Source: Diabrotica undecimpunctata
Taxonomy: Eukaryota; Arthropoda; Insecta; Coleoptera; Chrysomelidae
NCBI RefSeq assembly: GCF_040954645.1
Contig: NC_092805.1
Location: 71,099,186 to 71,163,185 of the forward strand
DNA: 64,000 nt
Reading direction: 5' to 3'
The position numbers were made by a program, and so were the translations under genes. The notes under the pieces were generated by a model. That model was given only the letters and a program-made list of their open reading frames with translations, did no database searches and was not told the origin of the DNA. The stretch's first letter is position 1. Each line of letters begins with the position of its first letter. Positions 1 through 64,000 of this stretch are shown here, one piece after another.

Positions 1-641
1 ATAAACACAGTAGGTACACCAAGAAAAATTCTACTAGACAATGCAACGTATTTCCGAAATGATCGATTCAAGGGACAACTTCGAGAATGGGAAATAGAAA
101 CAAGTTTTGTAAGCATCAGGCATCCCCAAAGCAATCCTTCGGAGTGATTTATACAGGAAGTAACGAAATTTCTTCGCATTGCAACGGATGGTCAACATCG
201 ACGCTGGGACAGAAAAATGGCAGAAATAGAAGTGTATCTAAATATCATGCCGAGTACAGTAACAAAGGAGACCCCCGAATACATCATGAAAAGTGTAATG
301 CCGATAAGGCCATGGGAAGACCCAGAGCCAAGAGAATACCAACAGGTAGTAGAAACTGTACAGAGGAGATTACGGCGAAGCAATGAGAAGTATATCCAGA
401 GACAGGATCATAATAGAAAACGAAGACCAGTGACGTTCCAAAAGGGTGAAAAAGTGCTTGTAAGGGCGTTACGAGTATCAAATCTTCCTGGCGGCATTTG
501 CGCAAAATTGATGCCTGTTTTCGAAGGTCCATACATAGTGAATAATGAAGATGGGATAAACAGTTATGAATGAAGCATATGAACTCTGAAAAGATCCGAG
601 GAATTTATAATATTCACAATGTATACAAATATCACGAATAA
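1..641 (+). pseudogene. Ty3/gypsy integrase C-terminal half (gypsy-1), broken, enters from left edge
   Basis: Frame 1 is an LTR-retrotransposon integrase from the second catalytic Asp region (LLDNATYF) through RHPQSNPSE (catalytic Glu) to the basic C-terminal domain (FQKGEKVLVR, FEGPYIV). Integrase joins cDNA to host DNA. A TGA at 145-147 stands where Arg is expected after NPSE, consistent with CGA to TGA. A frameshift near 566-570 moves the last residues (ending YKYHE) into frame 3, stopping at 639-641. The protein is clearly related to the integrase of gypsy-2 (24734-25588), so it is the same broad lineage. The upstream part lies outside the window. Not functional as it stands. Confidence 0.85.
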
Positions 642-2267
642 ATGACAGAACTGTATAAAGTAGATAGTAGATTAAGAGAAGGCAGTATACAGGGAAATTG
701 GTTTGCCTAGAGGAAAATTAGTTACAGATACGGATAATTTTTATCGATTACAAAGGCGGGGATTTGCTGTAGTTTTAAAATTGACATGAGGAGTTTAAAG
801 CCTATATTAATATTTTTTAAATAATAACTTTTATCAACCACGAGCATATAAGTTTTTGGAACACCCTGTATGAGACAAAATTGTGTAAAAATGATTATAT
901 TTATATTTAAGAAAGTTTATTCAGGAATTGTGTATTAGCCCCAGAAACAGTAAAGTCCACATTGGAGAATAGGTAATTTAGATAAGAAAGTTTTTGTTTG
1001 AACTAAGTACCCAAACCCGAGGTCGAGGGTAAAGCTATGTAAGAAAGGAATCGATTATTGATTTTTGAAGAAATACAGTTAGTAGACATTATCGGTAGTT
1101 AAATTATACCTGGATATTATTATTTGTAAAAATAGAAAAAATAAGTTTGATGTTTAGATTAGGATTAAGATAGTTGGAAATTTTGTTTTCTTTTGAAATC
1201 CCTAATGGCATTTTTGAAAAGAGAAAATAGTTTGGTAGAAAAATACGTCATAACTGAAAGTTGTTTGATTGGCTAAAATTGGAAAGAGGAAAGGGAAGGA
1301 CTGGAGAAGGAATGAGAATGGATGAGAAGAAAAGTCAGTCTGTTTTGTTCGATTGAAAGGGATGATCCTGTTTGGTGGTAAGTGTACGAAAAAAGGAAAT
1401 CGGCGGTTTTGTTTGTCCAAAAGTGACCAGTGTAAGATAATTGGAACGAAGAATTAGGTCAAGTTGAGAGATAATACAACTCCTTGAATCAAAAGCATAC
1501 AGGAATCGTTAAGTACTGTAAAAGGCGGGAACACTGCAGCAGGAGAAAGCCGGAACGATTGCAGGTACGAGGCATAGCAGGAAAAGGAAAACGAGGTGAC
1601 AGCAAGCAGGGAGATATTTGGAAAACGTGGACAAGTTTCCTTGGATCGCCACAGCAGCAACTACGGAGAATTGTTTTTGGTATGAGGACATTTTCGAAGC
1701 TGCAGTGAAAAGGTCGGTCTTGATTTGTTATGACAGAAATGAATGGTTTTTGCGTATTAAATACCATAGTGCATATATACATAAACATTTCAATATTATA
1801 AAATTTTTTTTATCTCCAGAAAAAGTTATCATTTAGACATCATTATAATTTCTTGTATCCGTAATATTGATAAATTAAAATATTTCATATGAAACTAATT
1901 TGGGTCACAAAAGAAAACAACATTCATAGTTTTAATATTGATTACATACAATAAAAGATAAAAGAGTCATTGATAAAACTTATATGATTGAACATTTAAT
2001 ACAAATTGATAAAATAAACGAATTTTGTTATGTTAACTTTGAAATTCCTGTGTATTATTTATGTCGTTTTTACCTAACCTTTTATTAGGAAGCCACTAAG
2101 AAATCTTTTTCGAACCTACGAAACAAAGTAAGTACTAAAATTATTAATAAGCCCTGAGATATAATTTATAAATTTTTTGTTTTGACTTTGATTAGATAGT
2201 TAGTAAATTAATTAATTGGAGTAAATTATTTTCACAAGTAAAAATAGAGTCAAAAATAGAACACAAC
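642..2267. other. Non-coding remainder, possibly 3' end and LTR of gypsy-1
   Basis: No coding similarity is visible. A purine-rich run at about 752-764 (aaaggcggggat) could be the polypurine tract of gypsy-1, with an LTR starting shortly after, but I cannot find the paired LTR or a clear right boundary. Short open frames at 1202-1836 overlap on both strands and look like chance. Confidence 0.35.
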
Positions 2268-2283
2268 AATATATATATATTTA

Positions 2284-2377
<94 letters not shown>
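2268..2377. repeat. (TA)n microsatellite
   Basis: Interrupted TA dinucleotide array of about 110 bp. Confidence 0.95.
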
Positions 2378-2380
<3 letters not shown>

Positions 2381-2446
2381 AAAGAAAATAGGTAATAGAA
2401 ATAAATTAGACTTACTCACAATCAATTTAATTTTACTACCCAAAAA

Positions 2447-2488
2447 GACCGGTTTTGCTTTCTAAAATTTGCAAAGCATCCTCAGGTC
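2447..2488 (-). ncRNA. Hammerhead-like motif, family 1 (decayed)
   Basis: On the minus strand: CTGAGGA (2479-2485), one spacer base, a stem GCTTT/AAAGC (2473-2477 with 2457-2461) closed by an 11-nt loop, then AAAA where the hammerhead core has GAAA, then the palindrome ACCGGT followed by C. Order and spacing match hammerhead ribozymes with a very short stem III, known from Penelope-like elements and satellites. The core G12 is replaced by A, so this copy should be inactive. One extra base lies between the core and stem II. It sits in a dispersed repeat that continues to roughly 2900. Confidence 0.45.
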
Positions 2489-4121
2489 AAGCGGTACAAA
2501 GTAAATTAAATGCTGAAATTATAAAAAGCCCATATTAGGGTGCTGTCTTAAGATATAGATCAAAAAAGTTATAGTAATTATGCCAATATTACTTGTCTGT
2601 GTTTATTAATATGCATAAAATTGCTTTAACAGACAAAGTAACAACCCACAAATTGGTAAGAGATAATCTATTGAATTTAATAAATTAGAAATAAACAAAA
2701 TACTACTTACATGTCGGTACAAGAATTTTTATATAATGATTGGTGATGGTGATGGTGATTGGAGGAAGTTTCTTGAGGGGAGAGATGTTAACATATGATA
2801 TAGGAGTAAGGTATATGTTATTGTTTGTTGAATGAAAGAGTGATGTTTTATATTATTTAAATTATTATTATTTATATTTATTAAAGAGATATATTTTTGA
2901 AATGTAAGTGTGTTAAATTATTGAAATTTTTACAGAAGGAGGGCAGTTATATGACAATGAATGAAAGTAGTTGTACTATTTTGTGGGTGTGCAATTTCTT
3001 TTGACTTGTAATTATCAACTTTTGGATAAAAGCATTTAATTTCTGTTAGGTAAAGAATTGTGATGTTAAATGTTAAAATTATAAAACTAAAACACAATTA
3101 GGGACAAACAGAACACAATTAAAAGGACCAAACAGACATAAAACTTTAAAAAAGGGGCCTCATTGGCACTACATTACTTGGTAGGAGAGGAAATGGTAAA
3201 CATTGAGTTTTTTGGTTGTCTACTAGTATTTTAAGAGGTAAATTTGACAAGCTAATGTAGGTTAAAGTGTGACAGTTCTTCTTCTATTTCTAAAGTGAAC
3301 TAGTTTTTGAAGCCAACAGACCTTAGTAGTTAAACAATTAAATGAAAATGAAAATGTAAGCTTATATGTATAATATTGGCATATTTTTAACAATCACTAG
3401 ATGAATTAAATTTAACTTTAAAATTTAAGTGTGACAGTCAAAATAATTGAAATAATTTTTATATAAAAAATTTTGAAAATTTTTTAAAAAATCAGAATTA
3501 CAAAACAAACTTTAGATGAGTATTTGGTAACGAAATATTAATCCAAATGTGTAATAAATATACAAATTTTGAAAAAGATTTTGTGAAAAAACTTATTGTC
3601 GGCGTGGATGAGCGACCTGCAATGATATGTTTAAAATTCTTCATTTTAGTTTTATTATATTAATGTGTAAATAAGAGAAATAGATAAAATTGTTTATAGC
3701 AACAAATTCCAGAAATTAATTCGAGTTATTAATTAATTAATAATGAGGTTGGCAACTCTGGTATATGACAGTTGAGCGCCGGATATAGGCATGATGTATG
3801 AATGCCGGTAACTGATGTGCTATTTAAACGGTGTAACAGTAAATTTTAGTCTTATATTGAGTTTATAATATACCAAAGCAAGATGTAACGTCCACGTCGG
3901 CATTGGTAAGTCTGTACAATAAATTTCTGCAACACTTTAACAAAATCAAATTTAGTCACTTATAGTTATAAGTTTAGTAGCTCTGTTCGACAACGTAAAT
4001 TGTATATGATTTAAGATTAAAATAAGTTGATTTAATTAGTAATACTAGTCTGAACGATTCTTCAATGTTGTGTTAGAATTTTAAACCACGTGTTGAATTA
4101 AATCAAATTCTAATATAATGA
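2489..4121. other. AT-rich repeat-like DNA, no gene seen
   Basis: No coding similarity found. Contains a short GATGGT-type repeat at about 2742-2760 and an ATTAATTAATTAATAA palindromic run near 3729-3744. Probably non-autonomous element sequence continuing from the hammerhead-bearing repeat, but I cannot define ends. Confidence 0.4.
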
Positions 4122-4182
<61 letters not shown>

Positions 4183-4187
4183 TATTA
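4122..4187. repeat. (TA)n microsatellite
   Basis: TA dinucleotide array of about 65 bp. Confidence 0.95.
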
Positions 4188-4414
4188 AATATTAAAAGCC
4201 AGGTGGACTATATTAGAAAATTTGTGGTAAATAAGTTGAGATACCATACCAGTCAAATACTGATATTTAATTTAGTTTTAGGAAAAAGAAATTTTATCAA
4301 GAAGAATATTGTGGATGTGAGGGTGTCCAAATTTGAAATCTTTCGTTGAAGATTGGAATCATTAATAAGGTGAATTAGCTGTATTAATTTGTGTTGACTA
4401 TATATGAAGTTGTG

Positions 4415-4417
<3 letters not shown>

Positions 4418-4476
<59 letters not shown>
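4418..4476. repeat. (TA)n microsatellite
   Basis: TA dinucleotide array of about 59 bp. Confidence 0.95.
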
Positions 4477-4479
<3 letters not shown>

Positions 4480-4628
4480 GAAAAGGAGTACGACCGTCAA
4501 TCCAAAATAAGCTAAGGTACACTCGAAGAGTGGTGTGAGTTTTTCGGTCAAAGTGGAGAAATAAAAGACAAATAAGGTGGCTACTTCATCTATTTATTGA
4601 AGACGAGACCATTGCCCAGTAGTAAGAC

Positions 4629-4668
4629 GATTAGTTCCGATTAGTTTCGATTAGTTCCGATTAGTTCC
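4629..4668. repeat. Four 10-bp tandem repeats (GATTAGTTCC)
   Basis: Units at 4629, 4639, 4649 and 4659; the second has one C to T change. Confidence 0.9.
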
Positions 4669-4711
4669 AATCTGAGATCTCTGGTTCCGATCCTAAGAAA
4701 CTAGAGGTGGG

Positions 4712-5218
4712 TCGTTGACATTTTTATCGGAACCGTTTTTCGTAAACTGTAACTAGTTGATTGTTTATCAGTAGTTTCAAATAAACTAGTACACAAAAAA
4801 CATATTGGCTATTATATTGAAAGAAACTAACGAAGCATATATTTATTATAACTTAAAAAATAAATTAAACAATACAAATAGTACTTACATATACATGACA
4901 CATTATTAAATCGCGAATCGTCTAAACTGACATTTAAAAACATACGTTTTTCCACTTATCTTGTTGTTTCTTCTTTTGTTTAAAATTAAACCAGATTTTG
5001 AACATGTGTTCACAATGAACAGATTTTGTTACAATACTACAATATTTTATGAATATAGTGGTTAAGTTAGGATATACATGGCGATGGTTTTTCCACCACT
5101 GTAATGGACAGTTCCAATCACCTTTCGAAATTTTTTGTGGGTAATATCATCAGACAAATACATGTCGACTTCTTTTATATCTCTATATACAGGTGTATGT
5201 TTAGATGAGTCATGTCTA

Positions 5219-5221
<3 letters not shown>
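4712..5221 (-). pseudogene. hAT transposase C-terminal dimerisation region and 3' tail (continues across the LINE to 10948-11110)
   Basis: The minus strand encodes hAT C-terminal features with frameshifts and stops: YLSDDI, then WWKNHRHVYPNLTTIF, then a degraded version of the conserved CERxFSKSG region (CEHMFK). hAT transposases use this C-terminal region for dimerisation and catalysis (RNase H-like fold). The reading continues without loss on the far side of the LINE at 10958 (SPWCIFDEF joined to IRHDSSKHTP), which proves that one gene was split by the insertion. The 3' non-coding tail runs to the terminus at 4702. Confidence 0.75.
5211..5221. repeat. 11-bp target-site duplication, 3' side of I-type LINE
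   Basis: CATGTCTAATA here and at 10948-10958, exactly flanking the LINE. Confidence 0.93.
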
Positions 5222-5253
<32 letters not shown>

Positions 5254-5265
5254 TTTTATGGCTTC

Positions 5266-5284
5266 GGCTGTTTGCCATACAGCC
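5266..5284 (-). promoter_or_regulatory. 3' UTR hairpin just before the poly(A) of the I-type LINE
   Basis: GGCTGT and ACAGCC form a 6-bp stem with a 7-base loop, about 14 bases upstream of the poly(A) in the RNA sense. Position suggests recognition by the element's own reverse transcriptase during target-primed reverse transcription; that role is inference. Confidence 0.5.
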
Positions 5285-5590
5285 AGTTACATAATCTTTT
5301 AATCTCATTAGGTACAGTAAAAAGTTTTTGAGTTATTTGCAATCGAATAGACTAAAATAGATAAATTTACAACATTTAACAAAAAGAAGAGAAAAAATAT
5401 AAATAATACATACACATATATATCCATAAACATATACAATTAACATGGGTCACTCGTTTCACGTCCAGGGGACCATCAGGACATTATAATATATAACATA
5501 CACAGAACTAGGCCACGGTAAATAGGATTAAACATATAAATTAGAGAAAACAAAGGTAAAAAGTAAAAACCAATTTTTTTTTTTTTTTAA

Positions 5591-8500
5591 CTAAAGAAAA
5601 ATATTACATTTGGTCAAAAAATCGATTATGCAATCGTAAATTAATCTATTTTGAGTCGCTAGGGCAGATAAAACGTTAAACGGAGATTTACCGGTAATAC
5701 GAACTATATTATTATATAATAAGGTGGATTCCAAATTATATTTGGCACAACCAAAAATTACATGATCTAGGTCACCTTCTACTCCACATTCCACACAGTT
5801 TTTACTCTCGATCACATGAATCCTTGCAAGATGAGCAGGAAAACAAGCATGTCCAAATTTAAGCCTAGATATGGTTGTTATATAACGCCTTGGGACATTA
5901 TAAGTTCTGTGCCAATGTGCAACAGGGACAGTTGTGTGTAAAGAAGTGTATCTATTTGGGTTGGTAAAACAAAACTCAGACCATAGGTCACTCCATTTAT
6001 ATTTTAAAACTGCCTTGCGTGAAGCAACCAAATCAGAAATACTGGGTAGAAATTCTGTGGTATCCACTGAATAAATACTTAATTTGGCTAGTTGGTCCAC
6101 ATGTTCATTATGTTTAATTCCACTGTGTGCTTTGGCCCATATAAATATCACATTTTTTTTATTTTCCTTAAAGTGTTTAACTAATTTTTTAATTAATATT
6201 ATGTAGGGATTGGAGTATGTGGTTGGAACAAAAGGTTGGTTAATGGCTGTGAGAACTGACATGGAATCTGAAACAATAATAACGGAGGAATCTCTGTTAG
6301 AAACAAAAACTAGGGCTTGATATATGGCAATTGCTTCCGCACTAAATATGGAAATATTTGCTTTTAATTTGAACATTTTTTCTACCTTCTCCATGGGGAT
6401 GTAAAAGGCACATCCTGTACCGTTTTCTGATTTGGAGGCATCCGTGTAGATAGTACTGTAGTAATCCCAATTGGATAAGATGCTTGTTATTATGTTGTTA
6501 TTTGCTCTTCCAGTGTTAACATAATTTGGTTTAATAAATTTAACGCTATAAAAAAGAGCTTCAAAATCATTTATATCTGTGTGTGATTTTAAATTAATAG
6601 CTTCATTAGCACAAACTGTGTTTTCTCTAAGAGCTTCACATAGGGTTGGAGAATTTTTCTTAATCCAATATTTATTCGTTAAATCATAATTGTTTAAATT
6701 TGTTAATTCGGTATAAAGGAAAGTGTTCTGGTGTTTAATTTTCAGTAAAAATTTTTCGGCCAAGAAATGTCTTCTAAGAGAAATTGGAGGCTCACGTGCT
6801 TCAACATAAAGGGGCTCAATAGGAGTTGTCTTCATGGCACCAATACAGATACGCAAACACTGGTTTATAAATATGTTTAATTTGTTTAGTAAGTTCTTGC
6901 TGGCAGATCCATATAACCAACATCCATAATCTATGATAGAGCGAATGTAAGTTCTATAAAAAAGTAAGGAAGTCTGAACATCTGTTCCCCACCAAGTTTT
7001 AGTTGTCATTTTCAGAAAGTTTAGGCCTTTTTCACATCTATTTAACATATATTCTATGTGAAATTTCCATGTGAGCTTGTGATCCAGTATAATGCCCAAA
7101 TATTTAATTACCTTTTTAAAAGGAATTTCTCGCTGTTTTACTATAAATGTTTCGATATTGGGAATATTATGTCTACTGAAAATGGTCACTGCTGATTTTG
7201 TGGCCGACAGCTGAAGGTGATTTTCTTCCAACCATATTTCTACAACGTTGTAGGTATCCATTAAAAATCCAAAAGCTTCATCTCTCTTCTTTGTTTCACA
7301 GTAAATGCAGAAGTCATCTGCATATTGGATGATCTTAAAAGGATATTTTTCCAACTTTAATTTATGTAGGTCAGCTGTGTATAAATTGAAAAGAAAAGGA
7401 CTTAAGACAGCTCCTTGTGGAATTCCTGTGAAAACATATCTTGGGCCTAATAAATGGTTGTTAAAATCCCTGACATAAACATGTCTTTCTGAATATAATC
7501 CGATAATAGCATACACTATTGCCTTAGGAATGTTAAAATCAATAATCATTTTTTTACTCAAAATATTTAAGTTTAAGGTGTCATATGCTTTCTCAATATC
7601 AATAAAAATTGTTGGAAGAAAGTTATTTCTAGAGAAATTATTTTGAATATTTGTTACTAAGGTTGTAAGTGCATCTAGCGTACCCACTCCTCTTTTGTAT
7701 GCAAATTGACAGGGCGTAAGCAGGTCTTTTTTATGTAGCCACCATTCCAGCCTATGTTTTATCATACGTTCGAAAGTTTTTTGCACACATGATAGCAGAG
7801 AAATTGGTCTATAAGAATGGGCCAAGTTAGGGTCTTTACCTTGTTTAGGAATCGGTGTGATTATAATTTTCCTAAAATCTTCAATGCACTCACCTGCAAG
7901 CATCTCATCAAAAATTTGTAGAAGAAAACTTTTTGCTATAATTGGTAGGTTCTCTAACATCGGATACTTTATTTGATCAAAACCCGGGGCAGTACTTTTT
8001 TTATTTCTTAAAGCATAATTTAGTTCATTAATGTGAAAATTATTTGCCAAAAAATGTTTTTTATCTAAGATCGTATGTTCGATATTTACAGTGAAAGGAA
8101 CAGTCTGGGGAGCTACATGATTAAAAAACTCATCTATTAAATCATCATTATGTGGCTTACCAATGTTTATTGTTTTACGATTCATTTTTTTTGCTTGTTT
8201 CCATATCATGCTAGTTGGAGTATTTTTGTTGAGATTGGAACACCATTCAATCCAACTTTTTTTAGCTTTTTCTTTTAATGTTCGTTTAGTAAGTGCCATG
8301 CATTTTTGGTATGCAAGAAAATTATCTTTTGTGGGGTTTTCTTTGTATACTTGCAGTACATGTTTCCTTTCAGAAATTATGTTGTCACATTCTGCATCCC
8401 ACCAAGGTGAAGGTGTTCGATTTTTGCACTTAAACGGTCTGTATTCTTTTAAAGTTCTTTGTGCCGCATTATTTATACAATTGATTAAGAATGCATATTT

Positions 8501-9319
8501 TTCTTTGGTGGTTGGATATTCTGCATCAGTAAAGTTATAAAAGTAGTCTTCCACAAACTCTTTATATTGTTCCCAATTAGCTCCTTTTAGGTTCCATCTA
8601 TATCGCGGAATTGTGATGTCCTGCGGAATTTGCTGCATTGCAAGAGTTATTTTTATCATAAAATGATTCGATCCAAGTGTGTCAGAGTAAACTGCCCAAT
8701 CTATATCACTAGCTACGTCCGAGGAGCAAAAGGTAACATCTATCATAGAATCATTGCATCCTGGCCGGGTAATACACGTGGGTTCGCCAGTATTCATAAC
8801 TACAAAATCACAATTATTGCTTGCTTCAATGAGTTGTTTACCAATAGAATCGTTTTTATGGGATCCCCAAGTAGCATGATGCGCGTTAAAATCCCCACCA
8901 ATAATACATGGAGTTGAAAACTGCGAAAAAATATTTACCCAATCAGTTGTGTTGGTTTTAATATCCGGTGACCTATAAACGGAAATTATACTTAAAGTTT
9001 TATTGTTGAATTTGATATTAATACCACAAACAAGAAGATCGACATTAAAATTGGAAACTATGCTTAATTCTAGGTGTGAAATCGACTTTTTGACCAAAAT
9101 GCAAATTCCTGAAAAACCATCTTGTCTATCTTTACGAATTACATTATAACCTACGAAACTATATACTTTTTTGGGTTTAAACCATGTTTCACTTATTATT
9201 GCTACATCAATATTATTATTTACAAGATAATGCATTAGACTATTTTTATTCGAAACAGCAGAACGTGCATTCCACTGACAAATATTTAATGTCTTTGGTA
9301 ATGGAGTGAAGGTTACTTT
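5591..9319 (-). CDS. I-type LINE ORF2: endonuclease, reverse transcriptase, RNase H
   Basis: Makes and integrates cDNA by nicking the target and priming reverse transcription. Residues below count from the first ATG at 9235. APE endonuclease: ETW (16-18), GGDFNAHH (113-120), GSNHF (188-192). Reverse transcriptase: PIPKQGKDP (461-469), FIDIEKAYD (544-552), GIPQGAVLSP (604-613), YADD (638-641). RNase H: YTDAS (930-934), SAEA (965-968), VSDS (988-991), HVDQLAK (1045-1051). A CX2C...H...C motif lies near 1166-1182. The open frame starts at 9319 and has no ATG before 9235, yet the conserved endonuclease motif ICQWNARS lies upstream of that ATG. I therefore place the functional start near 9319, with frameshift, reinitiation or a non-AUG start. 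It overlaps the ORF1 stop by a few bases. No stop interrupts about 1,242 codons. Confidence 0.93.
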   Translation of the reverse strand, partial: KVTFTPLPKTLNICQWNARSAVSNKNSLMHYLVNNNIDVAIISETWFKPKKVYSFVGYNVIRKDRQDGFSGICILVKKSISHLELSIVSNFNVDLLVCGINIKFNNKTLSIISVYRSPDIKTNTTDWVNIFSQFSTPCIIGGDFNAHHATWGSHKNDSIGKQLIEASNNCDFVVMNTGEPTCITRPGCNDSMIDVTFCSSDVASDIDWAVYSDTLGSNHFMIKITLAMQQIPQDITIPRYRWNLKGANWEQYKEFVEDYFYNFTDAEYPTTKEKYAFLINCINNAAQRTLKEYRPFKCKNRTPSPWWDAECDNIISERKHVLQVYKENPTKDNFLAYQKCMALTKRTLKEKAKKSWIEWCSNLNKNTPTSMIWKQAKKMNRKTINIGKPHNDDLIDEFFNHVAPQTVPFTVNIEHTILDKKHFLANNFHINELNYALRNKKSTAPGFDQIKYPMLENLPIIAKSFLLQIFDEMLAGECIEDFRKIIITPIPKQGKDPNLAHSYRPISLLSCVQKTFERMIKHRLEWWLHKKDLLTPCQFAYKRGVGTLDALTTLVTNIQNNFSRNNFLPTIFIDIEKAYDTLNLNILSKKMIIDFNIPKAIVYAIIGLYSERHVYVRDFNNHLLGPRYVFTGIPQGAVLSPFLFNLYTADLHKLKLEKYPFKIIQYADDFCIYCETKKRDEAFGFLMDTYNVVEIWLEENHLQLSATKSAVTIFSRHNIPNIETFIVKQREIPFKKVIKYLGIILDHKLTWKFHIEYMLNRCEKGLNFLKMTTKTWWGTDVQTSLLFYRTYIRSIIDYGCWLYGSASKNLLNKLNIFINQCLRICIGAMKTTPIEPLYVEAREPPISLRRHFLAEKFLLKIKHQNTFLYTELTNLNNYDLTNKYWIKKNSPTLCEALRENTVCANEAINLKSHTDINDFEALFYSVKFIKPNYVNTGRANNNIITSILSNWDYYSTIYTDASKSENGTGCAFYIPMEKVEKMFKLKANISIFSAEAIAIYQALVFVSNRDSSVIIVSDSMSVLTAINQPFVPTTYSNPYIILIKKLVKHFKENKKNVIFIWAKAHSGIKHNEHVDQLAKLSIYSVDTTEFLPSISDLVASRKAVLKYKWSDLWSEFCFTNPNRYTSLHTTVPVAHWHRTYNVPRRYITTISRLKFGHACFPAHLARIHVIESKNCVECGVEGDLDHVIFGCAKYNLESTLLYNNIVRITGKSPFNVLSALATQNRLIYDCIIDFLTKCNIFL

Positions 9320-10755
9320 TTACATGTGTCCTCCAACACTTTATTTATTCCTGTTTGAATTAAATCATTATTCAAATTTTTGATATCTTCAATGGTATGA
9401 ATACCTTTTAAAAATTCAACTATAAAATCTGCAATTGACTTTACAATGTTTTTGTTATTTAAATTTTGATAATTTGGTGGATTATTATTTCGAGGCAGTG
9501 GTTGATTAGGGCCAAACTGAAACGGAAACATCGGTTGTGGAGGAGGAGTGTCATTAGAAATTCGACGTTTTTTATTGCTATGGCCGGTAGGACTTCGTGT
9601 AGGATGGGTGGGCAAAACGTAATTGCTATTATTCTGAAAATTTGAGTGTAAAAGGGAGTTAGAATTTCCAGACTTAGATTCAATCGCTGGTAAAGGCGGA
9701 AAATTGGAGTTGGATAAAATAGAAAAACTATTGTTTACAGATATACCAGAATAAGACATTTCACAATATTCTTTTGCCTCAATAAAGGAAATATTTTGTT
9801 CAACCATAACATTCTTAATTTTACGTTGTTTTTCATAATGAGGACATTTTCTTGAAATAGAAACGTGGTCATTTGTTTTACAATATAAACAGCGAATTTC
9901 TGAATCGTGACAAACATGATTTTCAGCTTTTACATTACTACACTTAATACATAACTCTTCAATATTTTTACATTGCCTAGAAATGTGACCATAGCGTAGA
10001 CATCTGAAGCACTGTGTAACTCTGCTAAAAAACCGCTCCACCGAAAAATATACACTATTTATTGAAATATAACTAGGTAAAGTGTTCCCTTCAAAAGTTA
10101 CAATAATGGTTTTTTTGGGGACATACTGTATATCACCATCCTTTTCTATTCTACGATGTGTACGTTTAACATCAACTACCGTTGAAGGAGATTTTATGTT
10201 ATCTAAAATATATTTCGTATCGAATTGAGTATCAATATCTTTTATCAAACCCTTAATTTCTAATAAATGATTTGGTATAAACGCTACAAGATCATTTTCT
10301 GATAAAAGAGGATTGTTTACTAAAGCATTGGCATCAGAACATGTTTTTAGACTAACTTTTATTCTATTTTTTCCAACAGATCTAATTTGGTTAATATTGT
10401 TAACATTTAGTTTTTTGTGTAAGATATCTCCCACAAATAAGGGATGAAGACGGCCGGCATTTTCAATATTTTTTCGTTCGATAAAAACACAAATATTACT
10501 CAAATTATACTTATCTCCATTTCTTAGATTAAAAACTTTAGGTGTTTTATTTTGTTTATAAATATCCTTTTCTTTATCACTAATGACCTGACGACTGGTT
10601 TCAGCTGTTGTCTCAGAACTTAAAGTGGTATCCATGTCTTGTACGGGGACCGATAAATAATTTTCTGATTCCGCATCACTTTTAGAGTTATTTGCACTTA
10701 TTGTCTGGTTAATAGTTACACCTAACGGCGTCTTTCTTTTTAAAGCTTCCCCCAT
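9313..10755 (-). CDS. I-type LINE ORF1: nucleic-acid-binding gag-like protein with three zinc knuckles
   Basis: A 480-residue intact protein. Three CCHC-type knuckles: CFRCLRYGHISRQC (249-262, CX2CX4HX4C), a variant at 269-282 and CX2CX4HX6C at 289-304. The N-terminus is polar and disordered; the middle (about 75-240) has no motif I can name but resembles the region before the knuckles in I-clade ORF1. The tail after 340 is Asn/Pro/Ser rich. In this family ORF1 coats element RNA in a cytoplasmic particle. The ATG at 10755 is the first in frame, 192 bp from the element start. The stop at 9313-9315 overlaps the open frame of ORF2. Confidence 0.92.
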   Translation of the reverse strand: MGEALKRKTPLGVTINQTISANNSKSDAESENYLSVPVQDMDTTLSSETTAETSRQVISDKEKDIYKQNKTPKVFNLRNGDKYNLSNICVFIERKNIENAGRLHPLFVGDILHKKLNVNNINQIRSVGKNRIKVSLKTCSDANALVNNPLLSENDLVAFIPNHLLEIKGLIKDIDTQFDTKYILDNIKSPSTVVDVKRTHRRIEKDGDIQYVPKKTIIVTFEGNTLPSYISINSVYFSVERFFSRVTQCFRCLRYGHISRQCKNIEELCIKCSNVKAENHVCHDSEIRCLYCKTNDHVSISRKCPHYEKQRKIKNVMVEQNISFIEAKEYCEMSYSGISVNNSFSILSNSNFPPLPAIESKSGNSNSLLHSNFQNNSNYVLPTHPTRSPTGHSNKKRRISNDTPPPQPMFPFQFGPNQPLPRNNNPPNYQNLNNKNIVKSIADFIVEFLKGIHTIEDIKNLNNDLIQTGINKVLEDTCKK

Positions 10756-10947
10756 TTAGGGGGGAGCTATTTACACTCCGTACACGTTAACCACCGTACC
10801 ACTCCGTTGGCTACCTGAATGGGAATCTTGAATACTTATTAATTGTAATATAACTATTAAATACTGTTTAATATACACACAATTATTAAAAACTAATAGG
10901 AGAACTTTTAATTATCAAGTTTAACTTTGACAGTTATTTGACGTATG
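10756..10947 (-). promoter_or_regulatory. 5' UTR and presumed internal promoter of the I-type LINE
   Basis: Right boundary fixed by the target duplication at 10948. I- and Jockey-type elements use an internal RNA polymerase II promoter at their first bases; no motif here is clear enough to name. A C-rich run lies just before the ORF1 ATG. Confidence 0.45.
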
Positions 10948-11110
10948 CATGTCTAATAAATTCATCAAAAATGCACCATGGACTTAAGTCATCTTTAGCA
11001 GTTTCTTTTTCTTGTACTGGTTGATTTTCACTAGTACAATCTTCTTTTTCTTTTTTTATAGAAGTAACCAGCTTCTTAACTCTTTCTTTTGTTTTTTATA
11101 ACTAGGTATT
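10948..11110 (-). pseudogene. hAT transposase, 5' part of the split minus-strand fragment
   Basis: The frame reads ENQPVQEKETAKDDLSPW, then CIFDEF, and continues at 5221 beyond the LINE. This acidic linker before the C-terminal dimerisation region is typical of hAT proteins. Nothing recognisable remains upstream of about 11110, so the fragment is 5'-truncated. The first 11 bases are the second copy of the LINE target duplication. Confidence 0.7.
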
Positions 11111-11304
11111 CTGATTAATGAATGAGTTTCGATTTACGATTGATCTGCATTTTCGATTTCAAATCTTTATTGATAGTTCGTCAAAGGATTTATTTATTGT
11201 AAATATTCAATTATGAATTATTTTTCTTAGTCAAAATTATTGACCTAGTATAAGAATAATATTTTATTTTCAAAAAATGCGCATTTGTAGAAGATGCAGC
11301 TTTT

Positions 11305-12357
11305 ATGGTCCACTTTCTGAATATTGCAATGATTGAAACTTCTCCTGACGCATTTTTGTCCGTTTCGACTACTTCTACTACAAGCACTGACATACTGCCA
11401 CCGCGACCCAAGCGTCAAAAGGTGATGGATACTTCCATTAATAAAAATATTAGTTTAGAACAAAAAAAACAAATAGATATGGATTTAATAAACCTATGCA
11501 AAGACTCGTTTCATCCGTTTTCCATAGTTGAAGAACGAGCTTTTAAAAAGTTTGCAGGGTGGATTCCTGGATATAAACCACCAACAAGAAAAACTTGTTC
11601 ATTACGTCAGGCTCATTACTTCAGGAATGTTATACCAAAACTAAGCAAATTAGTAGATCACAAGTTGTTAAAGAAGTAGAAAATATCTGTATTACTACTG
11701 ACCTTTGGACATATGGAGTAACTGAGTTACATTGCATTAACAGGATAATATTTAACCGAAAATTTAGAATTTAAAACGATTTTATTAGGCTGCTGCCATT
11801 TTTCTGGAAACCATAATTCAGAAAAGATCGCTTTTGAAATTAGTGAAATTATTTCACTAATTTCAAATTTCAGTTTCTAAAAAAACACATTTCAAAAAAA
11901 GTACCTTATCTTTTAAAAGGCTTTTAAAGTATCAATTACAACATAACAAAGTTCCCAAACGGCCAATCCAAGACGTGGAAACTAGGTAGAACTTCACCTA
12001 TTACATGTTAAAAAGAATGACCGAGTTAGAAGAGGCAATCCGTTCCACTTTTGTATTAGTTAATACAGACTTAGACTTGGACCAAATCTAAATAATGAAG
12101 ACTGGAATATTTGTTTTCAATTTTCCCAAATTTTACGGCCTTAAGAAATAACAAGTACAATGAGTGGCCAAAAATACTTGAAGGGTAGTTCAGTGATTGT
12201 TATGGTACGCTGCCTTCAAGAATCTTGCAATAAAATTTTAGCAAACGGTAACCTTACATCCATAGTATCCGACGCAGTACAATTACCAATACCGAGTTTA
12301 GCAAAAAGTATTGTAAATGTGAACACATGTTCAAAATCTTGTTTTAATTTTAAATAA
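11305..12357 (+). pseudogene. hAT transposase, plus-strand fragment, frameshifted
   Basis: The first 125 codons (11305-11679) contain LCKDSFHPFSIVEERAFKKF and GYKPPTRKT, the region after the BED zinc finger in hAT transposases. After a stop, other frames carry ICITTDLWT (start of the catalytic core), KTILLGCCHFSGN, YYMLKRMTELEEAIRST and, at 12160-12290, MSGQKYLKGSSVIVM and CNKILANGNLTSIVSD. The segment between SDAVQ and the 3' tail is deleted; that missing C-terminal part is what the minus-strand fragment still holds. Many stops and shifts, so long dead. Confidence 0.8.
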
Positions 12358-12699
12358 AAGAAGAACACGGTTAACAAGAAGTAAAGTAGAAAAACTTACG
12401 TTTTTAAATGTCAATTTAGACGATTCGCGATTTAATAATAACGTGTAATATAAATGTAAGTACGATTTACTATTTGTATTGTTTAGTTTATTTTTCAAGT
12501 TAAAATAAATATATCCTTGATTAGTTTCTTTCACTTCAATAAATATACACATAAACGATAATAGCCATTATGTTTGTTTATGTACTCTCTTACTTGAAAC
12601 TACTGTTAAACAATCATAGTTATTGTTTACGAAAATCGGTTTAGTTGCGTTAAGAGCGTAGGCGCAAAATTTCGGCCAATGCTTTTTAAATGTATTCAT
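12358..12699 (+). mobile_element. hAT 3' non-coding tail, plus-strand fragment
   Basis: About 300 bp here match the reverse complement of 4720-5040, including a shared segment around gattcgcgatttaataat. It runs to the foldback insertion; the last dozen bases of the element reappear at 12985-13002. Confidence 0.65.
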
Positions 12700-12982
12700 T
12701 TTTTTCGAATCCTGAGAAAACTAACAAATATTTTTGAAAAATTTAAATGCAGAATGAAAGGTGACATTATTGCCGGGGGCCGAAATAAACAAAAAGTTTT
12801 TTTGAATGAGATACTTAAAATTCAAAATCACACTAAATTTTCTCTTTTTTCGCCCCTGTAACTTATTAAAATAAACATTATAGAAGTTTTCAGAGACTTT
12901 CGCCCTCGGTAATAATGTATTCTTTCATTCAGCGTTTAAATTTTTCAAAAACATTTATTAGTTTTCTCAGGATTCGAAAAAA
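12700..12982. mobile_element. Foldback MITE with ~80-bp inverted arms
   Basis: About 80 bp beginning ttcgaatcctgagaaaac at 12703 returns as reverse complement at about 12903-12982, with roughly 120 bp between. No coding capacity. It separates the hAT tail from its terminal repeat. The outer edges may extend further left (to about 12650). Confidence 0.75.
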
Positions 12983-13002
12983 CAAAAGTATGCCCACCTC
13001 TA

Positions 13003-13149
13003 CACGTTCGTTACCTGTGTTCTACTTTGATTCGGTGCTTTGACTACGCGACATGAGACGTTGCCAAATAATTTCGTATGAAGGTTTTTTATTGTGGTTT
13101 GATATTTCAATTTATTATTTTTATTGCGAATAAGGCACAACGTGACTTT
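13003..13149. other. No feature seen
   Basis: AT-rich DNA between the hAT composite and an inverted-repeat pair; no similarity recognised. Confidence 0.4.
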
Positions 13150-13281
13150 AAAATAAGCTTATTTTGATGTTTAGATTTCCAATTCGGAAATCGTATTTAA
13201 AATACGAAACATTAATAAATTTTATTTACATAAAACGATTTCCGAAGTGGAAATCAAAATGTTAAATTAAACTTATTGAAA
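13150..13281. repeat. ~46-bp inverted repeat, each arm with a family-2 hammerhead-like stem II
   Basis: Arms 13150-13196 and 13234-13281 are imperfect reverse complements. Each carries GATTTCC and GGAAATC around a 5-base loop (13174-13192 and 13237-13255), the same hairpin as in the Penelope-like copies at 14748, 18428 and 20443. Confidence 0.65.
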
Positions 13282-13559
13282 AGAAAAATTGTGGCAAATT
13301 TAAAATAAAAAACAGTAAGCTGCCATTTAAATCAATTCGCCCAAATTTGATTATCTTAGAATGTTGTTAAAATGCTAAAAAGACAACAGGTCAAATAAAA
13401 CCAATAAGTTTGGCAATGTTGAACTTCTCCTCTTTTCTTAGTTCCACTAATGCTATTTCGACGATATAATGGGCTGACCTAATATACCTTTCTCTTTTTA
13501 AATAGGTGTTTCTCACTCCATCTCACGTAAGATACATACCGACCATAAAGTTTTACCTA

Positions 13560-13650
<91 letters not shown>

Positions 13651-14054
13651 ATTTTCTTTTTGTGCTGTGACCTTTTATTTTCTTTTCGAGTTTTAGAGAT
13701 ATTCAGTTCTTGTTTTAGATCTTTATTTCTCGTTTCGATCTCGATCTTTAATTCTTCATATTAAGTCTTGTAATGCTTTTAACTCTTCGGAGAAATTTAA
13801 GAATAGTGGAAAAATATAAACAATTTTTTTTTGCCGATGCTGAGCGGATAATCGAAAATTCTGAAAGTGAGCTAGGTATAAAGGGGTATCTAGCAACTAT
13901 ATTTAGTACGTAAGAACAAAAATAATAATTTGACTATCATCCACTAGAACAGCAAAATCAATAAGGAAATGATAAATAAATTAGTAAGAAACTAACATTC
14001 GGATTACAAAAGGAAATGGTACAGCAATAAATGAATTGAAATAGAATAACTGCA
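13282..14054. other. AT-rich spacer, no gene; includes (TA)n at 13562-13647
   Basis: Only the 86-bp TA array is recognisable. Confidence 0.5.
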
Positions 14055-14936
14055 GAAATAGAACGTGATAAAAATGATAGATCTCAACAAATTATGTAAA
14101 CATGCATGGGATAATCAACATAGGGTTTAATGGAATGATCCAAGTATAGTTCTAAAAGAAACGGATGGTAAAAAGAGAAAAATCAAAGAAGCGGCTCTAA
14201 TTATGCTAAAGGAGAGCAATTATTTCGCAAATTCCTCGGCAGAATACAATAGGATCTGGTTGCCCATACTGAAAGAGGAAGTAAATAAAAGAACAATATG
14301 GTGAGTCATTGGTGAGACAGTGTAAGATCAGAATTTGGTGTTTATTGAGAGTGGACTAAATGTAAGACCAAATACTTACCATGTCGGGATAGTATTATGA
14401 GGTTTTTCTCCTGTTTTTTTTCTCATGATTTACTATGGAATCACTAATAGGAGAATTTAACTGTCAGCCTGGCATGTGGTTGTCTTTTTAAAGACGAGTT
14501 ACATGTTATGATTTTTTCTGGCATATATTCTCAAGTTAAAATTGTTTTTATGTAATGGAATGAAAAAAGTCGTCTTAGGAACGCAACTCGGCGATATTGG
14601 CAATATTATTTTAAAGTCGTCTACTTTGAAATATATAATATATGTCTAAATGGACAATATAATTAAGTCAGATAAAATTAAATTATTAAAAGAATTTTTC
14701 ACCAAGTAACAAAAAAAAAATTTGTTTAATTTATTATTGTTTGTATTTTGAGAGAACGATTTACGAAGTGGAAATTGAAACGTCAATTGTCTTATTTTAG
14801 CCTTCAATTGTGGCTTATTCCTATTAAAATAGTAATTACTTTAACACGCTACAAGAAAATATCTTCAGAAATTATGTTGCAAATAAAATAGAAAGGTGTG
14901 CAAATAGTAAATGTAGCCCCCAAACTTCAGAAACTC
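14055..14936 (+). mobile_element. Penelope-like element 3' fragment, copy A
   Basis: Codons from 14074 read MIDLNKLCKHAWDNQHRV, a stop (TAA at 14128-14130), then WNDPSIVLKE, KIKEAALIMLKESNYF and WLPILKEEV, ending TGG TGA at about 14305. This resembles the C-terminal GIY-YIG endonuclease part of Penelope-like reverse transcriptases. A 3' segment with a hammerhead-like motif follows (14748-14784). Near-identical copies lie at 17757-18608 (plus) and 20283-21162 (minus). The last ~70 bp resemble sequence that also precedes the LINE remnant at 16190. Confidence 0.6.
14748..14784 (+). ncRNA. Hammerhead-like motif, family 2, copy A
   Basis: TTGAGAGAA (core-like, with an apparent GA duplication), one base, stem GATTTAC/GGAAATT around GAAGT with one mismatch, GAAA at 14777-14780, then the palindrome ACGT and C. 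Copies: 18428-18463 (plus) and 20443-20479 (minus). Confidence 0.45.
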
Positions 14937-15500
14937 TATACGATTCCTTTAGTTTAATGAATGATATAAGTAAGAACTTTCTTTCTTTAAAGTAATCGGG
15001 TTTACGTCAGTAAGATTAAAAATTAGATAGTCGCGATCTTACAACGATCTAGTGCAACAAAGATAAGATCAGGCTACTAGCTAATGTTATATGTCGACTT
15101 TGTTAATAGGAACATAGATTTCCATATAGTCGAAAAAGTCGACAGACTTGCCGAACATAATAGTGTTTCACTGGTATGGGTTCCAGGTCACCGGAGAATA
15201 CACGACAATGAAAGATCTGATGCACTTGCCAGAAGAGCATAAGCTAAAAATACTTCGGTGCAGAGCCGGTGCTGAAAGTGTCAAAAAGCATCGTTCTAAA
15301 TCGAAAAAGTCTGGATTCAAAAGCCACATAACTCTGACTGACAAAATATTTGCGATCAAATAGATGATGTAATCTAATGCCTTGCATGATTGCGAGACAT
15401 CAGATTGCAGGCGGTAAACACTTTTTGGAGACTACCAAGTAACTTCAAACACATATATTCCCCATTCAATAGACCTGTACAAGCTGATACGGAGTTTCAG
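14937..15500 (+). pseudogene. LINE RNase H remnant, copy 1
   Basis: From about 15136 one frame reads VDRLAEHN, SVSLVWVPGHRRIHDNERSD and ALARRA before a stop. This is the C-terminal RNase H signature (VPGH, then the last catalytic Asp) of Jockey/R1-like LINEs. A related copy starts near 16190. Downstream similarity fades at about 15500. Confidence 0.6.
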
Positions 15501-15599
15501 AATCCTAGATGAGATATCATTAATGAATGGAAGATGCACAATAAGCCAATTGGCTACAGTACGACCGGTTCACAACAGACCGCTTCCATGAAAATCAAA

Positions 15600-15850
15600 C
15601 ATAGTTGTGCATTGTAAAGCGATGACTGCTAGTGGCTTCTGGACACTATCATTATTTCTTTTTCAACCACATTTATATTCATTGTTTTTCCTGCTGTAGT
15701 TCAGATATCGTCTACCCGTCTTTTTGAGAGACTGCCACTATCTCTTTGCATTTATATTGGGTTCCACTCTGTTATTCTTTGAAGCGGTTTCTTATCGCGT
15801 TGTCGTATCTCTTACCTAGCCCAAGACAATTTCATTTTTGTTACTTTTTT
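15600..15850 (-). pseudogene. Possible LINE C-terminal remnant (RTE-like)
   Basis: On the minus strand a short stretch (RVEPNINAKR, then SKRRVDDI and AGKT) resembles the basic C-terminal tail of RTE-type LINE proteins. It is very degraded and could be chance. Confidence 0.3.
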
Positions 15851-16189
15851 AGTTACACTATTTAAAGAATTACCGATTACTTGATAAGAATTAATTCATT
15901 GCCACATAATAAACAGCATTACATAAAGCAAAACATAAAGATCAACGAAATTAACGTTAATAATTTAATATACACATACTACACGGTATTGACTGCTTTC
16001 AACAAGAAGGAGTTACAACTACTCATAAATAGGTGAACGAGGCATTTAATGAATATTAGCCAAAACTTAAAACTTCTACATTAAACGATATATGATCGTT
16101 ACATTAAATTGCATTTGAGATTTCTTAGATCCATAAGGATATAGACTACCATGAATCGTTCTAAGAGGATCCTGAAATATTTTAGGAAA
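15851..16189. other. No feature seen
   Basis: AT-rich spacer between the two LINE RNase H remnants. Confidence 0.4.
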
Positions 16190-17020
16190 ACTACAAAATT
16201 ATGTTGTTAATAAACTAGAAAGGTGTACAAACAGCAAGTGTAGCCCACAAACTTCAGAAACTCTATTCTTCGTTTCTTCGGATTAATGAATGACAGAAGA
16301 AGGAACATTTTTCCTTTAAGGAAATCGGGTTTTCGTCAGTACCATTAAAAATTAGCTGGTCACGATCTTGCAACGATCAAGAGCAACAAATATAAGATTA
16401 AGCTTATAGCTAATGTAATATGTCGACTTTATCAATAGGAATAAAGACTTCCACATACTTGTGCAGAAAAAGTCGACAGACTTACCGAACATAACAGTGA
16501 TTCACTGGTATAGGTTCACTATTTCATAGTCTAGTTTCACTATAGATTTCAGGTCGCCGGAGAATACACAGCAATAAAAGATCTGATGCACTTGCCAGAA
16601 GAGCATAAGCTAAAAAATACTTCGGTGCAGAGCCGGCTCTTAAAAGTGCCAAAAAGCATTGTCCGAAAGACTGACAAATTATATCCAATCAAAAAGATGG
16701 CAAAATATATATTGGACAGGTATGTAATAATAGGGCTAAAGTACTACGGAAAACAAGCAGGAACCAGCTGAAAGTCACAATAGGCTCCCTTACTGGACAT
16801 GCACCCGTCAAAGGTACCTATATACAATAGTGCTATTGCATGGAGACAAACTGCACACTCTGTAGAAGATAACCTGAAAATATCAACCTTATCTTGCACT
16901 ATTGCAAGGCATTAGATTGCAGGCGACAAACACTTTTTGGAGACTACCAACTAACTCCAAAAATATATGGTACCCATTCACTAGACTTGTACAAGCTGAT
17001 AAGCCAATAAACAAGTCTGT
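16190..17020 (+). pseudogene. LINE RNase H and C-terminal zinc-binding remnant, copy 2
   Basis: Homologous to 14880-15440 at about 1.3 kb spacing. RNase H is recognisable from 16480 with a short insertion around 16510-16550. Further on, a frame reads NQLKVTIGSLTGHAPVKG, ETNCTLCRR, PENINLILHYCKALDC and RRQTLFGDYQLTP, the CX2C...H...C region at the end of Jockey-type LINE proteins. Several stops. Better preserved at its 3' end than copy 1. Confidence 0.65.
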
Positions 17021-17636
17021 AGATATTAAAAACAGTGTTCTATTTCTATGTTCTTTGCTGTAGTATCTTTTGTTACCATTGTTATTTTCGCTCCGTTTCT
17101 AATTTCTTCGTTTTAAATTAGTTCGCAGTGAAATTCCCAAAATTGTTCCCATGGCTCTATGCGATGTTCTTATTAGTTAGATCCAAAAATGGAACAAGTG
17201 GAGCAGGACATCTCTTTAAGTCAGATCACGTGGTTGTTTACTCACGTACTCTTTAACAGCTCATTAAATGCCAATACACTTAACACAGCAAATCATGTGA
17301 GATTCATAATCAATCATTAAGTTCTAGTTTGTGCCAAACATAAGACTATGAGATGAGCAACCCCCAGATTGCTATAATAGTAAAGTTAATATTGCTTGAC
17401 ATGACAAATAATAAAGTATTTTATAGTGGCACTATCTTTTCTTTAAGAAACCGGTTTATTTGTCTAATTGGTATGTATGATACAAAATCGTTTAGCATGT
17501 GTGTGTACGTTATCAATTAAAAAACATTTTATTTTAATTTGATTCGACGATATGAATAAAACTCGCCGAAATAAAATTATGATACGTTTGTATGCGATGG
17601 TCACTGCGGATAGAGTTCGAATATAACATGGTGAAA
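17021..17636. other. No feature seen
   Basis: AT-rich DNA with no recognised coding or repeat structure. Confidence 0.4.
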
Positions 17637-17742
17637 ATTCTTGACATTGTTCATGTAGTGAAACAGAATTTCAAAACGATTACAGTGTATTATTTATAAC
17701 TTCGGCTACACATTATATAAACTCTTTTATCGCTTCTTTTAT
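17637..17742 (+). repeat. ~100-bp direct repeat, left copy (right copy 21161-21256)
   Basis: From cattgttcatgtagtgaaac to actcttttatc this matches 21161-21256 in the same orientation with one or two changes. The pair brackets the inverted Penelope-like copies B and C. Confidence 0.85.
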
Positions 17743-17756
17743 CTTTATATGTCGGG

Positions 17757-18608
17757 AAAGACAAATTATGTAAACATGCATGGGATAATGAACATAGGGT
17801 TTAATGGAATGATCCAAGTATAGTTCTAAAAGAAACGGATGGTAAAAAGAGAAAAATCAAAGAAGCGGCTCTAATTATGCTAAAGGAGAGCAATTATTTC
17901 GCAAATTCCTCGGCAGAATACAATAGGATCTGGTTGCCCATACTGAAAGAGGAAGTAAATAAAAGAACAATATGGTGAGTCATTGGTGAAACAGTGAACA
18001 TATAAGATCAGAATTTGGTGTTTATTGAGAGTGGACTAAATGTAAGACCAAATACTTACCATGTCGGGATAGTATTATGAGGTTTTTCTCCTGTTTTTTT
18101 TCTCATGATTTACTATGGAATCACTAATAGGAGAATTTAACTGTCAGCCTGGCATGTGGTTGTCTTTTTAAAGACGAGTTACATGTTATGATTTTTTCTG
18201 GCATATATTCTCAAGTTAAAATTGATTTTATGTAATGGAATGAAAAAAGTCGTCTTAGGAACGCAACTCGGCGATATTGGCAATATTATTTTAAAGTCGT
18301 CTACTTTGAAATATATAATATATGTCTAAATGGACAATATAATTAAGTCAGATAAAATTAAATTATTAAAAGAATTTTTCACCAAGTAACAAAAAAAAAT
18401 TTGTTTAATTTATTATTGTTTGTATTTTGAGAGAACGATTTACGAAGTGGAAATTGAAACGTCAATTGTCTTATTTTAACCTTCAATTGTGGCTTATTCC
18501 TATTAAAATAGTAATTACTTTAACACGCCACAAGAAAATATCTTCAGAAATTATGTTGCAAATAAAATAGAAAGGTGTGCAAATAGTAAATGTAGCCCCC
18601 AAACTTCT
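17757..18608 (+). mobile_element. Penelope-like element 3' fragment, copy B
   Basis: Near-identical to copy A, with the same stop after HRV, the same end of the coding part and the same hammerhead-like motif (18428-18463). It begins at acaaattatg and lacks the first codons of copy A. It forms the left arm of a ~850-bp inverted repeat with copy C. Confidence 0.6.
18428..18463 (+). ncRNA. Hammerhead-like motif, family 2, copy B
   Basis: Same core, stem and palindrome as copy A. Confidence 0.45.
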
Positions 18609-18639
18609 CTTTTATATAAACTCTTTTATCTATATAATA

Positions 18640-20249
<1,610 letters not shown>

Positions 20250-20282
20250 ATATATATATATATAGATATTATATAGATAAAA

Positions 20283-21162
20283 GAGTTTATATAAAAGAGA
20301 AGTTTGGGGGCTACATTTACTATTTGCACACCTTTCTATTTTATTTGCAACATAATTTCTGAAGATATTTTCTTGTGGCGTGTTAAAGTAATTACTATTT
20401 TAATAGGAATAAGCCACAATTGAAGGTTAAAATAAGACAATTGACGTTTCAATTTCCACTTCGTAAATCGTTCTCTCAAAATACAAACAATAATAAATTA
20501 AACAAATTTTTTTTTGTTACTTGGTGAAAAATTAATAATTTAATTTTATCTGACTTAATTATATTGTCCATTTAGACATATATTATATATTTCAAAGTAG
20601 ACGACTTTAAAATAATATTGCCAATATCGCCGAGTTGCGTTCCTAAGACGACTTTTTTCATTCCATTACATAAAATCAATTTTAACTTGAGAATATATGC
20701 CAGAAAAAATCATAACATGTAACTCGTCTTTAAAAAGACAACCACATGCCAGGCTGACAGTTAAATTCTCCTATTAGTGATTCCATAGTAAATCATGAGA
20801 AAAAAAAACAGGAGAAAAACCTCATAATACTATCCCGACATGGTAAGTATTTGGTCTTACATTTAGTCCACTCTCAATAAACACCAAATTCTGATCTTAT
20901 ATGTTCACTGTCTCACCAATGACTCACCATATTGTTCTTTTATTTACTTCCTCTTTCAGTATGGGCAACCAGATCCTATTGTATTATGCCGAGGAATTTG
21001 CGAAATAATTGCTCTCCTTTAGCATAATTAGAGCCGCTTCTTTGATTTTTCTCTTTTTACCATCCGTTTCTTTTAGAACTATACTTGGATCATTCCATTA
21101 AACCCTATGTTCATTATCCCATGCATGTTTACATAATTTGTTGAGATCTATCATTTTTATCA
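20283..21162 (-). mobile_element. Penelope-like element 3' fragment, copy C (inverted)
   Basis: Reverse complement of copies A and B over ~850 bp with very few changes. It carries the same coding tail and a hammerhead-like motif (20443-20479, minus). It keeps the gtgataaaaatgatag start seen in copy A but absent from copy B. Confidence 0.6.
20443..20479 (-). ncRNA. Hammerhead-like motif, family 2, copy C
   Basis: Same elements as copy A, on the minus strand. Confidence 0.45.
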
Positions 21163-21256
21163 CATTGTTCATGTAGTGAAACAGAATTTCAAAACGATTA
21201 CAGTGTATTATTTATAACTTCGACTACACATTATATAAACTCTTTTATCTATATAA
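21161..21256 (+). repeat. ~100-bp direct repeat, right copy
   Basis: Matches 17637-17742 in direct orientation. Confidence 0.85.
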
Positions 21257-21257
21257 T

Positions 21258-21471
<214 letters not shown>

Positions 21472-21696
21472 TGTGATGATGTATTATTTGTGAATGATGA
21501 GCAATGAGTGTTTTTAATAATATATATAGGGTTTTTATCGCGGTTCTCAAAGAATTAGTTTGTAAGAACTTTTTGAAATTATCTTTATTATATCTGTTAT
21601 GAAACACACATATATATCTAACATAACCAATGTAAAATTTAAAATAAACTATTTTTAAATTAAAATTCTTATGAAACTAATTAAATTATATAGATA

Positions 21697-21777
21697 ATGT
21701 AAATTTTAAACAAACTATCTTTAAAATTGAAATTCTTATGATACTAACTAAATTATATTAACAAAATTTTGTACCTT
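21697..21777. repeat. 81-bp target duplication, left copy
   Basis: From atgtaaatttt to ttgtacctt, repeated at 23113-23193. The intact LTR at 33415-34742 has this segment once. Confidence 0.9.
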
Positions 21778-23112
21778 ACCAAAAAAAAAGAGGGAATGCC
21801 AGAATTATAGGCCAATTACATTGCTAAATGTAATATACAAAATTCTTTCTGGTATAATCTACAATAGATTATTAGAATACTCCGAAAATATAATTGGTGA
21901 TTATCAAAATGGATTCAGGCCAAATAGAGCCACTACAGATAACATATTCATACTAAGAACGATACAAGAAAAAGCTTATGAATACGACATAGACCTATAT
22001 AATATGTATATAGACTTTAAACAAGCTTTTGATAGTGTGAAAAGAGACAAAATGCTGGAAGACCTTTGTAATCTAGGTATACCTAAGAAATACATCAGCC
22101 TCATAAAAATGACATTGCAGGGTTCAAAAGCCGCAGTCAGAGTAGATGGAGAACTGACTCCCTTGTTTAATATCAACATGGGAGTAAGACAGGGAGATGC
22201 CCTATCAACCATGCTATTCAACCTAGTTCTTGAGGCAGTCATCAGAAAAACCAATATAACCGGCCATATAAACACCAAATCAGTACAAATTACTGCATAT
22301 GCAGAAGATGTAGCCATCATTAGTAGGAATAAGCCACGACTAATGGAAGTGTTCAAACAAATTGATCCTGAAGCAAGAAAAAGAGGTCTCAAAATAAACG
22401 AAGCAAAAACGAAGTATATTACAGTCAAAAGAATAACTGACAATGAAAATAATATCACAATAGACAACTATACTATCGAACGAGTGGATGCCTTTACATA
22501 TCTCGGCACAGAAATCAATCAGAATAACTCCGTAAGTAGCGAAATTAATGCACGTATTTCCAGCGGGAATCGTACATACTATGCTAATAAAAGATTGATG
22601 ACATCGAAATTATTAGACAAAAGAACCAAAATGACTATATACAGAACACTGATTAGACCCGTAGTAACCTATGGATGTGAAACTTGGGTAATGACGAAAA
22701 AAGATGAAGCCCAACTCAGGACATTCGAGAGAAAAATACTGAGGAAAGTATATGGCCCGGTACAAGAGGAAGATGGCACATGGAGAATCAGGAGAAACGA
22801 CGAGGTTAATGAGTTAAATGAAGGTTATGACATTGTAAGATTTGTGAAAGTCAAAGACTGTCATGGCTGGGACATGTGCAGAGACAAAACGATGCAAAAA
22901 CAACAAAGAAAATGTTACAATGGAAGCCCATAGGAAGGCGAAAAAAAGGAAGGCCCAGAACGAGATGGTTGGATGACGTGGAAGACGACCTGAAAACAAT
23001 GAACATAAGACAATGGAGAAGAAGGGCACAAGAGAGATCTGAATGGAAGGACATAGCCAGACAGGCAAAGACCCATCCAGGGTTATGATGCCAAAAGAAG
23101 AAGAAGAAGATT
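21778..23112 (+). mobile_element. 5'-truncated RTE-type LINE with (GAA)n tail
   Basis: About 1.3 kb between the two 81-bp duplicates. It carries the C-terminal part of a reverse transcriptase gene and ends in a short GAA repeat (23096-23109), as RTE elements end in microsatellite-like tails rather than poly(A). Confidence 0.85.
21781..23088 (+). pseudogene. RTE-type LINE reverse transcriptase, C-terminal half
   Basis: Open from 21781 to 22933: NYRPITLLN, GFRPNRATTDNIF, YIDFKQAFDSV, GVRQGDALS, YAEDVA, FTYLGTEI and YGCETW. A frameshift at about 22870 moves the basic tail (LQWKPIGRRKKGRPRTRW) to another frame, ending at 23088. The catalytic YADD reads YAED, so the first catalytic Asp is Glu; with the truncation and shift this copy is inactive. 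The endonuclease half is missing. Confidence 0.88.
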
Positions 23113-23193
23113 ATGTAAATTTTAAACAAACTATCTTTAAAATTGAAATTCTTATGATACTAACTAAATTATATTAACAAAATTTTGTACCTT
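23113..23193. repeat. 81-bp target duplication, right copy
   Basis: Identical in extent to 21697-21777. Confidence 0.9.
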
Positions 23194-24194
23194 TCTTTCA
23201 CTGAATGCCTAAATGAAAATGTTCTCCAAAATAAAGATTTTAATCACCACTCAATGTCTTCGTTCTCAGCCTCGGTTATCCTTGTTTTTGTGAAATTACT
23301 TTTTCCAATTATCAGCTTCCACCAATTTAAAATATTTTTCTTCTTAACAGCATTTATATTTATTCTTCTTTTCAATATATCAATATCCAATCACCAAATA
23401 TATTAGATAATTTTAATTTTCAATTATACTTTGTTCCATTATCCAATCACCATTTATACATAACATAATTTTTAATCTTCAATAATATTTTTTTTATTCT
23501 GTTTCTTAATCTTCATTAAACTTACTATATTGAACATTTCACCAACTGACTGACTGTATTCTATCTTGAACTATCTTGAAAATAGGACCGACTGACTTTA
23601 TACTGACTTCATAACTGTAACTAACTTTCTTACTAACTGACTGGCCATCTTGAATCCAAATCACCGAGTATTTATACCCTTTTCAATGTTCCAGAACCAT
23701 CTGGCAAGAAATCTTATTCGATTTGTTCCATTTCGTACATATCTGAATCTTCTGGAATAGTCCATTTCGCAAACAGGTTATCTTTGGTGATCTAGAGAAT
23801 TCCTTACTTCCTTACTTCTATCGAGAATTTTATCGACATTTAGGCTTTTCAGATCAGAATATACACTTAAATCAGTGACTATATGTAAAGTAAACATTTG
23901 AAACTAACACATATAACCCTATTTCACATTCGCAATTATTAATTTCGGTAACTGTCATTTATGTGTATAGTTGGTTGCCTATGCACATGGCTCACTTAAA
24001 TATATTTACAATATTATAATTATTAAAATAAAACTTTTTACACTTATTATATGCTAATTTCTTAAGAATACCCTTATATAAATAATTTTTATAACATTCT
24101 CTAGTATTTAACTTATTAAAATAACCAACTACTATTTATATCTAATATTTTCTAGTGTGTATCACTATTTTTCTTTCTCCTATATAAAATATCA

Positions 24195-24733
24195 TTTCAA
24201 TTACCCCAAAAATTAATTTTAAAATAAATAATTTACTTATTATTTTTTTAAATATTAATTTTCTTATCCACATACCTTAGTAAATATAATAAATTAATAA
24301 TTCAATTTTTTTTTTAATTATTCTATTAAATACATCCCTGTTAGTTGTCTATGTCAAACTGTCATGTCAAATGGAAGTTTGTGTGTTGTGTGTTTACATT
24401 TTACAATGAATAAAGATAATCTAAGCGTCTATATTGTGTTATGGACAAAATCTAGGAATTCCTTCAATTTATTTTCCATCTTTCCGTTTAAAATAACTTT
24501 CATCAATATAAATTGGTAAGTTTTACACTTTTCATAAAGACATTTACACAATCAATTCTGTATCTAACCCCAAATTATGATTTTTAGGGCACAAACAATT
24601 TCTATATGTACAAAATTCAACAAGTATGATGTCAAATTGATTCACAACAAAGAAATCTACCATCTATCTATGAAATGGATCTATCAGTAAGCTGTTAGTG
24701 TTGTTATTATTAGTGTTAAAAGTATAGAAGATA
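24195..24733 (-). other. gypsy-2 3' untranslated region
   Basis: Non-coding DNA between the integrase stop and the 3' LTR. A candidate polypurine tract (ttttggggtaattg, minus strand) lies immediately before the LTR. Confidence 0.5.
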
Positions 24734-25588
24734 TTATTCAATTTCTTCATAATATTTAAAGATGTCATTGATATGAAACATGCCTCTTAGTCTATTATCT
24801 GTATCTATCAACACATAACTATTTAGTCCATTCTGATTTTCGATTCTGTATGGACCTTCAAACATTGGTTGTAATTTCTTACAACGATTTTCTGTAACAT
24901 TACTCTTTTTAAGTGAACGAATTAACACTTTGTCTCCTTTTTGAAATGTGATTGGTTTTTTTATTTTTCGATTTTGTCTTCTGATATATTTTTCAGCTTT
25001 CCTTCTATTTCTGTTATTCACTTTCTGCATTACTTGTTCTAACATATCCTGATTATATTCACTAATCCATTTTCTGTTTCCTATATGGCCAAACAATAAA
25101 TATTCTGGTACTTCCTCTGTATTTAAATGTGTATTATTTAAAAAATATTCTACTTGTGGTATATGTTGCTTCCATGTTTCATGTTGATCCTGACATACTA
25201 TCCTTAAATATTTTATAACTTCTTTAATATATCTTTCTGCAGGATTTGCCTGAGGATGTCTGATACTTGTAAAATGAATGTTGATTCCCTTTTTCTCACA
25301 AAATGCCCGAAATTTTTGGTTGTTAAAATATGTAGCGTTATCTATTATGCAATTTCTAAATGGTCCTATTTCTTTTGGAATTTTGGAAAATTTCTATAAA
25401 AATGGATTAATATATAATTTTAATGTTTTAACATTTGTTCTGGAGCAGGGATATAGTTTAATAAATTTTGTATATAAATCAACTATCACTAGTATATGCT
25501 TTTTTTCTGTTGGACTGGGAACTAAATTTAAAATAAAATCCATGGAAACTGTATGTAGTTTTTCATATACAATATACATTACATATAC
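24734..25588 (-). pseudogene. gypsy-2 integrase, one in-frame stop
   Basis: One minus-strand frame spans the catalytic core and C-terminal domain. It reads VSMDFI (first Asp), VDLYTKFIKLYPC, a TAG at 25394-25396, IIDNATYF (second Asp region), SIRHPQANPAERYIKEV (catalytic Glu region), WISEYNQ, then the basic domain FQKGDKVLIRSLKKSN and FEGPYRI. It ends at 24734 with NDIFKYYEE. The N-terminal HHCC zinc finger is missing where the R1-like LINE begins (~25592). Relative of gypsy-1 at 1-641. Confidence 0.88.
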
Positions 25589-25693
25589 ATACTAAAACCA
25601 CCCATTCTTCGTCAAGACACCCCCGTACGTGTTCAGTTAGCGAACGAAACTTAGAGATGCCTTGCGCTGCCTGAATTAGTAATAAGGTTTTGT

Positions 25694-25708
25694 TGCTGGT
25701 TCTTAGCT
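25694..25708. repeat. 15-bp target duplication, left copy
   Basis: TGCTGGTTCTTAGCT here and at 28882-28896, flanking the RTE LINE. The host sequence reads continuously across it. Confidence 0.88.
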
Positions 25709-25911
25709 GTGCTGTTCTCTTGGTCCGAGCAACCCAGCTGGAGATCTGGTATCCAACCCGGGTGGAAAGTTGGGTCGGGAACTGACGAGAGTGGGTGAAA
25801 TGGCCCTCCGAAAAGGGGGTTTGGCGTTGGGTTAACTACCCAACCCGGTAAAACCCTATAGTTACGAAATCGAAAGTCAAAAATGCCGGACGGAAATCTC
25901 GACGACGACCT
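25709..25911 (+). promoter_or_regulatory. 5' UTR of the RTE LINE, GC-rich with strong hairpins
   Basis: Clearly GC-richer than its surroundings. GTTGGGT/ACCCAAC form a perfect 7-bp stem with a 5-base loop at 25826-25844. Several non-LTR elements carry an HDV-like self-cleaving ribozyme here; I could not fit that fold by eye. Confidence 0.4.
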
Positions 25912-28852
25912 ATGCAACGAAATAAGGACCTGAATAATGGAAATAATGATCTTAAAGTATTTACCTGGAACGTTCGCACACTTAACGAACCTGGAAACAT
26001 CCGCAAACTGTGTGACATATTAGCACAATATAATGCTGATATTACTGCAATACAAGAAGTACGATGGACAGGTCATAGCATAATCCAAAAAGCAAACTAC
26101 AATATATACTATAGTTGTCATAGAACCAGACATGAATTTGGGACAGCCTTTATAGTCAATAATAAAGTCAAGCACTTGGTTATAGATTTTAAGCCGATAA
26201 ATCCACAAATAAGCTGCTTAAGGATCAGGGGCAAGTTTTTTAATATTAGCCTTATTAATGTACATGCCCCAACAGAGGACAAGCAAGACGAAGAAAAAGA
26301 CAATTTCTATGATGAATTAGAAAGAACATATGACAATTGTCCCAGAAATGACATTAAAATAATAATCGGTGATCTGAACGCAAAAATCGGAAGGGAAGAA
26401 ATATATCTACCGCACATTGGTAAATATAGTCTCCATAATAATACTAATTCGAATGGACACCGAGCAGTCACCTTCGCAGCCTCAAAGAACATGATCGTAG
26501 GAAGCACATGTTTTCTACACAAAAAAATACATATGGGGACTTGGACCTCGCCTGATGGATTTACGAACAACCAAATTGATCATGTGATCATAGATGCTAG
26601 ACACTTCTTCAACCTTATGGATGTCCGCACCTATCGAGGCGCCAATATTGATTCAGATCATTTTCTAGTTGGCACAAGAATTCGGGCTAGAATCTCAAAT
26701 GCGAAGAAGGAGAGAAGTACCAAAACAAGGCGCCTTAATATTGAACTCCTCAAAAACCCGCAAACGGTAGAAAGGTTTCAAAACTATATCGAAACTAAGT
26801 ACATAACTAAAGAGAATCTAACAATTAGTGAACAATGGGAAATGTGTAAAAATTACATTAAAGACGCAGCAAATAACATTCTAGGGCCGCAAAGACCACC
26901 ACCACGCAATGAGTGGTTCAATGCTGAGTGCGAGGACATTACAAGAAGAAAGAACAATGCATATAAACTGATGCAGCAAAGAAGAACCCGAGAAAAAGAA
27001 CAAAAATATAAAGATCTCAGAAGAGAAGAGAAGTACATCCATCGGAGAAAAAAGCGAACTTATGAAAATAGAATATTGGAAGAACTTGAGGCATTAATAA
27101 AGAAAAATCAAACAAGAAAATTCTATAAAAATCTAAATAAAGCAAGAAAAGAATTTAAACCAAGGATCGGACTATGTAAGGATAAGGAGGGGCATATACT
27201 CAATACAAAACAAGAAGTATTGAAAAGGTGGGTGAAACACTATAAAGTCCTGCTTACTATCGAAGTAGAAGATCCAAATCAACCACCCCCAGGAGCAAAT
27301 AACAATACACCATTGGAGCCTCCATCAATTCAGGAAGTACGGGATGCAATAAAACACCTAAAAAATAATAAATTTCCAGGAAGTGATGGTATACCCGCTG
27401 AACTTATTAAATGTGGAGGTGCTACTCTGACTAATCATATATATAAAATCATACTGAGAGCCTGGAATGAGGAACAAATCCCAGAAGAGTGGTGTATTGG
27501 GATCGTTTGCCCGCTACACAAAAAGGGCGGTGAATTAGAATGTAGAAACTATAGGGGAATAACCCTCCTTAATACAGCATACAAAATATTTTCGAGTATT
27601 TTATATGGTCGCCTGAGTGAATATTCAGAGGAGCTTCTTGGCGAATATCAAAGTGGTTTTAGGCCTGGTCGATCAACAACAGACCAGATCTTTGTGCTAA
27701 GGCAAATACTGGAAAAAACCAATGAATTTAATATCGATACATACCATCTTTTCGTAGATTTTAAATCGGCCTATGATAGTGTCCCAAAAAATAAATTGTA
27801 TGAAGCCATGGATGAATTTCACATTCCCGATAAACTGATAAGATTGGTTAAGGCTACAATGCGTAAAGTTGTTTGCAAAGTCCAAATACAGGGCGAACAA
27901 TCACAGGCATTTGAAACGCATGTTGGGCTGCGACAGGGAGATGCGCTGGCGTATCTCCTCTTCAACATAGCTTTGGAAAAGGCGGTCAGGGATGCCCAAA
28001 TAGACAGCAGAGGAAACATTTTTAATAAATCATCCCAAATTTTGGCATATGCAGATGATGTTGATCTAGTTGCCCGCACAACACGCAAGCTAGAAGAAAT
28101 GTATACCACCTTGTCACACGCCTCAAAAAATATGGGCCTGCAAGTAAATGAAAATAAAACTAAGATAATGGCATCAACACCCAACAATAGAGCCAGAAAC
28201 ATCGGCCACCAACTCACGGTTGATAATTCTACCTTTGAAGTGGTGGACAAATTCACATACTTGGGCTCCCTGATCACCAAGGAGAACGTCATAACGGAAG
28301 AAATCAAGCGAAGAATAATCCTAGCAAACAAATGCTATTTTGGACTGAGTAGACATATGAGAAGCAGAAACTTAAGCCAAAAAACAAAAATAACCATATA
28401 CAAAACCCTTATACAACCAGTGTTGACATATGGGTCAGAGGCATGGATCATTTCCAAGGCAGATGAAAATCTCCTGCTTATATGTGAACGAATGATCCTG
28501 AGAAGAATTTTTGGTGGCATCTGCGAAAATGGTGTTTGGAGAAGAAGGTACAACTACGAGATATATCACAGACATAAACATATAATTTGGTGGTAAAGAC
28601 GTAGTATCCTTTATAAAAATAGGAAGACTAAGATGGGCAGGACATCTGGCAAGATCACAGCAGAACAACCCTCCTAGAAGAATCCTTATGTCACAACCTG
28701 TGGGAAGTAGAAAAAGGGGTAGACCAAAACTCAGATGGAGGGATGGTGTAGATGAGGATGGTAGACAAATAGGCGCAGCAAACTGGCAACAGTTGGCAAT
28801 GGATAGAACCGACTGGCGTAATAGACTTGGGAAGGTCGAGGCTCTTTTATAG
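25912..28852 (+). CDS. RTE LINE endonuclease/reverse transcriptase, single late frameshift
   Basis: 894 codons are open from the ATG at 25912 to a TAA at 28594-28596. APE endonuclease: TWNVRTLN (catalytic Asn 20), IQEVRW (Glu 49), IIGDLNAKIG (151-160), SDHFLVGT (from 248). Reverse transcriptase: NNKFPGSDGIPAELIK, CRNYRGITLLN, FVDFKSAYDSV (about 614), GLRQGDALAYLLF and YADDVDL (about 713). A 1-base indel near 28575-28595 moves the last ~85 residues to frame 2: SFIKIGRLRWAGHLAR, RKRGRPKLRWRDG, stop at 28850-28852. The catalytic residues are intact. No in-frame ATG precedes 25912 after the previous stop. Apart from the shift the gene could be functional; a sequencing error cannot be excluded. 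Confidence 0.9.
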
Positions 28853-28881
28853 GGCTGTAGCACCAATGATGATGATGATGA

Positions 28882-28896
28882 TGCTGGTTCTTAGCT
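28882..28896. repeat. 15-bp target duplication, right copy
   Basis: Second copy of the duplication at 25694-25708. Confidence 0.88.
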
Positions 28897-29262
28897 AGAA
28901 GCGGTAAGGAACCAGAAGAAAAATGTATGTAAAATAGGCCCATATGTAGATGGCCTTGCCGATAGTATTACCTAAGAGCAGTAAGGAACCAGGGCGGGAG
29001 TATATGGAATGTATAGGTATACAAGGAAACAATAAGGTGTAAGAATATTTGGTATTAGGTAATACTAGGTAACAATAAGTAAGTATACATACGTATGTAA
29101 TAAACAAGTGTATTACACAAATATGTACATGCATACATACGTACATACACATACACACCTACAAACACACAAATACACATAGACACATATCTACATACAT
29201 ATTCATACATAATATACAATGATAACTAGTTTTAAATGGAGGTGGATTGCCCCAGATCACTC
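28897..29262 (-). other. 3' UTR of the R1-like LINE
   Basis: Non-coding, with a (CATA)n/(CACA)n-rich stretch at about 29085-29215. Two related segments (gcggtaaggaaccag at 28900 and gcagtaaggaaccag at 28978) are short internal repeats. Confidence 0.5.
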
Positions 29263-30190
29263 TCATCCTGTCTCAGTTTCTTTCTCTATCATGGACTTTC
29301 TCTTCATAATTTTTGTTACTTGGTCTATAAGAAATTCAAAGTTCTCTCTGCTTTCCATAGCGACACGTATCAAGTTGTCAGAGGATATCTCTTCTAGCTT
29401 TGTTCGCATTATATGTTGTTCCGGCGCAAACACCTTGCACCTAAAGATACAATGCTCCGCATCGTCTTCTACGTTACATATGACACAATTATCATCGCTG
29501 GTTTTTTGTATACGATACGTGTAAGACCTGAAAGATCCATGTCCGGTCAGGAACTGCATAAAATAAAAATTTACTCGTTTGAACTTACATTTGTACCACT
29601 CTATCACATTGGGTATTAGTTTTTTGGTCCATTGTGCCTTGTCTATCTGTGCCTCCCATTCTGCTTGCCATTCTGTTAGTAATTGTTCTCTAATGGCGGC
29701 TCTGACCTGAGGTAGGTGGCCGTCTCGAGAGTTATAGAGCGTCTGCCGTTCTTTAGCTAGGAGGTGAATAGGGAGCGTGCCCGCTATTACCTGTAGGGCC
29801 ATCGTTGAAGTAGTCCTGTACGCACTTGTAACTTTTAATAGAGGCTTTCGCTGGGCTCTGGTTATCATGTCTCTGTAATTTTTGTTAATTTAGTACGTCT
29901 GCCCAAATGGGGGTTCCATATAATATAGTCGACTGTACCACTTGCAGGTACATTCTTCGTTTTTGGCTGCTTGGGCCTTCTATATTCGGCATGATTCTTT
30001 GTAGGGCTGCCGTTCTTTCTTCCGCCCTCTGGACTACATTTGTCAGGTGTTTTGTGAACCTTAGGCCTGTGTCGATGTATATGCCTAGGTATTTTGCACA
30101 ATTTGTAGGGATTATAATAGTACTACCAATTTGAAAAGTCATCTCGGGTCTTCGTCGTGGTCCTCTTAGTATAACCACTTCCGTTTTGCT
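29263..30190 (-). pseudogene. R1-like LINE reverse transcriptase C-terminal part
   Basis: Two frames join near 29885. Frame one (30178-29885): TFQIGSTI, CAKYLGIYIDTGLRFTKHL, QRIMPNIEGP and YGTPIWADVL, the connector after the palm of R1-clade enzymes. Frame two (29868-29263): RAQRKPLLKVTSAYRTTST, QVIAGTLPIHLLA, then CVICNVEDDAEHCIFRC, the CCHC-type C-terminal motif. The upstream palm and endonuclease are absent (5' truncation), and a 1-base indel separates the halves. Confidence 0.8.
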
Positions 30191-30195
30191 TCCTG

Positions 30196-31702
30196 CTTAT
30201 AAGTTTATAACCTAGATATATTACTTCTTTTTGAAAAAATGTACATTTTTCTTGATTTATTTTTAGTCCAACTTTGTCTAATCTGTTGATTATAATTTTT
30301 AGGTGTTTCTCATGATCTTCAGCCGTTTTAGAAAAAATTAATATATCATCAATATAGTGAATTACAAAATGTTCATATTGATCCAGAATATCATGAAGAC
30401 ATCTACATAGAGCACTGCAAGATGATTGAAGTCCAAATGGTACTACTTTGAATTGATATACTACTCCATCGATCTGAAATCCCGTATACTGTCTACTTTT
30501 TCTTTCTAGTGGTATTAACCAGAAACTATGCTGTAAATCGATTTTAGTGAAAAATGACATTCCTGTAATTCTTCCTAGTATTCCATCTATACTCATTGGT
30601 GCTTCAAATTGCTTTTCAGTAATCTTGTTAATATTCCTTGCATCCAAACATAACCTGATTTCACCTGATCTTTTACGTATTACTACTATAGGGTTTATAA
30701 AACGTGTATCTGCCTTCTCAATGATTCCATCTTCTTACATATTATTAATCGTTCTGTTTACTTCTTCTCTGTATTTATATGGTATTGGGTATGATTTTGT
30801 TTTAAAATCTTTTTCTTCTTTAACTTTTATACTATGGATATAATTTTGTGCAATTCTATTTTCTTTATTGACGTCATTCTAAGTCCCTTGTGTTGCTGCA
30901 ATATGGAAAAGACTATTGATTTATATTCTTTAGGGCAATTAACTTTTATCACATCTTCTTCTCTACAAATAAAATTATTCTTCATTATGTACTCATTATT
31001 CCTTGCTTCCAATTTTTTGCACTCCACCTCGTAGGCATCCATCTGCTTAAAATTTCCATTCCTTAAATATTCACTACAATTTTTCTTTACATTCTTTTGG
31101 GACATTTCCCTATCATCAAAATACATTTCTTCTTCATAAACATCATTATTTTCTTTTAATAATATCCTATCAACTCTTATTCCTTCTTCCACCTCATCTT
31201 TCTGCATAAACTTAATTACTTGCCCTTCCAAAGTTACCATTTTATTTTCAAAATCTATTTTTACTTTCTTCTTTTCCAATTCATCATTTCCCATTAATAT
31301 ATCAACACATAAATCCTTGACAATAAATCCTTGCATATTAATTTCTGTATTAAGAATATTAATTTTAAAATTGGCTAGTTTATCAATTTCACCCAACTTC
31401 TTATTATTTACACCAACAATTTTAATTTTTGGAATCTTTATTATATCTGATAGTTATAGTGTATTAAAAATAAAATTCTCCGAGACTAAAGTACTTTCTG
31501 AACCAGTATCTATCATAATTTTAATCATTTTATTTTTGGCCATAGCATTTATATAAATTAAATTAACAGATTCAATAATTTTATCTTCATCTAAAGAAAT
31601 AAATTCAGAAGGTTTTTCATAATAGCAAGGGCCCAATTGTAATTCAGAAAGTTTACTGAACACAATTTTGATTATTAGAATTGTCAGATTGTATCTGACC
31701 AC
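30196..31702 (-). pseudogene. gypsy-2 protease and reverse transcriptase, stops in frame
   Basis: One frame with two stops. Protease: IMIDTGSESTLVS (DTG active site; codons 31560-31500), a TAA at 31454-31456, then the flap and C-terminal part with GFIVKDLCVDILMGND. A 130-residue linker follows. Reverse transcriptase: YPIPYKYREEV, a stop at about 30737, EDGIIEKADT, LCLDARNIN, FFTKIDLQHSFW, FKVVPFGLQSS and HYIDDILIFSK (catalytic YIDD), then YLGYKL at the break with the R1-like LINE. RNase H is not present. Confidence 0.88.
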
Positions 31703-31789
31703 TTGGATCTGATGTCCTATGTCTTTCCCTACTGTGACTTCTACTCACATTTTCTTGCCTTGTACTATTTCGTTCCCTGTCTTCTCAGC

Positions 31790-33270
31790 TTCTATTCCTT
31801 AGTACACAATATACCTGTCTGTTATAGTTAGGTTGTTCTGTATTTCTTCTATTGTTAAAATCTTGTCTATTATAATTAGTATTGTTATTAAAATTTTGTC
31901 TATTATAACTAGTATTGTTATTAGGATTCTGTCCATTTTGATTATTGTTATTATTGTTAAAATTTTGTAAATTATCACCATATCTAGTATTATTGTATGA
32001 TTGTCTATATTGTTGATAATTATTCTTATTATATTAAAAGTTATAATTGTTTTTTTCTGTTATTATTATTCATCCTAATATCATTGTTATCATTATTACT
32101 TGCCATATTACCTCTTTGTATTCTTTGAATAAAATTAATAAAACTCTCTATTGTTTGAATATTTTGTACAGTTACTGTTTGCACAACATCAGCATCAAAA
32201 TGTCTAGATACATTTAAGACTGTTTCATCCTCTCTAAGTGGTGGTTCTAAATATTTTGCAACTGTTATCAGTTTTAATGCATAATCTACCATATTTGATC
32301 TTAAATTGTGATTATACTTTCCAAAATATAGAATTTCTCTAAATTTGGCTTGCTCTAGTTCACCCCAATAATAATTTAAAAATTTATTTTTAAGTTTGAA
32401 TATTATCTAAATCATTTTCAATACTGGCAAACCAAATTGCAGCATTATCACTTAATGTCATTCTAATATAATCTTTAATATCATTAATATTATTCACTCA
32501 TCTTAATTTATGTTTTAAACTATTTATGTATACTCTAGGATGCAGATATTTTATATCACCAGAGAATTTAATCCCAGTCTCATTTGTTAAATTTAAGTAA
32601 GGTCTCCCTATGTCTCTTATTTGTGAAATATCATCTATTCTCTGTTCCACATTTCTTATTTGATTACTATTTATTTGGATATTTTGTTGTATATCGTCTA
32701 ATTTTTCTTCTGTGTTTCTCCTGTCTTCGTTAATTTTTACTTCTAAGTTACATTTCTGCAACTCTAATTTCTGTTCTATATCTATCTTATTATCTTGAAT
32801 AAGCCTATTTACTTATGTCCTTTCATTTTCTATCCTTTTCTTGTAGTCATGCCGTATATTTTTTATTTCATTTGCTACTTTTTTCTCTGCAGCTTCAAGT
32901 TTTTTATCCATTTGTTTTTCCATTTGTTTTACAATTTTATTAGTATTATCTTCTATTTTCTTTTCTAATTTTCTATAATTCCCTTCCAATTTCTTTTCCA
33001 TTTTTTCATGTCTTCTTTGACTTCTTTTGAATTCTGTTCCATTTTTTTCATGTCTTCTTTGATTTGTTTTGAATTCTCTTGCATTGTCTTGTTCATCTGC
33101 ATCATTAATGACATCAAAGCTGCCATATTGACATTTTCCTCTCTTTCTGGATTCATTTCTGCAGTATCTTGTGGAACTTGAACCAAACTCTCCTCTTGTA
33201 TAGGTTGTGTTTCTACTTCCACATCATCTTCATTCTTTTTGCTTCTTGTACCTTTCTTTCCTTGAGACAT
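31790..33270 (-). pseudogene. gypsy-2 Gag, frameshifted
   Basis: Begins MSQGKKGTRSKKNE at 33270. A long charged coiled coil of K/E/Q repeats follows (SKQIKEDMKKMEQN; then KKLEGNYRKLEKKIED in another frame from 33001 after an indel near 32990), with a TAA at 32813-32815. FSGDIKYLHPRVYINSLKHKL is the start of the capsid-like region. A piece at 32292-32041 carries the capsid end, followed by an Asn-rich tail to 31790 with tandem NYNRQ-type repeats. No zinc knuckle is visible. Gag would form the particle that packages element RNA. Confidence 0.75.
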
Positions 33271-33395
33271 ATTGAGACTTTACTTGTTCAAATATAATTA
33301 AAAATAAAATCTATAATTTTTTCTTTCTAATGATAATTAATTTAATTATATGAGAGCACTTATCTTCCCAAACTAATTCTTTTAAATAGAGAGCC

Positions 33396-33413
33396 ACCGC
33401 GGTGGGCGCCAAA
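33396..33413 (-). promoter_or_regulatory. Primer-binding site of gypsy-2
   Basis: Directly after the 5' LTR (minus strand) comes ATT, then TGGCGCCCACCGCGGTGG, complementary to a tRNA 3' end in CCA. Standard start site for minus-strand cDNA. Confidence 0.75.
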
Positions 33414-33414
33414 T

Positions 33415-34742
33415 TGTTATGATGTATTATTTGTGAATGATGAGCAATGAGTGTTTTTAATAATATATATAGGGTTTTTATCGCGGTTCTCAAATAATTA
33501 GTTTGTAAGCACTTTTTGAAATTATCTTTATTATATCTATTATGAAACACACATATATATATCTAACATAACCAATGTAAAATTTAAAATAGACTATCTT
33601 TAAATTAAAATTCTTATGAAACTAATTAAATTATATAGATAATGTAAATTTTAAACAAACTATCTTTAAAATTGAAATTCTTATGATACTAACTAAATTA
33701 TATTAACAAAATTTTGTACCTTTCTTTCACTGAATGCCCAAATGAAAATGTTCTCCAAAATAAAGATTTTAATCACCACTCAATGTCTTCGTTCTCAGCC
33801 TCGGTTATCCTTGTTTTTGTGAAATTACTTTTTCCAATTATCAGCTTCCACCAATTTAAAATATTTTTCTTCTTAACAGCATTTATATTTATTCTTGTTT
33901 TCAATATATCAATATTCAATCACCAAATATATTAGATAATTTTAATTTTTAATTATACTTTGTTCCATTATCCAATCACCATTTATACATAAAATAATTT
34001 TTAATCTTCAATAATATTTTCTTTATTCTGTTTCTTAATCTTCATTAAACTTACTATATTGAACATTTCACCAACTGACTGACTGTATTCTATCTTGAAC
34101 TATCTTGAAAATAGGACCGACTGACTTTATACTGACTTCATAACTGTAACTAACTTTCTTACTAACTGACTGGCCATCTTGAATCCAAATCACCGAGTAT
34201 TTATACCCTTTTCAATGTTCCAGAACCATCTGGCAAGAAATCTTATTCGATTTGTTCCATTTCCTACATATCTGAATCTTTTGGAATAGTCCATTTCGCA
34301 AACAGGTTATCTTCGGTGATCTAGAGAATTCCTTACTTCCTTATTTCTATCGAGAATTTTATCGACATTTAAGCTTTTCAGATCAGAATATACACTTAAA
34401 TCAGTAACTATATGTAAAGTAAACATTTGAAACTAACACATATAACCCTATTTCACATTCGCAATTATTAATTTCTGTAACTGTCATTTATGTGTATAGT
34501 TGGTTGCCTATGCAGATGGCTCACTTAAATATATTTACAATATTATAATTATTAAAATAAAACTTTTTACACTTATTATATGCTAATTTCTTAAGAATAC
34601 CCTCATATAAATAATTTTTATAACATTCTCTAGTATATAACTCATTAAAATAACCATATACTTTTTATATCTAATATTATCTAGTGTGTAACTTATAAAT
34701 TATTTTTAATCACTATTTTTCTTTCTCCTATATAAAATATCA
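33415..34742 (-). repeat. 5' LTR of gypsy-2
   Basis: 1.33 kb, plus-strand ends TGTTATGATG and ATATCA. The uninterrupted twin of 21472-24194. Contains short CTGACTG repeats. Confidence 0.9.
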
Positions 34743-34746
34743 TTTT

Positions 34747-35664
<918 letters not shown>

Positions 35665-35668
35665 GTAT
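35665..35668. repeat. 4-bp target duplication GTAT, left
   Basis: GTAT here and at 41919-41922, immediately outside the LTRs of gypsy-3. Confidence 0.7.
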
Positions 35669-35858
35669 TGTACCGTTTTTAAATAAAACGAGCGGTTCTA
35701 ATTTATGTAAATATATTTATTTACATCACGATAGTCCCTTATCAACTAAAAAACCTCAATCATCGTTACATCGAGAATGCCAAGGAATAAACATTCCAGA
35801 TTCATACTTCTACGAACTGTGACACGTAACCGCATCGGAGATGGGCTATTTCGTTACA
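35669..35858 (-). repeat. 3' LTR of gypsy-3 (190 bp)
   Basis: TGTACCGTTT to TCGTTACA. Shorter than its partner, which has a TA array plus ~60 bp extra. Confidence 0.9.
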
Positions 35859-36400
35859 CTGCTCCCCTCTTAGATCTGAACGTCCCAATCAGCAACTTTA
35901 CATAAAGGCTCAGTATGGCGGAATCTACAGGACTCTCCAGCTCTGCATTGACGTCTACTGTCTTTGAAGGACACGATCTCTTTGGATTAATGCAACACAC
36001 AGTAATTCGTACACCGGTTTCTCGGAAGATGAATTCAAGCATGCTTCTGACAATCTTCCAATCTAGATTTTCTAGCGCATAGCCTATTTGTGGTAAGGCC
36101 AAATTCTTGATGTCATAGTTGCACACGATTTTCTTCAAATTAGTTAGAGTATGCCATAATCCTCGTAGCTTGCCCTGTCTGTATATGACTGCTGTATATT
36201 CTGGTCACCATATACAGCAAAAATCGAGGACCATCTTCTAATCTCAGTACTCTTCCAACTTTAAGCTGCTGATTTTTTAACTCGTCCGAACGACCGAACT
36301 TCTTATAAAATACGGATGAGATTCCTTAAGTCGTCTCAAGATCTTGAGCAACACAGTGGGCTAGAGAGACGAAACACTAAAAAGATCCTGCTCAACTTCT
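35854..36400 (-). pseudogene. Macrodomain (OARD1-like, ADP-ribose fold) at the end of the gypsy-3 polyprotein
   Basis: Downstream of the integrase, in the same strand and initially the same frame, comes QDLFSVSS (from about 36390). After a 2-base shift in a CT run (36361-36370) the text continues LAHCVAQDLETT, a stop, GISSVFYKKFGRSDELKNQQ, KVGRVLRLEDGPRFLLYMVT; after another shift, NLKKIVCNYDIKNLALPQIG, YALENLDWKIVRSML and FRETGVRITV. This follows the OARD1/Poa1p-type macrodomain element by element: GDLF start, A/S-H-C strand, G-I-A-x-x-F-K-K-x-F-G loop, lysine-rich strand, MPRIGCGLD-like loop, W-x-x-V helix, ITV strand. Such domains bind ADP-ribose and many remove it from proteins. The frame ends at 35854-35856, just inside the LTR. 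Function in the element is inference. Confidence 0.82.
35859..35871 (-). promoter_or_regulatory. Polypurine tract of gypsy-3
   Basis: AAGAGGGGAGCAG on the minus strand directly before the 3' LTR; primes plus-strand cDNA. Confidence 0.75.
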
Positions 36401-37510
36401 GTGGTCACGCCGAATCTAGCACTCTTTCTCTCTGCGTAATTTGACATAAGTTCATTAAAGGTTGGTCGCCGGTCATCTTTGATCTCATGTTGAAGGGTTA
36501 GTGCTTCTTCTATTTCATTAGAGCTATCATAAGGTGCAAGACGATTTATGTAAACTACTTTTGCTTTACCTTTCGGCAACTTCTTAATTCGGTATATTAC
36601 GTCATTTATTATCTTTTTAATTTCATACGGACCTTTCCATTGTCTTTGCAGTTTGGAAGATAAGCCACGACGACGTTGTGGATTGTAAAGTCAAACAAGA
36701 TCACCTACTTCATAGCTTTCATTCTTGCATCGAGAATCAAATTGATCCTTCATTCTGTCACTGGCTAACTGGATGTGTTGTCGGGCAAGTTGTGTTTGGA
36801 CAGGTGTTTACCCATCGTTCGATTCATCCTCTCGACCATTCCATCTAATTAAGGATGCAGGGGTGTCGTTTTGGAAAAGGGTTGACTCGAAGTCTCGCCC
36901 TTGGTCGGAGTGTATCTCCAACGAAACACCAAATTGGCTAAAGAATTCTTTAACAAGTACCTCTGCAACGGTAGCAGCTTCTTGATTTGGTATCGCATAG
37001 GCCTCTGTCCATTTCGTAAAATAATCCATGGCAACCAGGATATATTAATTTCCAACATTCGTCTCTGGAAGTGAATCTTCAATGTCGATTGCTACTCTTT
37101 CCATAGGACTACCAATATTATATTGTTTCATGGGTGCCCCCTTTTTACTAACTGGACCATTACATCATCTATACAGTTCACTCAATAGAACCGTTCTCGA
37201 ACCTTTTGCACAGTTTTTGTAATACCAAAGTGTTCACCTGATGCACCGTCATGCAACTGACGCAATACTTCTGACACTTTCCTTTTAGGTACAATTAACT
37301 AATCTTAGATTCTGTACCATCATCGTTCTCAAAGGTTCTATACAGAAGATCATCTTTTAGCACTAGGCAATTCCATTGGCTCCAGTAACACTTGACTTCT
37401 GGACTATATGCACTAATGTCTTGCCAAGAAGGTCTTTCACTTCGACGCATCTATACTCACTCAGCAATACTCTTTTTATACATGGATCATCTGCTTGAGC
37501 GTCTTGTAGC
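36401..37510 (-). pseudogene. gypsy-3 integrase, multiple lesions
   Basis: From right to left: remnants of the zinc-finger region, then MDYFTKWTEAYAIPNQEAA (first catalytic Asp) and FGVSLEIHSDQGRDFES (second Asp) at 37029-36870. A frameshift follows near 36850, then the C-terminal domain with KKLPKGKAKVVYINRLAPYD at about 36590-36530. The stretch after it (EEALTLQHEIKDDRRP, ERKSARFGVTTEVEQ) links integrase to the macrodomain. Several stops between 37100 and 37500. Confidence 0.85.
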
Positions 37511-37512
37511 TG

Positions 37513-39396
37513 TTAAGTCTGCCATTGATCAATAATGACGGTGGTTCGTCTCACGGAGCAAAGTCGTTCTTCTAATTTAAGGCAGTGATTACAATTTGTA
37601 CTGCACGGTCGTCTCGAAAGAGCATCAGCATTTAAGTGAACTCTTTCAGCCCTGTGTTCGATCTCGTAATTATATTCTTGTAATCGTTCTGACCATCTCG
37701 CCGTCTGGCCCTCTGGATTACGGAATTGTAGAAGCCATTTTAGAGCGGCGTGATCCGTACGAAGAAGAAACTTTCTGCCATACAAGTATTTATGGAAATG
37801 CTCGCAAACCTTAACTATGCCTAGCAATTCTCTTCTGGTAACGCAACAGTTTCCTTCTGGTTTCGAAAAGACTTTGCCAAAGTAAGCGGTGACTTTCTCC
37901 TGCCTATTTTGAATTTGGAAGAGAACAGCTCCTATTGCACTATTGCTGGCATCGGTGTCAAACAAAATTTTTCCTGCCTGTCTAGGGTAGCTTAAAATTG
38001 GTGCACTGATCAGAGCCATTTTTAAGTGTTCGAAAGCTCTTTGATACTCTTCGCTCCATGTATATTCTTTGCCTTCTTCTGTCAACTTTGTTAATGACTT
38101 GGAGATGTTGGCAAATCCTTTGACAAAACGTCGGTAATATGTACATAGACCAAGAAAACTTCTAATTTCGTGTTTATCTCTTGGCACTGGCCAATCCTTA
38201 ATTGCTGCAAGTTTTTCATGATCAGTTGTTACACCATTACTTGCTACAATATGTCCCAAATACTTCACTTCTCGTCGAAACAAGTGAAATTTCCTCGGAC
38301 TTTACTTCAAATTCAGTCCCCGCAATCGCTGAAAGACATCTGTCAGATTATTGGTATGTTCATCGAAGGATCTTCCAACCACAATTACATCATCCAAATA
38401 AACCAGGCATGTTTTCCATGTTTGACCTCTTAAAACTACCTCCATTAATCTTTCAGATGTGACAGGGGCATTACATAAACCAAAGGGCATAACTGTGAAC
38501 TGCCAAAGCCCCGATCCTATCGAGAATGCAGTTTTTTCCCGATCAGATGGCTTCATGTCTACTTGCCAATATCCACTTTTCAGATCGAGTGTGGAGAACC
38601 AACGAGAACCAGAAAGTGTATCCAAAGTATCGTCTATTCTGGGCAAAGGATAACTGTCTTTTTTAGTTACCGCATTCAGCTGTCGGTAGTCAATACAAAA
38701 ACGCGTTGAACCATCTTTCTTCTTTACTAGCACTACTGGTGATGTCCCTGGACTGTTTGATGGTTCAATTACCCCTTGTTTGTTCATATATTTGATGATG
38801 TCTTCGGCTTCATCTCTTTTCGCAAATGGAAGTCATCTAGGTTGTTGTCTGATTGGCTGAGCATCTTCGGTATTAATTTTATGCTTTACTATGTTTGTTT
38901 TACCCTTATCCTGCTTATCAATGGCAAAAACATCTTGAAATTCTATCAAGATAGACTTCACTTTTTTAGTTCGTTCATCATCAAGATATTGGCATGTTTT
39001 TATCACCATCTAAACAAGCTCCTTTGGATACTTAGATTTCGATGATTTCTCATTAGTCTTCATAGAACAAATCGAAGTCACGAGAATACACTGTCCAATC
39101 AAACTTCTTTTGCTTAACTTAATATCAGTTCCCTTTAAATTCATACCTCTTACAGGAACGACATCTCGAATTCTTACCAATGCTTTTGCCGTTAGGAACA
39201 CGGCATTGTCCACATTTTCGACCATCCTTAAACTTCCCTCTCGGCAGTAACCGTCAGGTCTGGTCATCAGAATTTTCTCACTATTACCGGGTATTGTTAC
39301 GTCACAAGTAGTTAGTAAGCTGATAACATCTTCTTTGCCTTCATGAAACGGCAACTCTTCACCACTGAGTTCAAGAACTCCATTTTTGAAATTCAA
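37513..39396 (-). pseudogene. gypsy-3 reverse transcriptase and RNase H, three stops
   Basis: One frame with stops at 39010-39012, 38833-38835 (TGA for Arg in PRRLPF) and 38302-38304. The N-terminal linker (FKNGVLELSGEELPF) follows protease. Reverse transcriptase: GVIEPSNSPGTSPVVLVKKK, FCIDYRQLNAVT, FSTLDLKSGYWQV, MPFGLCNAPVT, CLVYLDDVIVVG (catalytic YLDD), then YLGHIVASNG. RNase H: LFDTDASNSAIGAVL (first Asp), RRELLGIVKVCEHF (Glu), LRTDHAALKWL (second Asp), NADALSRR. Linear order and spacing are normal for Ty3/gypsy. Confidence 0.92.
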
Positions 39397-39689
39397 TACA
39401 GCTCCAACTTTTCCTTAGTAAATCCATCCCTAATATGAACTCGTAGGAGATCTCTGTAAGTAATACTTTGTATTTCACCATATGTATTAATTATACATAT
39501 GGTGATAATATAAATAATAGCTTCGCCATATGTATTAATTATCTCACCAGTTGCTGTTCTAAGCTTTACTGTTGCAGGCGATAATTTAAGACAGCCTCGT
39601 ACTACTTCTGGACGTGCAACAGTTTTTGTTGCACCTGTATCTACCAAAAACGATCTATATTTATTATTGATACGACCCTCGATGTACAA
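39393..39689 (-). pseudogene. gypsy-3 retroviral-type protease with a 48-bp internal duplication
   Basis: SFLVDTGATKTVARPEVV carries the DTG active site. The flap region is disturbed by an in-frame insertion: a 17-bp direct repeat (39478-39494 and 39526-39542, 48 bp apart) and a perfect 12-bp hairpin (39476-39504), reading as a repeated INTYGE. The frame shifts near 39410 before joining the reverse transcriptase frame. The protease would cut Gag-Pol. Confidence 0.82.
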
Positions 39690-40083
39690 GTTATGAATTC
39701 CACCTGAGGACGTAATGTTAACAGTTACTATGGGGGCTAAGTTTCTCGAGATCGGTAGTTGCCCCTAGGTGTCGACCCGTTCTAGTTTTCCGACTGTTGT
39801 ATCATTTTCTTGCAATTACGGCGAATGTGACCTACGTCACCACAATTCCAACATCTGGGCTCGCGTCTCTTCGACATCGTGTTACGAACTTCCTTTTGTG
39901 CTATTTCTTTCAGACGTTGATCGTCGCCTTCTTCAATGGTTCTTACTCGATGGGTCCGTGAAGTTTGACTAGCTATTTCATGTTCCAAGGAAATAGCGAG
40001 CGCTTCCTCTAAAATTTTCGTTCTTGCTAGTCGTAACGCTTTCTGTAATTCATTGTCTTTTAACCCATTGACGAAGATATATA

Positions 40084-40628
40084 GAAAGAATAAACAAGGG
40101 CAGAGCAGCGACCCGTGCCTTAAACTCTCTTCTCTGACAAAAAACAATTCGACGAGAAACCAAAAAACACATTTACGGTAGTATAGTTCAAAGTATTACA
40201 CTTTACGGTTCGGAAGTATGGGACGTCACCAAAGCTAATAAAAACAAACTTATGACGACAGAAATGGATTATTTGAGACGAAGCTGCGGTAGATCGAAAC
40301 TGGAGAGAGTTAGAAACGAACAAATAAGAAACGAAATGAAAATGGAGAGAAATATCAATGATGACATAGAAAGAAAACAATTAATCTGGTTCGGACATGT
40401 TAAAAGAATGCCAGAGTACAGATGGCCTAGGAGAGTAAGAGTAAGAGAGTTTCCTGAAAGAAGAAAGAGAGGACGACCACGGAGAAGTTGGCGCAACGAT
40501 ATTGATGAAGCAATGGCGGCAAGAGACTTAGAAGAGGCAACTGCATATGACAGAAAAAGATGGAAATTGGGGGCGGAGAAGCGGCGACAGCCGTAATAAA
40601 TCCGTTATTATATATATATATATATACA
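40084..40628 (+). mobile_element. 5'-truncated LINE fragment with apparent 5' inversion, inside gag
   Basis: Flanked by the 10-bp duplicate AAGATATATA (40074-40083 and 40629-40638). From about 40166 the plus strand reads QSITLYGSEVWDVTKANKNK and continues to 40596 with the basic LINE tail, then a short TA tail. The first ~60 bp read on the minus strand as a reverse transcriptase motif (FFVREESLRHGSLLCPCLF, compare LRQGxxLSPxLF), so the 5' segment seems inverted, as in twin-primed LINE insertions. Confidence 0.75.
40166..40596 (+). pseudogene. LINE C-terminal domain (RTE-like) in the inserted fragment
   Basis: Open frame: LYGSEVWDV, MDYLRRSCGRSKLERVRNEQ, QLIWFGHVKRMPEYRWPRRV, RRKRGRPRRSWRNDIDEAM, ending QP and stop. 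This is the end of an endonuclease/reverse-transcriptase protein; the catalytic part is missing. Confidence 0.8.
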
Positions 40629-41299
40629 AAGATATATACAGCAATTTCTTCTAAAATGTTGTCTGGTGCCTCTGTATAAGCTAACCGCACAATACGAGCA
40701 ACACCTGCTTCAAACTTTTGCAAATTTTCACTTGCTCGTTGAATTCTACTATTTAGTTGTGCTTTGTAGTCTTATTGTAGATGGGCATCTCCGTAACGCT
40801 TGTCTAGTCGAGTGAACAAGGTCTGGTAACATTTTTCTTGACCCTTAGGAATCGATTTTAGGATATCCGCAGCATCACCTCATAAAGCAGCAGTCAAGGA
40901 AACCGCTTTTTCTTGTTCTGTCCAATGATTCGCTATCGCAATAGCTTCAAATTGTCTAATATATATGGGCCAAGAAGACTTTCCATCAAATGGTGGCAAT
41001 TTAAATCTCATATGATGTGTCGTTTCGTCTCTAGGTGCTTCTTCTTCTACTACCGAATCTAAAACTACTGCATTAACTGGTGGTAGCACTTTCGTATTGG
41101 TTATCATGATCTCTAATTGATTGATCTCCTTTTCTACCTTATCGAATGTTCTAAAAACTTCTTTAAATTTCTCATTCTTCTGACTACATACTTCGTCGAA
41201 TCTTCTAGAAACATTTGCGAATTTCTCGTCGTTTTGTCTAGCGTCTACGTCTTTAATAATTTGAGATGTTTCATCGAATCTTTCAACATTTTTTTTCAA

Positions 41300-41572
41300 G
41301 TTTCTTCAATAATTTGGACATCATTCAAGTTTCAACATCTTCTTGGACCCGCTGCAGTCTTCATCGCGTTCTTCTAGTTACTCACGCAAGTGTTTTACTG
41401 AAAGTTGTACTAGCAGCATCTTTGGTCAGGCACACACGTACGTTTTAAATGTTCTTTTTTTTTACAAAGATCACTACCGAACTACGCAGATGTTTCCGAC
41501 GAACTATACTTTTCAAAAGTTCAAAAGTCTTTTTCAAAAGTCACTACTGAATTTATTTTTAAATAAATCAAT
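41300..41572 (-). other. gypsy-3 5' untranslated region
   Basis: Between the primer-binding site and Gag. Several short frames, none convincing. Confidence 0.55.
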
Positions 41573-41593
41573 TATCCTCACACCGTGACACCA
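41573..41593 (-). promoter_or_regulatory. Primer-binding site of gypsy-3
   Basis: Just inside the 5' LTR the minus strand reads GT, then TGGTGTCACGGTGTGAGG, complementary to a tRNA 3' end in CCA. Confidence 0.7.
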
Positions 41594-41595
41594 AC

Positions 41596-41703
41596 TGTAC
41601 CGTTTTTAAATAAAACAAGCGGTTCTAATTTATGTAAATATATTTATTTATAAGTTTACGGCACGATAATATCTTATCAACTAAAAAACCTAAATCATCG
41701 TAA

Positions 41704-41770
<67 letters not shown>

Positions 41771-41918
41771 GTTATTATGTACTAGAATACTCTGGAGTAG
41801 TTCACCTCTATCCTTCACGTTAAAAGCGCATCGAGAATGCCAACGATCGAATATTCCAGATCCAAACTTCTAAGAACTGTGACACGTAACCGCATCGGGG
41901 ATGGGCTATTTCGTTACA
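41596..41918 (-). repeat. 5' LTR of gypsy-3 (323 bp)
   Basis: Same ends as 35669-35858. Includes (TA)n at 41706-41767 and ~60 bp absent from the other LTR. Confidence 0.9.
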
Positions 41919-41922
41919 GTAT

Positions 41923-42306
41923 CATTGTTTCCCCTTATCCCCTTATTTCCATAAATTAATTAAAGCAACCCTTACATCAATATAATATACTTTGGGAAGT
42001 AACCTTGATACTTTCCTGGTGCTCACAATTTGCTTTTTGGTTCATTTTTTATTTTAGTACTTTTTTCGTGCCCACTTATCCTTAATTCTATCAGTTGGTT
42101 ATATTAATTTCCAGATAACTGTCTTTTAGAGGCATGAAAATTGGTCGAAACCTTCCTGACTTTAATTGGTCATCCTCTGAAATAGCTTGCTAGCCAAACT
42201 GCATTAAGTCTTACAATAATGTGTTGTGAGCACATCTCCTCCATTTTTGTTACAAGCTCCTACAAATTTTATCCAGAATCTTATGCAGAATCTAAAAATG
42301 CAATAA
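41923..42306. other. No feature seen
   Basis: AT-rich DNA, no recognised similarity. Confidence 0.4.
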
Positions 42307-42468
42307 TATACAGGGTATTTCATTTAAATTAACAAAGTTGCTGTTCACTTCCGGTATAATAGGAAGTGGCATGTGTGTCAAAATATTTTCTTTTAGTTTG
42401 TCATAACGTAAGTGTATGTAGTTTCCGAGATATAGATAGTGTAAGCTCGTCGTGGCATACCCTGTATA
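42307..42468. mobile_element. 162-bp MITE with TATACAGGGTA ends
   Basis: TATACAGGGTA at 42307-42317 and its exact reverse complement at 42458-42468. No coding capacity. ACAGGGT-type ends are common among small insect DNA elements; the superfamily is not determinable here. Confidence 0.7.
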
Positions 42469-43437
42469 TATAAACTGTTTTATATATTATAGGTTAAATA
42501 ATATTAAACTAAGATAAAGAATATCGGCATATCTTTCAACAAGAATAAAAAAGAACGAAAAATGTATAAAAAGTGGAAGGCGGCCAAAAGTAGCTACGTA
42601 TTTTTGACTAGTTGATAACTATCAGTACGGTGTGGCCAAATTATATTAAGAAAAAGTTAACTTGAATAAATATAAAAATTAAAATTTTAATATTAAATTA
42701 AAATTAAACAAAACAAATCTTACCTATAGCTTTACGTACAAAGATTTTTAAATGATACTTATGGCATCTGATGCGGTCTTCAAGTAGCTAGACAGGATTT
42801 CACAATGTAGTGGTTTTAGTTGCTGATGTAGCTGAATCTAGATACTTTCGTGTTTGTATCTTCCAGTAGCCATTGCGTTCTATAAGCGGCTTCAGTTAAT
42901 ATTTCATGGTCGATCATGTGCTGTGGAATTCTTCACCGAAAAAAATGGACAAAAATTAAGCCAAAAAACTAGAAAAATTAACCTTGCGTTAAAAGCTTTA
43001 TAGACTTTAAAATATTTCCTTGCCATTTGAAGAATAAAAATAATTATAATATTAAATAACAGATAGCAAATTGGCAAGTATAAAAAGAATATAATAATTA
43101 TTAAACACATTAGTTAAATTATATTAAAGATACTAACCGCATATATTAAACGAATTATAAGCTTAATTAAAACATGTGCGGAGGAGGTTATGTATGAATA
43201 AAAAGAGTATGATTATAAAAAAGGCATATATAAAAAAATTATTAACTAGAAGTGGAAGTACTCGTCACACGAAAAGATTTAATGTATAAATGAATTTATT
43301 AGAACAATCATCTGCTTAAATAGATTAAAGATGAAAAAAATATTGCCACTACCATCATCTAGAGGATTTAGAAGTAAAGACTGACATGACATAAGTTATT
43401 ATGACAGAAATATTGTCTATAGGACTTATCATCAAAA
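42469..43437. other. No feature seen
   Basis: AT-rich DNA. A 68-codon minus-strand frame at 42904-43110 is hydrophobic low-complexity sequence and not supported as a gene. Confidence 0.4.
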
Positions 43438-43830
43438 ATAGTGTCAGTCATTTTTTTGAACAGACATTTTGTAAACAAACAGGTTAGGTTAGGTTAGGTT
43501 AATAATATAAATTATTTAGATAATTAATTTAAAAAATACCAAAGAAAGTCTAGTTGTTGAAAAAAATATAGTGCTACAATTAGCAAATCAATTTTTGTAA
43601 TCGATTATTATTATAATACCTGTACGAAAAGAAAAAATAGTATCAGCCATTTTTTTTTGAACAGACATTTTGTAAACAAACACGTTAGATTAGGTAAGTA
43701 GTATAAATAATTATTATACAAAATATTAAAAAAAAAGTCTAGCTATTAAAAAAAATTACCACAAGTAGTAAATCATTATTTTTAATCGATTTTTATTGTA
43801 ATACCTGTACTAAAAGGAATAACGAAGCGG
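43438..43830 (+). repeat. ~195-bp tandem duplication containing telomere-type repeats
   Basis: Unit 1 (43438-43636) and unit 2 (43637-43830) share gaacagacattttgtaaac, a (T)TAGG-like segment, gtctag and an atcgatt...taatacctgtac block. Unit 1 carries four perfect AGGTT units (43481-43500); in unit 2 they have decayed to cgttagattaggtaag. Confidence 0.8.
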
Positions 43831-44516
43831 TGTTGTTATGGAATATAATAATACAGAGGTACAGGCTCTTAATCATTTAACGATAATACATACCTATATT
43901 ATTTTATAAATGTTTTAAAGGGTTTATTTCTTTATAATAAACAATATTATTTCTTTATTAAATAAAAAATATTTATTTTTCCTCCTTTTGACCTCTTATG
44001 AGTCAATGTACATTCATCCTAAATAATTTATTTATTTACCTGTAAAATCTTTGTTACTGCTCTAATTTTGGTATTTTATTAATTTGTATGTGTAATAGTA
44101 ATTTCCAGGCAAAAATTTGATATTCGTTCGCCTTTGAATAAAGTTGCAGATATTCCAGATAAAGCCAACGCTAGAGCTTCTGCGATCTAATCCTTGCCAA
44201 TATAAATTGAAGGGAGGAATAACAGGATTAACAAAGAAAGTAAATTCCACCAGAACAAATGTTCACAGCTTCTACCAAAGTATAGAACGTAATCTTTTGT
44301 TGTTGATTTAATTGTAGAAAATTTGTATGAACTATTTCGACAAATGCTTATGTGTTAAACTGTTATTCTCTTTGTAACTGTTGTTTTCTTTTATAAAGTC
44401 ATAAAAGAAATGAATAACATTTATTTACTGTCAATTATTAACGGTGTGTCATAAATTTTCTTTTGAAAGATATATTAAGCTACATAAAAAAACTATGTCT
44501 TGATAATAAACTAAAA
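43831..44516. other. No feature seen
   Basis: AT-rich, no similarity recognised. Confidence 0.4.
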
Positions 44517-45031
44517 TAAAAAAAACGGATGTGGCAGTCCAGTGGGACTGCCGGTAGAAGTTATACTTATATACACGCGTTCGCCGTTAAAAATTGTATC
44601 AATATTTTAATGAAAATATATATTTTTATTTTTATATGTATAAAAGGAGTTGAATGCAAAAAAAATTTTACACATACTCTGCAGTAAAATTCATTGTTTA
44701 TTTTGTTATTAATATAAAAATTACAATACAATAAATACACTGCAACATAATTCAATATAATAATACAATATAAATTAAAATGTAATATTCATAAGTATTT
44801 AAAACTGCCAATATACATAACTTACTTTACGAAGATAAAAATAAAAAACCAACAACTCGGATTATGTTGTAAATTTTCATTTTATTTTAAAATTTATATT
44901 TTTTGTGTATATTACATATATTTAATAAGATTAACGTGAGGTTTTTAAATATTTCAAAAGTAAAAAAGTAAATTCATAATTGGGATTCGAAATCACATAA
45001 ATACTAATATTAATACATATTATCTTATATA

Positions 45032-45094
<63 letters not shown>

Positions 45095-45263
45095 ATAATA
45101 TTAAATAATATACAAAAGGAACATTTTTATTCTTGAGAGAGGAAGAGAGAGAAAATATATCTTCTGTCTCTCTCTTACTCATTATCTTACATATGTAATG
45201 GTTTCACAGATTCACTCCCATGCAAATTTCCAACGCCGACCCTGCGTATAGAAGTATAACTTC
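44517..45263. mobile_element. Non-autonomous TIR element, copy 1
   Basis: GAAGTTATACTT at 44557 and GTATAACTTC ending at 45263 are inverted ends, extending imperfectly over ~40 bp (cgttcgccgtt against aacgccgaccct). Outside the left end lies an 8-bp hairpin (44533-44552, GGCAGTCC/GGACTGCC) followed on the minus strand by a T-run. The same arrangement recurs, inverted, at 56127-57165. Includes (TA)n at 45038-45096 and a GAGA tract near 45140. No protein. Confidence 0.72.
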
Positions 45264-46383
45264 AAAAAATGATATAAAAGACAGGCAAAACAACTGAACT
45301 AGCATACTATGGGTCTGTTAATATTCGTCAAATTTAAGATTTAATTTTATTATATTTTATTTTATTGTATTTTATTTTATTCCCTTTTACTTTATTTTGT
45401 TATATTAAATTCTAATTTATTTCATTTTAGTTTAATTAGTTTTATTTTAATTTATTATTATTTTATTGTATTTTGTTTCATTTTATTGTATTCTATTTTA
45501 ATTTACTCTATTCTATTCTATTTTAATATGTTTTATTTTATTTTAATAAACAGGTTCTAATTTATACTCCAGTGCATGAAAGTGACATAAGGCGGAACTC
45601 TATATTTTTTAGTGTTCTCACCGAATAGCATGAGCATTTGGATTTGCGTTCTAGTTACCCTTTATTTGACCTTTGGTCTTATGCCGTTGGTTGCTTCTTA
45701 GTTTTTAGGGACGAAAATGAACCCTATTAGAATAAATAGTATAATTAGTATAATTAGTAATAAATAGTATAATAAAGCATGTTTATTTGGTTCATCGTTC
45801 AAACCATCTTTTCATAAAGTGGATGAATGTCAATTAACATTAAACAACATAATTTATGATTTTGTCACAGTTTAACTCCTAAATCTGACCCCCTAGATTA
45901 GATATAATTAAAACAATATCATTGAATACCCTGTCTCCACTCATTTGCATGGAAATTTGGATTTAGATTATACTTACCCTCCATTTTTAAAAATTAAATT
46001 TTTCCCGTTGGCTGGTTTTTAGTTTTTAGGGGTGAACACGACCCCTATTAGAAACAATTTATTTGTGTGTATGTGTGTGTGTTTGTGTGTGTGTTTAGAT
46101 TAATGACCTTGATTTAGACCAATTGGCCAGCTCAAAATTTGATTAAAATTATCATTTCCATAGACCCAATTTCCTAGCTTTAGCTGAGATGCATTATATT
46201 TTAATAAATACTAACAATAACTAATACTAAATGCTAAAACTAAATACTAATACTAAATATTAATAATGAAAATATTTTTTTTCACAGCTTGGAGGTTTAT
46301 GCCATCTTTGTGTTTTATTTTTCATTTTTTTTTTATTGTATATAATTATTTTATTCTTATTCTTTTTTTAATTTTTTTTAATA
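45264..46383. repeat. Low-complexity (TTTTA)n DNA, a degenerate ~315-bp duplication and a (GT)n tract
   Basis: 45335-45560 is TTTTA/ATTTTA-like. Segments around 45620-45740 and 45935-46050 are related (gcatttggattt..., ttagtttttaggg..., cccctattagaa). (GT)n lies at 46066-46097. Confidence 0.6.
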
Positions 46384-49300
46384 TCAATTTTCATATTTTT
46401 TAGATGGTTATAAACAATTTTGTAGAAATTTATATTACGTGTACATAGAATGGCATTAAAATTGGTGGGAAGAGTAGGTCGTGCTGTTTGTAGATTTTTT
46501 ATAACGTTTGGTTTAGCATCTTAAAGTTTGCACAATCGAAAATCACATGCTCTAATGTACCCAACTCTTCGCAAGTACAGTTTTGAGAATTTATCAGCCC
46601 TAGTTTATTTTTGTGGGATGGATACAAACCATGTTTATACCTTGCTTTGTTTAAGGTATTAATGAAGTTCGATTTGCTATACCGTAAAACTACGGTTTTC
46701 TATGAATTTTTGGTTGGATGGCATGAAATCTTATACCTTTTAATAATATGTCATATTCCTGTTGCCACTGTTCCATTTATTTTTTCTTAAACCATTGTCG
46801 TAGATCAGTGACTCGCATTAATGGTTCTTCTATCGTTTCTCCTGTTGTATTGGCATCCTTTGCTAGTCTATTCACTATTTCACTTCCGTTAATTCCATAA
46901 TGGGCCTTAATCCAAACCAAAGAAATTTGTTTACCTTTATTCGTAAGTAACTGGATCGCTTCTAAAATTCTTATAATCACTACTGATGAAGAGCTTGATA
47001 ATTTAGTTTGTAGGTATTATTGTGTCTACCGAACTTTTGCTATCAGTTAATATAACACTTACTCTTGTGATGGGCATAAATATACCTCAAGAATATGCCT
47101 GAAGAATTGCGATGAGCTCTGCAGTGTAAAACTGCAGTTGGTACACGCATTTATATTAAATTTATTTACATGTGATTCAGTATTTATACAATAGTAAGGG
47201 ATATGTAATTCTAATAGGTTAATCTCAATTATAGGAGGGAAAGATGTCATTTCTGTAAAAAATCGTTACTAAATTGAATTAGATATAATGATATCTGTTG
47301 CTCATAACTGTTTATCACTTTTGGATGATTTTGACATCGCAAAAAAGAGTTGTCTATTTTGGAATTGAGTTTTTGTATTTTGTCAGATCTTTTTTGTGCT
47401 AGTAGATTTGACATAAAAACTTTACACAAAAATTTTCGTCTAAGATACAAAGGAGGCTCTGCTGCTTCGATTTCTAAAATAATTGTTGGTGTGCTTTTTA
47501 AACATCCAAGACAAAGTCGTAAACACTTTATTTTTATTTTTTCCAATATCTCCAGTTGAGTACAAACTTCCATTTCCATATAAAATACATCCATAGTCTA
47601 TCCAAAAGTTCTTACTACATTTATTTCGTTGACAAATTGACAAGTTGACATTTTTTTGACAAATGATGAATATGTTCTTTCTAAGACAGCTTCTAATTTA
47701 AAATTATGTCAATGTATTTAACTGATGTTTTGTATGGAAATGTCAATGGTCCTATATTAATTTGATTTGGTAGCTGATATCGTCTTTTTGTAAATGATCA
47801 CATGACTGATTTTTCTTGAGAGATGCATAATCCATTTCTTTGCGGCTACTCGACAATTTTTTCCGTGGCGTTTTCCAATGCGTTGATGGAAGCTTCGATC
47901 GACTTATTTTCCGTATAAATGCAAAAGTCGTCTGCGTATTGAAGTAATCTGGTTTCTTCAGTAAAAGAAATGGTAACATCAGCAGTATATAACATAAATA
48001 ATAATGGACTTCGAAAGCTTCCTTGTGGCAATCCAACTGATATTGATTTGGACATACCTATCATTATATTTATTTTTAGATACACTTTTCTATCTCGGTA
48101 CAACTTTCTACAACAGATTAACTACATCTTAAGCTCCCTTAATGTCTAAAAATAAGCAGGAGACTGAGTTGTTTCGAATAAATGCTAATTGTACATCAGT
48201 AACCAATGAAGCTGCAACTTCTTGAGTCGAGCGTCCCCTTCTGAATGCATACTGGACTGTTGGTAATAACTGATTTTTTTCCAGCCAGTGTTCCAATCTA
48301 TTTTTAGTCGTTCATAAGTTTTCATGTCACAAGATCCCAATGAAATAGGTCTTTATAAGTCTGGGAAATCTTTAGTTTTATTAGGTTTAGGAAAAGGTAT
48401 TATTTAATGTTTAATATATATTGTTGTAAATATTTAATAAGCGCTGCTTAGTTAAAATTGGGATCTCAGCAATCATTGGGTAATGGGTATTTACTATTTC
48501 ATTGTAAAAGGTTTATTTAGCATATGGTCATTTGTATAATAATTTTTGAACTCCCTTGGTTTTTCGTTATTCGGAATTTCAAAACCCGATTTGGATAAAT
48601 TTTACTATGGAAATATTCTGCCAAGTCTCCCCACTCCATTTGATGTATATTGGCTTATTTTCTGTTTTTGAACCTATTTAAATGAGACTAGACGTCTTTC
48701 ATTGGAGTATTTTTGTTCAAACTTTGGCAATATGATTTCCAACTAGCCCTTTTAACTTCATTTGTAACTCTTTTAATGATCACATCTTGAATTTGGTATT
48801 TATTAAGGTTTTCCAAATTTCGATTCTCTTTTTACTTACTAAATAACTGTTTGCGTTTCGTTACCGCATTTTCGCAATCATTATTCCACCATGGTTTGCA
48901 TTTTTCCCAAGTAAATGATTTATTTGCGCCCCTTTTTAGTATAGCTACGGTAGCTATTTCGTTTATATCTTCTAATAATTTGTCGTAACTATCGTCGATA
49001 ACATTAAGTGATTTTTCATATAAGAAATTGCTAAATTTCGTCCAGTCTACCTTGTTAATTTTCCATATTTTATGACTCTTCGGTGTTACGATCGTTCCTT
49101 TAAGTTGATATCTCATCAGTATTGGCAAATGGTTGGACCCATGGGGATCTTGAAGTACCTCCCACTAAAATATTTTGCTGATAGTTTGAGAACATATCGT
49201 AATATCAATAGCACTTCTTCCTTGACCTGGTTTAGTAACAAGGGTAGGTTCTCCTGTGTTTAAAAATACAAGATTTAATTATTGACTCTAAAAGGTTTCT

Positions 49301-49740
49301 TCCTTCGAAATCTTCTAGATCTGATCCAAAATCCGGATGATGCGAATTAAAGTCCCCATCAAATTGTATCAGTGTTATTCTACTAAAGGGTTTTATATAA
49401 CTTTTTTAAATTGACCAATCCGAATATACACACACTTAGTTATGATCTTTTCCTTTTGTAATAAATCTATCTCACAAAAGCTCATTTCATTTTTAACTAA
49501 AATGGATATACCAGCTCTTCCATCTTCTTTATCTAAACTTTTATCTTTTTTAGGTGAAATATATGTATTTTTATCTAACTTATTGTCTTTATTTGTTAAA
49601 TTTACGAAAAAAATCTCCTATATTAACGTCATTGGTAATTACATTTAAGATGCTATTAATCTGTTTATTTAAATTATCATTACCTAAAACCTCTGATGTT
49701 ATCTCCATATGATTCTATTTTTCCGAGGAAACCCCATAGA
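46384..49740 (-). pseudogene. Decayed I-type LINE ORF2: endonuclease, reverse transcriptase, RNase H
   Basis: Many short frames on the minus strand in the order of an I-type ORF2. Endonuclease: AGISILVKNEMSFCEIDL (~49500), then a GEPTLVTxPG-like segment (~49250). Linker: KWWNNDCENAVTKRKQL-like (49128-48832). Reverse transcriptase: SVGLPQGSFRSPLLFMLYTAD and LLQYADDFCIYTENK (48103-47846). Connector: CLRLCLGCLKSTPT and EAAEPPLYLRRKFL (47594-47247). RNase H end: SLVWIKAHYGINGSEIVNRL (46980-46777). Zinc motif: NCTCEELGTLEHVIFDC (~46560). Related to, but far older than, the element at 5222-10947. No ORF1 is recognisable upstream. Confidence 0.85.
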
Positions 49741-49935
49741 ATTCGCCCTCTCCCGGATCGGACGGATCACCGTCCCGGAGTCCGCTTATCTTAAATAATT
49801 CACTTCAATCACTCAAACTCTCTCTTTTTGAACAAACTATAAAGTACCTTAAACTATGATATCGTAGCGTTTTTATCGTTAGCGAATCAGAACTGTTCTA
49901 TAACTTAATAATTATTTAAAAATTTACGAGGATCG
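49741..49935. other. Sequence between the LINE and piggyBac
   Basis: Contains a GC-rich stretch (ccggatcggacggatcaccg), possibly the 5' part of the LINE. No gene. Confidence 0.35.
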
Positions 49936-50823
49936 TTAACCCTTTGCGGACCAAATTAGGTATTAAATAAAAAACTGAAAAGTTATTACAAGTTAGGGAT
50001 ACAGTGATACAAAAGAGAACGTCGTGTCAATTAATTTTTTTTTGTATAAGGGGTGTTTTAGTTTGGAGGTGGTTCCATGGTGGAACCACTGGTACTGATT
50101 AGTACTACCTCAATTTTTATAACATGATAATAAATATTCATAAAGAAGATCACTTTTTTTATGATATTCTAAAAAACAATTGATTTTTTCAGATAAACAT
50201 AGTCCCACCTTACATACAGTGCAATGGCACCTCGTTCGATGGGGTTGGTTTATTGTACTGCATCGTGCGCATCTTACGTTGGTTTCATGTATTGGCATAT
50301 CCTCCGACTTGTTGGTGCGTATTTCAATGGGAACGCAGATTTTAAATTTATTTACCTCAGATTCGGACGATTTTCTTCCTTTCTGAGTAAGCGAAGGAGT
50401 ACCCATAAGTCCTGCAGAAACTGCTAACCGAAATTCTTTTGAGGAAAGTGTTGATGCACCACCAGATCGTTCTTTAAAAATAATAAAGGCATTAACAATC
50501 GTTAAGTCAACAAAATACCAGAATATTCTATGCCATTATTTCTTGGACTTGCGGTTAATTTCGTAACAAGATTTGAACATATCTGGCTTGTCCACATAAC
50601 CCATATGTTCGTTGTAATCTTTGATCAAACTTTGGCAAGTACCGTTTTGTTTGGAGCCATCCTTATGTTTCCATGAAATAAGTTGAACATCTGTAGGATC
50701 ATAAAAATTACTCATAAAGTGAACTGCTCTATTATCTATCGATTTCACAGCAAGTATACAAACATCACTTATCTTCCATTGAGTGTCTCCCCTTTCCTTG
50801 TCTTTTTCAAGACAATGCCACAA
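49936..50823 (-). pseudogene. piggyBac-type transposase C-terminal half and element 3' end
   Basis: TTAA at 49936-49939 followed by CCCTTTGCGGACC is a typical piggyBac terminus at its TTAA target. On the minus strand one frame reads SNFYDPTDV, KDYNEHMGYVDKPDMFKSCY, EINRKSKK, a stop at 50536-50538, WHRIFWYFVDLTIVNAFIIF, KEFRLAVSAGL and MGTPSLTQKG, then the C-terminal Cys/His finger (CARCSTINQPHRTRCHC, CKVGLCL). This is the last part of the DDE domain and the zinc finger. The N-terminal half and the other terminus are absent; LINE sequence adjoins at about 50830-50880. Confidence 0.85.
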
Positions 50824-50879
50824 TAAGGGCGTACCGGCTAACTACGCAATATTGCAACATATTGCGCAATAGTTTAAGA

Positions 50880-51610
50880 CATTAATAAACATGGAAACTT
50901 GCACCAAGATAATATCGACTTTTCATACGTTTATTAATTACACCGGAGACGACACGGGTAAGCATCACATGCTCTCTTCTGTCTTTTACTTTTGGTTTCC
51001 AAAGATATGGATGTTTGTTAACTTCGTATAGCCTTAATGGAGTGTTGTTCCAAGTTTGTTGCCATTTTTGAATTATTGTTATGTTATGTGTATTATGTTA
51101 CTTTCTTCGGACATCAGGTTAGTTGGTGCGTTTTTAGCTAGTTTATCTACAACTTCGTTACCTTCAATTCTGACATGAGAAGGCACCCATAAAAAATGAA
51201 CTTGGATGTTCTTATTTGAAATGTTTTTAAGTTCTTTTTCAATGAGAAGTAGAAGGGGGTTGTCTTTTTAGAATTGCGAATAATTCAGCCGAAAAGATGG
51301 TTGTAATTGACGGCAATTTGAAACTAACTGAGATAGGTTTGTTAGACTGATGTTGATAGCCGGAATAGATATTGTCCGTGGAGCAGGGTTGCGGATTGAG
51401 GAGGTATCATAAGTTTTTGGAAATTGAAAATTTAATTTGGATAAGTATGAGCGTACACGAAAGTAAAAAGGATGATCAATTTGATGTGTTTGAAAATTTA
51501 TTTGTAAATCGATCAGCAAAAACGTTATGCAGAACTGGATTATTTCGGTTTCAAGACACCGCTGCTGCATATGTTAGGCTTATTAGAAAATATGAATTTT
51601 ACTACAACGA
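50880..51610 (-). pseudogene. Decayed LINE RNase H and 3' end
   Basis: Minus strand: SFKLPSITTIFSAELFAILK (Glu region of RNase H, about 51320-51260), then VHFLWVPSHVRIEGNEVVD and KLAKNAP (His/Asp region, about 51210-51130), followed by a degraded tail. Typical Jockey/I-type RNase H. Broken by several shifts. Confidence 0.68.
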
Positions 51611-52557
51611 AATATAAACAATTTATGAAAATTTGATGATTTAAAGGAAAAAAATGTCAAATTAGGCTAGAGCAATAACTGAAACAAAAGAATCAAGTGG
51701 GAATAATGTCGAATTAATTTGAAAAATTATAATACCAACATAAAAACAAAAATAAAAGAGACTCTTTGAGAAATAAAAATAGACACACTTTATTAAAAGA
51801 GGTAAAAGTAAAATGCTAAGAAAAAAATGCTTATATAAAATGAAGACCTAAAAGTCCGCCGGAGGGTTTGAAACAGATGTGAAAGAGGGCAAAAACCAAA
51901 TCAAAGAATTGATTGAGATTAAGTACATCCCTAGAAAAGAATGAATAACATATCTCAGATAAATAAACGGAACAACAGAAACTGAGTATACACCTGTAAC
52001 TCCAGAAATATCATTAAATTAATTAACGCAAATCGTACGAACTGAAATACAAGAATCCACCACCCAGTTAAAAAATAGAACCCCCTCGAAAAAAATACAG
52101 TAGAGTATAACTACTTTTGTACTCTAGCATTATGGTAAGAAGTTAAAAATATAAATAGCTACATAATTATATTACCGAAAAGTTAATAAAAACTTCTGTT
52201 CGTTAGCGGCAAGAGAAAGCGTATATCAGAATGTATTATGAAAAATTTTGTTAATAATACAGTATGCAATATAATATAATGACAAAAATACTTTTATATC
52301 TTTCCTTATGGCATATTTTTAAAACAAAGCTTCTATACTGGCATTGTATTACTTTTCCCTCTACAGTAAAATGCTGAGGTGAGCGTCACGGAACTAGCGC
52401 CACAAGATGGCGTCGTGAAGGGTAGCTTCATAGAATAGCGGCTCTTGGCATCGCTTCACTACTCTTGATCAATTCGTTTTTAGTCATCATATATTTACTC
52501 TAAAAATAACTAACAAAATATAGACATTAAATGAGAAGTAAAAATTAAAAGAATAAT
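51611..52557. other. No gene seen
   Basis: Mostly AT-rich. A less AT-rich stretch at about 52375-52470 (ggtgagcgtcacgg to ttcactactc) stands out but I do not recognise it. Confidence 0.4.
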
Positions 52558-53560
52558 ATGTCACTAAAAGACTTGATTTGTAACGATTATCAAAATTTAA
52601 TAAAAGTCATAAATGTCATCCGGTTAATAACAACATTAAATCGTCTGTCAATAAAAAATGTGAAGAACAATTGGACAACACATAGTTTGGATTTAGAGGT
52701 GGATTGGGAACAAAAGAGGAATTGTGCGCAATGGTGGTACTATTACAAAAATGCAGAGATTATAATGAAAGCGTATTCTTATCTAATATAGATTTTCAAA
52801 AGTATTTGACACAGTTCAACCTGGTAAGCCCATACATGCATTAAAACACATAAACCTAGATACCAAGATATTAATTTAATAAAAAATCTACTAAAATCAA
52901 ACAGAGGTCATGCGGGTGAAAGATGAGACAAATCAAACAGAAGTTCAAAAAGGAGTCAGCCAGAGATGTTTGTTGTGATGTGAAATGTCACCACAATTAT
53001 TTAATGTGTACTCCCAACTAATATTTTAGGAGACACTATGGCAAAGAAGTAAGGAATGGAGTGAGCATCATTAATAACAAAAAATTTGCATACTAAACCC
53101 CAATTATGACAGAAAATATAGATGATTTACAAATTCTTATATAAATCATTAACAGATAAAGCAAAAAGATAGGACTAAACTAAACAGATAAAAGTCAATG
53201 TTTACAAATAAGAAATTGAGTATGGTTATTAAATTGAGATCGTCGAATGTTATGTATGGTCGCAACTGCTCTATGGGGTAGAAGCTTGGACCCTGAAAGC
53301 CAAATCTGTAAACAAATTAAAGGCATTCGAAATGTGGCTATATAGGCGTATTCTTAAAATTCCTTGGACTGTAAAAGTCTCAAACGAAAAAGCGTTAAGA
53401 CGAATTGTCTATCTGGACATCGTATCTGGGCCACATAGTTCGAAACGATAAATACTCTCTTCTACGCGTCATCATGCAAGGAAGAGTAGAGGAAAGAAAA
53501 GTCTTGGGAAGAAAGACAAAATCTTTAAATCTCAAAAAGAATATCTAAAGTCAAATTTAA
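52558..53560 (+). pseudogene. Heavily decayed RTE-like LINE reverse transcriptase remnant
   Basis: Scattered plus-strand motifs in LINE order: VQKGVSQRCLL with SPQLFNVYSQLIF (near 52945-53030, compare GVRQGCxLSPxLFNxY), ALWGRSLDPES-like text near 53270 (degenerate YGxExWTLK), YRRILKIPWT-like text near 53345, then LGHIVRNDKYSLLRVIMQGR near 53430-53490. Multiple stops and shifts. Confidence 0.6.
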
Positions 53561-54247
53561 CACGCTTTCATGCCTTGTAGTGAAATTTTGTTTCTTATTA
53601 CAATACCGGATCCTGTAAAATTTTATATACATTAAATTAAATCTCTCGTAAATTATAAAGCCTATTCTTAGATTAAAATAACAGACTTCTTAGTATTATG
53701 ATATGTAGTATTGTGATAATGTATAGGTGTCAGTATTCTTTTAAAAGAGATTTATAGATTGGTATATAAATTTCACGGTCATGTTTCATACGGTTTTATC
53801 TTTCATACAAACATTAAAAACCTTAAAAAGTTTCATTTTACATACAATTAGCACGTTGGCTCTGAAAATGACCTATAAATATGCATTGTTAAAAATCGTA
53901 TAGATTTATCAATTTAAAATGTTCTTCGTCGTCTTGATTATTTATCTCAATTCGTTCCTAATTAAGCACATGTTGTCCACAAGGTACCTCTCTCATTTTT
54001 TAATTACTACTTTTTTTTACCTTTTTGCCATAGTTTTCCTCATTTTCTTTATTTATATCGATTACACTCATAACGAATATTGGGTAGTTTATTGTTTCAT
54101 GAAACTTTCTCCTTATATGTCCGTATCATACAAGTTGTCTAGTTATTATAGCGTATATAATGTCGTATGTTAATTCCATTTTATTTAACAACAAAATACT
54201 AAAAACTTTGTTTTCAAAACTTTCACCAAATTAATTGTATCTTATCA
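53561..54247. other. AT-rich DNA leading into a hammerhead-bearing repeat
   Basis: No coding similarity; the 84-codon frame at 53919-54173 is hydrophobic low-complexity sequence. About 54100-54247 probably belongs to the same dispersed repeat as the motif at 54248. Confidence 0.4.
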
Positions 54248-54280
54248 CTACAGCTGTTTCGGCAGAGTGCCTTTCTCAAG
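54248..54280 (-). ncRNA. Hammerhead-like motif, family 4
   Basis: Minus strand: CTTGAGAA, one base, stem GGCA/TGCC with loop CTC, GAAA (54257-54260), the palindrome ACAGCTGT, then A. Core U and A stand at the C3 and G8 positions, as in family 3. Confidence 0.5.
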
Positions 54281-54289
54281 TCTAAAGTT

Positions 54290-55510
54290 TCTCGAATGCA
54301 TCAATCATCTATTGTATTTCTTATCAAAATTTTGAAGCAGCTGTGCTCCATTAGTCCATTTTTGTTGCTTGTTATCACTGTTTCTTTTTTTTCTTTATTG
54401 TCATTATTACGTAGCGCTACAACACTGAGTGGGTCTTCGCTAACTACAACTTTTTTCCAAGTTGATCGATTTTCCACGAATCTTCAATGAAATGTTAATT
54501 GTCTAAGATATTATTGGATGTTTTCTCTCCATTGTATACTGAGACACCCAAGTGGCATTCTTCTGTGCTAAGTTTCTTCCATACCAGTTTTACAAGTTTG
54601 ACATCTTGGCGTCTATGCATGTGTCCGATCTACCTTAAACGATTTATTTTCCTGAACAATATCGTTATAAGAGCTTTCTTTATTCAGTATTATGTTCTTA
54701 TTCTATACGGATTTGTAGTGATATAATAATGAGGTTAAAAATTTTTAGAAGAATTATGCTCTGTATTTCTTTAGTGACATTAATATTAACCGTGATTATT
54801 GATCTAAGATATTTAAAGTATTCCATACTTTCGAAATTGAAGTTGTTGATTGACTTTATTATTTTATCTAGATGTATTGAATTGCTCTCTTCTTTTGATT
54901 CGCTTGTATTTGGTTTTCATTTTGTTGATTTTAAGTGAAACATTTTTCGTACTCTCTTCACTTTGTTAATGTCGTTTGCGGACGGGAGAGAGTTTCTTAT
55001 GAAATCAATATCATTAGCATATGCTAGGAGTGCTTTGTACCTTGGTCCATTAATGGATTGCATCTTAAATATGCGTTATTTCTATTTTAGTAAGCTGTTC
55101 ATAAATTTTTTGAATATTTAAATCGAGAATCTGTATTTATTCGACTGTTTTATAACACAGTTTCTTGGCGCCTATTTTAATCTCTGTTTTTTTGGTTCGG
55201 TTATCATTATTACAAAGATTTTGCGGGATATCGACATAGGGAACTCGGTGGTATGTCCTTAACGTTTCCATAACCAACGTTCGAATATTTGTCTTACTGT
55301 AAAGTCATGACGATTTAACTAGGAAATATAGTGCTATTTAATAATATTAAAGTTCAAGCAACAATTCCTATATGCCTTAACTTGGTACTGATATCTCTGC
55401 TCCCCGATCCCAGGTAGCAGTCAAGAAAACATTAAAACTGCTACACTCATGTTTCCTATTATCCAACGATTAGCCAGTCCAGGACTATACGCCTTATTAT
55501 AGTACTGATA
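54290..55510 (-). pseudogene. Decayed RTE-like LINE 3' part, tandem copy 1
   Basis: Minus strand: KALLAYANDIDFI (degenerate AYADDID), NNFNFESMEYFKYLRSIITV, then tail text such as MERKHP and SWKIDQLGKKL. Homologous to 55535-57905 in direct orientation, including ~350 bp of shared non-coding flank ending cctcataagtgaat. Confidence 0.65.
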
Positions 55511-56126
55511 TTGCTTCTGCCCCTCATAAGTGAATCCCCCTCATCCATTGTATTTCTTATACTTTCATTTCAATCCCTTCCAATCAAGATTTTGAAGCAG
55601 CTTTGCTCCATTAGTCCATTTTTGTTGCTTTTTGTCACTGTTTATCCTTTCTCTTTATCATCATCGTTACGTAGCGATATAACATTGGGTGAGTCTTCGC
55701 TAACTTTTCTCCAAGTTGGTCGATTTTCCACGAATCTGTAATCAAACGAAATGTTAATTTTTTGAGATATGATTGGAAGTTTTCTCTCCATTGTATACTG
55801 AGACGCCCAAGTGGCATTTTTCTGTGCTAACTTCCTTCCATACTAGTTTTACAAGTTTGACATCTTGACGTCTATGCATGTGTCCGATCTACCTTAAGCG
55901 ATTTATTTTCCTGAACAATATCGGTATAAGAGCTTTCTTTATTCAGTATATGTTCTTATTCTATACGGATTGGTAAGCGATATGATAATGAGGTTAATAC
56001 ATTTTTTTTTATTATTTTTCTTTCATATATTCGTAGTTCTTTCCTATTTTGTCCATGATTCGCATCCATATATTAAAATAGGTCTAAAGTTTGAATTATG
56101 CTCTGTGATTCTTTAGTGGCATTATT

Positions 56127-57165
56127 GAAGTTATACTTCTATACGCACGGTCGGCGTTGGAAATTTGCACGGGAGTGAATCTGTAAAACCATTACATATG
56201 TAAGATAATGAGTAAGAGAGAGACATAAAATATATTTTCTCTCTTTTCCTACCTCGGGAATAAAAATGTTCCTTTTGTATATATATTTAATATTATAAAT
56301 ATATTATATTATATTATATAATGTTATATACTTATATAATATAATATATATTAATATTATTATTTATGTGATCTGTTTTGTATTATTTATTAAATGTTCA
56401 TAATTATTTTAGGCTTTTGCATTTCAAAATAATCACTGTATGACAGACAACTGTCAATTTTGAAATCCGTTAGTATCATGTCTAATTGGCAAATCTTTTA
56501 CGTGTTTGGTTCATACGCTGGTGTACGTGAGTTCGAATCCCAATATGAATTTCCTTTTTTATTTTTGAAATATTTAAAAACCTTACGTTAATGTTATTAA
56601 ATATATGTAATATACGCAAAAATGCTAAATTTTAAAATTAAATGAAAATTTACAACATAATCCGAGTTGTTGGTTTTTTATTTTTATCTTCGTAAAGTAA
56701 GTTATGTATATTGGCAGTTTTAAATACTTATGAATATTGCATTTTAATTTGTATTGTATTATTATATTGAATTATGTTGCAGTGTATTGTATTGTAATTT
56801 TTATATTAATAACAAAATAAACAATGCATTTTACTGCAGAGTATGCGTAAAAAAATTTTTTTGCATTCAACTCAACTCCTTTTATACATATATGAAAATA
56901 AAAATATATATTTTCATTAAAATATTGATACAATCCTTCATTTACTATACTCCTATTACAGGTCAAATGTTTATATACAGCAAACGATGCACCATATACC
57001 TATATACCTAATTATTTTTCTCTCTCTGCTCTCTCTTACCTATAGCATTAAATATGTAATGATTGTGCAGATTGACTCCCATATAAATTTGTAACGGCGA
57101 ACGCGTGTATAGAAGTATAACTTCTACCGGCAGTCCCACTGGACTGCCACACCCGTTTTTTTTTT
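56127..57165. mobile_element. Non-autonomous TIR element, copy 2 (inverted relative to copy 1)
   Basis: GAAGTTATACTTC (56127-56139) and GAAGTATAACTTC (57112-57124) are the inverted ends. Beyond the right one lie the same 8-bp hairpin (57129-57148) and a T10 run (57156-57165). ATTA flanks both sides (56121-56124, 57166-57169), and the empty site is visible at about 54779-54792. Larger than copy 1 by an internal segment that includes a tRNA-like B-box. Confidence 0.72.
56470..56545 (+). other. tRNA-like segment with RNA polymerase III B-box
   Basis: GAGTTCGAATCCC (56529-56541) matches the B-box/T-loop consensus. Upstream, CGTGT and ATACG could pair around the 7-base loop TTGGTTC, and ATTGGC resembles a D-loop. 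The T-stem has mismatches and the acceptor stem is not convincing, so this looks like a SINE-like or tRNA-derived remnant rather than a tRNA gene. Copy 1 keeps a degraded form near 44980. Confidence 0.3.
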
Positions 57166-57949
57166 ATTAACCACGATTATTTATCTAAGATATTTAAAGT
57201 GTTCCATATTTTCAAAATTGTAGTTATTAACTTTAATATTTTATCGAGATTTATTGAATTGGTCTCTTTTGTTGATTCGCTTGTATTTGGTTTTCATTTC
57301 GTTGATTTTAAGTGAAACATTTTTCGTGCTGTCTTCACTTTATTGAAGTTTTCGGACGGGAGAGTTTCTTATTAGAGTTATGAGATACATATCATTAGCA
57401 TATGCTAGGAGTGCTTTGTCCCTTGGGCCGTTAATGGAGTACTTCTTAAATAGGCGTTATTTCTATTTTAGTAAGCTGTTCATTAATTTTTTGACTATTT
57501 GAATTGAGAATCTGTATTTTATTCGACTGTTTTATAACACAGAGTTTCTTGGAGCATATTTTCATCTTTGGTTTCCCGTATCATTATTACAGTGATTTTG
57601 CTGGATATCGACATAGTGAACCCGGATGTATGTACATGATGTTTTCATAACCAACGTTCAAAAAATTTTCTTACTGTAAATTCATGATTATTGTTGTTTA
57701 ATAATAATAAAGTTCAGGCAATAATTCCTATATTCTCGGTATATAACTCGGTAATGATAATTCTGCTCCCCGATACCAGGTAGCAGTCCCGAAAACATTA
57801 AAACTGCTACACTCATGCTTCTCATTATCCAACAATTAGCCAGTCCAGAACTATACGCATTATTATGGTACTGATATTGCTGCTGCTCCTCATAAGTGAA
57901 TAGAATATGCAAGGAAGGTTTTGACAATTTGATAGGATTTTGTATGTTA

Positions 57950-58760
57950 GAATATATGAGAAAGTAAAGAATATCTATTTGCTATCCGGATTTAATCCAT
58001 AAATTAAATAATAGAATGCTATAAAATAATGCTAGTAGCAGCAAAAAAAGCGGTCTAATAGTCACTAATGAGAAAATCAAATAGATGTTCTTCAACATAT
58101 AAAAGAGAGGATCTAGATTAGGGCATAACGGAACAATAAAGCCATATAATTTTGAAAGATTGCAGCGTCTTAGATATCGTAGGTAACGTTGTTACATAAG
58201 AAATAAAAGGAAATATTCAGGTAGCTAACTGATGTATATGTATATATAACCCTCTTTTAAATCCAGAAGTCTAATTCGAATCCATAAAATTAGGGTATAT
58301 AAAATAGTGAGCAAACCAGTGCTAATATGTGGAGACGTGACGAGAACGTATTATTTAGGGATTGCTAGAAAAGCCATCAGAGGTATTTTCCGACTTACAG
58401 AGGTCCGAGTACTAACCAATACCGAACAGAACTAATTCCAAGATCAAACACATATGTAAAGATAGCAACGTCGTACAAGAAACTAAATCTCAATGCTAAA
58501 GTTGCGCTGGCTTTATCCAAAGACTCTATAATAACTGCATTTCCAAGTTAAATTGGGAGGATGCACCAAGAGAAAAAATGTCCTTAGGACTTCCACAAAT
58601 GAAGGGGGAGGTAACATATGGTCAGATTTAGGAATAATGAGACTATCTACCGACCCATCATATTTATCAACACCTGCTATCCTACCTACAATCAATACTT
58701 ATCTGTTGTGGACTATCAAATCAATTACATATAATCAAACGAACTAGGCTTAAAAAAATT
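57950..58760 (+). pseudogene. Decayed RTE-like LINE C-terminal remnant
   Basis: Plus strand: KIVSKPVLICGDVTRT (near 58300, compare RPVLxYGxETW), then a frame with DAPREKMSLGLPQMKG (58560-58610), resembling the basic tail of RTE proteins. Stops throughout. Confidence 0.5.
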
Positions 58761-59959
58761 ATCCTAGAAAAGGCACTTCAGAAATATTGACATAAATTTT
58801 AAAAACGTCATTTACGTGGCTATATTTTCAAAAAGGCAATAGAATCTTATTGCGTTCTGACTATACGATGACGATGATCTTTATATAGAAAATATAGAAA
58901 ATAAAAGCAAGAGAACTATAATTATGAAACGAAAAGATTACGAAATGAAAAGATTATATAAATCCCTTATATTTACACAGACTGGTTTACAAAAGGTGAA
59001 TGAGCATAAAAACACAGCTGTTTTAAAAACTTAATATTATTAGACGAATTTAGGATCAATTTCACTCAAAATATGATATGCTAAAATATGATACGACAGA
59101 AAAAAAGGCAATGACTTTTACAGCTGATTGCCACATAAATATCAATGTAAATATGATAATTGAAATATGAAACCCAAATATGATGATTTTGCCACAGCAT
59201 ATGAATATTGTCTCGTACTGTTATATAGCAATTTGTTGTCACATTTTAACCTGTTTATTTCCTTATTATCCATATATGAGTTGTAAACCGATATTACAAG
59301 CTCATTTACTTTTCACAAAGAGACTATATAAGTACAGTTATTACTAAACAAATCTGACTCGAAATATCGTCTATAAGTAACAGTATGCAAAATTTAAATT
59401 TTTATGGAGTTCAAAGTAGAAGCCTTCACGAAATTTGAAGTTACAATAAGACCACCGCAATCGAGCGTACTCTTACTCTGGATAATGAATAATTATTTAA
59501 TCGGTTAATTCTTTAATCACCCGTTCAATATGATGTTTGTCAAATCGGTCCTTTTTAGGACCAACTATTCTACTTATGTCTATAAATATTAAGGACATAT
59601 CTACAGATACACACACTCTACTTTACTTAAGCTTATCAGACATATACGCTTAACACAAATGTGACGTATTTCTACTGCAGGAAGCAAGTGGAGGGCCAAA
59701 CCTAGGGTATTTGGTATAAAGCTAATCGCTGAAAATAACGAAATAAACATAATAAATGCCGGCAAAGAAGCCAAGAAAAACTTAAAATAAGAGAGGACAA
59801 AACCAGTCAGCTGAGGAAACCTTTCAACGATGTTGAGTTTGGATCCACTATCCACGTATATTATGAACAATATTACGGCTACTGACTGAGGATCTAAACA
59901 CAAAACTAATTATAAAATTTGGACAAAAAAATACAACAGTGGCTAATATTCAAAGTCTG
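58761..59959. other. No feature seen
   Basis: AT-rich sequence; a 100-codon minus-strand frame at 59601-59903 lacks recognisable motifs. Confidence 0.4.
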
Positions 59960-61140
59960 TAGACATGCAAAGTAAAGACAAAGTTGTTGCCTTGCTTAAA
60001 CCTGACAAAAACCCCAACGACCACAAAAGCTATCGGCCAATATATCTATTTATTTTTTCAGCTATACACAATACTTCTGCATATGATCCTTAATATAAAC
60101 CGATAATAGAAGGAAAACTTAAATTTAAAGATAAAAGTGGCTATATATGACAGGGTAGATCATGTTCGTCACACATACTAAATCTTGCCCAACACAACGA
60201 AGACGGATATCAAAAATATCAGACATGAGGAGTGGTATTTGTCAATCTAAATTCTGCTTACGACACCTTAAATTAAAGGACATTTCTCCAAAATCTATGT
60301 GATATCCCCTTAGGTAATAGAACAACAAAAGATTTTCCGTATCACTCAATGGTAAGAAAAGATGAAGATTGAGAACGTAGAAGAACGGTCTCCTTTGGGG
60401 TACCGTAATGGCACCTACACTGTATAACATTTACACAACCCATTCCAGTAAATACTAGGACTTTTATTATGTAGACGATACATCTATTGTTGCAGAACCA
60501 CAAACTTTTGTTGCTGAAGTAGAGAAAAATCTAAATCATATCTTAAACACTTAGTCACTTAAACCAATAGTGTCATGAAATCATTAAACACACTTTGTAA
60601 TTTACAGAACTTTGTTTAAAACTAAATGGCAAACTAGAACCAGAAAAATAGTATTCTCCGCGAACTTGTCAGCTAAAAACGGGAAGCACATCCTTCCACT
60701 CTTAAAACGTAGACGCTTAAACTCTATGCTTCTGCTGCCAAATATACCTAGCTTGTATGGGTGACATCAATACATACTTGACACGTAGATTTAGCTATAA
60801 ATTAGTCAGCCAAATTAAGCGGATATTAAGACTCTCATCCATACATAAGCTCTACAATATCGTTGTTATCAATCCACCTAATATCCGAAGATAAGTATCT
60901 AGAGAACAAAAGAAACAAAGTCTAGATTCGAAACATTCACTCCACGAATAACAACCCATTTTATGACTAGAATCGAGGAAAAACGGGCTAGATCAACACA
61001 TCTGCAAGATATATAAAAAAAAAAGCTGCTTCTCGCCATCTGAACCCTCAAAAGGAACTTCCTTATGGTAGTTATCTTCCTTAAATCTGCCAGGAAGACT
61101 CTTGCCTGCAAACAGCGGTTAACCTGTGTGAATCTGGGGT
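59960..61140 (+). pseudogene. Decayed Jockey-like LINE reverse transcriptase
   Basis: Plus strand: KDKVVALLKPDKNPNDHKSY then RPI (59970-60045), GRSCSSHILNLAQHNEDGYQ (about 60150-60215), VVFVNLNSAYDTLN (about 60235-60275, palm motif A), a degraded PQGSVLAPTLFNIYT region (60400-60440), YVDDTSIV-like text (60470-60490, catalytic motif), then a weak tail. Many stops. Confidence 0.7.
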
Positions 61141-62058
61141 GATAAAAGATTCATTACACTTTCTTCGTTGACTTTGCCATTCAAATCGCTCTTTTCTGAA
61201 GGGACAAGGTTTATTTATTTGAACTCAACATGTAAAGTACAGTCAATAAGCTATTACTTATAAAGATCATTGCAAATTTGACACTAGCTACACTTATATT
61301 GACTACATATTACCCCTAAATAGGAGATAAAACATTCAGAAGTATGTAATATGGGTGAAGTGGTTTAATTCTTGTTAGATAAATTAAGCATTCTTCCCTT
61401 TTTTGTGCACTACTATCCATTTTTACACAAAAATATCTATTTAAGCAAATAAATATTTATTTTGAGATAACCTTCTATCCAGAATTATATGTAGTACACA
61501 GATAAAACCAGAAATAAAATAATAAAAATCTGTATACAAGATATCATAAAACATTGGATGAAATAAAAAAAGTTCTTATTTATCGAATACTTAAATAAAA
61601 CGTATGAAGACATACTCACGTTAACAAAATACATTAGGAAATTTCCGCATATGAAAAAAATCCAATTTGGTAACGAAATCCTTTTGTATCTATAAAGCTA
61701 TTTTTAGAAAAGCACGTACCTACCAAAAACAGGTAGTTAATAGTATACATATCTGTTACACACTGTAATGCGTATGAACGATAACAAAAATAAGGAGTCC
61801 ATATCAACCGTTCAGACTATACGCGAGAAGTATACAGCTTAATGGCAGAGTTGCCAAACTATCAGAGCTTACTTAAACCGATATACCTATGGTTCCAATA
61901 TACAGTGAAAAAGATCTGAACGACCCCTATAAGATATACACGTGAACTATGCAATATACATTCATGATACAGGGGTACTTAAGGGCTCCACAAAATTTTT
62001 AAAAATTATGAAACTATACATGTTGACGAATCGACAGAGCCAATATTATGGAATGGTC
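61141..62058. other. No feature seen
   Basis: AT-rich DNA without recognisable genes. Confidence 0.4.
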
Positions 62059-62104
62059 AAGTGAGCTCCGTATATCGGTGTCCAGTTGACCACGGAGCTC
62101 ACTT
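62059..62104. repeat. 13-bp perfect inverted repeat with 20-base loop
   Basis: AAGTGAGCTCCGT (62059-62071) and ACGGAGCTCACTT (62092-62104). Confidence 0.9.
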
Positions 62105-62145
62105 TAACCTGAATTTTAACATGGGCGGAGTCCACTTTTTGCCGT

Positions 62146-62256
<111 letters not shown>

Positions 62257-63594
62257 GCTTTTTCTTACTGTAATATTAACTTTTTATTTATTTAATTACT
62301 TTAATTAATTATCTAAGTGTTGCAAATCATACATAAAAGAAACAATCTGAGGGTGCCATTTTATTATACAAAAAAAAATAAATCAGCTTAGGTTATACTT
62401 ATCTTTTCTCGTGGCTTCCAGTATCTCTTAGTTGTTCCTTATCGGGATAAAATAGGAAAAGGAAATAAATAGAAATAACATAAATAAACAAACACAAACA
62501 TCTTTTATTATCAAAAGAAATAATATGAAAATGTATCAAATAAATTGTCTTAACTGTCCCAATGAAAATTGTACCACATAAAATAATTTTAATTTACCAA
62601 ATATTTATCGGTTTGTTTTTTATAGCATTGATAAAACAACATAAACAAGAAAATTAGATATTCGTAAAATAATAACACTTCCTATGAAAATTATGTAATA
62701 TCGGAATCTTTGTTCATATGTTTTTGTACTCAAAAAAAAAATAATAATCTGAATATTATAAAAAGAAACTTTTTAAATTTATTCAGCAATAACAAGAATC
62801 ATCCTTTGACGTAAAAAAAACTTTATGATATTTGCAATGTGAATCAGAAAACTTTGATTAATTTTTTTTTATTTTGATTAACTTTTATAAAATTTATAGT
62901 AATTTAAAATAGCGATAATTTTTTATCTTCTGATGGTATAGAGTCTTTTATTTGAAACATACAAAAGATTCTGTCACAAAAAAATATTGACTGACCTTTT
63001 AATTCACACATGACGATGTCTCCTTTCGACCAAAACAGCTCCTCCTTGTTGATTATGTTAGGCTACCAAGCAAAGCCTTCTCCGCTCTAAATATCAACCT
63101 ATCAGCATACCACCAACTCTTTCTCCAAAACACGAGCAGGCCTATTTTACCAGTACGCTTTCAACAAACTCCAAAATTCTCTCCTCTCTTTTATATACTA
63201 ACAATCTCCTGAAACCCAAGTATTTTTTTTTACTTGGCGTCGCAAATATTTTTAATAGTTATAGTTCTTGTGACCCTCTCACTTGGACTTTATAGAATCA
63301 AGGAGGTGTTCGACTTCTCAACTTTGACCTATCTCTTGTTCCACCACCCCACTTCTAACTATTAACACTACTGGTACTTGCTTCTTAATTGACTACCCCA
63401 AACTTCAACTGCTTCTTTCTGATGACCATCACATAATAATCTTTTCTACTCCAAACTTTCAAAACGTTCACTCTCCTTCATCCCCATTTTAAATTCGCCT
63501 ACCAATCAGAAAATTCTTATATCCCTCCTCTTATATTACATCATGTGAAAACATGGTGTTGAATCCAGTTTACTCCAATTAGCCTCTTCTACTC
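62257..63594. other. No gene; AT-rich then CT-rich segment
   Basis: 62257-63000 is AT-rich. 63000-63540 is CT-rich on the plus strand, in style like the probable LTRs at 18844 and 33415, so an LTR fragment is possible but unproven. Confidence 0.35.
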
Positions 63595-64000
63595 AAATCC
63601 GCAAAGGAAAAGATAACCAAACGGTTGAGCTTCTCCGTCGTATAAGACTGACTTGGGCAGCCTTCGGCAAGCTAAACCATATTTTCAAATCGTCTGATAT
63701 ACCAATATGCCTTAAAAGAAAAACGTTTAATCAGTGTGTTTTGCCAGTGTTAACTTACGGTGCCGAAACGTTGACCATGACAAGGAGAACAGTTCAAAAG
63801 ATCCGTGTGTGTCAAAGGGCGATGGAGCGTGCTATGTTGGGCGTTTCACTACGAGACAAGATCCCAAATCGCCAGCTACGACAAAGAACAGGAGTGGCTG
63901 ATGCAGTAGAGAGAGTAGCAACACTAAAATGGAACTGGGCAGGTCACGTGGCTCGAATGACAGACAATAGATGGACAAAGCGGATACTGGAATGGACACC
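63595..64000 (+). CDS. RTE-type LINE reverse transcriptase C-terminal region, open to the window edge
   Basis: About 135 codons without a stop: GKDNQTVELLRRIRLTWAAF, GKLNHIFKSSDIP, CVLPVLTYGAETLTMTRRTV, CQRAMERAMLGVSLRDKIPN and RVATLKWNWAGHVARMTDNR, running off the right edge. This is the thumb/connector and start of the basic tail of an RTE-type enzyme. The upstream palm (with YADD) is absent, so it is a 5'-truncated insertion starting near 63595. The clean frame suggests a younger copy than its neighbours. It begins without an ATG. Confidence 0.85.

What the first reader, a model, noticed from the sequence alone, without database searches (positions are those of the whole stretch)
35854..36400. 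Macrodomain carried at the C-terminus of a Ty3/gypsy polyprotein
After the integrase C-terminal domain, the gypsy-3 frame runs straight into a protein that follows an OARD1/Poa1p-type macrodomain in order (DLFSV start, AHC strand, GISSVFYKKFG loop, KVGRVLRLEDG strand, LALPQIG loop, DWKIV helix, ITV strand) and ends at the 3' LTR. Macrodomains bind or remove ADP-ribose and are used by some RNA viruses against host ADP-ribosylation. A retroelement carrying one could counter a PARP-type defence or process an RNA end; both ideas are inference. I do not know of a standard gypsy lineage with this domain.
Basis: partly seen in the sequence, partly recalled or inferred. Interest (0 to 1): 0.87.

Follow-up and report, generated by a model that had tools for sequence, protein, structure and literature searches.

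The report
Jumping gene carrying an ADP-ribose-binding-type domain
A very abundant retrovirus-like jumping gene in this genome carries, fused to its DNA-inserting enzyme, a domain related to OARD1, a protein that removes ADP-ribose marks, followed by a zinc finger; the domain has been kept by selection but lacks the usual catalytic lysine, so it may read such marks rather than erase them.

Summary
The window holds a decayed Ty3/gypsy element (minus strand, 35669-41918, target-site duplication ATAC). Between integrase and 3' LTR lies an OARD1/TARG1-type macrodomain (about 36402-35995), split across frames here; two pieces match only OARD1, collinearly. Other copies in the same genome settle membership. 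In 20 of 20 copies fetched for long frames, integrase C-terminus, macrodomain and a CCCH zinc finger form one open frame ending at the polypurine tract; the domain is 52/136 identical to human OARD1, ungapped, E 6.6e-28. In 12 of 12 copies chosen by reverse transcriptase alone it sits at the expected distance; 9 are open, pN/pS 0.18, about 1 in shifted frames. The TARG1 catalytic lysine is replaced in 85 of 85 open domains (R 84, T 1). I found no such architecture in the held papers; macrodomain ORFs are reported for fish retroviruses. Best reading: an integrase-borne module that binds ADP-ribosylated targets, catalysis lost or altered. Function is inferred.

The parts
41596..41918 (-). 5' LTR (TGTAACGAAATAGCC...ACGGTACA), with a TA microsatellite inside
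   Evidence: pairs with the 3' LTR: 90 nt at 90% and 109 nt at 85% identity; ends placed
41919..41922 (-). target-site duplication ATAC, 5' side
41579..41593 (-). primer-binding-site-like TGGTGTCACGGTGTG two bases after the 5' LTR
   Evidence: sequence; the tRNA assignment (Leu-like) is recall only
41315..41419 (-). remnant of the Gag N-terminal SAP domain (decayed, with stops)
   Evidence: tblastn of a native Gag head, E 6.8e-33 over window 41120-41419; SAP over Pfam cut-off in 2 native copies
39782..41305 (-). Gag, decayed, with CCHC zinc knuckle in piece 39785-40195
   Evidence: Pfam zf-CCHC 26.4 bits, cut-off 20.8
39396..39764 (-). aspartic protease piece
   Evidence: Pfam Asp_protease_2 24.9 bits, cut-off 24.3; two other protease models just under theirs
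38302..38832 (-). reverse transcriptase piece
   Evidence: Pfam RVT_1 104.1 bits
37513..38301 (-). RT C-terminus and RNase H
   Evidence: Pfam RT_RNaseH_2 98.9 bits, RT_RNaseH 97.9 bits
36700..37512 (-). integrase zinc-binding and core region, decayed and shortened
   Evidence: DNA tiles match other copies, which hold some 330 bases more in the core; no protein scan of this stretch in the window
36403..36690 (-). integrase C-terminal (GPY/F, SH3-like) domain and linker
   Evidence: Pfam Integrase_p58_C 41.3 bits, cut-off 27
35995..36402 (-). OARD1/TARG1-type macrodomain, split over frames with a stop in this copy
   Evidence: two pieces each match only OARD1 below E 0.1; native copy L031 E 6.6e-28
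35915..35947 (-). remnant of the CCCH zinc finger (CRAGESCRFRH; first Cys lost here)
   Evidence: motif intact in 58 of 60 open tails and 40 of 40 in L080-L119; Pfam zf-CCCH over cut-off in 2 of 4 copies scanned
35870..35872 (-). family stop codon TAA, overlapping the start of the polypurine tract
   Evidence: TAA at TAAGAGG in 20 of 20 copies L031-L050
35859..35871 (-). polypurine tract AAGAGGGGAGCAG
35669..35858 (-). 3' LTR
35665..35668 (-). target-site duplication ATAC, 3' side

Best explanation
SHOWN: a Ty3/gypsy family of high copy number whose Pol carries, after the integrase SH3-like C-terminus, an OARD1/TARG1-type macrodomain and a CCCH zinc finger. The module is in frame with integrase; the macrodomain is present in every RT-anchored copy checked (12) and is under purifying selection (not shown for the zinc-finger tail). 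INFERRED: it sits where chromoviruses carry a chromodomain and works in an analogous way, as a binding module on integrase. The macrodomain binds ADP-ribose on chromatin proteins or DNA, and the zinc finger grips nucleic acid, so that the integration complex is held at or led to ADP-ribosylated sites. The lysine-nucleophile chemistry of TARG1 has been given up (Lys to Arg), while most ADP-ribose-pocket positions are kept.
For: Homology 52/136 identical, ungapped, E 6.6e-28 to OARD1; profile of 7 copies 1.2e-30. One frame for integrase C-terminus, macro and CCCH in 20 of 20 copies chosen for long frames and 40 of 40 chosen by frame-length class. Present in 12 of 12 RT-anchored copies at the expected distance. 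pN/pS of macro 0.18, bootstrap 0.11-0.24, against 1.02 and 0.89 in shifted frames. Position after the integrase C-terminal domain. Lys84 site R in 84 of 85, T in 1; TARG1 pattern met in 0 of 85, but met in the genome's OARD1-like gene. Of 14 loop and pocket positions identical in human OARD1 and that gene, 9 are kept in one D-type copy, L067. CCCH finger resembles CPSF4 fingers, E 3.8e-6.
Against: No binding, structure or insertion-site data. The second Gly of the phosphate loop GxG is Ala or Val in 85 of 85, which could weaken ADP-ribose binding. Pocket positions are kept no better than the rest (9/14 against 31/51, Fisher p = 1). Selection on the CCCH tail is not shown (pN/pS 0.51, shifted frames 0.89 and 0.63). 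Deletion derivatives keep macro and CCCH open although RT, RNase H, most of protease and part of the integrase core are gone (L031, L041, L067, L073; 18 of 20 in L080-L099 show the shortened core), so the module may act with Gag or RNA rather than through integrase. Whether protease cuts it free of integrase is unknown.
Confidence: 0.4

Rival explanations
1. Eraser and counter-defence: the domain removes ADP-ribose from the element's RNA, cDNA, Gag or integrase, undoing PARP-type modification, with a catalytic residue set different from TARG1; the CCCH finger delivers it to RNA.
For: Nearest relatives are hydrolases: OARD1 and DarG. SCO6735, of the same class, lacks both TARG1 catalytic residues and still removes thymidine-linked ADP-ribose (PMC9411070, passages). 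Asp125 site is D in 62 of 85. Gag-macro derivatives keep the module. A PARP-family protein, ZAP, restricts human retrotransposition (PMC4441479, title and start of abstract in a listing; that ZAP is PARP13 is recall).
Against: Lys84 site is never Lys (0 of 85); TARG1 K84A fails to rescue DarT toxicity (PMC8501950, passages).
Confidence: 0.27
2. A nucleic-acid-binding or structural tail: the macro fold was kept as scaffold (dimer, Gag or RNA contact, VLP packaging) and no longer deals with ADP-ribose.
For: GxG to G-H-A and loop 1 GAGIA to TKGIS; fused to a CCCH finger; kept in derivatives without RT.
Against: Adenine-site Asp, the H-C pair and Thr83 are conserved (42, 43, 41 and 43 of 43), and Asp125 in most copies (62 of 85); L054 shares the S35A change (sequence), so that change is not a sign of decay.
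Confidence: 0.23
3. A host-gene fragment that one copy picked up or inserted into, not part of the element.
For: Retroelements do capture gene pieces (recall).
Against: 12 of 12 RT-anchored copies; one frame with integrase and CCCH in 69 of 108 loci (54 plus 15 that its filter dropped); purifying selection; only 38-39% identical to the genome's own OARD1-like gene.
Confidence: 0.01

Closest known systems
OARD1/TARG1 (C6orf130) macrodomain hydrolase
   Same: Same fold family by sequence, ungapped over the whole domain, 38-40% identity.
   Different: Catalytic Lys84 replaced, GxG loop altered, TARG1 signature not met; fused to integrase and a CCCH finger; encoded by a retroelement.
Chromoviruses (Ty3/gypsy with a chromodomain at the integrase C-terminus)
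   Same: An extra domain at the integrase C-terminus (chromodomain position: PMC3605345, start of abstract); both folds handle covalent marks (recall).
   Different: No chromodomain found; the added domains are a macrodomain and a CCCH finger.
Fish epsilon-like endogenous retroviruses with extra ORFs for macro domain proteins
   Same: Reverse-transcribing LTR element that carries a macrodomain (PMC4977317, passages, citing Basta et al. 2009, which is not held).
   Different: There described as an additional open reading frame in a vertebrate retrovirus; here fused to integrase of a Ty3/gypsy element. Which macrodomain subfamily the fish ORFs belong to was not seen.
DarG (DarTG antitoxin) and SCO6735
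   Same: ALC1/TARG1-like macrodomain class; DarG models match the element domain (far under the NCBIfam cut-off).
   Different: Bacterial proteins; DarG keeps the lysine, SCO6735 has Gln at that site (PMC9411070, passages), the element has Arg.

Membership tests
Ty3/gypsy LTR retrotransposon | two LTRs starting TG and ending CA, with target-site duplication | tested here: met
   (ATAC on both sides)
Ty3/gypsy LTR retrotransposon | domain order protease-RT-RNaseH-integrase (integrase last) | tested here: met
   Pfam pieces in order in the window; native pieces in part
Ty3/gypsy LTR retrotransposon | polypurine tract next to the 3' LTR and a tRNA-like PBS after the 5' LTR | tested here: inconclusive
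   polypurine tract present; PBS-like TGG... present, tRNA not identified
Ty3/gypsy LTR retrotransposon | RT phylogeny within a named clade | not tested
   no reference RT set was used
OARD1/TARG1 macrodomain (homology) | full-length sequence homology to OARD1 | tested here: met
   E 6.6e-28, 136 residues ungapped; profile 1.2e-30
OARD1/TARG1 macrodomain (homology) | Pfam Macro PF01661 over its cut-off | tested here: not met
   13.4-14.6 bits against 22 in 4 of 4 copies; no Pfam hit on L054 either
TARG1-type hydrolase (catalysis) | catalytic lysine 84 | tested here: not met
   R in 84 of 85, T in 1
TARG1-type hydrolase (catalysis) | aspartate 125 | tested here: inconclusive
   D in 62, E in 23 of 85
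TARG1-type hydrolase (catalysis) | pattern TKx(30,35)Px[IL]GxGxD (PMC6397177, passages) | tested here: not met
   0 of 85 element copies; met in L054
TARG1-type hydrolase (catalysis) | hydrolysis of ADP-ribosyl bonds | not testable with these tools
   needs purified protein
CCCH zinc finger | C-x7/8-C-x5-C-x3-H | tested here: met
   58 of 60 open tails, 40 of 40 in L080-L119 (25 of these also); Pfam zf-CCCH over cut-off in 2 of 4 copies
chromovirus | chromodomain after integrase | tested here: not met
   no chromodomain among Pfam matches up to E 10 (window pieces) or E 1 (4 copies)
SAP-domain Gag | Pfam SAP over cut-off | tested here: met
   29 and 26.5 bits, cut-off 23.9, in 2 of 2 copies scanned, L076 and L078

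The most novel reading that the evidence does not exclude
A retrotransposon lineage that chooses where to insert by reading ADP-ribose: its integrase carries a captured OARD1 macrodomain turned from eraser to reader, plus a CCCH finger, so that insertions are steered to PARP-marked chromatin or DNA ends. This would be an ADP-ribose counterpart of chromovirus chromodomain targeting.
Probability: 0.25. Interest if true: 0.92.

Novelty: new variant of a known kind. Interest (0 to 1): 0.74.

Why it matters
It would link a mobile element's integrase directly to ADP-ribose signalling, which marks DNA breaks and some antiviral responses (recall). The family fills the 150-row list of each of three genome searches (one row is a host-type gene), with thousands of unscored first-look candidates and recurring open-frame lengths. 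It is therefore a natural experiment: the domain can be expressed from existing copies, and insertions can be compared with a sister family that lacks it. It bears on whether LTR elements target or resist PARP activity.

Tried and rejected
Host-fragment or chance explanation: rejected. 'TARG1-like eraser' as a membership claim: rejected on the catalytic signature, kept as a rival mechanism. The idea that loss is concentrated in the ADP-ribose pocket: tested and not supported (9/14 kept against 31/51, p = 1). Recent capture from this genome's own OARD1-like gene: not supported, because the element domain is no closer to L054 (38-39%) than to human OARD1 (39-40%), while L054 and human share 50%. 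Other genomes: viral contigs scanned with the macro piece, the RNase H piece and a domain profile and genome contigs with the profile gave no relative; both are virus or prokaryote collections, so this says nothing about other animals. The 5.8-billion protein search could not be made. A first script for codon counts lost the + strand copies; its counts were dropped and redone. The filter in turn dropped 15 tails that are naturally one residue shorter; one search shows that all 15 keep the CCCH motif. One search gave a first estimate (macro pN/pS 0.29, 43 copies).

Full report
What was claimed.

Checking the window. The motifs are present, but spread over two frames with a stop, so this copy is broken. 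I searched the pieces apart. Piece 36143-36325 matches OARD1 residues 37-86 (E 6e-6) and piece 35857-36204 matches residues 92-144 (E 6e-5). In each search OARD1 is the only family below E 0.1. Two collinear, adjacent matches from separate frames are not chance. NCBIfam DarG (3.4e-5, far under its cut-off) and a PHROG named phosphatase (9.9e-5) also match the second piece. Pfam Macro does not.

The element. LTRs at 35669-35858 and 41596-41918 share 90 nt at 90% and 109 nt at 85% identity. They start TG, end CA and are flanked by ATAC on both sides. Inside, on the minus strand, Pfam finds CCHC, aspartic protease, RVT_1, RNase H and the integrase C-terminal domain in order. The macrodomain therefore lies inside one inserted element. 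At roughly 10-15% LTR divergence the copy is old (inference).

Other copies. The window's assembly (G000, 1.74 Gb, unnamed) gave 150 matches of 150 scored (5687 first-look candidates) for the 116-aa piece, all at E 2.6e-34 or better. Of the 30 fetched loci, which include the window's own copy, 26 show the integrase C-terminus and 27 the N-terminal half of the macrodomain upstream. In L006, L010, L027 and L029, internal deletions join earlier gene parts straight to the macrodomain. I then took 20 copies because their open frames were long. In 20 of 20, integrase C-terminus, macrodomain and CCCH tail share one open frame that ends in TAA at TAAGAGG, the polypurine tract; 19 of 20 run on into an LTR start, and one (L046) into a TA repeat. 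Two LTR types, starting TGTAACGAAAT and TGTTACGAACA, follow the same coding end.

Homology at full length. The native domain (L031) matches OARD1 over 136 residues without a gap: E 6.6e-28, 52 of 136 identical. A profile of seven copies gives 1.2e-30. After it comes a C-x7-C-x5-C-x3-H finger, over the Pfam zf-CCCH cut-off in 2 of 4 copies scanned and closest in the PDB to CPSF4 fingers (3.8e-6 with one copy; only 0.0014 with the profile). Pfam Macro stays under its cut-off in 4 of 4, and no Pfam model hits the genome's own OARD1-like gene.

Is it fixed in the lineage? Copies found through the domain are biased, so I searched with the RT piece (150 scored of 15,485 first-look candidates; all 150 are close to the window's RT, 91% identical or more, so more distant relatives are not sampled). 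All 12 hold the macrodomain at the expected distance; 9 of 12 are open over the whole domain, 3 are broken or partial. Four of the 12 copies also stand in the macro-anchored lists.

Selection. In the RT-anchored copies (9 open, 8 distinct sequences) pN/pS of the macrodomain is 0.18, bootstrap 0.11-0.24; read in the shifted frames it is 1.02 and 0.89. In the larger set of 108 loci (106 distinct copies, two were fetched twice) the macrodomain is open in 85. pN/pS is 0.29 for macro (shifted frames 1.11 and 1.14), 0.39 for the integrase C-terminus (1.27 and 0.83) and 0.51 for the tail with the CCCH finger (0.89 and 0.63). So selection is clear for the macrodomain and not demonstrated for the tail; within the two frame-length classes the tail ratio is 0.88 and 1.29, with few changes. 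The 108 loci were chosen by protein similarity or frame length, which lowers pN; the RT-anchored value is free of that bias for macro. Integrase C-terminus, macro and CCCH tail are open in one frame in 54 of 108 by the filter, and in 69 of 108 once the 15 tails that are one residue shorter are counted. In L080-L119 it is 40 of 40, all with the CCCH motif; these 40 were chosen for long frames.

Architecture classes. A search with human OARD1 (150 scored of 4795 candidates) gave 149 element-like rows plus one different gene. Open frames are at least 900 aa in 84 of 149, 1413 or 1414 aa in 34, 920-923 aa in 17, and at least 1800 aa in 6. I read only pieces. Two of two copies of the 1803-1806-aa class begin with a SAP-type head, Gag, CCHC and protease in the macro frame; one of these copies also has its RT in a 1806-aa frame (C3:58468709). 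RNase H and integrase core of that class were not scanned apart. Two of two copies of the 1413 class have Gag in another frame, which overlaps the start of a frame with protease and RT in the macro frame. Two of two of the 921 class begin with Gag in the macro frame. In L031, L041, L067 and L073 Gag is followed, after the gag/protease junction, by an integrase with a shortened core and the macrodomain, without RT and with at most a short RNase H stretch. In L080-L099, chosen by frames of 920 to 932 aa, 18 of 20 show the shortened core; L094 and L095 do not, and L032, also with a 921-aa frame, has a longer core, so frame length alone does not define the class. SAP and Retrotrans_gag are over Pfam cut-offs in 2 of 2 copies scanned.

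Catalytic residues. PMC6397177 (passages) gives K84 as nucleophile, D125 as partner, and the pattern TKx(30,35)Px[IL]GxGxD. In 85 open copies the K84 site is R in 84 and T in 1. The D125 site is D in 62 and E in 23. The second Gly of GxG is A in 83 and V in 2. The pattern is met in 0 of 85. In the window's copy the sites read R and E. The genome's OARD1-like gene L054 (760-aa frame, 50% identical to human) keeps the pattern. TARG1 K84A fails to rescue DarT toxicity (PMC8501950, passages). But SCO6735, with neither residue, still hydrolyses DNA ADP-ribosylation (PMC9411070, passages), so loss of lysine does not prove loss of catalysis. Pocket positions are kept at the same rate as the rest (9/14 against 31/51).

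Mechanism. The added module sits where chromoviruses carry a chromodomain (PMC3605345, start of abstract). I think a binding role on integrase is most likely (0.4), then an unusual hydrolase (0.27), then a scaffold or nucleic-acid role (0.23). That deletion derivatives keep the module without RT speaks for a role with Gag or RNA as well, or simply for their youth. None of this is shown by experiment.

Known or not. In the held papers, 'macrodomain' with 'retrotransposon', 'gypsy' and 'integrase' gives 0 papers. 'Macro domain' with 'LTR retrotransposon', 'integrase' and 'ADP-ribose' gives 0. 'Macro domain' with 'gypsy' gives 1, a review that mentions macro domain ORFs in fish epsilon-like retroviruses (passages). 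Looser searches, of which I saw listings only, showed no integrase-macro fusion by title or abstract: 20 of 265 listed; 16 of 16; 12 of 223; 15 of 282; 5 of 5; 5 of 5. Repbase, subscription papers and eukaryote protein databases were not searched, so earlier annotation is possible. Hence: new variant of a known kind.

Noticed in passing
window 40138-40596 (+): ORF that reads (by recall) like the C-terminus of a LINE reverse transcriptase, lying antisense inside the decayed gag: probably a nested LINE insertion.
   Followed up: no
window 5591-10755 (-): Two long ORFs (1242 and 480 aa) that look like a LINE with long open frames (endonuclease-RT-RNase H and a CCHC ORF1), by recall.
   Followed up: no
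window 25852-28596 (+): 914-aa ORF resembling a LINE endonuclease-RT, by recall.
   Followed up: no
window 148-573 (+), 24734-25393 (-), 30123-31453 (-): Pieces of other Ty3/gypsy-like elements (RT at 30261-30785 is 28% identical to this one); tblastn of the macrodomain pieces finds no second macrodomain in the window.
   Followed up: partly
L054 (G000 C3:100934209-100934598, -): OARD1-like gene with a 760-aa frame: long low-complexity N-terminus, one canonical TARG1-type macrodomain, then a second diverged macro-like stretch (19% identical to human OARD1).
   Followed up: partly
L074, L075: In the 1413-aa class Gag and Pol lie in different overlapping frames, while in the 1806-aa class they are one frame: a switch between frameshift and fusion inside one family.
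   Followed up: partly
L031, L040, L041, L056, L067, L073: Deletion derivatives joining Gag to an integrase remnant, macro and CCCH; apparently amplified non-autonomous elements, several with a long open frame.
   Followed up: partly
G000 C3:108401758, C3:108410407, C2:157827204: Pfam Macro matches over cut-off, probably exons of ordinary host macrodomain genes.
   Followed up: no
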